A DNA stretch of 64,000 nt from Acidobacteriota bacterium. GTDB lineage: Bacteria; Acidobacteriota; Terriglobia; Terriglobales; Acidobacteriaceae. Location of the stretch: the NCBI GenBank assembly GCA_021816455.1, contig JAKAXU010000011.1, positions 1-64,000 on the forward strand, written 5' to 3'. How positions within the stretch are numbered: position 1 is the stretch's first letter; every line of letters begins with the position of its first letter. The position numbers and the translations under genes are program-made. The notes beneath the pieces are model-generated. The model was not told the origin of the DNA and made no database searches. It worked only from the letters and a program-made list of their open reading frames with translations. Positions 1 to 64,000 of the stretch are shown in pieces.

Positions 1-171
1 GAAAAGACCTCCACCCAAGCGCCAAACCCAGACTGAAGACTACTCCGAGACCGAATGACCACCCTTCTGCCCTATCAGACCACCGAGCTGTCGGATGAAA
101 TCGATCCGTGTGAGAAATCGCGGCTAGCGCACCCGGAGCATTCTGCATATCCGGCGGATGTGTGGTTGTGT

Positions 172-1647
172 TTAGAACGCGGCGAAAACGGTGAGCAGGA
201 CGACCAATAGGCCGAGCAGCGGGCTGAGGCGGTCACGCAGGGCAAAGAGCACAGGGTCTTCGTCGAGTTCGCCGCGCCAGGCAAGCAATCCCATCCGTAG
301 CAGCCAGAGGCCAAGCGGCGGGAGCGCGAGCCAGAGCCGGGCGGCATGAGGATAGAGCAGTTCGGCGTTGGGGTGAGTGATGTAGGCTGCGAAGACGGCC
401 AGCGCAGCGCAGGCCGAAGCTGCTTCGAGGCTTCCGATGGCTACGATATCGGCGACGCGATAGCCGCGTCCTGGGGTCCGTGTGCTGCCTTGCTGGCGCA
501 GGATTTCCAGTTCGTTGAGACGCTTGACCAGAGCCAGAGCAAGAAAGAAAAAGAGAGCGAAGACGGCCAGCCAGGGGGAGATAGGGGTTTGTGTGGCCGC
601 GCCCCCGGCGTAGAGTCGCAGCGTGTAAAGACCGGCGAGCAGAAGGACGTCGGCGATGGCGATGCGTTTGAGCCAAAGTGAGTAGAGCGTGGTGGCTGCG
701 ATGTAGATCGCCAGCCAGATGGCAAAAGCGGCGGGAAGCAACGGCAGGAGAAGCGCGGAGCCGATCAGCAGCGCCATAACGAGCAGGATTCCGTCGACGA
801 CGCCGAGTTCGCCTGAGGCAAACGAGCGCAGACGCTTGTGACGGTGACGGCGGTCATTGTCGATGTCGAGAAGATCGTTGAGGACGTAACAGGCGGAGGC
901 AGCGCATCCGAAGGCGACAAGAGCGAGCGCACCATGAATGAGGCCGCGAGGCGTCAGGCGATGCGAGAGCAGAAGCGGCAGAAGCAGGAGAAGATTCTTG
1001 GCCCATTGATGAAGGCGCAGGGTGGAAAGCAGAGATGCGCGAAGCGGCGCGCGATCAAGCAGCGTGGCCTTGACAGGGACATTTGCCCGGGCGAGGGCGC
1101 GGCGAAGTCTGTGGGTGGGATTGGCCAGGAAAGCGTGGCGTGCGTGAGTGAGCAGAGGAAGGTCGATGCGCGCGTTGCCGATGTAGTCGAAGGCGGGAAA
1201 GAGTTTCTGAAGAACGGCGAGCTTCCGGCAACCAGTGAGATTGCGTTCGCCATCGGAGGCGATTACGCGATCGAAGCAGCGAAGGTGGCTGGCTACGCGC
1301 TCGGCGAGGCTTCGATCGGCGCCGGTGACGAGCAGGATGGTGCGGCCCAAGCTGCGCTGGTCGCGGAGCAAGCGCAGAACGGCCTTGTTCCAGGGCAGGT
1401 GGTTGATGTCGAGAGTAGTCTGCCGGGCGATCTCCTGCTTGAGTCGCGCCCTGCCGCGCGGAAGCAGGCGGGCGACGGCAAGGAGTCGGGCCGGGTGAGT
1501 GCGCACGAGAAGCAGAAGAGAGTCCTGAAAGGTGTCGGATTTGATGAGAGTTCCGTCGAGATCGACGCAGAGCGGAACGGACTCCGGGTGGATGAGCGGT
1601 GTCTTCGCCTCTTCGATAGAAACTGTGGTGAAAACCGGAGGTGGCAT
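172..1647 (-). CDS. HAD-family hydrolase fused to UbiA-family prenyltransferase
   Basis: N-terminal HAD motif CVDLDGTLIKSD, then multi-TM UbiA domain with NDLLDIDNDRRHRHK. Start placed at an internal Met of ORF 172..1761. Confidence 0.85.
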   Translation of the reverse strand: MPPPVFTTVSIEEAKTPLIHPESVPLCVDLDGTLIKSDTFQDSLLLLVRTHPARLLAVARLLPRGRARLKQEIARQTTLDINHLPWNKAVLRLLRDQRSLGRTILLVTGADRSLAERVASHLRCFDRVIASDGERNLTGCRKLAVLQKLFPAFDYIGNARIDLPLLTHARHAFLANPTHRLRRALARANVPVKATLLDRAPLRASLLSTLRLHQWAKNLLLLLPLLLSHRLTPRGLIHGALALVAFGCAASACYVLNDLLDIDNDRRHRHKRLRSFASGELGVVDGILLVMALLIGSALLLPLLPAAFAIWLAIYIAATTLYSLWLKRIAIADVLLLAGLYTLRLYAGGAATQTPISPWLAVFALFFFLALALVKRLNELEILRQQGSTRTPGRGYRVADIVAIGSLEAASACAALAVFAAYITHPNAELLYPHAARLWLALPPLGLWLLRMGLLAWRGELDEDPVLFALRDRLSPLLGLLVVLLTVFAAF

Positions 1648-1895
1648 GGGTGAGATCCTGAGGACCATGATAGTCGGATGAATGGGAGAGGGTGAATTTC
1701 TGCGGTTTGGCGGATTAGGGTATCCGCGAATTTTTGCGCGTCTTTGGGAGAGTTCTGGCATCTGCTAGGTACGGGCTGGAGGAAACAAAATCCTCCGCTT
1801 GACCGTCCTAAGAGAGTAGCGTAACTCTGTACAGAGCTTGCCCGAAGCCGCGATGACGCGCGAATTGAGAGTGATTTTTTCAAATCCTGTAAGGA

Positions 1896-3254
1896 ATGGA
1901 CAAAGTATCCGTGTCTGAATCCACAATGACATTGAACGAGAATGGTGCACCAGAGCCGGTCCGGGCAGGGTGGCTGCGCCCGCTGATTTACGTTGTGCTG
2001 CTGGTTCTGATTGCGGCGGGTGTCTGGCGCGTCTATCAGAATCGCAGGATGGCTGCGCAGCAGATGGCGAAGCAGGCCGATGCGCTGCTGAACCGCCCTG
2101 TGCCGGTGCAGGTGACGACGGTGGATCAGAAGCCGATGCCGATCTATCTGACGGCGCTGGGGACGGTGACGCCGTATTACAGCGTGACGGTAAAGGCGCG
2201 CGTGAGCGGGCAACTGGATCGCGTGAATTTTATTGAAGGGCAGACGGTGCGCCAGAACGACACGATTCTGGTGGTCGATCCGCTGCCCTACAAGGCGGCG
2301 CTGGATCAGGCGAAGGGGACCTTGGCGCATGACGTGGCTCTGCTGCAGGATGCGCAGGCGGAGTACCGGCGATACAAGGCGCTGTATGAAGCTGGGGTTG
2401 TCTCCAAGGAGCAGCTTGATCTGGAGTTGGCGACGCAGGGGCAATACGAAGGGGCGATTCAGTCGGACAAGGCGGCGATCGAGACGGCACAGCTTCAGTT
2501 GAACTGGTGCACGGTGCAGTCGCCGATCACGGGTAAGATCGGTCTACGGCTGGTCGATCCGGGCAACATTATTACGGCGAATACGACGAATCTGGTGATT
2601 ATCAACCAGATGCAGCCGATTGCAGTGTATTTTACTCTGCCGGAGAATCAGCTTCCGCTGGTGTTGACGCTGCTGCGGGAGCATCGGCCTCTGGTGGCCG
2701 AGGCGTTCGATCGCAGCGATACGACGCGGTTGGCCGCAGGGCAATTACTGACGGCCGACAACCAGATCGATACGACGACGGGAACCGACCGGCTGAAGGC
2801 GGTCTTCGCCAATACGGATGAACAACTGTTTCCGAATCAATTTGTGAACATTCACCTGATTCTGGAAGAGAGACCGAGCGCGCTGGTGGTTCCGTCGTCG
2901 GCGATCCAGACCGGCAACCACGGCGCGTATGTGTGGACGATTCACCATGACGCGGCGACGAACGCGGATCTGGCTCAAATTACGCCGGTGAAGGTGGCCT
3001 TGGCCGAAGGACAGGTGACAATTCTGGACGGCGGCGTAGCGAAAGGCGATACGGTGGTGATCGATGGCGCGGATCGGCTGCGGGCCGGGTCTCCGGTGAC
3101 GGTGAATACTTCGCGGGGAGCGACGCCGGGAGTCTCGGCGGAGGGGAATCCGGAACTGAGTCCCGTAGCCCAGGGACTGGAGCACAGCGCACAGACCACA
3201 CGGGGACGAGTTGGCAAAGGCCGCGGAGAAGGCGGCAAGAGGACACATCCGTGA
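1896..3254 (+). CDS. RND efflux periplasmic adaptor (MdtA/AcrA-like membrane fusion protein)
   Basis: N-terminal TM anchor, lipoyl/hairpin features ([24 protein letters not shown]..., [14 protein letters not shown]), directly upstream of RND pumps. Confidence 0.92.
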
Positions 3255-6200
3255 ACCCGTCGCGCCCATTTATCGTTCGCCCGGTAGCGACGTCGCTGCT
3301 GATGGTGGCGATTGTGCTTGCCGGAGCGGTGGGCTACAAGCAGCTGCCGGTTTCGGCGCTCCCCGAGGTCGATTACCCGATTATCGAGGTACAGACCTTC
3401 TATCCCGGCGCTGGTCCCGAAGTCATGTCGTCGTCGGTAACAGCTCCGCTGGAGCGGCAGTTCGGGCAGATGCCGGGACTGAAACAGATGACCTCGGTCA
3501 GCTCCGGGGGGGGATCGATTATTACGCTGGAATTTGATCTGGCGGAGAACATCGATGTGGCTGAGCAGGAGGTGCAGGCGGCGATCAACGCGGCGACGAA
3601 CTTCCTGCCGACGGATCTGCCGAATCCCCCGATTTACAGCAAGGTGAACCCGGCAGATGCGCCGGTGATGACGCTGGCGTTGACCTCAGATTCACTGCCG
3701 CTGGACCAGGTGGAGGATGCGGCGGATACCAACCTGGCGCAGAAGATTTCGCAGGTTTCCGGAGTGGGTCTGGTCTCGATTGCCGGAGGTCAGAAGCCAT
3801 CTGTGCGAGTGCAGGCGAATCCGGCGCAGCTTGCGGCTTATAACCTGAGCCTGGAAGATCTGCGCACGGCGCTGGCCAACGCCAATGTGGATCAGGCGAA
3901 GGGCACGCTGAATGGCTCGCGGCAGTCCTATACGATTGGTGCGAACGACCAGCTTTTTTCCAGCCAGGAGTATCGGCCGGTCATCATCGCATACAGGAAC
4001 GGAGCGCCGGTGCGCACGTCGGATGTCTCGACGGTGATGGATGCGGCGGAGAATTCGCAGCAAGCGGCGTGGATGGGGCTTCCGGGCGTGGGAAACCGAC
4101 CGGCGGTGATCCTGAACATTCAGCGTCAGCCTGGCGCGAACATCATCGCAGTCGTGGATCGGATCAAGGCGCTGCTGCCTCAGTTGAAGATGAGCATGCC
4201 TGCGTCGATTCATATCCGCATTCTGACGGACCGCACGAACGTGATCCGCGCCTCGGTGGCCGACGTGCAGTTTTCGCTGCTGCTGACAATTGCCCTGGTG
4301 GTGATGGTGATCTTCCTGTTCCTGCGCAATCTGTCGGCGACGATCATTCCGTCGATCGCGGTTCCGCTGTCGCTGATGGGAACGTTCGGAGTCATGTATC
4401 TGCTGGGGTACAGCCTGAACAATCTGACGCTGATGGCGCTGACGATCTCGACCGGATTTGTGGTGGATGACGCGATTGTGATGATTGAAAATATCTCGCG
4501 CTTCATCGAAGAAGGCGACAGTCCGATGCGGGCCGCGCTGAAGGGAAGCGAGCAGATTGGCTTCACGATCGTATCGCTGACGGTTTCGCTGATCGCCGTG
4601 CTGATTCCGCTGCTGTTCATGGGCGATGTGGTCGGTCGGCTCTTCCGTGAATTTGCTGTGACGCTGGCAGTGACGATTCTGGTCTCCGCTGTAGTTTCGC
4701 TGACGCTGACGCCGATGATGTGCGCGCGGATTCTGAAGCACAAGCCACCGGAGCAGCAAGGTTCCATCTACCGGGCGTCGGAGCGGGTCTTCGAGTGGGT
4801 GATCGAGTGGTATGGGCGCACGCTGAAGGTGATTCTGCGGCACCAGTTGGCTACGCTGCTGGTGACGATCAGCACGCTGGTGGCGACGATCGTGCTGTTT
4901 GTGATTGTGCCGAAGGGATTTTTCCCGGTGCAGGATACGGGCGTGATTCTCGGCATCTCCGAGGCGCCGCAGTCGATTTCGTTCGGGAACATGGCGCAGC
5001 GTCAGCAGGAGCTGGCAGATGTGGTGCTGAAAGATCCAGCGGTGGAGAGCATTTCCTCGTTCATCGGAGTGGACGGAACGAATATGACGCTCAACAGCGG
5101 ACGGATGCAGATCAATCTGAAGCCGCTGAAGGAGCGCAAGGCGTCTGCGACGGAGATAATCCAGAGGCTGCAACCGGCGGTGAATCGGGTGAAGGGAATC
5201 CAGCTTTTTTTGCAGCCGTCGCAGGATTTGACGGTGGCCGATCGCGTGAGCCGGACGGAGTTTCAGTATTCGCTGGAGGATCCGAATTCGGTGGAGCTGG
5301 CAACGTACACGCGCAAGATGGTAGCGGCCATGCAGCAGCAGCCGGAGCTGCGCGATGTAGCCAGCGATCTTCAGGATAAGGGTCTGGGTGCGCAACTGGT
5401 GATCGACCGGGATACCGCTTCGCGGCTCGGTATCGCGGTGGCCGATATCGACAACACTCTTTACGACGCCTTTGGCCAGCGCCAGATTTCGATTATCTTC
5501 ACGCAGCTCAACCAGTATCACGTGGTGATGGAGGTCAGTCCGCAGTTCCAGACAGACCCTGGCGTGCTGGCTGATCTGTATGTGAAATCGGCGAACGGGA
5601 CACAGGTTCCGTTGAGCAATCTGGCGCACTGGCAGCAGGCGCGAGCACAGTTGGCGATCGGACATCAGGGGCAATTCCCGGCAACGGTGATCAGCTTCAA
5701 CGTAGCTCCGGGGAAATCGCTGGGTGATGCGGTGGCTGCGACGCAGCGAGTGGAGCGCGAGATCGGCTTGCCAGCGAGCATCAATGGGGAGTTTCAGGGA
5801 ACGGCGGCGGCCTTTCGCGCGTCGCTGGCCAATGAGCCGATCCTGATTCTGGCCGCGCTCATCACGGTGTACATTGTGCTGGGCGTGCTCTACGAGAGCT
5901 ATGTGCATCCGATCACGATCATCTCCACACTCCCGTCGGCGGGAGTGGGAGCGATCCTGGCACTGCTGCTGACGCACACGGACTTCAGCATCATTGCTCT
6001 GATCGGCGTGATCCTGCTGATCGGGATTGTGAAAAAGAATGCGATCATGATGATCGATTTTGCACTGGCAGCGGAACGCAACGAAGGCAAGCCTGCAAGG
6101 GAAGCGATCTTCCAGGCGTGTCTGCTGCGCTTTCGTCCGATTATGATGACGACGATGGCGGCGCTGCTGGGCGGCGTTCCGCTTGCGTTCGGAAGTGGCG

Positions 6201-6394
6201 TGGGCGCGGAGTTGCGCCGACCGCTTGGTATTACGATTGTGGGCGGATTGCTTGTTTCGCAACTGCTCACGCTGTATACGACGCCCGTGGTCTATCTCTA
6301 CTTTGACCGGCTGGCCCACTGGCGGCGGCGCGGAAAGCCGAGCGGGTCGGCCGGACTGACGGCTGAAAGATTGCAGGCAATCTCCGCAGACTGA
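3251..6394 (+). CDS. RND efflux inner-membrane transporter (MdtB/MdtC-like)
   Basis: 1047 aa, RND hallmarks ([53 protein letters not shown]). Overlaps the adaptor stop by 4 nt. Confidence 0.95.
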
Positions 6395-6415
6395 AGCGCT
6401 GCGACTAGGAATCCG

Positions 6416-9400
6416 ATGCATCTCTCTGCTCCATTCATACGCCGCCCGGTCGCCACGACGCTGCTCAGCATGGCGCTGCTGCTGGCTGGGTCGGTGGCGT
6501 ATTCGCTGCTGCCGGTGGCATCGCTGCCAGAGGTAGACCTGCCGACGATCTCAGTGAGCGCGGGTTTGCCGGGAGGCAGTCCGGAGACGATGGCGTCGAA
6601 TGTGGCGGCTCCGCTGGAAAAGCAGTTTGGGCGCATCGCGGGTGTGACGCAGATGACATCGTCCAGCTCGTTGGGGGCAACGGCGGTCACGCTGCAGTTC
6701 GACATCTCGCGCAACATCGATGCGGCGGCGCGCGATGTGCAGGCGGCGATCAATGCTGCGCGCAGTCAGTTGCCTGCCTACCTGCCGCAGAATCCAAGTT
6801 ATCGGAAGACGAATCCGGCGGACGCTCCGATCCTGATTCTGCGCCTGACATCGCCGGTGGTTCCGCTGCCGCAGATGTACGACATGGCAGATTCGATCCT
6901 GGCGCAGAAGATCTCGCAGATCAACGGCATCGGGCAGGTATTTGTGGGCGGAAGCTCCAGTCCTGCAGTGCGGGCGGAGTTGAATCCGATGCAGCTCAGC
7001 GCGTTTGGCATCGGGCTGGAGGATATTCGCACAGCTCTGGGCAATGCCAATGCCAACCGTCCCAAGGGGAATCTGCACGATGCGGAAAACCGCTGGTTGA
7101 TTACGGACAACGATCAGCTTTTCAAGGCCAGCGAGTATGCGCCGCTGGTGGTTGGATACAACGCGACGACTGGCGCGCCGGTGAGACTCTCCGACCTGGG
7201 TGATGTGATCGACTCGGTGTCGAACATCGAGGCCGCGGGCATCGCCGGAACGAACACCGGGCCGGGTTCAAAGCTACTGCCTTCGATTGCGATCGTTGTC
7301 TTCAAGGTACCGGGCGCGAACGTGATTCAGTCGGTGGACAATGTATTGAACCAGTTGCCGCAACTGCGCGCGGAGATTCCGCCGACGGTGACATTGAGCA
7401 TCGGCGTGGATCGCACGACGACGATCCGCGAGAGCGTGAAGGAAGTGGAAAAAACGCTGATGATCAGCATTCTGCTGGTCGTCTTCGTGGTCTTTTTCTT
7501 TCTGCGTGAGGTGTGGGCGACGATTATTCCTTCGATTGCCGTACCGCTTTCGCTGGTGGGCACATTCGGGGTGATGTATCTGCTGGGCTATACGCTGGAC
7601 AACCTGTCGCTGATGGCGCTAACGATCTCGACCGGATTCGTGGTGGACGATGCAATTGTAGTCATCGAAAACATTGCGCGTTATCTGGAAAAGGGAATGA
7701 CGCCGCTGGATGCGGCGATGCGTGGCTCGAAGGAGATTGGCTTCACGGTGCTTTCAATGAGCACGTCGCTCGTGGCGGTCTTTCTGCCGCTGCTGCTGAT
7801 GGGTGGCGTGGTGGGGATACTGTTTCGCGAGTTTGCCGTGACGCTGAGCGTGGCTATCGCGGTTTCCCTGCTAGTTTCTTTGACGACAACGCCGATGATG
7901 TGCGCGCAGTTTCTGAAGCCGCTGAATGTCACGGCGCATGGCAGGCTATACAAGGCGAGCGAAAGAGTCTTTCGCCGGATGGCAGACGAGTATGCTGCGG
8001 GCCTGCGCTGGGTACTGCGCCATCAGGTGCTGATCCTGATGGTGACGATCGCGACGTTCCTATTGAATGTCTATTTGTTTGTCATCGTGCCGAAGGGATT
8101 TTTCCCGGAGCAGGACACGGGCCGGTTGACTGGCTCAGCGCGCGCTTCGCAGGACATCAGCTTCGATGCGATGAAGGTGAAGCAGGCGCAACTGTCGCAG
8201 ATGGTGCTCGACGACCCGGCTGTCGATACGATCATTGCCTTTGTCGGTGGAGCGGGTCCGGGCGGCGGCAGCAACAACGTGGGACGCATGTTCATCTCGC
8301 TGAAGCCGCTGAGTGTGCGCAAGGTCTCAGCCGACGATGTGGTGAACCGTCTACGCGCGAAGCTGATGAGCGTGCCGGGCGCGGCATTGTTTTTGCAGGT
8401 GCAGCAGGAGTTTCAGACGGGCGCGCGCGGAGCCGATGCGGAGTATCAGTACACGCTGGTGGATGAAAATCTGGAGGAGTTGAATACGTGGGCGCCGCGG
8501 CTGCTGGCGAAGATGCGCACGCTGCCGGAACTGCGCGACGTTTCTACCGACCAGCAGGATCAGGGATTGGAGGAGAATCTGGTGATCAACCGCGACACGG
8601 CGTCGCGGCTGGGACTGACGGCGGCGGCGATCGACCAGGTGCTGTATGACGCCTTTGGCCAGCGCGAGGTGTCCACAATGTACACGCCACTGAATCAGTA
8701 TTTTGTGGTGATGGAAGTGGCTCCGGAGTACCAGAAAAGCCCGGATTCACTGAATGGAATCTTCCTGAAGAGCACTACCGGAGCGATGGTTCCGCTCTCA
8801 GCGATTGCGCACTTTGAACCGACGCGCACCTCGCTGCAAGTGAATCATCAGGGCCAGTATCCGGCGGTCACCGAGACCTTCAATCTTGCGCCGAACATCG
8901 CTCTGGGCCAGGCGGTGAGCGCGGTACAAAGGGCGGAGCGTGAACTGGGGATGCCATCTGGGATTCACGGAACGTTTCAGGGGACAGCGCAGGCGTTTCA
9001 GGAGTCGCTGCGTACAGAGCCATGGCTGATTCTGGCCGCCATCATCGCTGTGTATATCGTGCTTGGCATCCTGTACGAGAGCCTGATTCATCCGCTGACG
9101 ATTCTCTCGACGCTGCCTTCGGCCGGAGTGGGGGCGATTCTGGCGCTGCTGCTGACGCGCACGGACCTGAGCATTATCGCGCTGATCGGAATTCTGCTGC
9201 TGATCGGAATCGTGAAGAAGAACGCGATCATGATGATCGACTTTGCCTTACAAGCGGAGCGCGAGCAGGGATTGCCTCCGATTGAGGCGATCTATCAGGC
9301 AAGTCTGCTGCGCTTCCGGCCGATCATGATGACGACGACGGCGGCGCTCTTTGGCGGGCTTCCGCTGGTGATCGGCCTGGGGCAGGGGTCGGAGCTGCGG

Positions 9401-9559
9401 CGTCCGCTCGGTATCACGATCGTGGGCGGTCTGATCGTTTCGCAGATGCTGACGCTGTTCACGACGCCAGTCGTCTACCTGTTCTTTGACAAGCTGCAGT
9501 GGCGGTTCATGAAGTTGCATCGGATTGGAGCGGAACTGGAGCAGGTGGCGGGCGACTGA
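6416..9559 (+). CDS. RND efflux inner-membrane transporter (MdtC-like paralogue)
   Basis: 1047 aa paralogue of the upstream ORF with the same hallmark motifs ([30 protein letters not shown]). Confidence 0.95.
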   Translation: MHLSAPFIRRPVATTLLSMALLLAGSVAYSLLPVASLPEVDLPTISVSAGLPGGSPETMASNVAAPLEKQFGRIAGVTQMTSSSSLGATAVTLQFDISRNIDAAARDVQAAINAARSQLPAYLPQNPSYRKTNPADAPILILRLTSPVVPLPQMYDMADSILAQKISQINGIGQVFVGGSSSPAVRAELNPMQLSAFGIGLEDIRTALGNANANRPKGNLHDAENRWLITDNDQLFKASEYAPLVVGYNATTGAPVRLSDLGDVIDSVSNIEAAGIAGTNTGPGSKLLPSIAIVVFKVPGANVIQSVDNVLNQLPQLRAEIPPTVTLSIGVDRTTTIRESVKEVEKTLMISILLVVFVVFFFLREVWATIIPSIAVPLSLVGTFGVMYLLGYTLDNLSLMALTISTGFVVDDAIVVIENIARYLEKGMTPLDAAMRGSKEIGFTVLSMSTSLVAVFLPLLLMGGVVGILFREFAVTLSVAIAVSLLVSLTTTPMMCAQFLKPLNVTAHGRLYKASERVFRRMADEYAAGLRWVLRHQVLILMVTIATFLLNVYLFVIVPKGFFPEQDTGRLTGSARASQDISFDAMKVKQAQLSQMVLDDPAVDTIIAFVGGAGPGGGSNNVGRMFISLKPLSVRKVSADDVVNRLRAKLMSVPGAALFLQVQQEFQTGARGADAEYQYTLVDENLEELNTWAPRLLAKMRTLPELRDVSTDQQDQGLEENLVINRDTASRLGLTAAAIDQVLYDAFGQREVSTMYTPLNQYFVVMEVAPEYQKSPDSLNGIFLKSTTGAMVPLSAIAHFEPTRTSLQVNHQGQYPAVTETFNLAPNIALGQAVSAVQRAERELGMPSGIHGTFQGTAQAFQESLRTEPWLILAAIIAVYIVLGILYESLIHPLTILSTLPSAGVGAILALLLTRTDLSIIALIGILLLIGIVKKNAIMMIDFALQAEREQGLPPIEAIYQASLLRFRPIMMTTTAALFGGLPLVIGLGQGSELRRPLGITIVGGLIVSQMLTLFTTPVVYLFFDKLQWRFMKLHRIGAELEQVAGD

Positions 9560-9679
9560 GCCTGCACGGAGTCAGGAGTTGCGCTTCCAAAGGCGGCTCG
9601 GGGTTAAGTGTCTGGTATCTGGTATTGATTTTTCCGTGGTGGCACCGGGAGCTATTTTTCTCAGTTCAAGGAGCGAGGA

Positions 9680-11323
9680 GTGCGGAGTACCCACTGTATT
9701 CAAGCGACGAGGGAAGAAATGGGAGAAACTGTTCCCAGCCCTTCGGGTTGCGGAGAAGATTGGGCCACTCTTCGTTGTCAGGCTCGATTCTTATTCGCGA
9801 CGCCACCCACGCGAAGGTTCATTTCGGGCTCTGTGCGTCTGCGAACCGTGCTGTTTTCCATGTGCCTGTGCGTTATGTTTGCTGCTCAACTGGTTGCGCA
9901 ATCCGCGACTCCTGCAGCGGGAACACCTGCCGCTGCGGCACGCGCCTACACGGCCATCCACCAGTCGCAGCTTAAGGCTGGCTTCGAAGCGTTTCTCGCG
10001 ATGCCCAACGTGGCGGCCGATCCGGCTGGATTGAGGCAGAACGCGACGTATTTGGTGAACGAGTTGCAAAAGCGCGGAGCTACGGCGCAACTGTTGACGG
10101 TGCCGGGTGCGCCATCCGTCGTCTATGGTGAAATTCGGACGCCGGGCGCGCAGCACACGATTGTGTTTTATGCGCACTACGACGGCCAGCCGGTCACGCC
10201 CTCCGAGTGGGCGACGCCGCCGTTCCAGCCGACGCTTAAGACGGTCGATGGCGAGCAGCGGATATTTGCGCGTTCCGCAGGCGATGACAAGGCGGCGATC
10301 TTTGCCCAGCTTGCGGCGCTTGACGCATTGAAGGCAGCGGGTGTCGCGCTCAAGGCAAACATTCGCTTCGTCTGGGAAGGCGAGGAAGAGGCAGGATCAC
10401 CGCATTTGGAAGAGATTTTGATGGCCCACCGCGAGTCGGTTCACGGCGACGTCTGGCTGATCTGCGACGGGCCGGTGGACCAGAGCGGACAGCAAACCGT
10501 GGTCTTTGGCGCGCGCGGCGACACGGGCCTGGAAATCACTGTCTATGGACCGCATCACGGGCTGCACAGCGGACACTACGGGAACTGGGCGCCCAACCCG
10601 GCAATGATGCTCGCGCAACTGCTGGCAGGAATGGAAGACGCCAACGGACACGTACTAATCCCGCATTTTTACGATGGCATCGCGCCGCTTTCGACGCTGG
10701 AAAAGCAAGCGCTGGAGAATGCTCCGGATAACGAGGCCATGCTGCGGGAAAAATTCTGGCTTGGGCACACGGATGGCAAGGGCGCGCATCTTTTGAATCT
10801 GCTCAATCTGCCTTCGTTGAACATCAACGGCATGGCCTCGGCGCAGATTGGCGCTCGGGCGACGAACGTCATCCCTCCAACGGCGACGGCGGACCTCGAT
10901 CTGCGCCTGGTGGTAGGGCTGGACTGGCGCACGCAGCAGCAGCGCGTCATCGACTACATCCGCGCGCAAGGTTATTTTGTAGTGGACCATGAGCCGTCGC
11001 AAGAGGAACTAACCAGCCATCCGCGCGTGGCCATGGTGGTCCGCAATGAGAATAGCTACAACGCGGTGCGTACGCCGATGGATCTGCCCATTGCGCAGGA
11101 GGTGATCCAGGCCGTTGAGGCCGCGCGAGGCAAGGTTGTACTTCTGCCGACGATGGGTGGCAGCGTTCCGCTGGGAGCCATGGAACGCGCGGCAGATACA
11201 CACACGATCACCGTTCCCATCGCCAACTTTGACGACAATCAACATACGGCGAACGAAAACCTGCGTTTGCAGAATCTCTGGAATGGCGTAGAGACCATGG
11301 CCGCGCTGCTGGCGATGCAGTAG
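9680..11323 (+). CDS. M20/M28-type metallopeptidase (dipeptidase-like), secreted
   Basis: VFYAHYDGQPVTP, RSAGDDKAAI, WEGEEEAGSPHLEE, GARGDTGLEITVYGP motifs. True start uncertain (signal-peptide-like stretch near codon 52-75). Confidence 0.88.
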   Translation: MRSTHCIQATREEMGETVPSPSGCGEDWATLRCQARFLFATPPTRRFISGSVRLRTVLFSMCLCVMFAAQLVAQSATPAAGTPAAAARAYTAIHQSQLKAGFEAFLAMPNVAADPAGLRQNATYLVNELQKRGATAQLLTVPGAPSVVYGEIRTPGAQHTIVFYAHYDGQPVTPSEWATPPFQPTLKTVDGEQRIFARSAGDDKAAIFAQLAALDALKAAGVALKANIRFVWEGEEEAGSPHLEEILMAHRESVHGDVWLICDGPVDQSGQQTVVFGARGDTGLEITVYGPHHGLHSGHYGNWAPNPAMMLAQLLAGMEDANGHVLIPHFYDGIAPLSTLEKQALENAPDNEAMLREKFWLGHTDGKGAHLLNLLNLPSLNINGMASAQIGARATNVIPPTATADLDLRLVVGLDWRTQQQRVIDYIRAQGYFVVDHEPSQEELTSHPRVAMVVRNENSYNAVRTPMDLPIAQEVIQAVEAARGKVVLLPTMGGSVPLGAMERAADTHTITVPIANFDDNQHTANENLRLQNLWNGVETMAALLAMQ

Positions 11324-11341
11324 CCAGTCTGCAATCGTTCT

Positions 11342-12577
11342 TCAGGCCAGAACCAGGCGTGGATCCGCTTCGAGATCAAGTCGGGCGAATTCGCCAGCGA
11401 GGAAACGCGGCCACGCTGCGGCAGCGATCATTGCAGCGTTATCGGTGGACATGGCGAGCGTGGGGAAGGCGATGGGAAGGCCGCGGCGCTCGGCTTCAGA
11501 GCGGAAGCGTCGGCGCAACTCGGAGTTGGCTGCAACTCCGCCGGTGACAAGCAGGCTGCGCACTTCGGCTTTATCGGCCGCATCGAAAGAGCGATGCAGA
11601 AGATTGTCTACGACCGCGGACTGAAAGCTCGCGATAAGGTCAAGCGTGGGCTGGTCGCAAAGAGAACGTACCTGGTCGAGAGCGGGTGTGTGGCCGGAGG
11701 CGATTGCAGCCTGGAGTGCAGCTTCGCGCGTCGCAGCACCGGCGCGCAGTCCGTTCTCCTCGACGTAGCGCAGGACTGCAGTTTTCAGGCCGGAAAAGCT
11801 GAAGAGAAATCGTGGATCAAGCATAGTAACGGGCGAAGTGATTGCGGCTTTGGTGCGAGGCGTTTTGCCCACGAGATGAGGCTTGGACTTGATGCGCGTG
11901 AGCGCGAATGGTACGGCGCGCGGATCGCCGAAGGGAGCGAGCCTGTCGATCCAGGGGCCGCCGGGATAGCCCAGGCCAAGCAGCTTTGCCACTTTGTCGA
12001 AGGCTTCTCCAGCGGCGTCGTCGAGCGTGCGGCCGAGGAGCGTGTAGCGCCAGGTGGCTTGTTCCGCAGAAGAGATATTCGAGGGAGGCGCGGCAAGAAA
12101 CAGATGCGTGTGACCGCCGGAGACGACGAGCGCAAGCGTCGGCATGGGCAGCGGCTCGACGGATTGCTGACTGTGTTCGAGCAGGACAGCGTGGATGTGG
12201 CCTTCAAGGTGGTTGACGGCGATGAGCGGCTTGTCGAGTGAGAAGGCCAGAGCCTTGGCGTAGCTGATGCCGACTAGAAGCGCTCCGGCGAGACCGGGAC
12301 CACTGGTGACGGCGATGGCATCGAGATCATTGAAAGCCATGTTCGCCTGGTGGAGCGCGGCGCGGACGATGGGAACGATGTTGCGCAGATGTTCGCGGCT
12401 GGCCAACTCCGGTACAACTCCTCCCCAGGCTGCGTGCGTCGCAGTCTGGCTGGCGACGATCGTGGAGAGCGTCTGGTGGCCGCATGCAACGACAGCGGCT
12501 GCGGTTTCGTCACAGGAGCTTTCGATGCCGAGGATGAGTCCGCGCGATTTGTCGTGCGAGGCAGAGTTTGTGGCCAT
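11342..12577 (-). CDS. tsaD: tRNA N6-adenosine threonylcarbamoyltransferase TsaD
   Basis: GILGIESSCDETAAAVV, NHLEGHIHAV, VVSGGHTHLFL, GGVAANSELRRRF motifs. Confidence 0.96.
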   Translation of the reverse strand: MATNSASHDKSRGLILGIESSCDETAAAVVACGHQTLSTIVASQTATHAAWGGVVPELASREHLRNIVPIVRAALHQANMAFNDLDAIAVTSGPGLAGALLVGISYAKALAFSLDKPLIAVNHLEGHIHAVLLEHSQQSVEPLPMPTLALVVSGGHTHLFLAAPPSNISSAEQATWRYTLLGRTLDDAAGEAFDKVAKLLGLGYPGGPWIDRLAPFGDPRAVPFALTRIKSKPHLVGKTPRTKAAITSPVTMLDPRFLFSFSGLKTAVLRYVEENGLRAGAATREAALQAAIASGHTPALDQVRSLCDQPTLDLIASFQSAVVDNLLHRSFDAADKAEVRSLLVTGGVAANSELRRRFRSEAERRGLPIAFPTLAMSTDNAAMIAAAAWPRFLAGEFARLDLEADPRLVLA

Positions 12578-12646
12578 ACATTCAGTGTATCGACCGAGGC
12601 ATTCGACACTTTGAGCAGATGCACGGCGTTCGCGTAGGCTGGAATC

Positions 12647-14041
12647 ATGCTTCCTGAGACGCGACAGGCACGAGCTGCGGTTGAAATCGCGAGGCGGCTG
12701 CGACGGACAGGGTTTGAGTCGCTGCTGGCCGGCGGCTGTGTGCGTGATCTGTTGCTGGGGCGCGAGCCGAAGGACTACGACGTGGCAACAGCAGCGGAGC
12801 CGGAGCGTGTGATGGAAGTATTTCCGCGCAGTTTCGGTGTGGGTGCGCATTTTGGCGTTGTACTGGTGGAGACCGAGCAGGAGGGTGAACGCGTGCTGAC
12901 CGAAGTGGCGACCTTTCGGAGGGATGGCGTCTACTCCGATGGGCGCAGGCCAGATGCGGTGCGCTATACGTCGAGCGCGGCGGAGGACGCTGCACGGCGC
13001 GACTTTACGATCAACGGATTGCTACTCGATCCCGAACGCGCATTGAAGGATGGTGATATCCGTGACGCGGTGTTGGACTTTGTCTACGGCCTCGAGGATT
13101 TGCAGGCTCGCCGGATACGCGCGATTGGTGCTCCTGAAAACCGTTTTGCGGAGGATCACCTGCGCCTCCTGCGCGGCGTACGGTTTGCGGCGCGGTTGGG
13201 GTTTGCGATCGAAGAACAGACACTGGCGGCGATGCTGGCGATGGCACCGGCGCTTGGTCGAGTGAGTTGGGAGCGGATACGCGATGAACTGACGCGCATG
13301 CTGACCGAGGGTCGCGCACGGCGTGCGTTTGAATTGCTGGCGGAGACGGGAATGCTGTCTGTAGTTCTCCCGGAGGTGGAGCGAATGCGCGGTGTCGAGC
13401 AGCCGCCGGAGTTTCATCCGGAGGGCGATGTCTGGGAGCATACGCTGCGGTTGCTGGCACAGTTGGAGCCGGGATGCAGCGCGACGCTCGCCTGGGGCGC
13501 GCTGCTGCACGATGTGGGTAAGCCAACGAGCTTTCGGCGCGCTCCGGATCGCATCCGCTTTGATGGCCATGTGGAAGTGGGCGTGCGCATTGCCGCGGAG
13601 ATCGCGCGCAGGCTGCGTTTCTCCAACGACGACGGCGCTCAGATTGCGGCGCTGGTGGCGAATCACATGCGCTTCGGCGACGTGATGCGCATGAAGGATT
13701 CGACGCTGAAGAGGTTCTTTCGGCTGGAGCGGTTTGCCGAACATCTGGCGCTGCATCGTATGGATTGCAGCGCATCACACGGAAAACTGGACAACTGGGA
13801 GTATGCAAAGCGGCGCTGGGATGTGACTCCGGAGGAGACGATTCGTCCTGCGCGAATGGTGACAGGGCGCGATTTGATTGCCGCTGGATTTTCTCCCGGT
13901 CCTCAGTTTACGGAAGTACTGCGCATTGTGGAGGACGCGCAGATGGATGGAGCAGTGGCGACGCGCGAAGAGGCGCTGGCGTTGGCGTTGCGCGAGATGC
14001 AAAAGACGCACACGATGCACGCGGATGAGAACGATGGCTGA
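12647..14041 (+). CDS. CCA-adding tRNA nucleotidyltransferase / poly(A) polymerase family with HD domain
   Basis: LLAGGCVRDLLLGREPKDYDVAT, RRDFTINGLLLDP, HDVGKP motifs. Confidence 0.93.
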   Translation: MLPETRQARAAVEIARRLRRTGFESLLAGGCVRDLLLGREPKDYDVATAAEPERVMEVFPRSFGVGAHFGVVLVETEQEGERVLTEVATFRRDGVYSDGRRPDAVRYTSSAAEDAARRDFTINGLLLDPERALKDGDIRDAVLDFVYGLEDLQARRIRAIGAPENRFAEDHLRLLRGVRFAARLGFAIEEQTLAAMLAMAPALGRVSWERIRDELTRMLTEGRARRAFELLAETGMLSVVLPEVERMRGVEQPPEFHPEGDVWEHTLRLLAQLEPGCSATLAWGALLHDVGKPTSFRRAPDRIRFDGHVEVGVRIAAEIARRLRFSNDDGAQIAALVANHMRFGDVMRMKDSTLKRFFRLERFAEHLALHRMDCSASHGKLDNWEYAKRRWDVTPEETIRPARMVTGRDLIAAGFSPGPQFTEVLRIVEDAQMDGAVATREEALALALREMQKTHTMHADENDG

Positions 14042-15197
14042 GACGCAACGCGTGGATGTAGTCGTGATAGGAGCCGGTGCGGCGGGAATGCTGTGCGCAG
14101 CTCTTGCCGGGCAGCGTGGGCGGCGCGTGGCGCTGCTGGAGCATGGAGAGCAGCCGGGGCGAAAGATATTGATCTCTGGCGGAGGCCGGTGCAACTTTAC
14201 CAATCTCGATTGCGCGCCGGATCGATTTTTGTCGGAGAATCCACACTTTGCAAAGTCGGCGTTGGCGCAGTTTACGCAGCACCACTTCGTGGAGATGGTG
14301 AGGCGGCATGGGATTGCCTTTCATGAGAAGACTCTGGGGCAGCTTTTCTGCGATGGGTCGGCGCGGGCGATGGTGGCGATGCTGCTGACCGAGTGTGAAC
14401 GTGGCGGCGTGGAGGTGGTGCTTGGAGTGCGGGGGATTCGAGTGGAGCCAGCCAGTTCGGGTTTTCGCGTGGAAAGCGAGCGCGGCGCGATGATCGCCGA
14501 TACCGTGGTGGTGGCGACTGGAGGATTGTCGATTCCAAAGTTGGGCGCAACTGGCTTCGGATATGAAGTGGCGCGGCAGTATGGTCTTCCTGTGATTCCA
14601 CCGCGCCCTGGCCTGGTGCCGCTGACGTTAGCGGATGGAGAGTGGAGAAAGCTTGCGGGGATTTCAGCACAGGTGACGGCATGGGCCGAAGGAAGCCGTG
14701 TGCGCTTCGCGGAGAAATTGCTGGTGACGCATCGCGGAGTGAGCGGACCTGCGATTTTGCAGACTTCCTCCTATTGGCAAGCAGGCCAGGCTGTGTGCGT
14801 GGATTTCGTGAACGGCGAGCGATTGCTGGCTGCGATGGATACAAGGCGCGATGAACATGCGCTACGCGAGACGCTGCGGAGAACGATGCCGCAGCGACTG
14901 GCGGATTTTCTGACAGGAAGATTGCGTCCGCAGCGATGGACTAATACGGCGCTGGCCGAGGTGGAAGCGCGCCTGCATGCGTTTCGGCTGGAGCCGAGTG
15001 GCAGTGAGGGCTATGAAAAAGCTGAGGTGACGGTGGGAGGTGTGGACACGCGAGCGCTGGATTCTCGCACCATGGAAGCTCGCACAGCGCCCGGACTCTT
15101 TTTCATCGGAGAAGTCGTGGATGTCACCGGGCATCTGGGTGGATTCAATTTTCAGTGGGCGTGGTCCTCTGCGGCGGCTTGCGCACGGGCGCTGTAG
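14034..15197 (+). CDS. BaiN/HI0933-family NAD(P)/FAD-dependent oxidoreductase
   Basis: VDVVVIGAGAAGMLCAALAGQRGRRVALLEHGEQPGRKILISGGGRCNFTN, C-terminal GGFNFQWAWSSAAACARAL. Overlaps the upstream CDS by 8 nt. Confidence 0.93.
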   Translation: MAETQRVDVVVIGAGAAGMLCAALAGQRGRRVALLEHGEQPGRKILISGGGRCNFTNLDCAPDRFLSENPHFAKSALAQFTQHHFVEMVRRHGIAFHEKTLGQLFCDGSARAMVAMLLTECERGGVEVVLGVRGIRVEPASSGFRVESERGAMIADTVVVATGGLSIPKLGATGFGYEVARQYGLPVIPPRPGLVPLTLADGEWRKLAGISAQVTAWAEGSRVRFAEKLLVTHRGVSGPAILQTSSYWQAGQAVCVDFVNGERLLAAMDTRRDEHALRETLRRTMPQRLADFLTGRLRPQRWTNTALAEVEARLHAFRLEPSGSEGYEKAEVTVGGVDTRALDSRTMEARTAPGLFFIGEVVDVTGHLGGFNFQWAWSSAAACARAL

Positions 15198-15234
15198 ACC
15201 TCGTGCGGAGAACTATGATTGTCTGGCGACAGGC

Positions 15235-15960
15235 TCAGCCGGCAATGCGGAGAAACAGGCCGGTTGCAAGCGCGCCGAGCAGCGGACCGAGCACTGGAAC
15301 CGGTGCGTACGGCCAGTCAGACCGGCCTTTCCCGGAGATGGGCAGCAGGGCGTGAGCAAGCCGCGGACTGAGGTCGCGCGCGGGATTGATGGCGTATCCG
15401 GTGACGCCTCCGAGCGAGAGTCCGATGCTCCAGACGATGATGCCAACGAGGTAGGGCGAGAGAGCGGGAGCGGATGCGGCGGAGACAAGCGCGTGGGCGC
15501 TGAGCGCGTGCGTCGTGAGCAGCAGGATGGAAGTTGCCAGTGTCTCGGCGAGAAGATTCCAGAAGGGACTGCGAATGGCGGGTATGGTACAGAAGACGGC
15601 AAGTTTGGCCACTGGGTCGGGAGTGACGCGCCAGTGAGGGAAGTAGAAGAGCCAGACGAGCGTGGCTCCGAGAAAAGCACCAGCCATTTGTGCGCCGATG
15701 AAGGGCGCAACGGAGGTGTAGTCGCCGGACTGGATGGCTGCGGCAACCGTGATGGCCGGGTTGAGGTGCGCGGCAGTGCTTCCAAAGGCGATGGCCGTGA
15801 CGACTCCGCAGAAGACGGCAAAGGCCCAGCCGGCAGTGATGACGATCCAGCCGGAGTTTTCCGCCTTGGAGCCGCGCAGAAGAACACCGGCATTGACGCC
15901 ATCGCCGAGGAAGACGAGGACAGCGGTGCCGAGAAACTCGCCGAGAGCGGGCGTATGCAT
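15235..15960 (-). CDS. glpF: MIP-family glycerol uptake facilitator / aquaporin
   Basis: AHLNPAITVA and INPARDLSPRLAH (NPA/NPARD boxes); adjacent to glpK. Confidence 0.93.
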   Translation of the reverse strand: MHTPALGEFLGTAVLVFLGDGVNAGVLLRGSKAENSGWIVITAGWAFAVFCGVVTAIAFGSTAAHLNPAITVAAAIQSGDYTSVAPFIGAQMAGAFLGATLVWLFYFPHWRVTPDPVAKLAVFCTIPAIRSPFWNLLAETLATSILLLTTHALSAHALVSAASAPALSPYLVGIIVWSIGLSLGGVTGYAINPARDLSPRLAHALLPISGKGRSDWPYAPVPVLGPLLGALATGLFLRIAG

Positions 15961-15974
15961 AAGGACAGAGCCTT

Positions 15975-17498
15975 TCAGGAGCGGATGTGGAGTTCGTCGT
16001 CGAGCCAGTCAAAGGAGCGTTCGACGGCTTTTTTCCATCGCCGGGATAGACGGTCGCGATCGGATGTCGGCATCGACGGAGTCCAGATTTTGTCGATGCG
16101 CCAGTTGGCGGTGAGTTCGTCGAGGCTACCGTAAAAGCCAATGGCAAGACCGGCTGCGTAGGCGGCGCCGAGCGCCGTTGTTTCGCGCATCGCTGGGCGC
16201 AGAACTTCTCGCTGGAGAATGTCTGCCTGAAACTGCATGAGCAGTTCGTTGCCGACCATGCCGCCGTCGGTGCGCAGGCGCGTGAGCGGAAAGCCTGCAT
16301 CCTGTTCCATGGCTTTGAGAACGTCGTGCGTCTGAAAGGCTGTGGCTTCGAGAGCAGCTCGCGCAATATGCGCCCGGGTGGTGAAGCGTGTGAGGCCGAC
16401 GATGAGACCGCGTGCGGAGTCTTTCCAGTACGGAGCGTAGAGGCCGGAGAACGCCGGCACGAAGTAGACGCCACCATTGTCAGGGACCGAGGAAGCGAGA
16501 GATTCAATCTGATCGCTGCGCTCAAGGATGCCGAGATTGTCACGCAGCCATTGCACCAGAGCGCCTGTGATGGCGATGCTGCCTTCCAGGGCGTAGCAGG
16601 CTGGCTGAGCACCGAAACGGTAAGCGACGGTCGTGAGCAGGCCGTGATGAGAAACGCGGGCTTCGCCGGTGTTCATCAGCAGAAAACAGCCGGTTCCGTA
16701 GGTGTTTTTTGCTTCGCCCGGACGGAAACATGCCTGGCCGACAAGCGCTGCCTGCTGGTCGCCGAGAATGCCTGCGATGGGAACCCCGGCAAGCGCGGTG
16801 ACGGCGAGTGAGCCGTAAACTTCGCTGCTGGAGCGGATAACGGGCAGCATGGCGCGCGGGATGCCGAAGAGCGCAAGCAACCCCGGATCCCAGTCCAGCG
16901 TGTGCAGGTCCATTAATTGCGTGCGGCTGGCGTTGGTCACGTCCGTCGCGTGAATGCCCGAGCCTGGCCCTCCCGTGAGGTGCCAGAGCAAAAAGGAATC
17001 CATGTTGCCAAAGAGAAGATCACCGCGTTCGGCATCGATGCGGGCATCGGCGCAGTGATCGAGAATCCACTGGAGCTTGAGCGCGCTGAAGTAGGTGCTG
17101 AGCGGCAACCCGGTTTTCGCGCGAAACCGATCCTGTCCTTCCGAGGCCGCATACCTCGCGACGGCATCCGCGGTACGGGTGTCCTGCCAGACGATGGCGT
17201 TCGAGACAGGCGCGCCGGTGTGACGATTCCAGACAACCGTGGTTTCTCGCTGATTGGTGATACCGATGGCGGCAATATCCCGAGGCAGAAGGTTGCTTCG
17301 CTGGAATGCCAGATCGATGACGGTGCGCGTCCGCTCAAGAATTTCGAGTGGATTGTGCTCCAGCCAGCCTGGCTGCGGATATATCTGCGTGTGTTCCTGC
17401 TGTGCGCTGGAGAGAACGTGACCGGAGCGATCCAGGATGAGAAAGCGCGTGCTCGTGGTTCCCTGGTCGAGTGCGCCGACGTAGGCAGGCTCATGCAT
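15975..17498 (-). CDS. glpK: Glycerol kinase
   Basis: [57 protein letters not shown]. Confidence 0.97.
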
Positions 17499-17567
17499 GA
17501 AAACGTTCCCCTTGATTTTCCATTCGCAATCTACGACGCAGGACGTGCGGATGGCAAGCGGATCCCA

Positions 17568-17580
17568 GTGGTGTGACCAC
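17568..17580. promoter_or_regulatory. Perfect inverted repeat GTGGT-GTG-ACCAC between glpK and glpD (candidate operator)
   Basis: Read directly in the divergent intergenic region. Confidence 0.4.
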
Positions 17581-17606
17581 GTTGAAGGACCGTTCCGCTG
17601 CAACGT

Positions 17607-19217
17607 ATGCTGAGGGGCATCGCCATGGAAGATGCGACAGGGCGGATGCAAGTGGAGGCCGGGATGGAACGCGCGGGAAAATGGGATCGTCTGCGGGATG
17701 GCTGCGATGTGCTGGTGATCGGCGGTGGAGCAACGGGAGTCGGGATTGCGGTGGATGCAGCCACGCGCGGATTTCGCACGGTGCTGGCGGAAGCGGGAGA
17801 TTTTGCGCAGGCCACGTCCAGCCGCGCGACCAAGCTGGTGCATGGCGGCGTGCGCTACCTGGCCAACGGACAGTTCCATCTTGTCTATGAAGCGCTGCGG
17901 GAGCGCAGGGTGATGCTGCACAACGCGCCGCACCTGGTGCATCGGCTGGGATTTGTGACACCTGCGTACCGATGGATGGATCTGCCGTTTTATGGGACAG
18001 GGCTGAAGGTATATGACGTGCTGTCCGGTCGATCATCGCTGGGCGCGACCCGTGTATTGAGCGCGCGAAAGACAGCGGATGCGGTGCCTGGAATCAACAC
18101 CTGTGGACTCAAAGGCAGCGTGCAGTATTTCGACGGACAGTTTGACGATGCGCGGTTTGCGCTGGCGTTGGCTCGTACGGCGGAAGATCATGGCGCAGTG
18201 GTGTTGAACTATGCGCGCTGTACACGGATCGCAAAGAGCCATGGACGCGTTTGCGGTGCGATCCTTGCCGATGTGGAGACCGGATGCGAAGTCGAGGTCT
18301 CTGCGCGCACGGTCATCAATGCGGGTGGAATTTTTCTCGATGCGGTGCGGCGACTTGACGATGCCGAGTGCGCTCCGCTGCTCAAGGCGAGCCGCGGAAC
18401 GCATATTGTGGTTGACGGCGACGTGTTGGGTGGCTGCAGCGCTTTGATGATTCCCAAGACGCGGGACGGCCGACTTATCTTTGCGATTCCGTGGATGGGC
18501 AAATGCGTGATCGGAACAACGGATATTCCAGCCGAGACTGTGGCGATGGAACCGGGACACAGTGCTGAAGAAATCGCATTTCTGATGGAAACGATTTCTC
18601 CGTATCTGGCGAAACCCATCACCGAAGCCGATATTCTGAGCGTGTTTTCCGGACTGCGTCCGCTGGTGACTGGCCAGGCAGCATCGACGGCAAAACTTTC
18701 GCGCGAGCATCATATTGCTGCTTCGACAAGCGGGCTGATCACCATCGCAGGCGGGAAGTGGACGACCTACCGGCGCATGGCCGCCGATACCCTGGATTTT
18801 GCCGCACGGATGCGGCTGATTGAGCAACGGCGCTGCAGGACTGAGCAGTTGACACTGCATGGCGCGCCCAACTCGAACTCCGATGCGGCAGATATGCTGG
18901 CGCGCTACGGAACGGATGCGGATGCGATTCGACGGCTGGCGAGCGAGAATCCGGTATGGGCGGAGAAACTGCATCCGCGGTTGCCGTTCATCGCTGCCGA
19001 AGTTATCTTTGCGGTGCGCGAGGAGATGGCGAGGACGGTCGAAGATGTGCTCTCGCGACGCATGCGCGCGCTGCTCACAGATTCGCGCGCCGCAGTGGAA
19101 GCGTCGGGGAAGGTGGCGGGGCTGCTGGCGGAGGAACTGGGGCATGATGCGAGTTGGGCGCAGCGTCAGGTGCAGACGTTCACCAAACTTGCCATGCAGT
19201 TCTACGCACAAAGATGA
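17607..19217 (+). CDS. glpD: FAD-dependent glycerol-3-phosphate dehydrogenase
   Basis: [52 protein letters not shown]; divergent from glpK. Confidence 0.96.
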
Positions 19218-19261
19218 AAATACCAGCGCGCTCCGCCGCGCGATAGAAGTTGTTACTGATC

Positions 19262-19284
19262 GGATTTTTCCTCAGGGAAAATCC
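19262..19284. terminator. Hairpin GGATTTTTCC-TCA-GGGAAAATCC between convergent glpD and nrdJ
   Basis: 10-bp stem (one G.T) with 3-nt loop in a convergent intergenic region. Confidence 0.6.
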
Positions 19285-19327
19285 ATCCTTGCCCTTTCGG
19301 AAAGTTCACAGTATTCCGGAACACGTC

Positions 19328-22300
19328 TTAACTGCACCCGCTGGTGGAGCCGCAGCTCATGCAGCGGTAGCAGCTTCCATTGCGCACCATGATGGCCCCG
19401 CAGGTGCTGCAACTTGGCGCGTCGCCCATCTCGTACATGGAGCGCATTGCGTCGGCTGCGTGATAGATGCCGCGATCGTGCAGCTTGGGCATCTCTGCCT
19501 CTTCCACGGAGCTGCCGGGGGCTACCGGTGCTTCGACGCTTACTCGACTAAGGCGCTGGGCAAGATCGGCGACCATGCGCGTCATGGCCTGGCGCGTACC
19601 GGGATCGGGGGACTCGGTTTCCGGCTTGCTCTGTGGAGCAGGCTCGGGTTCCGAGGCAACTTGCAGCTCCGGCAACGGCGGCGCTGCCGAGGGTACAGCA
19701 AAGAGAGAGAGTTGAGTTCCGGAGAGAAATCGCAGCTGCAGCCAGCGGAAGATGTAATCCATCAGGCTCTTGGCATAGCCGATCTGTTCGTTGCCAGTCC
19801 AGCCTGAAGGTTCAAAGCGCGTGTGCGCAAATTTTTCGCAGAGCACCTTGAGTGGTACGCCGTGCTGGAGTGCAAGAGAGATGGCTGTGGCGAAGGCATC
19901 CATCAGTCCGGAGACGGTCGATCCTTCCTTGGCCATGCGGATGAAGATCTCGCCAGGCTGCCCAGTCGGATAGAGGCCGACAGTGATGTAGCCTTCGTGG
20001 CCACCGATGGAGAATTTGTGCGTGATCGAAGCGCGTTCCTCGGGCAGGCGATGCCGGACGGCGCGCGGCGGAGCGTTCAGATCCTGACTGGAAACCTGGC
20101 CCGAAAGCTGTCCGGTCACTGCCTCCGCTACCGGCGTTGCAATCCGTGCGGCTGTGGCTCGGTCTGCGGCTCGCGCAACGTCCAGCGCAGACAGTATCGA
20201 CTCCAACGACTGCGCCGCGGCGATCACCTGTCGGCTCTCCACCTCGACCTTCTCGGTGGGTTTTTCGCCCAGCGAGGCAAGGTCGGTGGTCGGCGCTGAA
20301 GAACCGCTGGCGATGGCGCTGAGCACACGCTGTCCGCAGAGAGAGAGGGCGGTGTCGGCAGCTTGCGCCTTCGTCTCGGCCGAGACGTTCAGCGGCTGGA
20401 CGCCCTTGGATCCATCCCGATAGATGGCCACCGCTTTAAGTCCCTGCCGCCAGCTTTCGGTGTAGGCTTCGGCGATCTCTTCCACCGTCGCCTCATTGGG
20501 CAGATTCACCGTCTTCGAGATGGCGCCGGAGAGGAATGGCTGTGTTGCGGCCATCATTTTGATGTGGCCCATGTAGTGAATCGAGCGCGTACCTTTGGCT
20601 GGCTTGAAGGAGCAGTCGAAGACAGCCAGGTGTTCGGGTTTGATGCTGGGCGCGCCTTCGATGGTGCCCGTCGCGTCGATGTAGCTGACGATGGCGTTCA
20701 CCTCGTCGTCAGAGTAGCCGAGCTTGAAGAGCGCTGAAGGCACGGTCTGGTTGACGATCTTGATCATGCCGCCGCCGACAAGTTTTTTGTACTTGACCAG
20801 CGCCAGATCCGGTTCGATGCCCGTCGTGTCGCAGTCCATCATGAAGCCGATGGTGCCGGTGGGCGCAAGCACGGTCGTCTGCGAGTTGCGATAGCCGTAG
20901 CGCTCGCCATAGATCAGGGCCATATCCCAGCACTCGCGGCTGGCTTCGAGCAGCGAGTCCAGTTGCGGTGTGACGAACGGTTCGCTGCTGGTGCGGGATC
21001 TTCCGATCTTGTTCACCTCGGCGCGGTGCATTCGGATCACATCCAGGAACGGCTCGCGGTTGACATAGAAACCCGGACAGGCTCCGCCCTGGCGCTGGAC
21101 TTCGGCGGTCAGTGTGGTGGCCGAACCAAGCGGTGGACAGGTGGCAGCGAGAATCGACGACTGCAGATACGCCTGTCCGCAGAGAATGGCCGTGAGGCAC
21201 GCGGCGTAGTCGCGGCCCGCGTCCGAGTCGTAGGGAAGTCCGCAGGCCATCAGCAGCGCGCCCAGATTGGCGTAGCCAAGGCCGAGCGGGCGATAGTCAT
21301 GGGAGTTCTTGGCAATCGCTTCGGTCGGGTATCCGGAGTTGTCCACCAGAATCTCCATGGCCGTGATGATGATCGAGATGCCGTGACGGTAGGCAGGAAT
21401 ATCGAAGGTTCCGGACGGAGTGACAAACTTCATCAGGTTGAAGCTGGCCAGGTTGCAGGCTGAGTTGTCCAGAAACATGTACTCCGAACAGGGGTTAGAG
21501 GCGTTGATCCGGCCGGAGTTCTTGCTGGTGTGCCAGCGGTTGATCGTTGTGTCGAATTGCATGCCCGGGTCGCCGCAATGCCACGTTGCTTCTGCGATCC
21601 TCTGCATGATCTCCCGCGCCTTGTAGGTCTTCACCGGCGCACCGTCCTTGACCGTACGCGTAGTGAACTCACCGTCCTGCTCGAAGGCGCGCATAAATTC
21701 GTCGCTCACGCGCACGGAGTTGTTGGCGTTCTGGAAGAAGATCGACGAGTAGGCCTCCGAATCCGGACCGGAACCATCGTAGCCGGCGCGGATCAGCGCA
21801 AAGGCTTTGGCTTCTTCCTTGCTCTTGCACTCGATGAAATCGATGATGTCTGGATGGTCCACGTTGAGAATAACCATCTTGGCCGCGCGCCGCGTCTTGC
21901 CACCCGATTTGATGACACCAGCAAAGGCATCGAATCCGCGCATGAAGCTCAACGGACCGGAGGCTGTTCCGCCGCCGGATAGCAACTCCGATGAGCCGCG
22001 AATCGAGGACAGATTTGTGCCGGTGCCGGAACCCCACTTGAAGAGCATTCCTTCAGTCTTAGCCAGGGTCAGGATCGACTCCAGCGAATCGTCCACCGAG
22101 TTGATGAAGCAGGCTGAGCACTGCGGCGTGCGATAGCCGGTCTTCGCGTAGCGTATGCTCTGCTCCTGCGCGTCCCAGTGCCAGTTCTGCGCGTCGGAGT
22201 TGGGCTCCATCCGGTCGCAGCCCACGTTGAACCAGACCGGCGAGTTGAAGGCGACGCGCTGCGTGACCAGCATGGCCACCAGCTCGTCGTGAAAGATTGC

Positions 22301-22705
22301 CGCATCCTGCGGCGTTGCGAAGTAGCCGCCGCGCAGACCCCAGTCGCGGATCGTCTCCGCCACGCGAGCCACCAGTTGGCGCACTCCGGTCTCGCGCTCC
22401 GGCGTGCCAAGCTGCCCATGCAGATACTTGGAGGCGACAATGTTGGTCGCCGTCATCGACCAGTCTTCCGGAACCTCGACGTCGGCCTGCTCGAAGATGG
22501 TACGGCCCTTGGCGTCGGTGATCAGCGCGGTGCGTTTCTCCCACTGGACCTCGTCGTAGGGCGAGGCGCCGGCGCGCGAGAATCGCCGGGTGAAGCTCAG
22601 CCCGCCACGGACCGAGGCACCGACGGTTGGTGCGGTGGATGAAGATGCTGAGGTCATGCCTGGGTTGACCGGCGTGCTGGAGGATGTGGAATAGTTCTCG
22701 TACAT
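19328..22705 (-). CDS. nrdJ: Vitamin B12-dependent (class II) ribonucleoside-diphosphate reductase with TSCPD-type C-terminal region
   Basis: FNSPVWFNVG, CSACFINSVDDSLESI, KWGSGTGTNLSSIRGS, NPCSEYMFLDNSACNLAS, C-terminal CSTCGAIMVRNGSCYRCMSCG. Confidence 0.95.
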   Translation of the reverse strand: MYENYSTSSSTPVNPGMTSASSSTAPTVGASVRGGLSFTRRFSRAGASPYDEVQWEKRTALITDAKGRTIFEQADVEVPEDWSMTATNIVASKYLHGQLGTPERETGVRQLVARVAETIRDWGLRGGYFATPQDAAIFHDELVAMLVTQRVAFNSPVWFNVGCDRMEPNSDAQNWHWDAQEQSIRYAKTGYRTPQCSACFINSVDDSLESILTLAKTEGMLFKWGSGTGTNLSSIRGSSELLSGGGTASGPLSFMRGFDAFAGVIKSGGKTRRAAKMVILNVDHPDIIDFIECKSKEEAKAFALIRAGYDGSGPDSEAYSSIFFQNANNSVRVSDEFMRAFEQDGEFTTRTVKDGAPVKTYKAREIMQRIAEATWHCGDPGMQFDTTINRWHTSKNSGRINASNPCSEYMFLDNSACNLASFNLMKFVTPSGTFDIPAYRHGISIIITAMEILVDNSGYPTEAIAKNSHDYRPLGLGYANLGALLMACGLPYDSDAGRDYAACLTAILCGQAYLQSSILAATCPPLGSATTLTAEVQRQGGACPGFYVNREPFLDVIRMHRAEVNKIGRSRTSSEPFVTPQLDSLLEASRECWDMALIYGERYGYRNSQTTVLAPTGTIGFMMDCDTTGIEPDLALVKYKKLVGGGMIKIVNQTVPSALFKLGYSDDEVNAIVSYIDATGTIEGAPSIKPEHLAVFDCSFKPAKGTRSIHYMGHIKMMAATQPFLSGAISKTVNLPNEATVEEIAEAYTESWRQGLKAVAIYRDGSKGVQPLNVSAETKAQAADTALSLCGQRVLSAIASGSSAPTTDLASLGEKPTEKVEVESRQVIAAAQSLESILSALDVARAADRATAARIATPVAEAVTGQLSGQVSSQDLNAPPRAVRHRLPEERASITHKFSIGGHEGYITVGLYPTGQPGEIFIRMAKEGSTVSGLMDAFATAISLALQHGVPLKVLCEKFAHTRFEPSGWTGNEQIGYAKSLMDYIFRWLQLRFLSGTQLSLFAVPSAAPPLPELQVASEPEPAPQSKPETESPDPGTRQAMTRMVADLAQRLSRVSVEAPVAPGSSVEEAEMPKLHDRGIYHAADAMRSMYEMGDAPSCSTCGAIMVRNGSCYRCMSCGSTSGCS

Positions 22706-22972
22706 GGAAGGAGGCTCCTCGGTGGGGGATGGCTGAAGCGGCACTGATCTACTGACTTCTGGCCGACGCATACGAACGTTTCGACCCTGAAATGGATGAC
22801 TACGCGAGCGCAGAAAAAGGGCACAAGTCAAACAATTGCGATCCGACGCGCTGCCGGATGCCGAAGCATTGCCGGTCAGCCTGAGCGGAATTCTCCGCTG
22901 GTGCTTGTTCCGGGAATTGCAAAGACTGCCCGGAAAGCATGCGCGCCATTTCTAGCCGCAGATGCAAAAATA

Positions 22973-23018
22973 CCGCTGTAGCTTGTGTTGGTCAAGAGAA
23001 AACCACAATAGATTGTAT
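22973..23018. promoter_or_regulatory. Putative NrdR-box-like pair upstream of nrdJ
   Basis: CCACAATAGATTGTAT (23003-23018) is close to the NrdR consensus ACACAATATATTGTGT; weaker CCGCTGTAGCTTGTGT at 22973-22988, 30 bp start to start. Confidence 0.4.
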
Positions 23019-23130
23019 TTTCTTGCGCTTGCGCGGAACCTTACGCGGTAACCCCGCGCCGATTCCTGTGCAAAACGGGAATCTCCGGAAATAGCGCAGA
23101 CTTTTGCGTTTCGTTCAGACTTGAGTCCTG

Positions 23131-23967
23131 CTATTCGCTGGCCTCGACGTGTCTGCCGTGCGCCAGTTGTTCGGGCCGTGTATTGCGTTTGAAGAGTGCA
23201 CCGAAGGCGTTGAGTTGTTCGCGGGAGAGGCTCACCGGATTCTGAAACACATACCACTGAACGCCTTCGGTGCATGGCGGCTCGGTCAGCGAGCCGGTGT
23301 AGCTCCAGTAGCCGCGATCGGTCGGGATCAGTCCGACGGGATTGAGCATGATCGTGGTGGTGCCCGTCGCGCCGACTGACTTTGGCAACTGCTCCCACAA
23401 TCCGGCCAGAATCGCATTGGCGTTGCCCTCGTTCAACTCGACGGCAAGGATGACGGTCTTACCGTTGGTGCCGCGATGCACAAACTGCACGCTCATGTCG
23501 GACAGGGTGTTGTCGATCACTTCTTCGCCCGGATGATGAAAATGAAACTCTACCAGGTCGTAGCGCACGCCGCCGATGGTGATGTAGCTGCCCTCAGGAG
23601 GTGTCACGCGAACCGTGTGGCCGTCGTTGATCAGCTTCATTGTTCCTGAGAGGTAGTGAAACTGAATGGGAGGCAGGGTTTTGTCCAAACGCACTTTGTG
23701 GATGTTGATGGGCGACTGCCGCTTGCCGTTGGCGCAGACGCGCCAGTCGGGATTCAGCTTGTCCCAACGCAGAGCGCCGAGCCGACCGTCGTAGGTCCAC
23801 GGGATTGCCTGCGTTCCCGCCGTTTGTGTGGTTGCCGACTGTGCTGGAGCCGATGTGGTCGGCTGCTGTGCTCCAGCCTGGAATCCTCCTGGTCCACACA
23901 ACAGAACGCCTGCCACTAGAGCCGCACCCGCAACAATTCCTTTTCTCATCCCGGAAACCTTCCTCAT
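23131..23967 (-). CDS. Alpha-class carbonic anhydrase, exported
   Basis: Signal peptide, QSPINI, EFHFHHPGEE, VQFVHRG, YWSYTGSLTEPPCTEGVQWYVF. Confidence 0.94.
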   Translation of the reverse strand: MRKVSGMRKGIVAGAALVAGVLLCGPGGFQAGAQQPTTSAPAQSATTQTAGTQAIPWTYDGRLGALRWDKLNPDWRVCANGKRQSPINIHKVRLDKTLPPIQFHYLSGTMKLINDGHTVRVTPPEGSYITIGGVRYDLVEFHFHHPGEEVIDNTLSDMSVQFVHRGTNGKTVILAVELNEGNANAILAGLWEQLPKSVGATGTTTIMLNPVGLIPTDRGYWSYTGSLTEPPCTEGVQWYVFQNPVSLSREQLNAFGALFKRNTRPEQLAHGRHVEASE

Positions 23968-24110
23968 GATCGATTCTAAGCAAAGAGACGCAGGGCAAGG
24001 CAGTTTGCATCCTTGCAGGAGAGAAATTCGGAGCCATGGCAGGAGGCGGCAAAAAAACCGGGAGCCTGCGGATTGCCCCAGGCTCCCGGTTCTCTGCTTC
24101 TGCATACGTG

Positions 24111-25274
24111 CTACTTTGCTGCGGCCAGCGTGCCTGCCTGCTCCGCCAAAGCAGCCGCCTTGTCGGTCGCCTCCCAGGTGAAGTCGGGTTCGTTTCGGCC
24201 GAAGTGGCCGTAGGCCGCGGTCTTCTGATAGATGGGACGACGCAGCCGGAGGCTTTCGATGATGCCTTTCGGCGTCAGAGCGAAGTTCTTGCGTACCAGT
24301 GCAGTTAGCTCCGAGGCGCTGAGCTTGCTGGTGCCGAAGGTCTCGACGCGTACGCTGACCGGGTCGGCCACGCCGATGGCGTAAGCAAGCTGGACCTCGC
24401 ACCGGTCGGCCAGGCCTGCGGCGACGATGTTCTTGGCGATGTAGCGCGCCATATATGCCGCCGAGCGATCGACCTTTGTCGGATCTTTGCCGCTGAAGGC
24501 TCCGCCGCCGTGACGGCCCGCACCGCCGTAAGTATCGACGATGATCTTGCGTCCTGTCAGTCCGCTGTCGCCCATCGGTCCACCGATCACAAAACGTCCG
24601 GTGGGATTGATGTGATACTTGGTGTTCTCGTCGAGCCACTCGGCGGGCAGCACGGCCTGGATGACGTGCTTCAGAATTTCGGCGCGAAGTTCGTCGTTGG
24701 TCACGCTCTCGGCGTGCTGCGTGGAGATGACGACGGCATCGATGCGAACAGGCTTACCGGCCTCATCGTATTCAATGGTGACCTGGCTTTTGCCGTCCGG
24801 ACGCAGATAGCTGAGCTTGCCGCTCTTGCGAACTTCGGTGAGGCGGCGCGTGAGCTTGTGCGCCAGGGAAATCGCGGCCGGCATCAGCTCCGGAGTCTCG
24901 TTGGTGGCGTAGCCGAACATCATGCCCTGATCTCCGGCTCCGCCGGTATCAACGCCCTGGGCAATGTCGCCGCTCTGGCGGTTGATGGTCGAAATCACCG
25001 CACAGGTGTTGGAATCGAAGCCGTATAGCGCATTGTCGTAGCCGATTGAGGCCACTACGCCACGTACCAGCGTCTGAAAATCCACGTAGGCCTTCGTCGT
25101 GATCTCTCCGGCGATGACCACAAGACCGGTCGCGGTCAGTGTCTCTGCCGCAACACGACTGTAGGGATCCTGCTCGAGGCAGGCATCCAGAATGGCATCC
25201 GAGATCTGGTCTGCGATCTTGTCAGGATGACCCTCGGTCACCGATTCGGAAGTAAACAGGGTACGGTCACTCAA
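24111..25274 (-). CDS. metK: S-adenosylmethionine synthase
   Basis: [60 protein letters not shown] start preceded by GGAGGAG. Confidence 0.97.
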
Positions 25275-25517
25275 TGAACTACTCCTCCAGTCGCAATGCC
25301 GAGGCACTGGTCGGTCTCTGTCTGGTCCGGCGCTGGGCACACCGCGCCGTGCGGGCACCTGCTGCCAAACTACTACTGTTATGGTATCGGTTACGCGCGG
25401 ACAGGGCAAAACGAGGCAGCTTAACGGGGACCAGCGCCTGCTCAGAGGTCTACATCGCAGGGTGAATGGGCACACCGGGAGGAATCTGCCGCGAAGCAGA
25501 AGCGAAACCGGAGGGAA

Positions 25518-26033
25518 CTATCCTTGTGGGGGATGGTTACGGATGAACCCTGCAAAGTTGGTAGTGACTTCGCCGATCCAGGCTTGCAGCGGCAGGATGG
25601 AGGGCCACCAGCCGGAGCGGTAACCGAAATAACGGATCGACAGGAAGCCGGCCAGCATGACAAGCAGTCCAAGCAAGCCAGCGCCCAGCCACTTGAGCCT
25701 AAGCTGGCGCAACTCATGCGCGCGCATGCGCGCGCGCCCGACGTTGGCCGCAAACTCGATCCAATTCTGGTCGTCGTCCAGCATCTGGCCGCTGGCCATG
25801 TAGGCGCGTTGAAAGCGGGTTATCCAGTCGCCTTCGTCCAGACCGACGACCTTTACGTAGGCGCGAACGATACCTTTGTTGAGAATGCCGCCTGGCAGGG
25901 AGCGGAACTGGTTGGATTCAAGCGCGAGAAGGTGGCGGGAGCTGACCTTGGTTACCTCCGTGATCTGCTCAAGCGCGATCCCGCGGCTCAACCGCTCCAT
26001 GCGCAGATCGTCGCCAAAAGACCCTTTACTCAT
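25518..26033 (-). CDS. RodZ-like helix-turn-helix (HTH_25-type) protein with a C-terminal TM segment
   Basis: FGDDLRMERLSRGIALEQITEVTKVSSRHLLALESNQFRSLPGGILNKGIVRAYVKVVGLD followed by a hydrophobic segment. Confidence 0.8.
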   Translation of the reverse strand: MSKGSFGDDLRMERLSRGIALEQITEVTKVSSRHLLALESNQFRSLPGGILNKGIVRAYVKVVGLDEGDWITRFQRAYMASGQMLDDDQNWIEFAANVGRARMRAHELRQLRLKWLGAGLLGLLVMLAGFLSIRYFGYRSGWWPSILPLQAWIGEVTTNFAGFIRNHPPQG

Positions 26034-26297
26034 CGAAGAAGCTCCCATTCCTTCCCGGAAGAGTTTTCCACAATCAAGATACGTGGATGATCGGATGAAG
26101 GTCAAAAGAAAATGTCAATACGCAATAAATATTGTTCGTCATCGGTTGCAGTCCGGACAATTTTGAATCGACGGAACCAAATTGAAACCGAGTTGCGTCC
26201 GAATGTCGCAGGAATGATACTGGATGCCTGTCGCCCGGTCGACGCGTGCGCGCGGAAAGAGTCCATGATTCGCTGTCCGGACGACGAGAGGAGCAGT

Positions 26298-27686
26298 ATG
26301 AACGAAGATGCAGTTTGCAGAACGGCGTGTCAGTTCACTGAGCGTCGGCCAGTGAAGAACAAGGGAATTGCGCCGCTGGCCGACCGGACGCTGGGGGCCG
26401 GTCTGACTCTGGTTGCCTGCATGGTACTGGCGGTCTGTCCCGCCCTGCTCGCGCAGAAAGTCGTTCAGCCGCGGCTGATCTATCCCGGCAACGGCCCGGA
26501 TGGGAAGCCGCAGACAACGTTTCTGGTGCATCGGCTGGGGATGGATCATGCCGAAGGTATATCCACGATGGACGTGAACGGGGACGGGTGGCCGGACCTG
26601 CTCAGCGGAGCTTACTGGTACGAAAATCCCGGGCCAAATGGCGGCGAATGGAAACGACACCAGTACCGGCAGGTGGGCATTCTGAATGAGTTTGTCTCCG
26701 ACAGCGGTGAGTGGGCTGTGGATGTGAATCATGACGGGCGGCCGGATGTGGTGACGACCGGATGGATGCTGAACGGGCTGTGGTGGTTTGAGAACCCCGG
26801 CAAAGTCGGCGACATGTGGGCCGAGCACAAGATCACGGACAGCTATGACACGGAGGGTGGCGTGATGGCCGACATCAACAGCGACGGCAAGCCGGATATC
26901 GCGCTTGCCCACTATAACCACTCGGGCATTCTGTGGGTGGATTTTTCCGGGCCGGAGCCAAAAGTCCATCACGTTGGCAGGCGCGAGCAGGATGGACACG
27001 GAATCGGAGTCGCCGATATCGACGGCGATGGGAAGCCGGACCTGCTGACGCCGTACGGATGGTTCCGGAATATCGATGCCGACCACGACAAGTGGGAGTG
27101 GCATCCGGACTGGAACCTGGGCGATGCGGGATTTCCGATTCTCGGCTATGACGTGAACAACGACGGGAAGATGGACATCATCTATGGCCAGGGCCACAGC
27201 TATGGCCTGTATTGGCTGGAGCAGCAGGGCAGCGGCAGCTCGCGGCACTGGGTGCGGCATGTGATCGACGAGTCCTATTCGCAGATTCATGCTCTGAAGC
27301 TGGCCGACATCAACGGCGACGGTCAGCCGGAGCTGATCGCGGGCAAGCGCTATCGAGGCCACAGCGGGCACGATCCGGGATCATACGATCCGCTGGTCGT
27401 CTACTACTACACGATCGACCGGAAACACGGGACGTTTACGCGCCACTCGATCTCAGTGAATGGCACGGCGGGCGTGGGCACACAGATTCTGGCGCTGGAC
27501 CTGGACAAGGACGGCGATATGGACCTGGCAACGGCGGGCAAGACCGGCGTGCACTTCTTCGAGAACCTCACGGTGGACAAGGTTCCGGCAGCGACGCGCG
27601 AGAAGGAGCTGCTGCTCGATCCGAACTGGCCGTATATCGGCGAAGGCGTGCTCGTGCAGCAGGAGGACGGTCCGGGAATCGAGTAG
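26298..27686 (+). CDS. FG-GAP/VCBS-repeat beta-propeller protein, secreted
   Basis: Repeated D-x-N/D-x-D-G-x-x-D motifs (DVNGDGWPD, DVNHDGRPD, DINSDGKPD, DIDGDGKPD, DVNNDGKMD, DINGDGQPE); signal-like N-terminus; AGGAG RBS. Confidence 0.88.
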   Translation: MNEDAVCRTACQFTERRPVKNKGIAPLADRTLGAGLTLVACMVLAVCPALLAQKVVQPRLIYPGNGPDGKPQTTFLVHRLGMDHAEGISTMDVNGDGWPDLLSGAYWYENPGPNGGEWKRHQYRQVGILNEFVSDSGEWAVDVNHDGRPDVVTTGWMLNGLWWFENPGKVGDMWAEHKITDSYDTEGGVMADINSDGKPDIALAHYNHSGILWVDFSGPEPKVHHVGRREQDGHGIGVADIDGDGKPDLLTPYGWFRNIDADHDKWEWHPDWNLGDAGFPILGYDVNNDGKMDIIYGQGHSYGLYWLEQQGSGSSRHWVRHVIDESYSQIHALKLADINGDGQPELIAGKRYRGHSGHDPGSYDPLVVYYYTIDRKHGTFTRHSISVNGTAGVGTQILALDLDKDGDMDLATAGKTGVHFFENLTVDKVPAATREKELLLDPNWPYIGEGVLVQQEDGPGIE

Positions 27687-27702
27687 CGGGGAGCGGAGTG
27701 AG

Positions 27703-28152
27703 TCAGCCTGCTGTGCTCTCCGCGCGGCAGGCGTCGCACTGGCAGTTGCGGCGCAGGAAGTCCCAGGAATAGATGCCCGCGGTGTGACCGTCCTGCCAGT
27801 GGAACTGGATGGCGTAACGCCCGGTGGCCTGAACGCTGGCCGGGCGAGCAGGCGGCTCGTAGAGCGGCAGAAGCTGCGCGGGGCGCGCCTTGGGCTGGCC
27901 GGGCGAGCGACCGGATAGTTTGCGTTCCTCGACGCAGGTGGCGCAGGGGCAGGCGTCGCGCAGCCAGGCGAAGCTCCAGTGGCTGCGATGACCGTCGGCC
28001 CAGTCTATCTCCATTCCCAGACCTTCGGTCTGGAGTACGCGGACTTTGGATGGCGTGAGCGCTCCGCGGGTGAGCTTGCGGGCGCGGGCTTCGTCCTGCT
28101 CCAGTTTCTGTTGCTCTTCGCGGGTGAGGAACTGAATCCCTTCGTGGCTCAT
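27703..28152 (-). CDS. DUF971 (gamma-butyrobetaine hydroxylase-like N-terminal) domain protein
   Basis: WADGHRSHWSFAWLRDACPCATCVEERK and WQDGHTAGIYSWDFLRRNCQCDAC. Confidence 0.85.
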   Translation of the reverse strand: MSHEGIQFLTREEQQKLEQDEARARKLTRGALTPSKVRVLQTEGLGMEIDWADGHRSHWSFAWLRDACPCATCVEERKLSGRSPGQPKARPAQLLPLYEPPARPASVQATGRYAIQFHWQDGHTAGIYSWDFLRRNCQCDACRAESTAG

Positions 28153-28331
28153 GCTTCTATTGTGCCTGAAAGCCTACGGGGGATGGAACCGGTGAGAGGA
28201 GATGGAGGAAACAAGAGCGGGTACGGTTCAGCGGTGTGCAATTCAAGCAGGCACGATTCCGTCGGATGGTAGTCTGAGGCCGGGTACCGGTTGCCGAGCG
28301 TTTCACGGTGGGAGTTGAGCGAGGATCACGG

Positions 28332-29513
28332 ATGAACGAACAGAGATTGCAGCACCGGATCGCCGAGGATGGAGCATCCGAGGCAGAGAGCGCAACGGCG
28401 GAGAGGCGACTGATTCAGGTGGTGTCGGGGTTTCGTCCCGATGTGGACGGGATGGGCGATTATGCGCGGCACCTGGCGGAAGAGCTGTGGCGGCGGCACG
28501 GTATTGCGAGTGAGATGGTGGTCTTTCACAGGCCGGACAATGGCGCCGAGACCGGCGTCGGGGAAGGTTGGCGTGTACGGTATGCCGAGGCGGCAACCGG
28601 CGAGGCACTGGTGGCCGCAGTGCAGGAGCGCATGCGGGAGATGCCGCAGGCACACCTGCTGCTGCACTACGGGCCGTATGCGTACACGGGCAATGGAAGG
28701 CCGCTGCACTTTGCCGAGGCGATGGCGAAACTGGGAGCAGATGGACGGTTGGCGGTATTTTTCCATGAGATGTGGGCGCGAGGATGGCCGTGGAAACGGG
28801 CTTTCTGGACGCAGGGAAATCAGGTACGGGCGGTGCGCGCGTTGATCGGAGCCTCGCACGTGGGGTTCACTTCCTCGGAGTTGTTCCGGAGGTGGATGGA
28901 GCCGTTGAATGGCCGGCGCACGCCACTGGAGCAGGTGAGGATTTTCTCGAATATGGGCGAGGTGGAGAGGCCACTGCCGCTGCGCGAGCGCGAGCCGAGG
29001 CTGGTGGTCTTCGGGCAAAGGGAGACGCGGCTGCGGCTCTATCGGGAGTATCGGCGTGAGCTGGAACAACTGTGTCGGATACTGGGACTGGAACGTATCG
29101 TCGATGCGGGTTCGGGAACGGCGGCTATTCCGGAGCGAGTGGGTGCGATTGCGCTCGAACGGGTAGGGTTTCTGAGCGAAGCGGAGGCAAGCAGGCTGCT
29201 GGCGACGAGCGTGGCCGGAGTGGTGTGCTACGCGCCAGTGGTGTGGGAGAAGTCCGGGGTGCTTGCGACCTATCAGGCGCATGGGATGGTGCCGGTGGTG
29301 GCGGCGCGCTGGATGCAGGGATTTCGCGCCACGGCAGAGACTCCGTTTGCACTGATCGGCCAGTTGGTGAGGTGTGCGGCAATGAGCGCCGACCAGATGC
29401 AGGCGCTGGCAGATCGCGCGTATGTCTTTTATCAGCGGGAAGTGGCGCTGCGGCGCGCAGCGGAAAAAGTGCGCGGTGCGTTGTGGAGGGGAGCCGCTAC
29501 TGCCGAGCGCTGA
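28332..29513 (+). CDS. Glycosyltransferase-like protein
   Basis: VVSGFRPDVDGMGDYARHLAEELWRRHG N-terminal GT-B-like start; lies in a cluster with other glycosyltransferases. Confidence 0.65.
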   Translation: MNEQRLQHRIAEDGASEAESATAERRLIQVVSGFRPDVDGMGDYARHLAEELWRRHGIASEMVVFHRPDNGAETGVGEGWRVRYAEAATGEALVAAVQERMREMPQAHLLLHYGPYAYTGNGRPLHFAEAMAKLGADGRLAVFFHEMWARGWPWKRAFWTQGNQVRAVRALIGASHVGFTSSELFRRWMEPLNGRRTPLEQVRIFSNMGEVERPLPLREREPRLVVFGQRETRLRLYREYRRELEQLCRILGLERIVDAGSGTAAIPERVGAIALERVGFLSEAEASRLLATSVAGVVCYAPVVWEKSGVLATYQAHGMVPVVAARWMQGFRATAETPFALIGQLVRCAAMSADQMQALADRAYVFYQREVALRRAAEKVRGALWRGAATAER

Positions 29514-30573
29514 GAAGGTCGAAGCGTGGAAGCGCGCGCTGGATGACCTCCAGGTGCTGGCGGAAGATAACCGGCTCTTCGAATTGCGCCAGATGAGCGG
29601 CAGCGCGGCTCCGCAGATCGGATTGCAGGGCAGGATCGGCCAGAATGCGTTGCAGTGTGTCGGCCAGAGCCAGTGGATTTTCGGTTTCAAAGGTGAGTCC
29701 GCAGGGGCCGATCGCCTCGGGCAGCCCTCCCTGCGCGGCGACGACGGGGATGGTTCCGCACGCAATACCTTCCAGCGCCACAATGCCGAAGGCTTCCGCC
29801 GGTTGCCGACGGGAAGGCACGACGAGAATCTGGTGCTGTCGAAGCAGTTCGGCAAGCTGCGCGGGCGGTTGAGAACCGAGAAACGTGATATGGGATGTGA
29901 GTTTAAGACGCTCCGCGAGTGCCTTGAGCTTCTCCTGCTCTCCACCTGAGCCGACGATGGTGAGCGAAGGCGTGATGGTCTGTTTGCGCAGGGCATCGAG
30001 CGCGGCGAAGAGAATGTCCAGCCCCTTGGCCTGCACAAGCCTGCCGACAAAAATCAAACTCCTGGTGCGCGCCGACTGGTCTTCAACTGGGCCGAAGATG
30101 TGGCTGCGATAAGGATTGTGAATGACGAGGGATGGCACGGGGAAGCTCTGGGCCAGAAAGTGACTGCAAGAGATGCAGGTGGCGCGGCACATGGCAGCAA
30201 ATTTGAGCCATCGTTTGAGGCCGGAGCGCTCGATGGTGGAGTCAATGGGCGTATGGCTGGAGAGGATCAGCGGTTTGGGTGCAAGCAGAAGCGGCCAGAG
30301 GGAGTGGAGACTGATGTTGTTCTGGTAGACGAGGTCGCAGGAGCGAACGAGGTGAAGGAGCTGACCGCGAGATGGGCGGCGATGGACGGGCCAGGGAAAC
30401 GAGGGCGAATCGGAGTCGGCAGCAGTTTGCGTGACAACCTCGACATGGATGCCGTGACGGTGCATCTGTTCGGCGAGGAACAGGGAGGAAGTTTCAATTC
30501 CGCCTATACTGGGAGCAAAGGCCCAGGAACAGAGAAGAATGCGGGCTGGCCGAGCAAGGGGTCGGGGGGGCAT
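29497..30573 (-). CDS. GT4-family glycosyltransferase
   Basis: SIGGIETSSLFLAEQMHRHG, LIFVGRLVQAKGLDILFAAL, VVPSRRQPAEAFGIVALEGIACGTIPVVAAQGGLPE. Confidence 0.92.
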   Translation of the reverse strand: MPPRPLARPARILLCSWAFAPSIGGIETSSLFLAEQMHRHGIHVEVVTQTAADSDSPSFPWPVHRRPSRGQLLHLVRSCDLVYQNNISLHSLWPLLLAPKPLILSSHTPIDSTIERSGLKRWLKFAAMCRATCISCSHFLAQSFPVPSLVIHNPYRSHIFGPVEDQSARTRSLIFVGRLVQAKGLDILFAALDALRKQTITPSLTIVGSGGEQEKLKALAERLKLTSHITFLGSQPPAQLAELLRQHQILVVPSRRQPAEAFGIVALEGIACGTIPVVAAQGGLPEAIGPCGLTFETENPLALADTLQRILADPALQSDLRSRAAAHLAQFEEPVIFRQHLEVIQRALPRFDLLSARQ

Positions 30574-30642
30574 TCTGCTGGAAGTCTACGTGGAATGGCC
30601 CGTGGATGCAACGCAATTTCCGGAGACAGAGGAGGAGGAAAT

Positions 30643-31530
30643 GTGGCGGAGCTATCGGTTTCAGCGCTGATCACCAACTACAACACGTGGAAACTGAGCC
30701 TGCTGTGCGCGCAGAAGTGTGTGGAGATGGAGGGGGGCAATCTGAAGCAGATTCTGGTCTATGACGATTGCTCGCCAGAGCCGATGACCGTGGAGTTTCC
30801 GCCGCAGGTAACGCTGGTGCGCGCACCGGAAAATACCGGATTGTCGAAGGCGCTGAATCGTGCGTATGCGCTGGCGGAAGGCGATGTGATCGTTCAGTTC
30901 GATGCGGACGCGTATCCGACAGCTCCATTTGCTGACGAACTGCGTACGCTTTTTGCAGCGGATCCCGGGCTGGGATTGGTAGCTTTCCGAACGACAGGCA
31001 GCAGAGGGCAGACAACGGAATCGTTTATGACGGAGCCGAATCTGTGGGGATTGCTGCTGGGGCAGGCGCTGTTTGCGCGGTTGGAACGGTGGCTTGGAGA
31101 TAAGAGCGGCCGCGTGAGCGTGACGATGTGCGCGATGGGCGTGCGCAAGGCGGCATTCGATGAGATTGGCGGGTTCGATGAAAAGTTGGGCTTTCTGGAT
31201 ATCGATCATGACTTCAGCATGCGCATGAATCGGTCGCGGTGGCGGGTGGCGATTTCCGATCGGCTCAAAGCCTTCCACGAGGGCGGCGGCACAAAGACCC
31301 GAGCGCGGAAGCGATTGCTGCTTTTTTATCAGTCGCGGTGGCATCTGCTGATGAAGTTTGGGAAGATACGGTCGCGCAGGCTGGCGAAAGCACTGATTCT
31401 GCTGCGGTTGTTGGTTGAGCTGGGAGTTTTGAAGGCTGCCGGGCGTTGGCTGTATGCGGATGCGGAGACGCGATTCGACAAGGTGCAGGGGCGCAAAGAC
31501 CTGATCCACTATTGCAGTCACAACTACTGA
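30643..31530 (+). CDS. GT2-family glycosyltransferase
   Basis: SALITNYNTWKLSLLCAQKCVEM, VYDDCSPEP, ENTGLSKALNRAYALAEGDVIVQFDADAYP, FDEKLGFLDIDHDFSMRMN. GTG start 5 nt after GGAGGAGG. Confidence 0.92.
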   Translation: MAELSVSALITNYNTWKLSLLCAQKCVEMEGGNLKQILVYDDCSPEPMTVEFPPQVTLVRAPENTGLSKALNRAYALAEGDVIVQFDADAYPTAPFADELRTLFAADPGLGLVAFRTTGSRGQTTESFMTEPNLWGLLLGQALFARLERWLGDKSGRVSVTMCAMGVRKAAFDEIGGFDEKLGFLDIDHDFSMRMNRSRWRVAISDRLKAFHEGGGTKTRARKRLLLFYQSRWHLLMKFGKIRSRRLAKALILLRLLVELGVLKAAGRWLYADAETRFDKVQGRKDLIHYCSHNY

Positions 31531-31545
31531 GCGGGAAGGCGCGGC

Positions 31546-32640
31546 TCAGCGCCGGATACGGCTGGCAAGCTGATGGCCAAAGTGCATGGCCGGCTTTTCG
31601 AGCAGGTAGTAGCTCGCGATGGCGCAGGCAAAGGTCGCGAGATAGTTGAGAGGCCAGAGCTGGAGCGAGCCGAGGGTGCTGATGTTGGAGTCGCTGTGCC
31701 CCACGAAGAACAGCATTTGCCACAGGTAGAGGCTGTACGAGATGCGTCCGACAAAGCGCAGCGGCGGCAGTTCCAGAAAGCGTGCGAGGGTGGATTGCGG
31801 ATGGAGGACGGTGCCCAGAACCAGCACGGGCATGAGCGTGGCGACGGCGAGGATGTGAAGGAAGTTCTCAGGAGTCCAGGTGATGAGCGCGAAAACGGCA
31901 GCCAGTGTGAGCGGCCAGAGGTGGCCGACGCGTCGGAACCACGCGCGGACAGAGTCGCGCTGGATGAGGATGGCGATGCACGCCGGGATGAAGAGGGAGT
32001 CGAGGCGCACGTCGGAGTGAAATTGAATGACATCCCAGGCGCGGTGGTGGATTTGCCAGGCGAGTGAGGCGGCGACGAGGAAGATAAGCAGAGCCATGAC
32101 CTTGAGACGATGCTTCTGCCGCGTGCAAATGAGGATGGCCGGCAGCAGAAGATAAAAGTGCTCTTCGACGGAGAGCGACCAGAAGTGGCCGGTGAACCAT
32201 TGCCCTGCGGCAGGATGGCTTCCGAGCAGACGGGTGTAGTTGCGGAAGAAGAAGAGAGCGCCGAACCAGTCCATGCCGATATGGGGAATGATGGCAAGAG
32301 CAGAGAGCGTGGCGACAGCGAGCAGATAAAGGATGGCTGGTGGGAAGATGCGGAAGGCGCGACGGATGTAAAAGTGGCGCAGGCTGATGGAGCCGAATCG
32401 CTGTTCCTCGGCGAGCAGGCGGGAGCAGATGAGGATACCGCTGATGGCGAAGAAGACATCGACGCCCATCTGCCCATGGAGATGAAACCAATCCGTATTC
32501 AAACGCCACAGGGAATGGATGGAGTCATGAAAGATCATGACGGCAAGGATGGAGAGGGCGCGCCAACCGTCGAGAGTGGGCAGGTAAGAGGTGCTTTTGC
32601 GGGCATCCGTTTGGGGGCGTGCCACCGGGGTTTGAGGCAT
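31546..32640 (-). CDS. Acyltransferase 3 family (OafA/YrhL-like) membrane protein
   Basis: YLPTLDGWRALSILAVMIFHDS, GVDVFFAISGILICSRLL, GHFWSLSVEEHFYLLLP. Confidence 0.94.
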   Translation of the reverse strand: MPQTPVARPQTDARKSTSYLPTLDGWRALSILAVMIFHDSIHSLWRLNTDWFHLHGQMGVDVFFAISGILICSRLLAEEQRFGSISLRHFYIRRAFRIFPPAILYLLAVATLSALAIIPHIGMDWFGALFFFRNYTRLLGSHPAAGQWFTGHFWSLSVEEHFYLLLPAILICTRQKHRLKVMALLIFLVAASLAWQIHHRAWDVIQFHSDVRLDSLFIPACIAILIQRDSVRAWFRRVGHLWPLTLAAVFALITWTPENFLHILAVATLMPVLVLGTVLHPQSTLARFLELPPLRFVGRISYSLYLWQMLFFVGHSDSNISTLGSLQLWPLNYLATFACAIASYYLLEKPAMHFGHQLASRIRR

Positions 32641-32668
32641 GCATGCTCCGGTGCGGAGGATGATTTGA

Positions 32669-34081
32669 TTATGGCATAGGGGAGCGGCTGCGGAGGGTGT
32701 AAAAGAGCGCGGCCGCCAGGTTGGAGATGGTGGTAAAGAGGACGATTTTGGCTGCATAGCCGAGTGGGCTTGCGACCGGAACGACGGGAAAGATGGAGAC
32801 GATGAGGCTGAAGAGCGTAGAGACGAATCCGACCGCCGAGCTGAAGCGGATCCAGCGTGGAAGGCGGCGGCGCAGCGTGGCCGAAGCGACGATGGGAATG
32901 GCGAACATGGCCATATAGGCCAGCGCGTAGTGAGCGACCGAAGCGACGAGGATGAGTTGAAACGTCTGCTGGATGCGCAAGTCGACAGAGGCGGCTAGGA
33001 TGGCGATGGCGACAAGAATCGCGGTGAAGAGGATGGCGTTGACGGGCGTGCCGCGGCGCGGATGGAGACGGGAGAACCAGCGCGGAAGCAGATGATGCCA
33101 TCCGGCGGTGAGCGCAAGGCGGCTGGCCCCGGTGAGGACAAGACTGGCGGTGCCGACAAGTCGGAGTTGGAGGGCGGCAATGGCGGCGATGGCAAGCAGG
33201 TTCCCCCAGCCGGATTCGCCAAGCGCGAGACGAAAGGTCTGCGGGACAGGCGCGATGAGGTTGATGGGGCCGTGAGCAAAGGCCAGAACCGAACTGGTAC
33301 CGAGGATGAAAAGCATACAGATGATGGGCGAAGCGATCTGAACGGAGCGACCGATGGCGCGTGCCGGCGCACGGGTTTCCCCGGCAAGAATGGCGATATA
33401 TTCGAGGCCGGCCAGTCCACCGATCATCATGAGGCCGACGGTGGCGAAGGCGTGGCGATTGAGGATGGGCAGGACGATCGGCAGAGGTTCCCAGTGGATG
33501 GGTTGGCGACGCAGGATGGCAAGGATGGGCAACAGGATGAGTATGGCGAAGACGATTGCGATGGCACCGCCGCCGAGGTTGTGGAACCATTTGCCAAAGT
33601 CGAGGCCATAAATAGTCGCGAGGGTAAGCAGGACAAGGACACCGAGAATGATGGAGCCGCTAGCCAGTGGATTTTCGGCGAGATGGGAGCCGGAGGGTCC
33701 GAGCAGATAGCCGATCTCCGAAGGCATGGAAAAGAGGATGACCGCAGCGACGCCAAGCGAGTAGACCCAGATGTTCCAGGCGACGAGGAATCCAGGGAAG
33801 TCGCCGAAGGCGATGCGCGCCCAGGAGTAGAGGCCGCCTTCGAGTGGCATCTCGCGGTTGAGGTAGAGGACGGAAGCGGCCATGGGCAGGTAAAAGACGG
33901 CCATTGCCGTGATCCAGTAGACAGCCTGCGCGCGGCCGAGCAGAGCTGCGAAACCGACCCATCCGGAGCCGACGACGAAGAGAATCTGAGTAAGGATGAG
34001 ATCGAAAAGCGAGAGCGAACGCTGGAGTCCGTGTGTGTGAGCAGAGGGTGCGGAACTGGATGGCTGCGGCAAGCGAGGCAT
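32669..34081 (-). CDS. APC-family amino acid permease
   Basis: About 12 TM segments; GLYSWARIAFGDFPGFLVAWNIWVYSLG; LAGLEYIAILAGETRAPARAIGRSV. Confidence 0.9.
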   Translation of the reverse strand: MPRLPQPSSSAPSAHTHGLQRSLSLFDLILTQILFVVGSGWVGFAALLGRAQAVYWITAMAVFYLPMAASVLYLNREMPLEGGLYSWARIAFGDFPGFLVAWNIWVYSLGVAAVILFSMPSEIGYLLGPSGSHLAENPLASGSIILGVLVLLTLATIYGLDFGKWFHNLGGGAIAIVFAILILLPILAILRRQPIHWEPLPIVLPILNRHAFATVGLMMIGGLAGLEYIAILAGETRAPARAIGRSVQIASPIICMLFILGTSSVLAFAHGPINLIAPVPQTFRLALGESGWGNLLAIAAIAALQLRLVGTASLVLTGASRLALTAGWHHLLPRWFSRLHPRRGTPVNAILFTAILVAIAILAASVDLRIQQTFQLILVASVAHYALAYMAMFAIPIVASATLRRRLPRWIRFSSAVGFVSTLFSLIVSIFPVVPVASPLGYAAKIVLFTTISNLAAALFYTLRSRSPMP

Positions 34082-34177
34082 GGGTGAGGTGAGGCTAGCA
34101 CGCCCGGCGGTGAAGACCAAGGGAATTTGCGTCTGGCGCGGCCCGGGGATCGAAGCATCTTTGCGATACTGGAAGGC

Positions 34178-34990
34178 ATGAGCGGAGATGTGGAACGGGT
34201 GAAGCGATGGCGCGTGGCGGAAGCCGTGGCGCGCGAAGCAGGGACGTTACAGAAGCGCAGATTTCTGGCGCGGACCAGCGACGAGGTGGCGTACCAGTTC
34301 AAGGGACCACAGGATTATCTGACGGCGACCGATGGCGAGGTGGAGCGCTTGGTACGGAAGCGCCTGTTGGCTGCATTTCCGACCGACACGATGCTGGGCG
34401 AGGAGGGTGGCGGAGAAATTTCGGAGTTTACCTGGGTGGTGGACCCGATTGATGGCACATCGAACTTTGCGCGTGGCATTCCGCACTTCTGCGTTTCCAT
34501 TGCCCTGGTGGAGCGGGGCGAGGCGACTGTGGGGGTGATCTACGCGCCGATGGTGGATGAGCTGTACAGCGCGGCGACGGGCGAGGGTGCATGGCTGAAC
34601 GGGGAGCTGATGCGAGTTTCGTCGGTGACGCGGCTGGACCGGGCGCTGGTGGAGCTGGGATGGGCTGCGCGGCAGCCGAAGGCGGAGTATTTGGAGATGC
34701 TGCGGCGGGGGATGGACGCGGGGTTGGGAGTGCGCGGCGCCGGATCGGGATCACTGGCGGCGGCGCAGGTGGCAGCCGGACGCGTGGACGCATGCGTGGA
34801 GCTCCACATGTATGCGTGGGACTGGCTGGCAGGGATGGTGATGGCGCGCGAGGCCGGAGCTCGGGTGAACCGGTTTCTGACGGGCGATGCGCTGCGCAAG
34901 GGGAATTTTGTCTTTGCTGCCGCGCCGGGGATCGCCGAGGCGCTGGCCTCGGCTCTGGATGTGGCAGGGCGAATGGAGCTTGCGGAATGA
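34178..34990 (+). CDS. Inositol monophosphatase family protein
   Basis: GEEGGGEISEFTWVVDPIDGTSNFARGIPHFCVSIAL; AWDWLAGMVMAREAGA. Confidence 0.95.
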   Translation: MSGDVERVKRWRVAEAVAREAGTLQKRRFLARTSDEVAYQFKGPQDYLTATDGEVERLVRKRLLAAFPTDTMLGEEGGGEISEFTWVVDPIDGTSNFARGIPHFCVSIALVERGEATVGVIYAPMVDELYSAATGEGAWLNGELMRVSSVTRLDRALVELGWAARQPKAEYLEMLRRGMDAGLGVRGAGSGSLAAAQVAAGRVDACVELHMYAWDWLAGMVMAREAGARVNRFLTGDALRKGNFVFAAAPGIAEALASALDVAGRMELAE

Positions 34991-35057
34991 TCGCGCGGGA
35001 CTGACGGAAGCGCGTTTTTGTTATTCTGAAGAATACGAATAGCGAGGATAAACGAAG

Positions 35058-35459
35058 ATGGCAGAGCCACGAAGTCGAATCTATCATCGAGGCCGCGTGG
35101 CGGAGAGTTTGCGGGATGAGATCGGGTCGATGCTCGAAGGGGAGCTGTCGGATCCGCGAATCGGATTCTGCCACGTGACCGAGGTAGTCATGCATCCGGC
35201 ATCGAAGTCTGCGCGGGTGTTTCTGGCTGTGGATGGCGATGCTGAGGCCGAGGAGCAGACAGTCATTGCGCTGCAGGCGGCCAAGGGCTATATTCGCCAC
35301 GAGCTGAAGGAGCGGCTGGGATTGCAGCGGGTTCCGGAGCTGAGCTTTCACGTGGATCGCAAGGAAAAGTTTCAGGGAAGGATCGACGAGCTGCTGCATC
35401 GTGCGGAAAAGCGCGCCCGCAAAGGGACGCCTGGGCCAAACACGGCGGCAGCTGAGTAA
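35058..35459 (+). CDS. rbfA: 30S ribosome-binding factor A
   Basis: RVAESLRDEIGSMLEGELSDPRIGFCHVTEVVMHPASKSARVFLAV; RIDELLHRAEK. Confidence 0.94.
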   Translation: MAEPRSRIYHRGRVAESLRDEIGSMLEGELSDPRIGFCHVTEVVMHPASKSARVFLAVDGDAEAEEQTVIALQAAKGYIRHELKERLGLQRVPELSFHVDRKEKFQGRIDELLHRAEKRARKGTPGPNTAAAE

Positions 35460-35468
35460 AATGGCGGC

Positions 35469-36542
35469 GTGGGACGGCGAGAGATGGCACGATTCCAGCC
35501 AATTCGCAGAATGAAGGCGCGAGCAATGGATGTGGCGCGCACCGGGGTGCAAGAACCGGTGCCACTGCTGCTGCCGGCCGAGGCGCGGGCGATTTTGGAT
35601 TTTATCCGGGCCAATGAGCGGTTTGTGGTGTGTTCGCACTCCCGGCCGGATGGTGACGCCGTGGGATCGATGCTGGCGATGGGTATGCTGCTGGAGCAGA
35701 TGGGCAAGCGAGCTGATCTGGTGACGGCGGACCGTGTGCCGGCGGTCTACCGTGGATTGCCGGGTGCCAGGCGCATTCAGACGGCGATCGGGGTGCATGG
35801 CCTCTATGACGCGGCGATTGTGCTGGAGTGCGATGGGCTGGCGCGCACGCGGCTGATCGGGCTGGAGGCGTATCCGCAGATCAATATCGACCATCATGCA
35901 AGCGGGCAGGAGTATGCGACGCTGAACTGGATCGATCGGACGGCGTGCTCGGTGGGTGAGATGGTACACAGGCTGGCGACCGATGCCGGGTGCCGGGTGA
36001 CGCCGGAGATGGCGACCTGCCTGTACGTGACTCTGCTGACGGATACGGGCGGCTTCTGCTACGGAGGCATCGATGCGGCGACCTTTGCGCTGGCTGGAGA
36101 ACTGACGGCTGCCGGCGCCGACCCGGTGGCTGTCGCGCGGGATGTGTATTTTGCCGTGCCGCTGGCCAAGATGCAATTGCTGGGACGGGCGTTGGCGACG
36201 CTGCACTGCGAGGATGGTCTGGCGTGGCTTGCGGTGACGGACGGCGATATGACTTCGACCGGGGCGAGCGAGGAAGATTGCGAAGGAATCGTGAACTATG
36301 CGCTTTCGATCGAAGGCGTGGAGGCGGCGGTATTTCTGCGTGAACTTCCAGAGGGGCGCATCCGGATGAGCCTGCGCAGCAAAGGCCCGAAGGCGGTAGT
36401 GAACGTGGCGGCGATTGCCGAACGGCTGGGCGGAGGCGGACACGAGAACGCAGCCGGATGTACGCTGGACGGGCCGATCGCCGCGGCGGAGCGGGTGATA
36501 CTGCGGGAGATGCGCGAGGTGCTGCACCCGACGGCGCAATGA
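35469..36542 (+). CDS. DHH-family phosphoesterase (NrnA-like oligoribonuclease/pAp phosphatase)
   Basis: CSHSRPDGDAVGSMLAM, INIDHHAS, LYVTLLTDTGGFCYGG, GGGHENAAGC. Start uncertain. Confidence 0.92.
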   Translation: MGRREMARFQPIRRMKARAMDVARTGVQEPVPLLLPAEARAILDFIRANERFVVCSHSRPDGDAVGSMLAMGMLLEQMGKRADLVTADRVPAVYRGLPGARRIQTAIGVHGLYDAAIVLECDGLARTRLIGLEAYPQINIDHHASGQEYATLNWIDRTACSVGEMVHRLATDAGCRVTPEMATCLYVTLLTDTGGFCYGGIDAATFALAGELTAAGADPVAVARDVYFAVPLAKMQLLGRALATLHCEDGLAWLAVTDGDMTSTGASEEDCEGIVNYALSIEGVEAAVFLRELPEGRIRMSLRSKGPKAVVNVAAIAERLGGGGHENAAGCTLDGPIAAAERVILREMREVLHPTAQ

Positions 36543-36678
36543 GCGGGGTGCTGCCAGAAATCTGGTAGCCTTGAAGACGGGCCGGATTCTCCCTGATTGG
36601 CCGAATGAGTAATATGAGTGATGCTGAAGGCTATGCTGAAGTCATCCCAGAAGGTTTCTGCGCGGAACTGACCCAGTC

Positions 36679-38499
36679 TTGAACGAATCCACGAACAATT
36701 CGAACGTCGGCGGATCGAGGAAGCTGTCCGCGGAGATTCCGTGGCGGGAGCTTGCCAGCCTGCTGCTGTTTATGGCGTTTTTCACTCTGTACGGTGTGAC
36801 GCCCCTGCTGGGTGGGGCTGGACTGGGACTGGTGGGCGCAGATGAGCCGCGCTATGCGCAGATTGCGCATGAGATGCTGGCCAAGCTGATGCATGCGCAC
36901 TCGTTGCGCGGAGAGCTTTCGGCGTGCGTGACACCGTATCTCTATGGGCGACCGTGGCTGGAAAAGCCGGCACTGTATTACTGGCGGGCAATGTATGTCT
37001 TCCGCGAATTTGGAGTGTGGGACTGGGCGGCGCGTCTGCCTTCGGTGAGTTTTGCGCTGTGGCTGGTGGGGCTGACGTATTTGCATATGCGGAGCTTCCG
37101 GCGCGGAGGGCATCTGGATGCGGCGCTGATTACAGCGGCCTGCGTGGGGATTCTGAGCTTTTCGCGCGGTGCCTCGACGGACATGCAATTGGCAGCGCCG
37201 TTCTGCATCGGGATGCTGGGTTGGTACGCGTGGTATGAAACGCGATCGAAGTTCTGGCTGGTGGATATTTACTTTTTCACGGCGCTGGCGACGCTGGCCA
37301 AGGGACCGGTGGCGCCGTTCCTGGCGCTGTTGATTATCGGAGCGTTTGCGGCTCTTCGGCGGGAGTGGTGGATTCTGCGAAAGTCGCTGTGGTGGCCTGG
37401 GATTCTGCTGTACTTTGCGATTGTGCTGCCGTGGTTTGTAGCAGTGCAGCGGGAGAATCCGACGTTTTTTGTGGAGTTTTTCCTGCAACACAATCTGGAA
37501 CGGTTTGCGACGAACCGGTTTCAGCATGAGCAGCCCTTCTGGTACTACCTGTTGGTGGTGTTGGTTGCGACGATGCCGTGGACGGTGGTGGCTCTGCGTG
37601 CGCTGTGGGACGGGATACTGACTTCGGTGAAGGAGTGGCGGCTGCGCCACTCGACGGCCGACCAGGTAGCAAAGAGCCAGCCCGGGGATGCGTTTCCGGA
37701 GTACTTGGTTTTGTGGGCGCTGATCCCGATTGTGTTTTTTTCGCTGTCGCAGTCAAAGCTGCCGGGATATATTCTGCCAGCGATTCCTCCGATTACGATT
37801 CTGACGGGAGATTATCTATTCCGTTGCCGGCAGCGCGGCCTGGGTCGCGGCGTGCTGGGCGGGCACGCGCTGCTGGTGGGATTTGCGACGGCGGCAGTCT
37901 TGCTGGGACCGTGGTATGTGGCGCATGGGGCGCATCGGCATCCCCCGCTGGAACTCGCGGGCCTGGCGGCGCTGGCCGGGCTGACAGCGGTCGTGCTGCA
38001 ACTGCTGGCGGTGGAACGCCTGGGGTTGAAGCGGCTGCGCGTGGCGACAAGCGCGGTGATGGTTGCGCTGCTGCTGTATCTTTACGGCGTGGGGCCGTTT
38101 TTCGGGATTCCTGCCGTGGAGGCGAGCAAGGGAACGATCCGGCTGCTGGACCGGACATACTCGGCGCGACCGCTGGCGGAACGGTTGGCGGGAATGGTTC
38201 CTCCCGACGAAACGGTGGCGGTTTTTCGGGTAAGGCGGGATATGGAGTATGGCCTGGCGTTTTATCGCAACCATGAAGTGGCGAACTATGATGTGGTGGG
38301 CGTGCCGGCGGGCGAGCATGTGTTGGTGGTGCGGGTGACGGGCAAGAACGGCACGGACCTGCATTCGATGGACGCTCTGCGGGAGTATCTGGAAGGGCGC
38401 AGCTACACGAAGCTCTTTGACTGGCCGGAGCAGGGGCTGGCGGTGTACCGCGTTGGCGCGCAGACACTTGCCGAGGATGGGGATGGGTCCGGGGATTGA
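36679..38499 (+). CDS. GT39/ArnT-like membrane glycosyltransferase
   Basis: VGADEPRYAQIAHEMLA, YGRPWLEKPALYYWRAM, many TM helices, FFSLSQSKLPGYILPAIPP. TTG start. Confidence 0.9.
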   Translation: MNESTNNSNVGGSRKLSAEIPWRELASLLLFMAFFTLYGVTPLLGGAGLGLVGADEPRYAQIAHEMLAKLMHAHSLRGELSACVTPYLYGRPWLEKPALYYWRAMYVFREFGVWDWAARLPSVSFALWLVGLTYLHMRSFRRGGHLDAALITAACVGILSFSRGASTDMQLAAPFCIGMLGWYAWYETRSKFWLVDIYFFTALATLAKGPVAPFLALLIIGAFAALRREWWILRKSLWWPGILLYFAIVLPWFVAVQRENPTFFVEFFLQHNLERFATNRFQHEQPFWYYLLVVLVATMPWTVVALRALWDGILTSVKEWRLRHSTADQVAKSQPGDAFPEYLVLWALIPIVFFSLSQSKLPGYILPAIPPITILTGDYLFRCRQRGLGRGVLGGHALLVGFATAAVLLGPWYVAHGAHRHPPLELAGLAALAGLTAVVLQLLAVERLGLKRLRVATSAVMVALLLYLYGVGPFFGIPAVEASKGTIRLLDRTYSARPLAERLAGMVPPDETVAVFRVRRDMEYGLAFYRNHEVANYDVVGVPAGEHVLVVRVTGKNGTDLHSMDALREYLEGRSYTKLFDWPEQGLAVYRVGAQTLAEDGDGSGD

Positions 38500-38502
38500 G
38501 CC

Positions 38503-38531
38503 GATCCCATGCGGGCGGCGCATATGGGATC
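38503..38531. terminator. Strong hairpin GATCCCATGCG-GGCGG-CGCATATGGGATC directly after the GT39-like gene
   Basis: 11-bp stem with a 2-nt bulge; no T-tract, so a structured 3' end rather than a classic intrinsic terminator. Confidence 0.4.
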
Positions 38532-38729
38532 GCATGCGGCCGAGGCGGTGAATTTGTCCTTTTCTACAGGGGTTCTACAGGGGCAACTGCGCTATGCTCA
38601 GAGCAAATGGGAAGGATTCCGGCGCGCCAGTGCCGCAGCGCCAAGGCACAACAGCAAATTTGGAGCATGATCCGCAACGGATGCGTGGTAGCTTTCGTCG
38701 AAGTGTAGAGAAGCGGACGGAGAAAGCGC

Positions 38730-39728
38730 ATGAGGACGAGCGTGACGCCGGAGATACGAGACCTGAGGCTCTTCGATGCAGCAGCGTTGCGTCCGTTGCT
38801 GGAGGTTGAAAGCGGGCTGTGGCGTCGGCGGCTGGATTGGGAGTATCTGGGTTCGGCCAAACTGCTGCTGGAATATCTGGACGCGCGAGCGCTGCCGGGT
38901 TTTGTGGCCGTCGAGCAGGGGGAGATTCTGGGGTATGTCTTCTGCGTGTATGAAGAAAACAAGGGTGTGATCGGGAATGTCTTTGCCGCACCCCGAATGG
39001 TGGGCGAGTGGACGCAGATGGATACTTTGCGGCAAGACATAGAGCGGTTGCTGCTGGAGCAGGCGATCGCGCTGCTGACGCATTCGCCGGGTGTGGAGCG
39101 CGTGGAGACGCAACTGCTGCTGCATGAGGCGGGTGAACACGCAGAGACGCTGGATGCGGCGGGCTTTCGACGCGCACAGCGCCTCTACTTGCAGCGCAGG
39201 CTCAGGGTGGATCGGATGGACGATACGAAGACCGCCGGGATCGTTCAGGGCTGTGAGTTGCGGCCATGGCGGGATGGCGAGATGGCACGCGCGGCGCAAC
39301 TGATTGTTGCCTCGTATCGAGATCACCCAGACAGCCGAATCAATGACCAGTACCGGACGACGCAGGGAGCGCAACGATTTCTGCACAACATTGTGCGCTA
39401 TCCGGGGTGCGGGACGTTTGAGCCGGAGGCGTCGTTGGTAGCCGTGGATGCGTTGACGGGAGCCATGGCGGGGGTGGTTCTCAGCTCGCGCATCAGCTCA
39501 AGCTGCGGACACATTACACAAATATGCGTGGCCCCGGAGTATCGCCGTCGCGGGCTGGCCGACCGGATGCTGCGGGTGGCGATGAATGCGCTTGCTATGC
39601 GCGGGCTGGAGCAACTGACACTGACGGTGACCGCGAGCAATCAAGACGCGATACGGCTTTATCTGAGGGAAGGATTTCAGGAAAGGTACAGGTTTGACGC
39701 CGCAGTCTGGGCGAGGTCGGGAGCATGA
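38730..39728 (+). CDS. GNAT N-acetyltransferase, apparently two GNAT-like halves
   Basis: C-terminal half ITQICVAPEYRRRGLADRMLRVAMNALAMRGLEQLTLTVTASNQDAIRLYLREGF; N-terminal half weaker. Confidence 0.88.
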   Translation: MRTSVTPEIRDLRLFDAAALRPLLEVESGLWRRRLDWEYLGSAKLLLEYLDARALPGFVAVEQGEILGYVFCVYEENKGVIGNVFAAPRMVGEWTQMDTLRQDIERLLLEQAIALLTHSPGVERVETQLLLHEAGEHAETLDAAGFRRAQRLYLQRRLRVDRMDDTKTAGIVQGCELRPWRDGEMARAAQLIVASYRDHPDSRINDQYRTTQGAQRFLHNIVRYPGCGTFEPEASLVAVDALTGAMAGVVLSSRISSSCGHITQICVAPEYRRRGLADRMLRVAMNALAMRGLEQLTLTVTASNQDAIRLYLREGFQERYRFDAAVWARSGA

Positions 39729-39757
39729 AGAAGCCACGGAGGGTGCGAGCGGAAGGC

Positions 39758-39973
39758 TCAGTGCAGAATGAGCGCCATCAGCCAGCTTGCGACAATGACC
39801 GATCCGGAGAAGAGCAGGAAGCACCATGCGCCGTAGCGCAGCATGGCGCGGGGGGAGTGGCGCTGCGTGATGCCGAAGATGGTGGAGGCGAAGAGCGCGC
39901 AGAGCAGCACAGCGGTGAAGTGGGAAGGACGAAAGACAAAGGCGCTGATCAGAAGCGGCATGGCAGGAGACAT
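39758..39973 (-). CDS. Small predicted integral membrane protein
   Basis: 71 aa, about two hydrophobic segments, abuts the next upstream ORF. Confidence 0.6.
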   Translation of the reverse strand: MSPAMPLLISAFVFRPSHFTAVLLCALFASTIFGITQRHSPRAMLRYGAWCFLLFSGSVIVASWLMALILH

Positions 39974-40386
39974 CAGAGAAGATCCTGCTTTCTGCCGATA
40001 GAAAGATTGTGTGCATCGACGGCGGCCATGACGTTGAGCAGTCCGGCCATCACCATGAAGCGAGTGCCGTAGTCGGCAGTGGTAACCTGCACGGTGTTCG
40101 CTCCCCAGCCGAAGAGCGTGCTGAGAATGAAGCAGAGTCCGCTGCCTAGGTCGCCGAAGAGCCCGAGCAGGTCGAGGATGTCCTTGGCGTTGCTGTAAAG
40201 CTTGCCCTGCATGGCGATGCCGAGGAAGAACATGGCCACGACGGAGACAAAGACCAGCGCGGCGCGGATGGGCCTGCGCAGCAGAAGATGACCGGCTCCG
40301 GGAACGAGCCAGCCGAGAAACAGAGGCGCCCAGAAACGGAAACCTGCGGGCTGCGCGGAAACGGATTTAGCGGCGGTCGCAGACAT
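39973..40386 (-). CDS. Predicted integral membrane protein (possibly DUF6677-like)
   Basis: FWAPLFLGWLVPGAGHLLLRRPIRAALVFVSVVAMFFLG; 137 aa; multi-TM. Confidence 0.7.
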   Translation of the reverse strand: MSATAAKSVSAQPAGFRFWAPLFLGWLVPGAGHLLLRRPIRAALVFVSVVAMFFLGIAMQGKLYSNAKDILDLLGLFGDLGSGLCFILSTLFGWGANTVQVTTADYGTRFMVMAGLLNVMAAVDAHNLSIGRKQDLL

Positions 40387-40530
40387 CCCTTCGATTCTAA
40401 CTTACAGACCGTGCGAACGTGGGGAAGCAGGTACGGGCAAGGCAAGAAATTTGGCTATGCGCCGGAGCGAGACATCTGAGCGCCAGCAAAGGGGTGCGGA
40501 GTGCGGGCAGGATGCAGATCATGGATTTCC

Positions 40531-42183
40531 TCAATGAATTGAGCGAGTGGAGGAGAGGCCGCCCGACGGGACAGGGAGCGCCGGAAACAAAGGCGGATCG
40601 CGTCGCGCATGGGTGGTTTGTTCGAAGTCGTAGGCATAGCCGATCAATGTCGATTCGCTGAAGGCCGGGCCGAGGAATGTCATGCCCGCGGGCAGGCTTT
40701 CGTGCGTGAATCCCATGGGAACGGTGATGGCTGGGAAGCCGGTCTGTGGGCTGAGTACCTGGCTGTTGTCTCCGGCCGGTGAGGTCATATCGCCGACTTT
40801 GCGCGGGGGATCGCTCCAGGTGGGATAGACAATTGCGTCCAAATGATCTGCGGCCATGGCTGCGAGCAGCGCGTTACGAAAGCGAATCTTAGCCGGATCA
40901 TGGTAAACATCCTGGCAGGGCGAACGGCGATCATCTTTGACTGGCGGGGCAATGGAAGCCTTGATCTCGCCGTCGATGTAGGGCAGATATAGGCCGGAGG
41001 CGACGATCTGACGCAGGGAGTGGTAAGGTGCGTTGGGGTGCTGATCCAGGTAGTGGTCGAGATCGGCTTCGAAGTCGCCGCACCAGAGGTTGGAAACGAG
41101 GGCTTTGTAATCGGGGACGGTAAAGGGATCGATGACGGTTGCGCCCTCGGCACGTAGCGTGGTGATGGCGTGTTCCATGGAGTCTTTCACTGCAGGGTCG
41201 GTGCGCGGAGTCTCGAAGTACTGACGGAAGACGCCGATCCGCGCGCCGCGCAGCGCATGGCGCTTGAGCGAGCGGGTGTAATCGATGCCCCAGGGGTGGG
41301 GATAGGCTCCGAGAGCAGCGGCGAGATCGGGATCGGAAGGATCCGGCCCGGCAAGGACAGTGAGCAGTCGCGCAGCATCGGCGACGGTGCGCGCCATAGG
41401 ACCGCCGACATCGTTGTGCGCGAAGAGCGGAATGATGCCAGAGCGACTGGTGAGACCGATGGTGGGACGGATGCCGACGAGATCGTTGTGGCTGGAGGGT
41501 CCGCGGATGGAGTTGCCTGTGTCGGTGCCAAGTCCGGATTCGCCAAGGCTGGCGGCGACGGCTGCTGCGGTGCCACCGCTGGATCCGGCGGGAACACGGC
41601 TGAGATCATAGGGATTGCGGGTGATGCCGGCGATGGAACTGGCCGTGAGATAGGGACTGAAAGCCCATTCAGCCATGTTGGTCTTGGCCAGAACGATGGC
41701 TCCAGCGGCGCGAAGACGGGCGACCATGGTGGCGTCCGCGGTGGGGAAGAAGCCTTTCATCGCGAGCGAGCCGCCGGTGGTTTGCAGCCCGGCGGTGTCG
41801 TAGTTGTCTTTGATGAGGACGGCGATGCCACCCAGCGGAGGCAGAGTGTGCGTCCGACGGACGGCGCGGTCGCACGCATCTGCTTCCGCGAGAGCGCGCG
41901 GATTGACCGTGACGATGGAGTTGAGCGGGAATCGCTGGTCGGCGGCGAGCGTGTGGCCGGGAAGGTCAGGTACCGTCTGATCGTAGGCGCGGATGCGGGC
42001 AAGGTAAGCTTCGACGACGGCGCGGCAGGTGGTGCGGCCGGAGAGAATGGCAGCCTGCGTTTCAGCGATGGTAGCTCCGACGACGTTGAAGGCGGACGGC
42101 TTCTGGGCGTGTGCTGGAAGCACCGACAGAGCGGCAGACAGGAGGACTCCTGGAGTGCGAAGAGCAGAGAATAACCCGGGCAT
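40531..42183 (-). CDS. Amidase signature-family protein, secreted
   Basis: Signal peptide; [68 protein letters not shown]. Confidence 0.95.
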
Positions 42184-42245
42184 GCACGATTGGTATCACG
42201 CGTCTGCATCAAAGGCGAGAAAAAAATACGAGGCGGAAGACGGGG

Positions 42246-43724
<1,479 letters not shown>

Positions 43725-43952
43725 GCGTATCCGAAGCGCGTGCGGTTGAGAAAACTGGGCGCTGGCAAAGCCATTTCGATTGTAGCAGCGCAGGTCGACC
43801 GGTTTTGGAGAGGAGAAAGGGAGTACAGGCCGATATGTCCCCAAACGAGGGCTGGTGCGTCTACCATGAAGAAAGAGCGAATTTGCTGAGCATCGCTGTG
43901 GGACGAATGTGGGAGTCAAGACCGCATGACTGCGGAAGGACAGGTCGCAGGG

Positions 43953-44996
43953 ATGCGGCGGAAAATGTGGATTGTGACGGCCCTGGCGTTGGCGACAACG
44001 ATGGGAACGGTCGCGTTGGCTGCGGAGACTGCAAATGAGCAGGTGCCCGTGGCGTCCGCCTCCGCGGTGACTGCGCAGGCGGCGCAGGCCGGATCAATCA
44101 CCGGCGTGGTGATGGGCAGCGACGATTCGGTATACCAGGGTGCGGTGGTCATGCTGGAGCCGTTGAAGCGCAGCGCGACGACCAATGAAATGGGCAGCTT
44201 CAAATTCGACGCAGTTCCTGCCGGTCATTACACGCTGACGATCACCGCTCCTGGATTCAAGACAGCGCACCAGGCGGTGACGCTGAGCGTAGGCGAGCCG
44301 CTGGCGCTGCCCGGCATCCTGCTGGAAATTGCCGAGGAAACGACGCAGGTGCTGGTGACGCCGGATGAGCGGGAGATTGCAACGGAAGAGGTCCATGCGG
44401 AAGAGCATCAGCGGGTATTTGGGGTGATTCCGAATTTTTATGTGGTCTATGACAGGAATGCTCCTCCGCTGACGACGCGAGAAAAGTACGATTTGGCGTG
44501 GAAGTCCATTATTGATCCGTTCGACTTTATCGGCACGGGAGCGGTTGCGGGGGTCCAGCAGGCGACCAATACCTTCAGCGGATATGGGCAGGGTGCTGTG
44601 GGCTATGCGGATCGTTTTGGTGCGGACCTGGGGGACAACGTGATAGGGACGTTCCTGGGTGGCGCGGTCTTTCCCTCGATGTTTCACCAGGATCCGCGAT
44701 ATCTGGTGCTAGGCTCGGGGACGATCCGCCACCGGATTCTGTATGCACTGGCCAATGCGGTGATCTGCCGCGGAGATAACGGGAAGTGGCAGTTCAACTA
44801 CTCCGGCGTTCTGGGCAGTCTGGCTGCGGCGGGCATCTCGAACTTCTACTACCCGGCGGTCAATCGCGACGGAGCTTCGCTCACCTTCGAGAATTTTGGA
44901 ATTGGCCTGGGAGCAAGCGCGGTCACCAACATCTTCCAGGAGTTTTTAGTGCGCAAACTCACCCCGCACGCACATCCGCAGACAGATACGCCGTAG
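43953..44996 (+). CDS. Carboxypeptidase-regulatory-like domain protein, exported
   Basis: Signal-like N-terminus, GSITGVVMGSDDSVYQGAVVMLEPLKRSATTNEMGSFKFDAVPAGHYTLTITAPGFK, then an uncharacterised C-terminal region. Confidence 0.75.
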   Translation: MRRKMWIVTALALATTMGTVALAAETANEQVPVASASAVTAQAAQAGSITGVVMGSDDSVYQGAVVMLEPLKRSATTNEMGSFKFDAVPAGHYTLTITAPGFKTAHQAVTLSVGEPLALPGILLEIAEETTQVLVTPDEREIATEEVHAEEHQRVFGVIPNFYVVYDRNAPPLTTREKYDLAWKSIIDPFDFIGTGAVAGVQQATNTFSGYGQGAVGYADRFGADLGDNVIGTFLGGAVFPSMFHQDPRYLVLGSGTIRHRILYALANAVICRGDNGKWQFNYSGVLGSLAAAGISNFYYPAVNRDGASLTFENFGIGLGASAVTNIFQEFLVRKLTPHAHPQTDTP

Positions 44997-45099
44997 AGGT
45001 ATTGGGCTTCGATCAGCACCGATAACTCAAGGTCGGCCCGGAGTCCTCTGCGATCCGCGGGCCAGCCGTAGAGTACTGCAACTCATTCTGTGGAAGAAC

Positions 45100-45171
45100 G
45101 ACAAGCTGCAGAGGCGGTTCATGAAGCCGCATCGGGTTGGATCGGAGTCGGAGCGGGTGGAGGATGACTGA
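45100..45171 (+). pseudogene. Decayed 3'-terminal fragment of an RND efflux pump gene
   Basis: DKLQRRFMKPHRVGSESERVEDD* versus DKLQWRFMKLHRIGAELEQVAGD* at the end of ORF 6416..9559; about 60/72 nt identical by eye, no gaps, same stop position. Confidence 0.75.
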
Positions 45172-45207
45172 GTTTTTCCGGGTCAGCAGCGACGATTCCA
45201 CAGATTC

Positions 45208-46365
45208 TTAAGTAGATTTCGCCTGCCGGAATCGGATCCACGCCTGCTCGATGTAGCTGTCAGTCATGCCAGCGATGTAATCGGCGACGGCGCGTGGAGC
45301 GCCCTCGTGGCTGGCGCGCGCGACGTGATCGGCGGGAAGGCGGGAAGGGTCGTCAACCCAGTATGCAAAGAGGGTGGAGATGATTTCGACGCCGCGGCTG
45401 TGCTCTGTTTCCAGCTCCGGGGACTCGTACAGCTCGCGATACAGAAAGGTGCGCAGGGCTTGGCGATCGGATTCTCCGGAGTTGCTGAAGGCGGCAAGGC
45501 GCGTGCGTGCGGCGCGGACGTCAGCGAGCGAGCGAATTCGGTTGGCAGCAACACGACGGGATAGCTCGAGCATGAGGTCGGTGACGAGACGATTCAGAAT
45601 AGTCTTGAGCGCGTCGTTGCGCAGCAGCCGCTCGGCGGCAGAGGGATGTTTGCGCTCCGCCTCGCAGAAGGCGCGATCGAGGCAGGGAAGCTCGCGACGC
45701 GCGTGATTGAGCTGAAGGATGCCCGCTTCAAGACCATCTTCGAGGTCGGCGGTGAGATAGGCGATCTCATCGGCGAGATCGATGAGTTGCGCTTCGATCG
45801 GCGGAAGCTGGTCGAGGAGATAGTCGGCAAGTTCAGGATGGTCGGCGAGGCTGTAATCGCGAGAGTGTTTGATGATACCTTCACGGACCGCGAGGGTGAG
45901 ATTGAGGCCGTGAAAACCGGCATGTCGCTGCTCAAAAACGGTGACGATACGAAGGGCGTGGAGGTTATGGTCGAAGCGCAGCCCGTGCGGAGTGAGTGCG
46001 GCGTCGAGGGCGCGTTCTCCGGCGTGGCCGAAGGGAGGGTGACCGATGTCGTGTACGAGGGCAAGAGCTTCGGCGAGGTGGGCGTTGAGGCCGAGCGCCG
46101 TGGCCATGGTGCGGGCGATCTGCGTAACCTCCAGGGTGTGAGTGAGGCGGCTGCGCGAGTGGTCGCTTTCTGTTTGGCTGCGGGTGAAGACTTGAGTTTT
46201 GCCGGCCAGGCGGCGAAAGGCGCGCGCGTGCAGAATCCTGCCGCAGTCGCGGACAAAGGGAGTGCGGTAGGGATGTGGTGCTTCTGTCGTTTCACGCCGG
46301 GCCAGCGGCTCGTTGTCCGAGTCATGGACGGCAATTTCGGGATCGAGTTGGATGTCGAGTTGCAT
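45208..46365 (-). CDS. Deoxyguanosinetriphosphate triphosphohydrolase-like HD protein
   Basis: PYRTPFVRDCGRILHARAFRRLAGKTQVF, RSRLTHTLEVTQIARTMA, LVHDIGHPPFGHAGERAL. Confidence 0.94.
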   Translation of the reverse strand: MQLDIQLDPEIAVHDSDNEPLARRETTEAPHPYRTPFVRDCGRILHARAFRRLAGKTQVFTRSQTESDHSRSRLTHTLEVTQIARTMATALGLNAHLAEALALVHDIGHPPFGHAGERALDAALTPHGLRFDHNLHALRIVTVFEQRHAGFHGLNLTLAVREGIIKHSRDYSLADHPELADYLLDQLPPIEAQLIDLADEIAYLTADLEDGLEAGILQLNHARRELPCLDRAFCEAERKHPSAAERLLRNDALKTILNRLVTDLMLELSRRVAANRIRSLADVRAARTRLAAFSNSGESDRQALRTFLYRELYESPELETEHSRGVEIISTLFAYWVDDPSRLPADHVARASHEGAPRAVADYIAGMTDSYIEQAWIRFRQAKST

Positions 46366-46667
46366 GGATGGAAGGGAGCGGCGGACAACGTGTAGACGGT
46401 GGAACCTGCAGAGGCGCGTGAGTCGGGCGCGTCGGCTGCTGAGTTGAGGGTAAATGGTTTTCGCCCGGGGATGAAGAGAGACGATAAGCCGAGTGGGGAT
46501 GGTGTGCATGGAAGCTGGCGTGAGCATTGGACACGCTCTCCAGTTAGGAGTATTCTTCATCGTTCTTGGACCGCTCTCCGGCGCGTGCTGCGAGTGGATG
46601 TAGACGATCTCCGCCGACCGGTTTGATCGGGACAGAAGCAGCACCATCTCTATGAAGGAGAATCCGT

Positions 46668-47654
46668 ATGCCATCGATACGAATCATCACCGCAGTGGCA
46701 ATTACCTCGGCGCTTCTCGTTCTTTCCGGTTGCGGGCGCCACTCGACTTCAGAGGTTTATTATCTTGTATCCGCAAATCTCTCTCTGCCGTACTGGAAGA
46801 CCGCGGCTGCGGGGTTCAATCAGGCAGCGGTTCACTATAATGTGACGGCTCGCGTCGTGGGTCCGGAGAGCTACGATCCTCAGGCGGAGCTTCAGGCGCT
46901 GCAGCAGGCGGTGGCCGCCAAGCCTGCGGGAATCCTGATCTCGGTGGCCGATGAGGCGCTGCTGAAGCCGGAAATCGACGAGGCGATCAACGGCGATATC
47001 CCTGTGATTACGATGGACTCGGATGCGCCGAGCAGTCATCGGCTGTTCTTTATCGGCACAAATAATCTGGCCGCCGGACAACTGGGTGCTGAGCGCGTGG
47101 TGGAGCGGCTTGGCGGACGGGGAAACGTGGTCTTTTTCACGATTACCGGTCAGCCGAATTTGGATGACCGCCTGAAGGGCTACAAGGATGTCTTCGAGCA
47201 GCACCCGGAGATCAAGATACTCGACGTGGTCAACATCAAAGGCGACTCGCGAAATGCCTTCGACAACGCGATGCAGTATCTAAGCCAGACGGGGCCGACG
47301 AAGGTGTCAGCGTTCATCTGCCTGGAGGCGTCGTCAGGCAAAGTCGTGGCTGATGCGGTACGACGCCAGCATGCCACTGACCGGGTGGTCATCGCCATGG
47401 ATGTGCAGCCGGATACACTGAGCGAGATCAAGGACGGGATCATCGATGCGACGATTGCGCAGAAACCCTACACGATGGCCTACGTGGGATTGCGTGAGCT
47501 GGATATGATCTATCACGACAAACCAGCGGAGTTTGCACGGGATTACAGCGTGGACGCCTTTGCGCAATATCCGGTATTCATCGATACAGGAGCTGCGCTG
47601 GTGGATAAGGTGAACGCAGACATGTATGCGAGGGACGCACAGGAGCACCAGTAG
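46668..47654 (+). CDS. Sugar-type ABC solute-binding lipoprotein (RbsB-like)
   Basis: Lipobox-like LVLSGCG, YYLVSANLSLPYWKTAAAGFNQAAVHYNV, ISVADEALLKPEIDEAINGDIPVITMDSDAP. Confidence 0.9.
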   Translation: MPSIRIITAVAITSALLVLSGCGRHSTSEVYYLVSANLSLPYWKTAAAGFNQAAVHYNVTARVVGPESYDPQAELQALQQAVAAKPAGILISVADEALLKPEIDEAINGDIPVITMDSDAPSSHRLFFIGTNNLAAGQLGAERVVERLGGRGNVVFFTITGQPNLDDRLKGYKDVFEQHPEIKILDVVNIKGDSRNAFDNAMQYLSQTGPTKVSAFICLEASSGKVVADAVRRQHATDRVVIAMDVQPDTLSEIKDGIIDATIAQKPYTMAYVGLRELDMIYHDKPAEFARDYSVDAFAQYPVFIDTGAALVDKVNADMYARDAQEHQ

Positions 47655-47663
47655 CGGAGCAGA

Positions 47664-47726
47664 CTGAACTGAGGTGCGCTGGCGTTCGGGCGCAGAGCCG
47701 GGCAAGCCCGGAGCACATGGGTTCAG
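47664..47726. terminator. Structured convergent intergenic region with nested inverted repeats
   Basis: CTGAAC(47664)...GTTCAG(47721) enclosing CCGGGC-AA-GCCCGG. Confidence 0.35.
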
Positions 47727-49915
47727 GGCTGCTTGTCGGCTCCGCCGATTACGCTGTCCTGTTTCGCCAGGCGTGTGCGCGCGCTCTCGAGCTTCTTTTG
47801 GACTTTGGCTACTTCGGTGGCATCGACATCGGCGGGAGCGGATTTGCTGAACTCCTGGAGGGAAATCTCCCACTGCGAGGCGGCGAGGCGAATCCTTCCG
47901 GTCTTCTCATAGAGGTCTCCGAGGTGATCGTGTACGGTCGGGTCGGTCGAGGTGCGCTCGACGGCCTGGCGCAGATACTCTTCGGCCGGTTCGTAGTCCC
48001 CGAGCTTGAAGTAAACCCAGCCCAGGGAGTCTAGGTAGGCGCCATTCATCGGTTCCAGATCGACGGCCTTGCGGATGTACTTCAGCGCATCGGTATACCG
48101 GCTGGTCTTGTCGGCGAGCATGAAGCCGAGATTGTTCAGCGTGATGGCGTTGTTGGGATCGATGTCGAGCACTTTGCGAAAATCCTGCTCGGCCTGGTCG
48201 ATGTGTTTTTCCTGCTCGGCGATGGAGCCTTGCTGGAAGAGTACATTCGCCTTGTCTTCCTTTTTGGTGGCCAGGGAAGCAGCTTTTTCGAGAGCCTGTT
48301 CGGCTTCCTTCCAGTGGCGCTGGCGCGCTTCGATTTGAGATATCTGCAGATAGACATCGAGGTCTGCGCTGGTGCCGTTCAGCAGGCTGCGCGCGATGGA
48401 GATGCCTTCGTCGAGCTTGCCGGTGTCGCTGAGTTGCCAGGCGAGCAGAAGCTTCAGATCGCGATCGTTGGGATTGGCGGCGACGGCCTTGCGACAGACG
48501 GCGGTCGCTTCATCGAACATCTTGGCGTCGCGATAGGTATCCACCTGGCCCTGATAGCCGCGTTTGGCAAAGTCACCGCCCATGTCGATGAGCTTCTGAT
48601 AGGTGGCGATGGCCTCCGTGGTCTTGTTGTCCTCGTGGTAGACGGCTGCGAGGCGTTCGAGGAAGATGCTGCGGTTGGCTTTTTCATCCTGCGTGTAAGC
48701 GCCGTTGGCATGGCTGGTGACGTCGAGCATCTGCTTGTAGGCGGCGATGGATTCGTCGTAGCGTCCAAGCACGTCGAGCAGCAGCCCTTCGTTGTATCCA
48801 GCCTCGAGCGAGGTTGGATCCTTGGCCAGCGCGGCACGGGCTGTGGCGAGCGCGTCTGTGTACTTGCCCATGCGACGCTGAATCTCACAGATGCGGTTGA
48901 GAGTGTTGACGTCCTGAGGGTCGGCTTTCTGGAGGATCTGATATTGCTTGAGCGCGGCGTCGAGTTGGTTGTCAGCGAGCAAGGCCTGGGCCAGAGAACG
49001 TGTGATGCTGACGTTCTCGGGGTCCATCTCGGCGGCGCTCTGATAGGCCTGGACGGCTTTGGCGGGCTGTTTCAACTGCTCGTAGGTGGCTCCCAGGGCG
49101 AACTCCATCTGGGGCGAGCGTTGGTCCTCGGGAACCGAAGCCAGCAGGTCGGCTGAGCGCTGGAGATCGCCGTCCTGCGCGTAGAGCCGAGCCAGGCTCA
49201 TGACGACATCTTCGGACTCGGGTTCGAGAGAACGTGCGATCTGAAACTCGGATTCAGCTTTCGCGCTGTCATGTTTGACGCTGTACAACTGTCCGAGCAG
49301 AAGATGGTTTTCGACGTTGTTCGGCTCGAGGGCAACGATCTTCAGGTACTCGGCGATGGCCAGATCGACCATCTGGACGGTTGGCGCAATCTGGGAGGGC
49401 GAGTTAGTCTGCTGGCCAAGCGAACGCAGATAGATGCTTCCTAGCACTTTGTGAGCGTCGAGATTATCGGGGTCTTTCTTGACGATAGCCTTGGCGGTTT
49501 CGACGGCCTCGCGAATGCGACCGGTGCGGAAGTAGAGTTCCGCCAGTTGCGCTGCCAGTTCCGGCGACTGCGGATCGGCGTCGAGTGCCAGCTTGAATTC
49601 TTCCTCGGCGCGCGTTGCGTAGTCCTGTCGGCCGTAGTCGGTCGCCATTTGCTCATAGGTGTGCGCGAGGGCGGCGTGATAGTAGGCCGAGGCGCGATCG
49701 GGAAGCGTCGGCTGAGAAGTGGAGGCCGACGGCGCGGATGTCTTCGACGCTGTGGTAGCCAGAGCGGATGTCGGGGCAGCGGCCGACGCGGGAGCCGGAA
49801 CGGCGGAATGGCTCTGCGATTGCGCCATGGTGAGCAGCCCGGTCGTGGTCAACACGCCGAGTGCGAGAGCGCGCAGACTGCGCGAAATTTTGCTGCTGGC
49901 TTGATTCATTGGCAT
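47723..49915 (-). CDS. TPR-repeat protein, exported
   Basis: Many 34-residue TPR units (e.g. AITLNNLGFMLADKTSRYTDALKYIRKAVDLEPMNGAYLDSLGWVYFKLGDYEPAEEYLRQAVE). Confidence 0.93.
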   Translation of the reverse strand: MPMNQASSKISRSLRALALGVLTTTGLLTMAQSQSHSAVPAPASAAAPTSALATTASKTSAPSASTSQPTLPDRASAYYHAALAHTYEQMATDYGRQDYATRAEEEFKLALDADPQSPELAAQLAELYFRTGRIREAVETAKAIVKKDPDNLDAHKVLGSIYLRSLGQQTNSPSQIAPTVQMVDLAIAEYLKIVALEPNNVENHLLLGQLYSVKHDSAKAESEFQIARSLEPESEDVVMSLARLYAQDGDLQRSADLLASVPEDQRSPQMEFALGATYEQLKQPAKAVQAYQSAAEMDPENVSITRSLAQALLADNQLDAALKQYQILQKADPQDVNTLNRICEIQRRMGKYTDALATARAALAKDPTSLEAGYNEGLLLDVLGRYDESIAAYKQMLDVTSHANGAYTQDEKANRSIFLERLAAVYHEDNKTTEAIATYQKLIDMGGDFAKRGYQGQVDTYRDAKMFDEATAVCRKAVAANPNDRDLKLLLAWQLSDTGKLDEGISIARSLLNGTSADLDVYLQISQIEARQRHWKEAEQALEKAASLATKKEDKANVLFQQGSIAEQEKHIDQAEQDFRKVLDIDPNNAITLNNLGFMLADKTSRYTDALKYIRKAVDLEPMNGAYLDSLGWVYFKLGDYEPAEEYLRQAVERTSTDPTVHDHLGDLYEKTGRIRLAASQWEISLQEFSKSAPADVDATEVAKVQKKLESARTRLAKQDSVIGGADKQP

Positions 49916-50048
49916 CCCCAGGCGAGCCGTTTTTCCGGGTAGCGACCGCGCGGCGGCTACTATGCAGGAGGCACGGCGCGCCTCATCCTCTATTATTGGA
50001 CGATTGTACCCTTCCGGAGTCTCATTGTCTGGACATCGGTCGCGAGTT

Positions 50049-51728
50049 TCAGTGTCGAAAATGGCGTAAACCAGTGAAGACCATCGCGACGCCGAGCCGA
50101 TCAGCGGCGGCAATGACCTCGGCGTCTCGCACGGATCCTCCGGGTTGGATGATGGCGGTTGCGCCTGCCTGGACCACCACTTCCAGTCCGTCGGGGAATG
50201 GGAAGAAGGCATCGGAGGCGGCGACGCAGCCGGTCAGCGGCAGCACGGCCTTCATTGCGCCGAAGCGCGCCGCATCGACCCGACTCATCTGTCCGGCGCC
50301 GACTCCGATGGTCTGTCCGTTGCGCGCGTAGACGATAGCGTTGGACTTGACGTGCTTGCAAACGCGCCAGGCGAAGAGCAGGGCGGTCGTCTCGTCGTCG
50401 GTGGGGATGCGTCGGGTGACGACCTTCAGATCCTCGGCGCGGACCTGGCCGGTGTCGGCGTCCTGGGCCAGCAGTCCGCCGGAGACCTGCCGAACAGCAA
50501 ATCCGGGGGCTGCCGGAGCGACGCGCAGCAGGCGCAGATTCTTCTTCGCTGCAAAGACGGCAAGGGCATCCGAGGTGAAATCGGGAGCTGCGATGGCTTC
50601 GGTGAAGAGCTTTGCGATCTCGGCCGCTGCTTCGGCGTCGACGGTTCGGTTGACGCCAATCACTCCGCCAAAGGCACTGACGGGATCGGTGGCGAGAGCT
50701 TTCTCGTAGGCTTCGCGGACCGACGAGCCGGTGGCAGCGCCGCAGGGGTTGGTGTGCTTGATGATGGCCACAGCAGGCTCGGGAAATTCCCTGGCAAGCG
50801 ACCAGCAGGCATCAAGGTCCACAAGATTGTTGAAGCTCAACTCCTTGCCTTGTAGCTGCTGGCCTCCGGCGACGCCGGTCATTGAGCCGTCTGCGTAGAG
50901 AGCTGCGCGCTGGTGCGGATTTTCCCCGTAGCGCAGCGGAAGGGCAAGCGGCATGTGAATGTGCAGCGCCTGGGGAAACGCGGTGGGGTCGGTTTGCACA
51001 AGGGAGTCGGCAGCACCTGCCTCGGGGATCCGCTCCAGCGTCGCGGCGATGGCGGAGTCATAGGCGGCGGTGGTGGCGAAGGCTTTCTTCGCCAGTGTCC
51101 AGCGCGTGGCCAGGCTGAGGCTACCATGGTTCCTGCGCAGTTCCTCGCCGAGCGATGCGTAATCGCCGATCTCGGTCACGATGGCCACGTCGCGAAAGTT
51201 CTTCGCCGCCGAGCGCACCATGGAAGGACCACCGATGTCGATGTTTTCGATCAGATGGCCGAAGCGAACCCCGGGCGTCTGTGCAGTTTTTTCGAAGGCG
51301 TAGAGGTTGACGACGACCAAATCTATCGGCTCGATGCCGTGCTCGCGGACGGCAGCCTCATGCTCTGCGTTTCCGCGAATGTAGAGCAGGCCGCCGTGAA
51401 CGCGGGGATGGAGCGTTTTGACGCGCCCGTCGAGCATCTCCGGGAATCCGGTCAGATCACTGATATCTTTGACGGCGAGACCGGCTTCGCGGAGCGCGCG
51501 CGCCGTGCCACCGGTGGAGATAAGCTCGACGTCGAGTTCGGCCAGCAGGCGTGCAAACTCGACGAGTCCGGATTTGTCGGTCACGCTGAGCAGCGCGCGG
51601 CGAATTGTACGTAGATCATGTTGGGGCGGATTCTGAGACGACGGAATCTGATGCAACCTGGCATCCTCCTGATTTTTGCGCAGAGCAGCGCGGTAGGTCG
51701 GCGAAAGCCGCCTCTCTTCAGGGTACAA
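50049..51728 (-). CDS. purH: Bifunctional AICAR formyltransferase/IMP cyclohydrolase
   Basis: [78 protein letters not shown]. Start codon uncertain. Confidence 0.97.
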
Positions 51729-51795
51729 CCTGAGCGCAGCCCAAATGCGAAGGGCGCACTTTGCCAGTTCACGCCCGGCCCACTACAGTGGAGAT

Positions 51796-52677
51796 ATGGA
51801 CGGGGACTCCAGCGAACATATTCATCCGAGACAGTCGGCCGAGATTTTGCCTCCGGAAGAGCGGAGCTTGGAAGACCGCCTGCCGCCGCACCAGAAGGAG
51901 CAGTTGCGCGCCGTGCGCGCGCGGGAGTTTCGGGGTGGGCGCGGAGTGCGTTCGTGGGCGTGGGCACCAGCCACTTATCTGCTGGTGGGCTTGAACTCGC
52001 TAGTTTTTCTGGCAATGTTGGTCGCGCATGTGAGCTTCGTCAGTCCTACGGCTGCCCAACTGATGCACTGGGGTGCGAACAATCCGCAGGCCGTGCTGGT
52101 CGATGGGCAGTGGTGGCGGATTGTGACGGCGATGTTTGTCCACGTCGGCATCTGGCATCTGGCTTCGAATATGTGGTGTCTGTGGAATCTGGGTTTACTG
52201 GGTGAGCCGCTGCTGGGACCGTGGGGCGTCTTCTGCGCTTATCTTCTCTCGGGAGCGGCGGGGAATCTGCTTTCGATGGGCGTGAGTCAGGCGTTTCACA
52301 GTCTGGATTCGGTTGGCGTGGGCGCATCGGGAGCGGTCTTTGGCCTGGCAGGCGTGCTGATTATTCTGCTCAAGTCGCCACGGCTGCCGATGCCGCCGCG
52401 GGAGTTGGCCAGTCTGCGTCGCTACGTGATCTACTTTGCGGCGATTAACTTCGTGATCGGCTTCGGCTCGATGGTGGTGCCGGTCGGTGTGCGCATCGAC
52501 AACATGGCCCACCTGGGAGGGTTTTTGGGAGGGATACTCTTTGCGTTGCCGCTGGTGCCGCAGCTTGGCTCGCCGCGGCCGCAGTTTCTGGCGCGTCGGC
52601 GCTTCGCTGTGGCCATGGTTTGCGGGGTGCTGGTTCTCTTCGGGTTCTATCTCAGCACGGTTGGAATTGTGCGCTAG
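51796..52677 (+). CDS. Rhomboid-family intramembrane serine protease
   Basis: WWRIVTAMFVHVGIWHLASNMWCLWNLG, GVGASGAVFGLAGVL, NMAHLGGFLGG. Confidence 0.95.
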   Translation: MDGDSSEHIHPRQSAEILPPEERSLEDRLPPHQKEQLRAVRAREFRGGRGVRSWAWAPATYLLVGLNSLVFLAMLVAHVSFVSPTAAQLMHWGANNPQAVLVDGQWWRIVTAMFVHVGIWHLASNMWCLWNLGLLGEPLLGPWGVFCAYLLSGAAGNLLSMGVSQAFHSLDSVGVGASGAVFGLAGVLIILLKSPRLPMPPRELASLRRYVIYFAAINFVIGFGSMVVPVGVRIDNMAHLGGFLGGILFALPLVPQLGSPRPQFLARRRFAVAMVCGVLVLFGFYLSTVGIVR

Positions 52678-52687
52678 TGCAGGCCGG

Positions 52688-53035
52688 TCAGCGCGACGCG
52701 GTCGAGGCGAACTTCTTCACCATCGCCAGCAGCAGTTTACGGTCGCTGTCCGTGAGGTTCATCGAATAGCGGCGAATCTGATTCATAAAACGCACTTCGT
52801 CCTCGTTCAGCTTGGGTGCAGAGAGAGATCGAGCGAGCTGACCATCGCTGAAGAACTGCGCGACGGGAATGTCCATGGCATCGGCGATCTTGGCCAGCGT
52901 ATCCAGCGAAGGGACCGTATGTCCGTTCTCAACACGCGACAGATAACAGCGCAGCAGCCCGGTTCGTTTTTCGATATCTCCCTGGGACATCCCCTTTTGC
53001 TGGCGAAATTCCCGAATTACAGTTCCAATCTGCAT
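52688..53035 (-). CDS. XRE-family HTH transcriptional regulator
   Basis: IGTVIREFRQQKGMSQGDIEKRTGLLRCYLSRVENGHTVPSLDTLAKIADAMDIPVAQFF. Confidence 0.93.
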   Translation of the reverse strand: MQIGTVIREFRQQKGMSQGDIEKRTGLLRCYLSRVENGHTVPSLDTLAKIADAMDIPVAQFFSDGQLARSLSAPKLNEDEVRFMNQIRRYSMNLTDSDRKLLLAMVKKFASTASR

Positions 53036-53063
53036 GGATTTTCCTCTGGGTCCCGCTCGAGAT

Positions 53064-53095
53064 ACACGTGAGAATCGAATCTTAGAGTCACGTGT
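53064..53095. promoter_or_regulatory. Perfect 8-bp inverted repeat ACACGTGA-N16-TCACGTGT upstream of the XRE regulator
   Basis: Read directly; 29-60 nt upstream of the start codon. Confidence 0.5.
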
Positions 53096-53218
53096 GTTGC
53101 ATTAAGAGTTAACATGCGGGGTGATCCAAGACAAGAAAAAATGCATGAAAATCCGAGACGGGAACCATGTCAGGCAGCGCAAAGGAGACTTCGAGCGGAG
53201 AAGTTGGAAGACAGTTGT

Positions 53219-54613
53219 CTATGGCCAGAATTCGACGGCGCGAACCGACGGCGGGCCGGAGTGGCCATCGATGACCTGGGTTTCAACAACGGCTTCCATA
53301 TTCATGGACCGCCAGTTGGGTGGCGCATTCTGCAGAAGCTGCTTGAGGTCACGGGCGTTTGAGATCAGCTCGCCAGCGGCTTCGGTGCCTTCTTCGGAGA
53401 TTCCGGAGACGAGGATGACTGGCTGGCCGGTGATCGGGTCACGGAAGCGCGCCACGATCGCGTAGTCCCGGGAGAGTTTCTCGTAGGGCTGGTCCCAGTC
53501 GGTGGCCCAGGTGGTGCGCGTCCGGCTCTTGCGGTCCACAATGAGAGCGGTGCCGTTGGAGGAATCGAAGCCAAAGCGGAGATCCCGCGTCAGACGCATC
53601 GCCCAGAGATTGTCGAAAGCACCGATGAGCACGACCGGGCCTTCCCGCAACTCGCCGAAGCTTGCTTCGGAGGCCGCGGAGACGCGAAACGGCTTGTGCT
53701 GGGCAAGCAGAGGAACCTCGATGCGCGTCAGAGTGATGACATCGGCAAGGGCAAACAGCCCGGAGAGATGCAGGTGAACGTAGAGCGGATCAGAGGCGAC
53801 AGTGTGGGGAATGGGCTTGGACCAGTCGTTATCGTCGCTGGTGTCTCGGGCCGGCTCGCCCAAGCAGATGGTCACGGTGGAGGTACCCGTCGTCAGCGGC
53901 TGCCAGAAATCCTCCACGGTGTGATCGACGGGAGCCTGAGGACGGGGAGAATGGAACCAGTAACCGGCGATGAGTCCGGCGGCCAGCGCGGCGACGACCA
54001 TGAGCACGGTGACGACGAGATGGGCCGTGGTGCCGGAGTAGTGATGGTGGCCTACGCGTACGGGGTGGTGCGCAGGCAACTTCTCCGGAGTATCCGGAGA
54101 AGTTTTGGCGCTCAGTTGCAGCCCTGTCGCGGCTGCGGCGCGATCGGTGCCGACAGCGGCGGGTGAACTCTCTGCCGGCCACACAAACTGCGGGAGATAG
54201 GCTCCAGTGGGAAGTTCGATGCGCAGCTCGTCAACGTGCTCCGGATCGTAGTAATACTGGGCCAGGCGCTTGCGAATTTCACCGGCCGTCACGCGTACGA
54301 CCGGATCGGCGTTGGCATCGTAATCCGGCGCGCGGCCAAAGACCTCAATGCCGATCAGCCGCTCCTTAAGATGTTCTGCGTTGCCGCCCAGCGTCTGTTC
54401 GACGACAAATCGAAGCAGTCCGGGGTAGCGCTTGCTTTGCGCGAAGAGAGGATGGGAGAGAATTCTGTCAAGCTGCTCGTGAACCGCGGAACGCTCGGCC
54501 TCGTTCTGCGGCACAAAAGCTTCGCCTGCACCGTGAGGCGGAAGAACGAGAGCACGGGGTTGGGTAGCCCTGGCTTTATCGCCCTTTGATTTGGGAACGG
54601 TCGGCAAAGGCAT
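53219..54613 (-). CDS. Putative membrane-bound one-component regulator: N-terminal wHTH-like domain, single TM, C-terminal extracytoplasmic domain
   Basis: DPVVRVTAGEIRKRLAQYYYDPEHVDELRIELPTGAYLPQF resembles the OmpR-type recognition helix and wing; TM LVVTVLMVVAALAAGLIAGYWF; about 240 aa C-terminal domain. Confidence 0.6.
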   Translation of the reverse strand: MPLPTVPKSKGDKARATQPRALVLPPHGAGEAFVPQNEAERSAVHEQLDRILSHPLFAQSKRYPGLLRFVVEQTLGGNAEHLKERLIGIEVFGRAPDYDANADPVVRVTAGEIRKRLAQYYYDPEHVDELRIELPTGAYLPQFVWPAESSPAAVGTDRAAAATGLQLSAKTSPDTPEKLPAHHPVRVGHHHYSGTTAHLVVTVLMVVAALAAGLIAGYWFHSPRPQAPVDHTVEDFWQPLTTGTSTVTICLGEPARDTSDDNDWSKPIPHTVASDPLYVHLHLSGLFALADVITLTRIEVPLLAQHKPFRVSAASEASFGELREGPVVLIGAFDNLWAMRLTRDLRFGFDSSNGTALIVDRKSRTRTTWATDWDQPYEKLSRDYAIVARFRDPITGQPVILVSGISEEGTEAAGELISNARDLKQLLQNAPPNWRSMNMEAVVETQVIDGHSGPPSVRAVEFWP

Positions 54614-54626
54614 TTATCTCTTGCCA

Positions 54627-54639
54627 ACGTATGATACGT
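54627..54639. promoter_or_regulatory. Palindrome ACGTAT-G-ATACGT immediately upstream of the putative regulator; partial second copy GTATGATACGT at 54763-54773
   Basis: Read directly. Confidence 0.4.
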
Positions 54640-55003
54640 GCGTCCCGAGTGTTTGTCTATGCAAAGATGCAAAAATCGGAGGTCAGGGACAATTACGTCA
54701 TAATACCCGGAAAACGAAAGATGTTCCGTCAGATTGGTCGGAGGCTGATGGCTGTATCTGGAGTATGATACGTCTGCGATCTACCCGATAGAACTTGTCT
54801 AACTCGTTGGAAAAATTAGGATTGACATGTACTTCGCCGTGATCTCCGCGGTGAAGGGAGCAGGATCGTCCATCCGGACCCAAGCAATTTCAGTATCCGG
54901 AAGGGCTAGCCAGAGCGGTCTCCGGCTGGTCATTCAGACTGCGGTTGTGCGTTGGCGCAGATGTTGAGGAGCATTTGTGCCGATGCTTGGATGGAATAGA
55001 ACA

Positions 55004-55074
55004 AAGCCTGCCATCAGGACGGCTTGCCGCTTGGGCCTGGAAGACTCAGTTCCAGTCTCAGGCGGTTTTCTTTT
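55004..55074 (+). ncRNA. Candidate structured RNA or leader: hairpin followed by intrinsic terminator-like stem and T-rich tract
   Basis: AAGCC..GGCTT (55004-55025); GCCTG-ga-AGACT-cagttcc-AGTCT-CAGGC (55035-55063) then GGTTTTCTTTT; alternative CTGGAA..TTCCAG (55037-55055). No convincing CDS upstream. Confidence 0.35.
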
Positions 55075-55290
55075 GTTCGGCTTCCTCCCTTCTGGTAGCT
55101 GCGGTCGCGCGGGAGATTTGGCGTCGGGAGGCGTCCGCCAGCTCAATTTGCGCTACACGCTGGTTTTTCTGTATATCGGAGGGAACGCCGGGTAGCTTCC
55201 GGCCTTTTCGGAGCATCTTAGGGTAGAACGAAGGGAACGCAAGGGATGCGGGTGCGGAGTGGCCTACCCGTGCGGTACACTCCCATTGTT

Positions 55291-56988
55291 ATGAAATCCT
55301 TGCAGCTTTTGCCGTCCCGACTTTTGTCGTTGACCGTCCTGTCTATGCTGATCGCAGTCTCCTCGAACCCGCTCCTAGCCCGCGCAGCGTCGGACACAGC
55401 CCCCGATGCCTCACCGGACGCGACGCTCGCCTACATTCACCGGACGTGGGACACGCTGACGCGTTCGATGACTGATTGCCACTCGTTGGTGGACAGCAAG
55501 GTGACGACGCATCCGGTGCTGTATCTGCCGGCGAATTTCACGCCTCCGGCATCGGTTTTGCAGACTGCCCGGCATTGCGGCGTGACGATCCACATGCTGC
55601 CACGGCGGATTGAGAAGCTGGGTGATGTGATGCCGGAGGAGATTGGCGAGAACGGGCTGCTTTATCTGCCCAATCCGTACATCGTCCCCGGCGGACGCTT
55701 CAATGAGATGTACGGCTGGGACAGCTACTTCATCATTCTGGGCTTGATTGCCGACCATCGTGCAACGATGGCACGCAATATGGTGGAGAATTTCTTCTTT
55801 GAGATCGAGCACTATGGCGCGACGCTCAACGCGAATCGTACTTATTATCTGACTCGCTCGCAGGCACCATTTCTGACGTCGATGATCCGAGCCGTCTATG
55901 AGGATCCATCTGCCTTTTCCGACAGGGCCGAGGCGGATGCGTGGCTGGCGCACGCCTACGCAATGGCGGAGAAAGATCACTCGACGTGGATACGACCGGA
56001 GCACCGGGCGGGGAATACGGGTCTGACGCGGTATTACGACTACGGCAGCGGCCCGGTGCCGGAGATGGCTGATGACAGCACGTATTATCCGGACGTCATT
56101 CGCTGGCTGCTGGCGCATCCGGGGGAGAATCATGGATTTCTGGAGAAGTCGGTTGAGCATCCGGACGCGGCGGAGATTGAACGACTGAAGCAGACCAGTT
56201 GCGACATCACGCGCTCGGCAGTCTGCGCCAACGCAGTGGTCAACGGCTATCGGCTGACGCGGGATTTCTACGAAGGAGACCGCGCGATGCGTGAGTCGGG
56301 CTTCGATCCGAGCTTTCGTTTTGAAGCGTTCTCTGGAGCGACGCATCATTACGCGCCGGTATGTCTGAACAGCCTGCTTTTCCGGTATGAGGAAGACCTG
56401 GCGCACTTTGCGCATCTGCTGGGTAAGCCTCAGGATGCGCGGCGGTGGACGGAGATGGCCAATCGCCGCCGGATCGACATGAACCGGTTCCTGTGGCGGG
56501 CCGACGAGGGAGTCTTTGCCGATTACGATTTCCTGCACAATCGTCCTTCGCATTACGCCTACATCTCTTGGTTCTATCCGCTGTGGGCCGGGGTGGCGAC
56601 GCGCGCGCAGGCGAGCAGCATTGTGCAGCATCTGAGCGCGGTGGAACGGCCAGGCGGACTATCGATGAGCGCTACCAACACGGGCCTGCAATGGGATGAC
56701 CCGTTTGGCTGGGCGCCGACCAACTGGGTCGCGGTCGCGGGGCTGGATGCCGCCGGATACCACGCGGACGCGCTTCGCATTGCGCGAAAGTTCACGCTGA
56801 CGATCGATAACGGCTTTGCGCGGGATAGGACCATTCGGGAAAAGTACAATGTCGTGGCAGGCAACTCCGCCGTACACGTGCGGACCGGTTACAAATCAAA
56901 TGAGGTTGGTTTCGGGTGGAGCAATGCGGTTTATCTGAAGATGACCCAGATGCTGAATGCGCAGGCAGCGAAACGCGCGACGGAGTGA
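55291..56988 (+). CDS. Trehalase (GH37), periplasmic
   Basis: Signal peptide; signatures PGGRFNEMYGWDSYF and QWDDPFGWAPTNW. Confidence 0.95.
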   Translation: MKSLQLLPSRLLSLTVLSMLIAVSSNPLLARAASDTAPDASPDATLAYIHRTWDTLTRSMTDCHSLVDSKVTTHPVLYLPANFTPPASVLQTARHCGVTIHMLPRRIEKLGDVMPEEIGENGLLYLPNPYIVPGGRFNEMYGWDSYFIILGLIADHRATMARNMVENFFFEIEHYGATLNANRTYYLTRSQAPFLTSMIRAVYEDPSAFSDRAEADAWLAHAYAMAEKDHSTWIRPEHRAGNTGLTRYYDYGSGPVPEMADDSTYYPDVIRWLLAHPGENHGFLEKSVEHPDAAEIERLKQTSCDITRSAVCANAVVNGYRLTRDFYEGDRAMRESGFDPSFRFEAFSGATHHYAPVCLNSLLFRYEEDLAHFAHLLGKPQDARRWTEMANRRRIDMNRFLWRADEGVFADYDFLHNRPSHYAYISWFYPLWAGVATRAQASSIVQHLSAVERPGGLSMSATNTGLQWDDPFGWAPTNWVAVAGLDAAGYHADALRIARKFTLTIDNGFARDRTIREKYNVVAGNSAVHVRTGYKSNEVGFGWSNAVYLKMTQMLNAQAAKRATE

Positions 56989-57148
56989 GGACGGGGTTGG
57001 AATTCCTGCGTCCTGCACGCCGCTTCTGCATCTATCGGAGAGAAGCTTTCCATGGAAGGTAGCACGGCGGGAACGGGTATCGGGAGAGCGCCTGGCAGCA
57101 TGAATTTTCGCAGTCCGCAAGCTAGATTTTCAGCCGACAGGAGCGTTC

Positions 57149-58774
57149 ATGGCGGAGTCGACCGCAGCGGCCGATTCAAAGATTCAGCCGACACCGGAGG
57201 AGATTCACGACAATCGCTGGAAGCCGCGTTTCAATCCATGGGTGGTGGCTTTCACGGTTACGCTGGCCACCTTCATGGAGGCGCTGGACTCCTCGATTGC
57301 CAACGTTGCGTTGCCGCACATCGCCGGTGCACTGGGCGCCAGTTACGACGAGGCCACGTGGGTGCTGACCTCATATCTGGTCTCGAACGCCATCGTGCTT
57401 CCGATCAGTGGTTGGATTGCCAATCGCTACGGACGCAAGCGCTTTTACATGTGGTGTGTTGCGCTGTTCACAGTGTTTTCGCTTTGTTGCGGTTTTGCGA
57501 ATTCGCTGTTCATGCTTGTCTTCTTCCGCATTATTCAGGGTGCGGCCGGAGGTGGACTGCAGCCGAGCGAGCGCTCGATTCTGGCCGATACTTTTCCGCC
57601 GGAAAAGCGCAGTGTTGCCTTTGCGCTGTATGGGATGGCCGTGGTGGTGGCACCGGCGATCGGCCCAACGATCGGCGGATGGATCACCGACAACTACTCC
57701 TGGCGCTGGATTTTCTTTCTCAACATTCCGGTCGGATTACTTTCGCTGTTCCTGAGCGCGCGCATCGTCGAGGATCCGCCTTATCTGAAGCGAATGCGCA
57801 AGAAGGTGGGTACGGTCGATGGCTTCGGCCTGGGGCTGCTTGCTCTCACCATCGGCGCATTGCAGATCATGCTCGATAAGGGACAGGAAAACGACTGGTT
57901 CGGCTCCGGCCTGATTATTGCCTGCGCTACCATTGCAGCCGTCGGCTTCATTGCCTTTGTGTGGCGGGAACTCACGACCGAGCATCCGATTCTCGATCTT
58001 CGGCTGTACAAAAATCCAACCTTCGCCACCACGCAGTTTGTCATGCTTGTGATCGGAGCGACGCTATATGCGACGACCGTGATGATCCCGCAGTTTCTGC
58101 AGGAGGTGATGGGTTACACGGCAACGCAGGCCGGAGCTGTGCTTTCACTGGGCGGACTGGTGCTGATCGTCCTGTTGCCGATCGTGGGATTCATCGGGCA
58201 GAAGGTCGATCCGCGGGCAATGATCTGTTTCGGGTTCGCGATGGTCTCTTTCGGCGTCTATCGCATCTCGGACCTTTATCTGGGGATCGGTTTCTGGACG
58301 GCAGCAAGCTGGCGCGTGATTATGGTGCTCGGGATGCCGTTTCTCTTTGTGCCGATCAGCGTGATGTCGTTTGTCGGCGTTCCGCGCGAAAAGAACAACG
58401 AGGTCTCTGGTTTGACGGCTCTGGCGCGGAATATCGGCGGCAGCCTTGGCATCTCGTTCATCAGCACGATGCTGGTACGCCGCGCACAGGTGCATCAGCA
58501 ATACCTGGCTGCGCACGTTACGCCGTCGTCCTCGCTTTATCAGTCGATGCGAGGCGGGCTGGTGGGCACGCTGCAAAGCAAGGGTTATTCGGCGGCGGGA
58601 GCGGCGACGCACGCGGCTGGTCGGATATATGAATCGATGGTGCAGCAGGCTCAGATTCTCGCCTACATCGACACCATCCACATGCTGGTGGTGGTAACGG
58701 TATGCCTGATTCCCATCGCCTATCTGATGAAAAAGCCGGGCGCGCGACCGAAGGAAGCAATTCCGATCGAGTAG
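57149..58774 (+). CDS. DHA2-family (EmrB/QacA) MFS transporter
   Basis: FMEALDSSIANVALPHIAGALGASYDEATWVLTSYLVSNAIVLPISGWIANRYGRKR; about 14 TM. Confidence 0.95.
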   Translation: MAESTAAADSKIQPTPEEIHDNRWKPRFNPWVVAFTVTLATFMEALDSSIANVALPHIAGALGASYDEATWVLTSYLVSNAIVLPISGWIANRYGRKRFYMWCVALFTVFSLCCGFANSLFMLVFFRIIQGAAGGGLQPSERSILADTFPPEKRSVAFALYGMAVVVAPAIGPTIGGWITDNYSWRWIFFLNIPVGLLSLFLSARIVEDPPYLKRMRKKVGTVDGFGLGLLALTIGALQIMLDKGQENDWFGSGLIIACATIAAVGFIAFVWRELTTEHPILDLRLYKNPTFATTQFVMLVIGATLYATTVMIPQFLQEVMGYTATQAGAVLSLGGLVLIVLLPIVGFIGQKVDPRAMICFGFAMVSFGVYRISDLYLGIGFWTAASWRVIMVLGMPFLFVPISVMSFVGVPREKNNEVSGLTALARNIGGSLGISFISTMLVRRAQVHQQYLAAHVTPSSSLYQSMRGGLVGTLQSKGYSAAGAATHAAGRIYESMVQQAQILAYIDTIHMLVVVTVCLIPIAYLMKKPGARPKEAIPIE

Positions 58775-58794
58775 CCGCCGGATGAACCGGCGGC
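58774..58794. terminator. Bidirectional terminator-like hairpin GCCGCCGG-ATGAA-CCGGCGGC
   Basis: Perfect 8-bp GC stem between convergent genes, starting at the last base of the MFS stop codon. Confidence 0.6.
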
Positions 58795-58809
58795 GGATAT
58801 TTCCAGCCT

Positions 58810-61530
58810 TTACCAGCCCAGAGTCACGGTCATCGTCTGCCAGCCGCTGCCCGACTGGAATGCTGCGTGAAGCCTTGTTTCGCCATCGTCGACCGCTTCC
58901 AGCGTCGCGGTTCCAGCGCCGCTCTGTGAGGTGATGCGCGGATGCACCGGCTGATGGACTACGAGCATGTAATCGGCCTGAGTGGCAGCAGGTGCTTCGA
59001 GCGTCAGACGAAGAGACTGTCCCAGCGACTCGGCGGCGAGGACGCGCGGAGCCGACGAGCGCGCGCCTGCCTCGGGCAGCTCGAAGACAGGATCGACCAG
59101 TTCGATGGCGGGTAGGGGAATTTGCAGGGAAGCAGAGTGGTCGTTGCTCCGCACTGGCCTGGCACCAGGCAGATCGCTGCGCAGAGCGAGGAGCGGTTGG
59201 TTATCCGCGGCGTGCGCGTCGGTCTCACGTGCTGTTACACGCAAGCCATCCGGCAGGCGCTTAAATTCGACGCGTACGCGGCGCGAGCCAAGGTGCAGAT
59301 TTTCGACTGTGAGCCGAGGCCAGTTTGCGGGCAGATGCGGATCGACGGTGAGTGTGGAGTGGGCAGCGTCGGGCGTGATGCCGAGCATGCCGCGCAGCAC
59401 CGGCTCGACGACCATCGCGCTCGACCAGAGTTGGTGGCTTGTTGAGCGGCCAAAGGGAACGTAGGTGTCGCCAGAGAGTAGCTCGGTGACCGCGCCGAGG
59501 TCCGAGGCCCAGGTGAGATGCACATTCTGCATCAGCATCTGCTCGCCCGCCAGGGGCTGTCCGCCGCGATATTCAGCCATTGCGGCCCATCCGGTGAAGA
59601 GCGGCCAGACCGAACCCTGGTGATAACTCATGCCATCAAAGATCGGTTCGTCCGAGGCGACATCGCGCAATCCCCAGTCGGTTTCGAGCGTGTGCGCGGC
59701 AAACTCCCGGAGACAGGAGGCGGAGTGCGCGAGCGGAGCGGCGGGGTCGGCCGCCGAAGTGCGATCCCACCAGGCCACCGAAGCATAGACGGTGCGTGTG
59801 CGATCCGGCTTGCCGTCCATCCCGTGGCTGAAGTCGTAACAGCCCTTGTCAGCGTCCGCATACTCCCGCTCGATTGTGACGTGAATTTTGGCGGCGCGCG
59901 CGGCAGCGCTGGCCGCTTCGGAGTGGCCGCCAAGCGCGGCAGCCAGATCGCTGTAGGCCATGCTGGCTTCTTCATCCAGCAGCGCCAGATAGACCTCCTG
60001 ATGCGGCATTCCGCCGGGCCAGCTCTCGACCCAGCCAGTGCCCTGGGAGTTGTCGTAGATGCCGTCATGGTCGGTGTCGGAAGTGGGTGCGGTCTCGAAG
60101 GCCCAGGCCTTTTCGATCACGCTGCGGTGGGCACGCACCCAGTCGAGATCGCCGGAGCTGCGCAGATAATCGCGTACCGCGAGCAGAAAGAGCGGCGTCG
60201 CGTCTGCTGCGGCGTACATATAAGGGAAGCTGCGCCAGTGGACGTCGGGATCATAGGCGGTCTGCGAATACTCGTGCATGATCTTGCCGTCGGCTCGCTG
60301 GCGCGCGGCGAGAAAATCCAGCTCGCTGCGCGTGAGGGCGAAGTCGCCCATCGCGTCCACGGCATAGAGGGTATAGAGCGCATCGCGACCGAAGAACCAC
60401 CCGAAACCGGGCCGCGCCGAGTCGCCACTTTCGTAGTAGCCGGCGACCAGGGCAGTTTCTCCCGAGCCGGGAATTGCGTCGTAGCCATGCGCCCGGAGCT
60501 GCTCGATGGAAACCTCGGCCCAGCGGAAGGCGCGATTGAGTGTCGGGTCCGGCGTATCGATGCGCGGGGCATCGTCAAGCATGGTTTTGTACTCCGCCTG
60601 CTCGGCGGCGTAGAGGGCGGGGATGCGGGCATTCAGCTCTGCCAGCGTCTTTCCAAGTGCCGCGTCGGTGGCCGTCGCCTGGGTTGCGCCGACGGCCATC
60701 AGCAGCGGGAAGTATTTGTCTCCGTCGCGCTTCGGATCGTAGTGCAGTTTGAATTCGAGCGGATGCACCTGCGGCCGCTCCTGATAGGGAGCCATCACGC
60801 CAGGCTCCGCGCCGGGAATCGCGACCGCACCGGCAAGATCGGGATAGTCCATGTGCAGGACGTAGTAGCCGTCGGCGCCAGTGGCGGAGCTGTGCGCAAC
60901 CCACTCCGCCGATGGAATGCCGTCATTGCGCTTGGGCCACATCCAGCGCATCTCCGGCGTGAAGCGGAAGGTCAGGTCGACCGGATGCCGGGCATCCACC
61001 TGAAAGAGCACGACTGGGCCGGTCGCCGGATATTGACCGGCATCGCTGTCGACCGGCTGATTCGGCGAAAACATGATCTGCCGCAGCGTGAAGCCAATAT
61101 GCGCATAGGTGATGACCGTGTGGTCCGGATGCACCTGAATGGATGCAGCCTGCTCGTTGACGTTGATGGGAACAGGATAGCCCGCGATCTCCGCAGTGAT
61201 GGCCAGGTGGCTGAGCAGTTTGACGGGCAGGATCCAAGCCTCAAAGGAGCCGGCCTCGCGCCCTACGAGCATGCCGCGCTTGCCGGCGACGGTGAAAGGC
61301 TGATGCGCGCCTACGGGGCGGCGGATCATCAACGCATCTGCTTTTGCTGTCGCGTTGAAAGTTCCAGAAGGCGAAAGCGGAAAAGCATCGAGCGGATGCA
61401 GGCGCTGTGCCCCAAGTGCGGGCACAATGCAGAGCAGGATCAGGCACGTAAGCGTCTTCCAGACAGGAACGGCGCACCGGACGGAAAGGCTCACAGGACG
61501 GAAACAGGGAAGAAACGCAAAGTCATTCAC
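58810..61530 (-). CDS. Six-hairpin (alpha/alpha)6 glycosidase-like protein (amylo-alpha-1,6-glucosidase/GH-type), secreted
   Basis: GFGWFFGRDALYTLYAVDAMGDFALTRSELDFLAARQRADGKIMHEYSQTA; GTGWVESWPGGMPHQEVYLALLDEEA; SYHQGSVWPLFTGWAAMAEYR. Confidence 0.82.
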   Translation of the reverse strand: MNDFAFLPCFRPVSLSVRCAVPVWKTLTCLILLCIVPALGAQRLHPLDAFPLSPSGTFNATAKADALMIRRPVGAHQPFTVAGKRGMLVGREAGSFEAWILPVKLLSHLAITAEIAGYPVPINVNEQAASIQVHPDHTVITYAHIGFTLRQIMFSPNQPVDSDAGQYPATGPVVLFQVDARHPVDLTFRFTPEMRWMWPKRNDGIPSAEWVAHSSATGADGYYVLHMDYPDLAGAVAIPGAEPGVMAPYQERPQVHPLEFKLHYDPKRDGDKYFPLLMAVGATQATATDAALGKTLAELNARIPALYAAEQAEYKTMLDDAPRIDTPDPTLNRAFRWAEVSIEQLRAHGYDAIPGSGETALVAGYYESGDSARPGFGWFFGRDALYTLYAVDAMGDFALTRSELDFLAARQRADGKIMHEYSQTAYDPDVHWRSFPYMYAAADATPLFLLAVRDYLRSSGDLDWVRAHRSVIEKAWAFETAPTSDTDHDGIYDNSQGTGWVESWPGGMPHQEVYLALLDEEASMAYSDLAAALGGHSEAASAAARAAKIHVTIEREYADADKGCYDFSHGMDGKPDRTRTVYASVAWWDRTSAADPAAPLAHSASCLREFAAHTLETDWGLRDVASDEPIFDGMSYHQGSVWPLFTGWAAMAEYRGGQPLAGEQMLMQNVHLTWASDLGAVTELLSGDTYVPFGRSTSHQLWSSAMVVEPVLRGMLGITPDAAHSTLTVDPHLPANWPRLTVENLHLGSRRVRVEFKRLPDGLRVTARETDAHAADNQPLLALRSDLPGARPVRSNDHSASLQIPLPAIELVDPVFELPEAGARSSAPRVLAAESLGQSLRLTLEAPAATQADYMLVVHQPVHPRITSQSGAGTATLEAVDDGETRLHAAFQSGSGWQTMTVTLGW

Positions 61531-61611
61531 GCCGTACAGTGTAGTTCACCGGAGGGGTGGGCACGGCAATCCCGGTAGAGTTTTGAGGGGCGAGTCCTGA
61601 AGGCCGACAGA

Positions 61612-62727
61612 CTACGGCAGGGTCTGGACCTCGATGGAGAGGACGGGTGGGAGATTTTCCGCGATCGCCTGCCAGTGGTCGCCGCCGTCCGGGGAGACGT
61701 AGACCTGTCCGCCGGTGGTGCCGAAGTAGATGCCGCAGTCGTCCAGGGTATCGACGGCCATGGCGTCGCGGAGAACATTGACGTAGCAGTTGGCCTGGGG
61801 CAGGCCGTGGATGAGCGGCTCCCATTCGTTGCCGCCGGAGCGGCTGCGGTAGACGCGCAACTGGCCGTCGAGCGGAAAGTGTTCGGAGTCGCTTTTGATG
61901 GGGACGACATAGAGGGTTTCGGGCTGGTGAGCGTGAACGTCGATGACGAAACCGAAGTCGGTGGGCAGGTTGCCGCTGATCTCGGTCCAGTTGTCGCCGG
62001 CGTCGTCGGAGCGCATGACGTCCCAGTGCTTCTGCATGAAGAGGGTGTCTGGCCGCGAGGGGTGCATGGCGATGTGGTGGACGCAGTGGCCAATCTCGGC
62101 GGTGGGGTTGGGGATGTACCGGGAGTGGAGGCCGCGGTTGATGGGCTTCCAGGATTGGCCGGCATCGTCGGAGCGAAAGGCTCCGGCGGCGGAGATGGCG
62201 ATGACGATGCGCTGCGGGTTGGACGGATGGAGAAGGATCGTGTGCAGACACATGCCGCCAGCGCCGGGCTGCCAGGCGGGGCCGGTGCCGTGTTTGCGCA
62301 GGCCAGCAAGCTCCTGCCAGCTTTGGCCTCCGTCTGCAGAGTGAAAGAGCGCGGCGTCCTCGGCTCCGGCGTATACGGAGTCCGGATCGGTGAGGGATGG
62401 TTCGAGGTGCCAGACGCGCTTGAACTCCCATGGGTGGGCAGTGCCGTCGTACCACTGATGGGTTCCGGCGTCACCGTCGTAGAGAAAGGTGTTGCCAATC
62501 GGGGACCAGGTGAGGCCGCCGTTGTCGGAGCGTTGCATGGTCTGGCCGAACCAGGAAGAGCATTGCGAGGCGTAGATACGGTTGGGGTCGGCGGGCGAGC
62601 CTTTGAGGTGGAAGATCTCCCAGCCGGGAAAGTGCGGTCCGGCGATGGTCCAGTCGCGGCGTGCTCCGTCAGCAGCGAGGAGAAATGCACCTTTGCGAGT
62701 ACCGACGAGAACGCGAACCTTGCTCAT
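61612..62727 (-). CDS. BNR/sialidase-like beta-propeller protein (WD40/YVTN-type exo-alpha-sialidase-like)
   Basis: Asp-box-like repeats [55 protein letters not shown]. Confidence 0.9.
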
Positions 62728-62855
62728 GACGTCTCCTGAGTCTCTGAAGGGGTTTTCAGCAATTTACCCGAGAGCGTGGAAAGATGCAAAGAAGACAAGG
62801 CGAAAAGGCCATGCTGGGCAACGGCAACGGGGTGAAGGCAGCGAAGGGCGAAGTG

Positions 62856-63980
62856 TCAGTGAGTAGGTGGAGAGGCGTTGGAGGGATTACCCGACGGGCG
62901 TTCCGTGGGGAAGTAGCCGGTGCGGGTGCGCACGAAGAGTTTGCCGTGGCCCTTGGCCTGGGCGGTAACGGAGATACGTCGGAAGCCGGGAATGTTGCTG
63001 GGCGTGGTGGAGTGGTAGCCGAGGGTGTACTGGCTGCGGATGTCGCGGGCGACCTCGGCGGCGATTTCATCGACATCGGCAAGCGATCCAGGAAAGTAGG
63101 CGATGCCGCCGGTTTCGTCGGAGAGCATCTCGAGAGCGCGCCGGGCGTGATGGACCTCCGAGCGCGACATCTCGTCGCCGAAGAGCAGTCCGATGGAGTA
63201 GATGACTGGGCCGGAAAGCTGCTGGACGCGTCGGATGGTCTGTTCGAGGTTCAGCGTGGAGGCGTTGTCTTCACCGTCGGTGATGAGGATGATGACCTGC
63301 TTGGGATTCTTTCCGTCGCTGGCGAGCTTGTCGGCGGAGGCGACGACGGCGTCGTAGAGCGCGGTGCCGCCGCGGGCTTCAATGTGCGAGAGACCCTGGC
63401 GTAGTTTGGCGACACTGGAGGTGAAGTCCTGATCGATGTAGGCTTCGTCGGCGAAGTTGACGACGAAGGCCTCGTCCCTGGGATTGGAGGCTTCGATGAG
63501 GTCGAGGGCGGCTTTGTTGACAGCCGGGCGCTTCTTGTACATGGAGCCGGAGTTGTCGACGATGACGCCGATGGAGACGGGCACATCGGCATGCTGGAAG
63601 CTGATGAGCGTCTGCGGCTTGTTATCTTCCAGAATGCGGAAGTCACCTTTTTTGAGGTTCGGAACGATGCGCCCTTTGCCGTCGATGACGGTGACGTTGA
63701 GCGAGACCTCTTCGACGTTTTGTTGCAGGAGGAAGCCGGAGCCGGAGCGGGTGACCTGTTGGGTGCGATTTGTCGGTGCGGCGGCGTGGGATTCATCGGG
63801 CGAGCGCACGGGATCGGTATCGGTGGAGGGCGCGGCAGCAGCTTGCTGCGCATGCAGGACGGGCGAGACGGCGCAGACGGCTGCAAGCCCGCAGAGGATG
63901 AGAAGAACGAACAGTGGAGTTCGCCAAGCGAAATGCGGAGTGCGAGATGGGTGTGTGCGGCGGATCGTGATCGGTCTCAT
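62856..63980 (-). CDS. Acidobacterial VWFA-related domain protein
   Basis: VSLNVTVIDGKGRIVPNLKKGDFRILEDNKPQTLISFQHADVPVSIGVIVDNSGSM; LITDGEDNAS. Confidence 0.9.
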   Translation of the reverse strand: MRPITIRRTHPSRTPHFAWRTPLFVLLILCGLAAVCAVSPVLHAQQAAAAPSTDTDPVRSPDESHAAAPTNRTQQVTRSGSGFLLQQNVEEVSLNVTVIDGKGRIVPNLKKGDFRILEDNKPQTLISFQHADVPVSIGVIVDNSGSMYKKRPAVNKAALDLIEASNPRDEAFVVNFADEAYIDQDFTSSVAKLRQGLSHIEARGGTALYDAVVASADKLASDGKNPKQVIILITDGEDNASTLNLEQTIRRVQQLSGPVIYSIGLLFGDEMSRSEVHHARRALEMLSDETGGIAYFPGSLADVDEIAAEVARDIRSQYTLGYHSTTPSNIPGFRRISVTAQAKGHGKLFVRTRTGYFPTERPSGNPSNASPPTH

Positions 63981-64000
63981 CGAAAACCTGAAGTGCAGCA

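Follow-up and report, generated by a model that had tools for sequence, protein, structure and literature searches.

The window, that is, the whole stretch of 64,000 nucleotides analysed here, contains an operon with two tandem pump genes, the second of which (6416..9559, plus strand) is intact and encodes an RND pump of the AcrB/AcrD/AcrF type (Pfam ACR_tran, 1030 bits). Tens of kilobases downstream, on the opposite strand, lies a gene for an HD-domain dGTPase-like phosphohydrolase (45208..46674, minus strand; Pfam HD and HD_assoc). In this 488-aa ORF conservation begins only at about residue 109, the conserved part ending near 46335, and the sequence suggests that the true start is probably internal, near 46335-46395. 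Just beyond the stop codon of the dGTPase-like gene, a short orphan fragment of a pump gene is found. An earlier note on this DNA had reported that positions 45100-45171 match the end of the intact pump gene at about 60 of 72 positions; the alignment reproduces this match, which is ungapped, includes the stop codon and contains 12 differences (60/72). A BLASTN check of the kind proposed there, run against the same genome with 45000-45250 as the query, agrees with it and yielded a single non-self match well above noise (C15:9488-9560, 84%, E 1.6e-15), the next-best match having an E of 0.115. The mirrored antisense ORFs cited in the note do exist but provide no independent confirmation, since they lie on the other strand of the very nucleotides compared.

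The similarity between the two copies runs for about 33 nt beyond the stop codon with one 1-nt gap, so that local alignment pairs 9488-9592 with 45100-45203. The score of the stop-anchored extension was reached by 0 of 200 shuffles, and that of the free local alignment by 8 of 1000. The duplicated stretch of about 105 nt thus comprises the 3'-terminal 72 nt of the pump gene and about 33 nt of spacer. Copy 1 (9488..9592, plus strand) is functional and continuous with the pump, and copy 2 (45100..45203, plus strand), found by both BLASTN and alignment, is decayed and continuous with the dGTPase-like gene, which places one copy at each new junction. The left edge of copy 2 is sharp, at GACAAG (45100), and on the right the copy extends to about 5 nt from where the dGTPase-like gene stops. 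The two copies are direct repeats that flank about 35.5 kb of DNA.

Copy 1 encodes DKLQWRFMKLHRIGAELEQVAGD followed by the stop codon, much like the C-terminus of the pump in relatives. Among the 12 differences between the copies, 3 are synonymous and 9 nonsynonymous, the neutral expectation being 9.1 nonsynonymous of 12, in contrast with the 11 synonymous and 1 nonsynonymous differences that separate copy 1 from the ortholog in the relative G014 (Fisher p 0.003). Copy 1 shares its base with a relative at nine sites where copy 2 is unique, and the reverse holds at one site; the changes in copy 2 include W to R, L to P and I to V. The orphan tail is nearest to the pump of its own genome (60/72, versus 51-53/72 to the orthologs of relatives). 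Judging from these substitutions, copy 2 is a functionless relic that drifts neutrally.

Former neighbourhoods of the pump and of the intervening DNA

Orthologs of the pump with a pump-wide match are 88-94% identical at the amino acid level in six relatives from the genus. In seven genomes of the same genus (G003, G005, G007, G008, G012, G013 and G014) the gene directly after the pump ortholog is that of the dGTPase-like protein, in convergent orientation; G005 is fragmentary, with its pump end and dGTPase gene nonetheless on shared contigs. The two genes are apart in the more distant genus members G006, G009 and G011. In a tree of the pump and dGTPase proteins, the window genome nests within the group that carries the adjacency (inner-node supports 95 and 97), G012 falls outside these inner nodes and has the adjacency as well, and the long branch of G005 is due to its partial pump. 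Because the window genome is nested among adjacency-bearing relatives, the adjacency represents the ancestral state, from which the window lineage has departed; and since the pump of the relatives directly precedes the same dGTPase-like gene, 45100-45203 represents the 3' end of the pump itself together with the ancestral spacer. What the window has lost is the adjacency and not the pump, which is now separated from its old neighbour by 35.5 kb of core chromosome. The idea of the earlier note that a gene tail had been left by duplication or recombination therefore holds in general terms, whereas the idea behind the check proposed there, that a third pump once stood here, is not supported: the relatives carry only the ortholog of 6416-9559 beside the dGTPase-like gene, and none of them has an intact pump beside the DNA that now precedes the tail (block D below).

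The gap between the pump and the dGTPase-like gene (9593-45099, about 35.5 kb) is filled with ordinary chromosome, including tsaD, the gene for the CCA-adding enzyme, nrdJ, metK, cysS and others. BLASTN maps this stretch to relatives as four blocks located at other, ordinary chromosomal places. Block A (9960..19208) encodes an M20 peptidase, TsaD, the CCA-adding enzyme, an HI0933-like protein (an oxidoreductase), an FGGY kinase and a glycerol-3-phosphate dehydrogenase-like protein; block B (19328..28170) a class II ribonucleotide reductase, carbonic anhydrase, S-adenosylmethionine synthetase and an FG-GAP protein; block C (28410..40407) glycosyltransferases, an acyltransferase, a permease, a DHH phosphoesterase and a GNAT protein; and block D (40570..44996) an amidase, cysteinyl-tRNA synthetase and the carboxypeptidase-regulatory-like gene (43926-44996). 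The GC content of the segment is like that of its flanks, and no foreign or accessory gene content was found in it, the blocks being present in relatives. Pfam scans of its main ORFs revealed no integrase, recombinase or transposase. No tRNA lies within the window, and a tRNA as an integration target was rejected for this reason.

In G003, G005, G008 and G013, block D is directly followed by block A, with a gap of no more than about 200 nt, the end of the carboxypeptidase-regulatory-like gene meeting the start of A; what are now the outer ends of the 35.5-kb stretch thus adjoin each other in these relatives. Block B has different, conserved surroundings in relatives, and its ancestral flanks are found in the window's genome on other contigs (C26/C83 and C61), which indicates that this genome has been rearranged; block B itself matches its own genome essentially once. 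The A-B and B-C junctions are also new in the window. Separately, the D-A junction is broken in G007 too, where a transposase-like ORF, recognized by eye, lies just upstream of A (L193:816-1439; L194 near 16215). The D-A junction may be a recurrent breakpoint.

Sequences at the new junctions

The junction between the pump and block A carries a degenerate copy of a genus-specific MITE (9638..9787, 82% to a copy in G008:C232). The family comprises about 30 copies of about 150-220 bp in ten genomes of the genus, many of them at or near contig ends (L221-L247), with the terminal inverted repeats AGGGCCTGTTAACA...TGTGAACAGGCCCT; three copies are present in the window's own genome. The position of the MITE at this junction suggests the involvement of an IS, which may since have been lost. 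The A-B junction (19258-19335) carries another dispersed repeat, about 65-80 bp long, which was found once in the own genome, about 20 times in each of G008 and G012, and also at loci in G002.

The A-side break falls just upstream of the first gene of block A, that for the M20 peptidase. In 5 of 5 relatives compared (L184, L189, L193, L199 and L205), a CTGCTATAGT box is located about 9 nt before the ATG of this gene; it is missing in the window, near 9834, after the rearrangement. The box is perhaps the -10 element of a leaderless transcript.

At the other end, 103 nt of filler (44997..45099) separate the stop of block D from copy 2. No good match to this filler was detected in 100 related genomes; the 31 nt of 45064-45094 weakly resemble (87%) transposase-like sequence of G021. 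Comparison with the PF13340 loci of relatives gave no support to a transposase origin of the filler.

Origin of the duplication and comparison with known systems

We consider it very probable that the orphan fragment is a breakpoint duplication of about 105 nt, the scar of the relocation of a chromosome segment. Starting from the ancestral order of pump 3' end, short spacer and convergent dGTPase-like gene, the chromosome would have been broken between the pump and the dGTPase-like gene and between blocks D and A, and the ends would have been rejoined as pump-A and D-dGTPase, so that about 35.5 kb of core chromosome came to separate the pump from the dGTPase-like gene, with block B brought in between A and C. 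About 105 nt would be present on both sides if, ahead of non-homologous joining, the break had been staggered or resected and then filled in, or an end had been copied; the copy attached to the pump would have kept its function, and that on the dGTPase side, being functionless, would have drifted. The present A-B-C-D order, in which the A-B and B-C junctions are new as well, needs several rearrangements, so that the duplication cannot be assigned to any single one of them. No intermediate between the old and the new order turned up among the relatives compared. The remaining doubt concerns the assembly, the genome being a draft of 101 contigs (86.5% complete and probably metagenome-derived), and the exact path of recombination. 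A very unlikely variant of the relocation is that 35 kb of core chromosome came out as a circle, with A closed to B-C, and went back in via the old D-A junction at the 3' end of a gene by an integrase-free, site-preferring process; were it true, housekeeping DNA would have moved like a genomic island.

Site-specific entry of an integrative element of 35 kb at the 3' end of the pump gene, with the repeats as attL and attR and the gene end restored, would account for direct repeats that include the gene end and its stop, for an intact gene on one side and a displaced tail on the other, and for segment ends that adjoin in relatives, as they would in a circular form. However, Pfam scans of the segment's main ORFs detected neither an integrase nor a recombinase, its content is core chromosome that relatives share at ordinary places, and the repeat extends into the spacer between the pump and the dGTPase-like gene, all of which makes such an element highly improbable. 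A third pump, or a tandem pump duplication, between block D and the dGTPase-like gene, later deleted down to its tail, fits the nature of the fragment (a pump 3' end with its stop) and the presence of two tandem pump genes in the operon; yet no relative has a pump beside block D, where A follows instead, the tail is closest to the pump of its own genome, and it sits, with a shared spacer, at the ancestral neighbour of that pump. Synteny leads us to reject this origin, to which we would give very little weight.

A chimera of two strains, joined at about 45.1 kb in assembly or binning, might be suspected in a draft genome whose subclade otherwise universally has the pump-dGTPase adjacency. The two copies, however, differ at 12 of 72 sites, so the join cannot be due to exact k-mers shared at the repeat, and copy 2 has decayed, with W to R and L to P among its changes, in a way unlike any live pump tail in relatives. 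Furthermore, the pump-A junction with its MITE and the A-B and B-C junctions are also new, and the old flanks of block B are found elsewhere in the same genome; a chimeric join is thus very unlikely.

The relocation of a chromosome segment with duplication at the breakpoint is a phenomenon of a familiar, known kind, and what the present locus contributes is a further example, from an acidobacterial genome and beside a MITE, of a short breakpoint duplication in direct orientation, rather than a new system. It illustrates that a relic of 72 nt can reveal and orient a chromosomal rearrangement: from its own genome alone, the relic points to the former neighbourhood of the pump and the dGTPase-like gene, which the relatives confirm while identifying the second breakpoint.

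Genomic islands can integrate at the 3' ends of genes, where they are flanked by attL and attR. The window resembles such islands in that a direct repeat of a gene 3' end flanks tens of kilobases, and differs in that no recombinase was found in the segment, the genes are core genes and the repeat reaches into the ancestral spacer. In DDAI, the two copies are in inverted orientation around an inverted segment. The copies in the window are direct and surround 35.5 kb of relocated DNA, and for this reason the label DDAI is withheld; for the same reason, a single simple inversion would not produce the order now seen. As far as DDAI is described by Furuta et al. 2011 as cited in PMC8963470, which itself reports a Thermus case, the likeness lies in the duplication of the breakpoint stretch at both new junctions, with one intact and one partial gene copy. 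The origins of inversions are treated in PMC6861252, and the short duplications at Drosophila inversion breakpoints, which arise from filled-in staggered ends, are similar to the one described here, although those cases are eukaryotic with inverted copies, whereas the copies in the window are direct and would owe their origin to a staggered or copied break.
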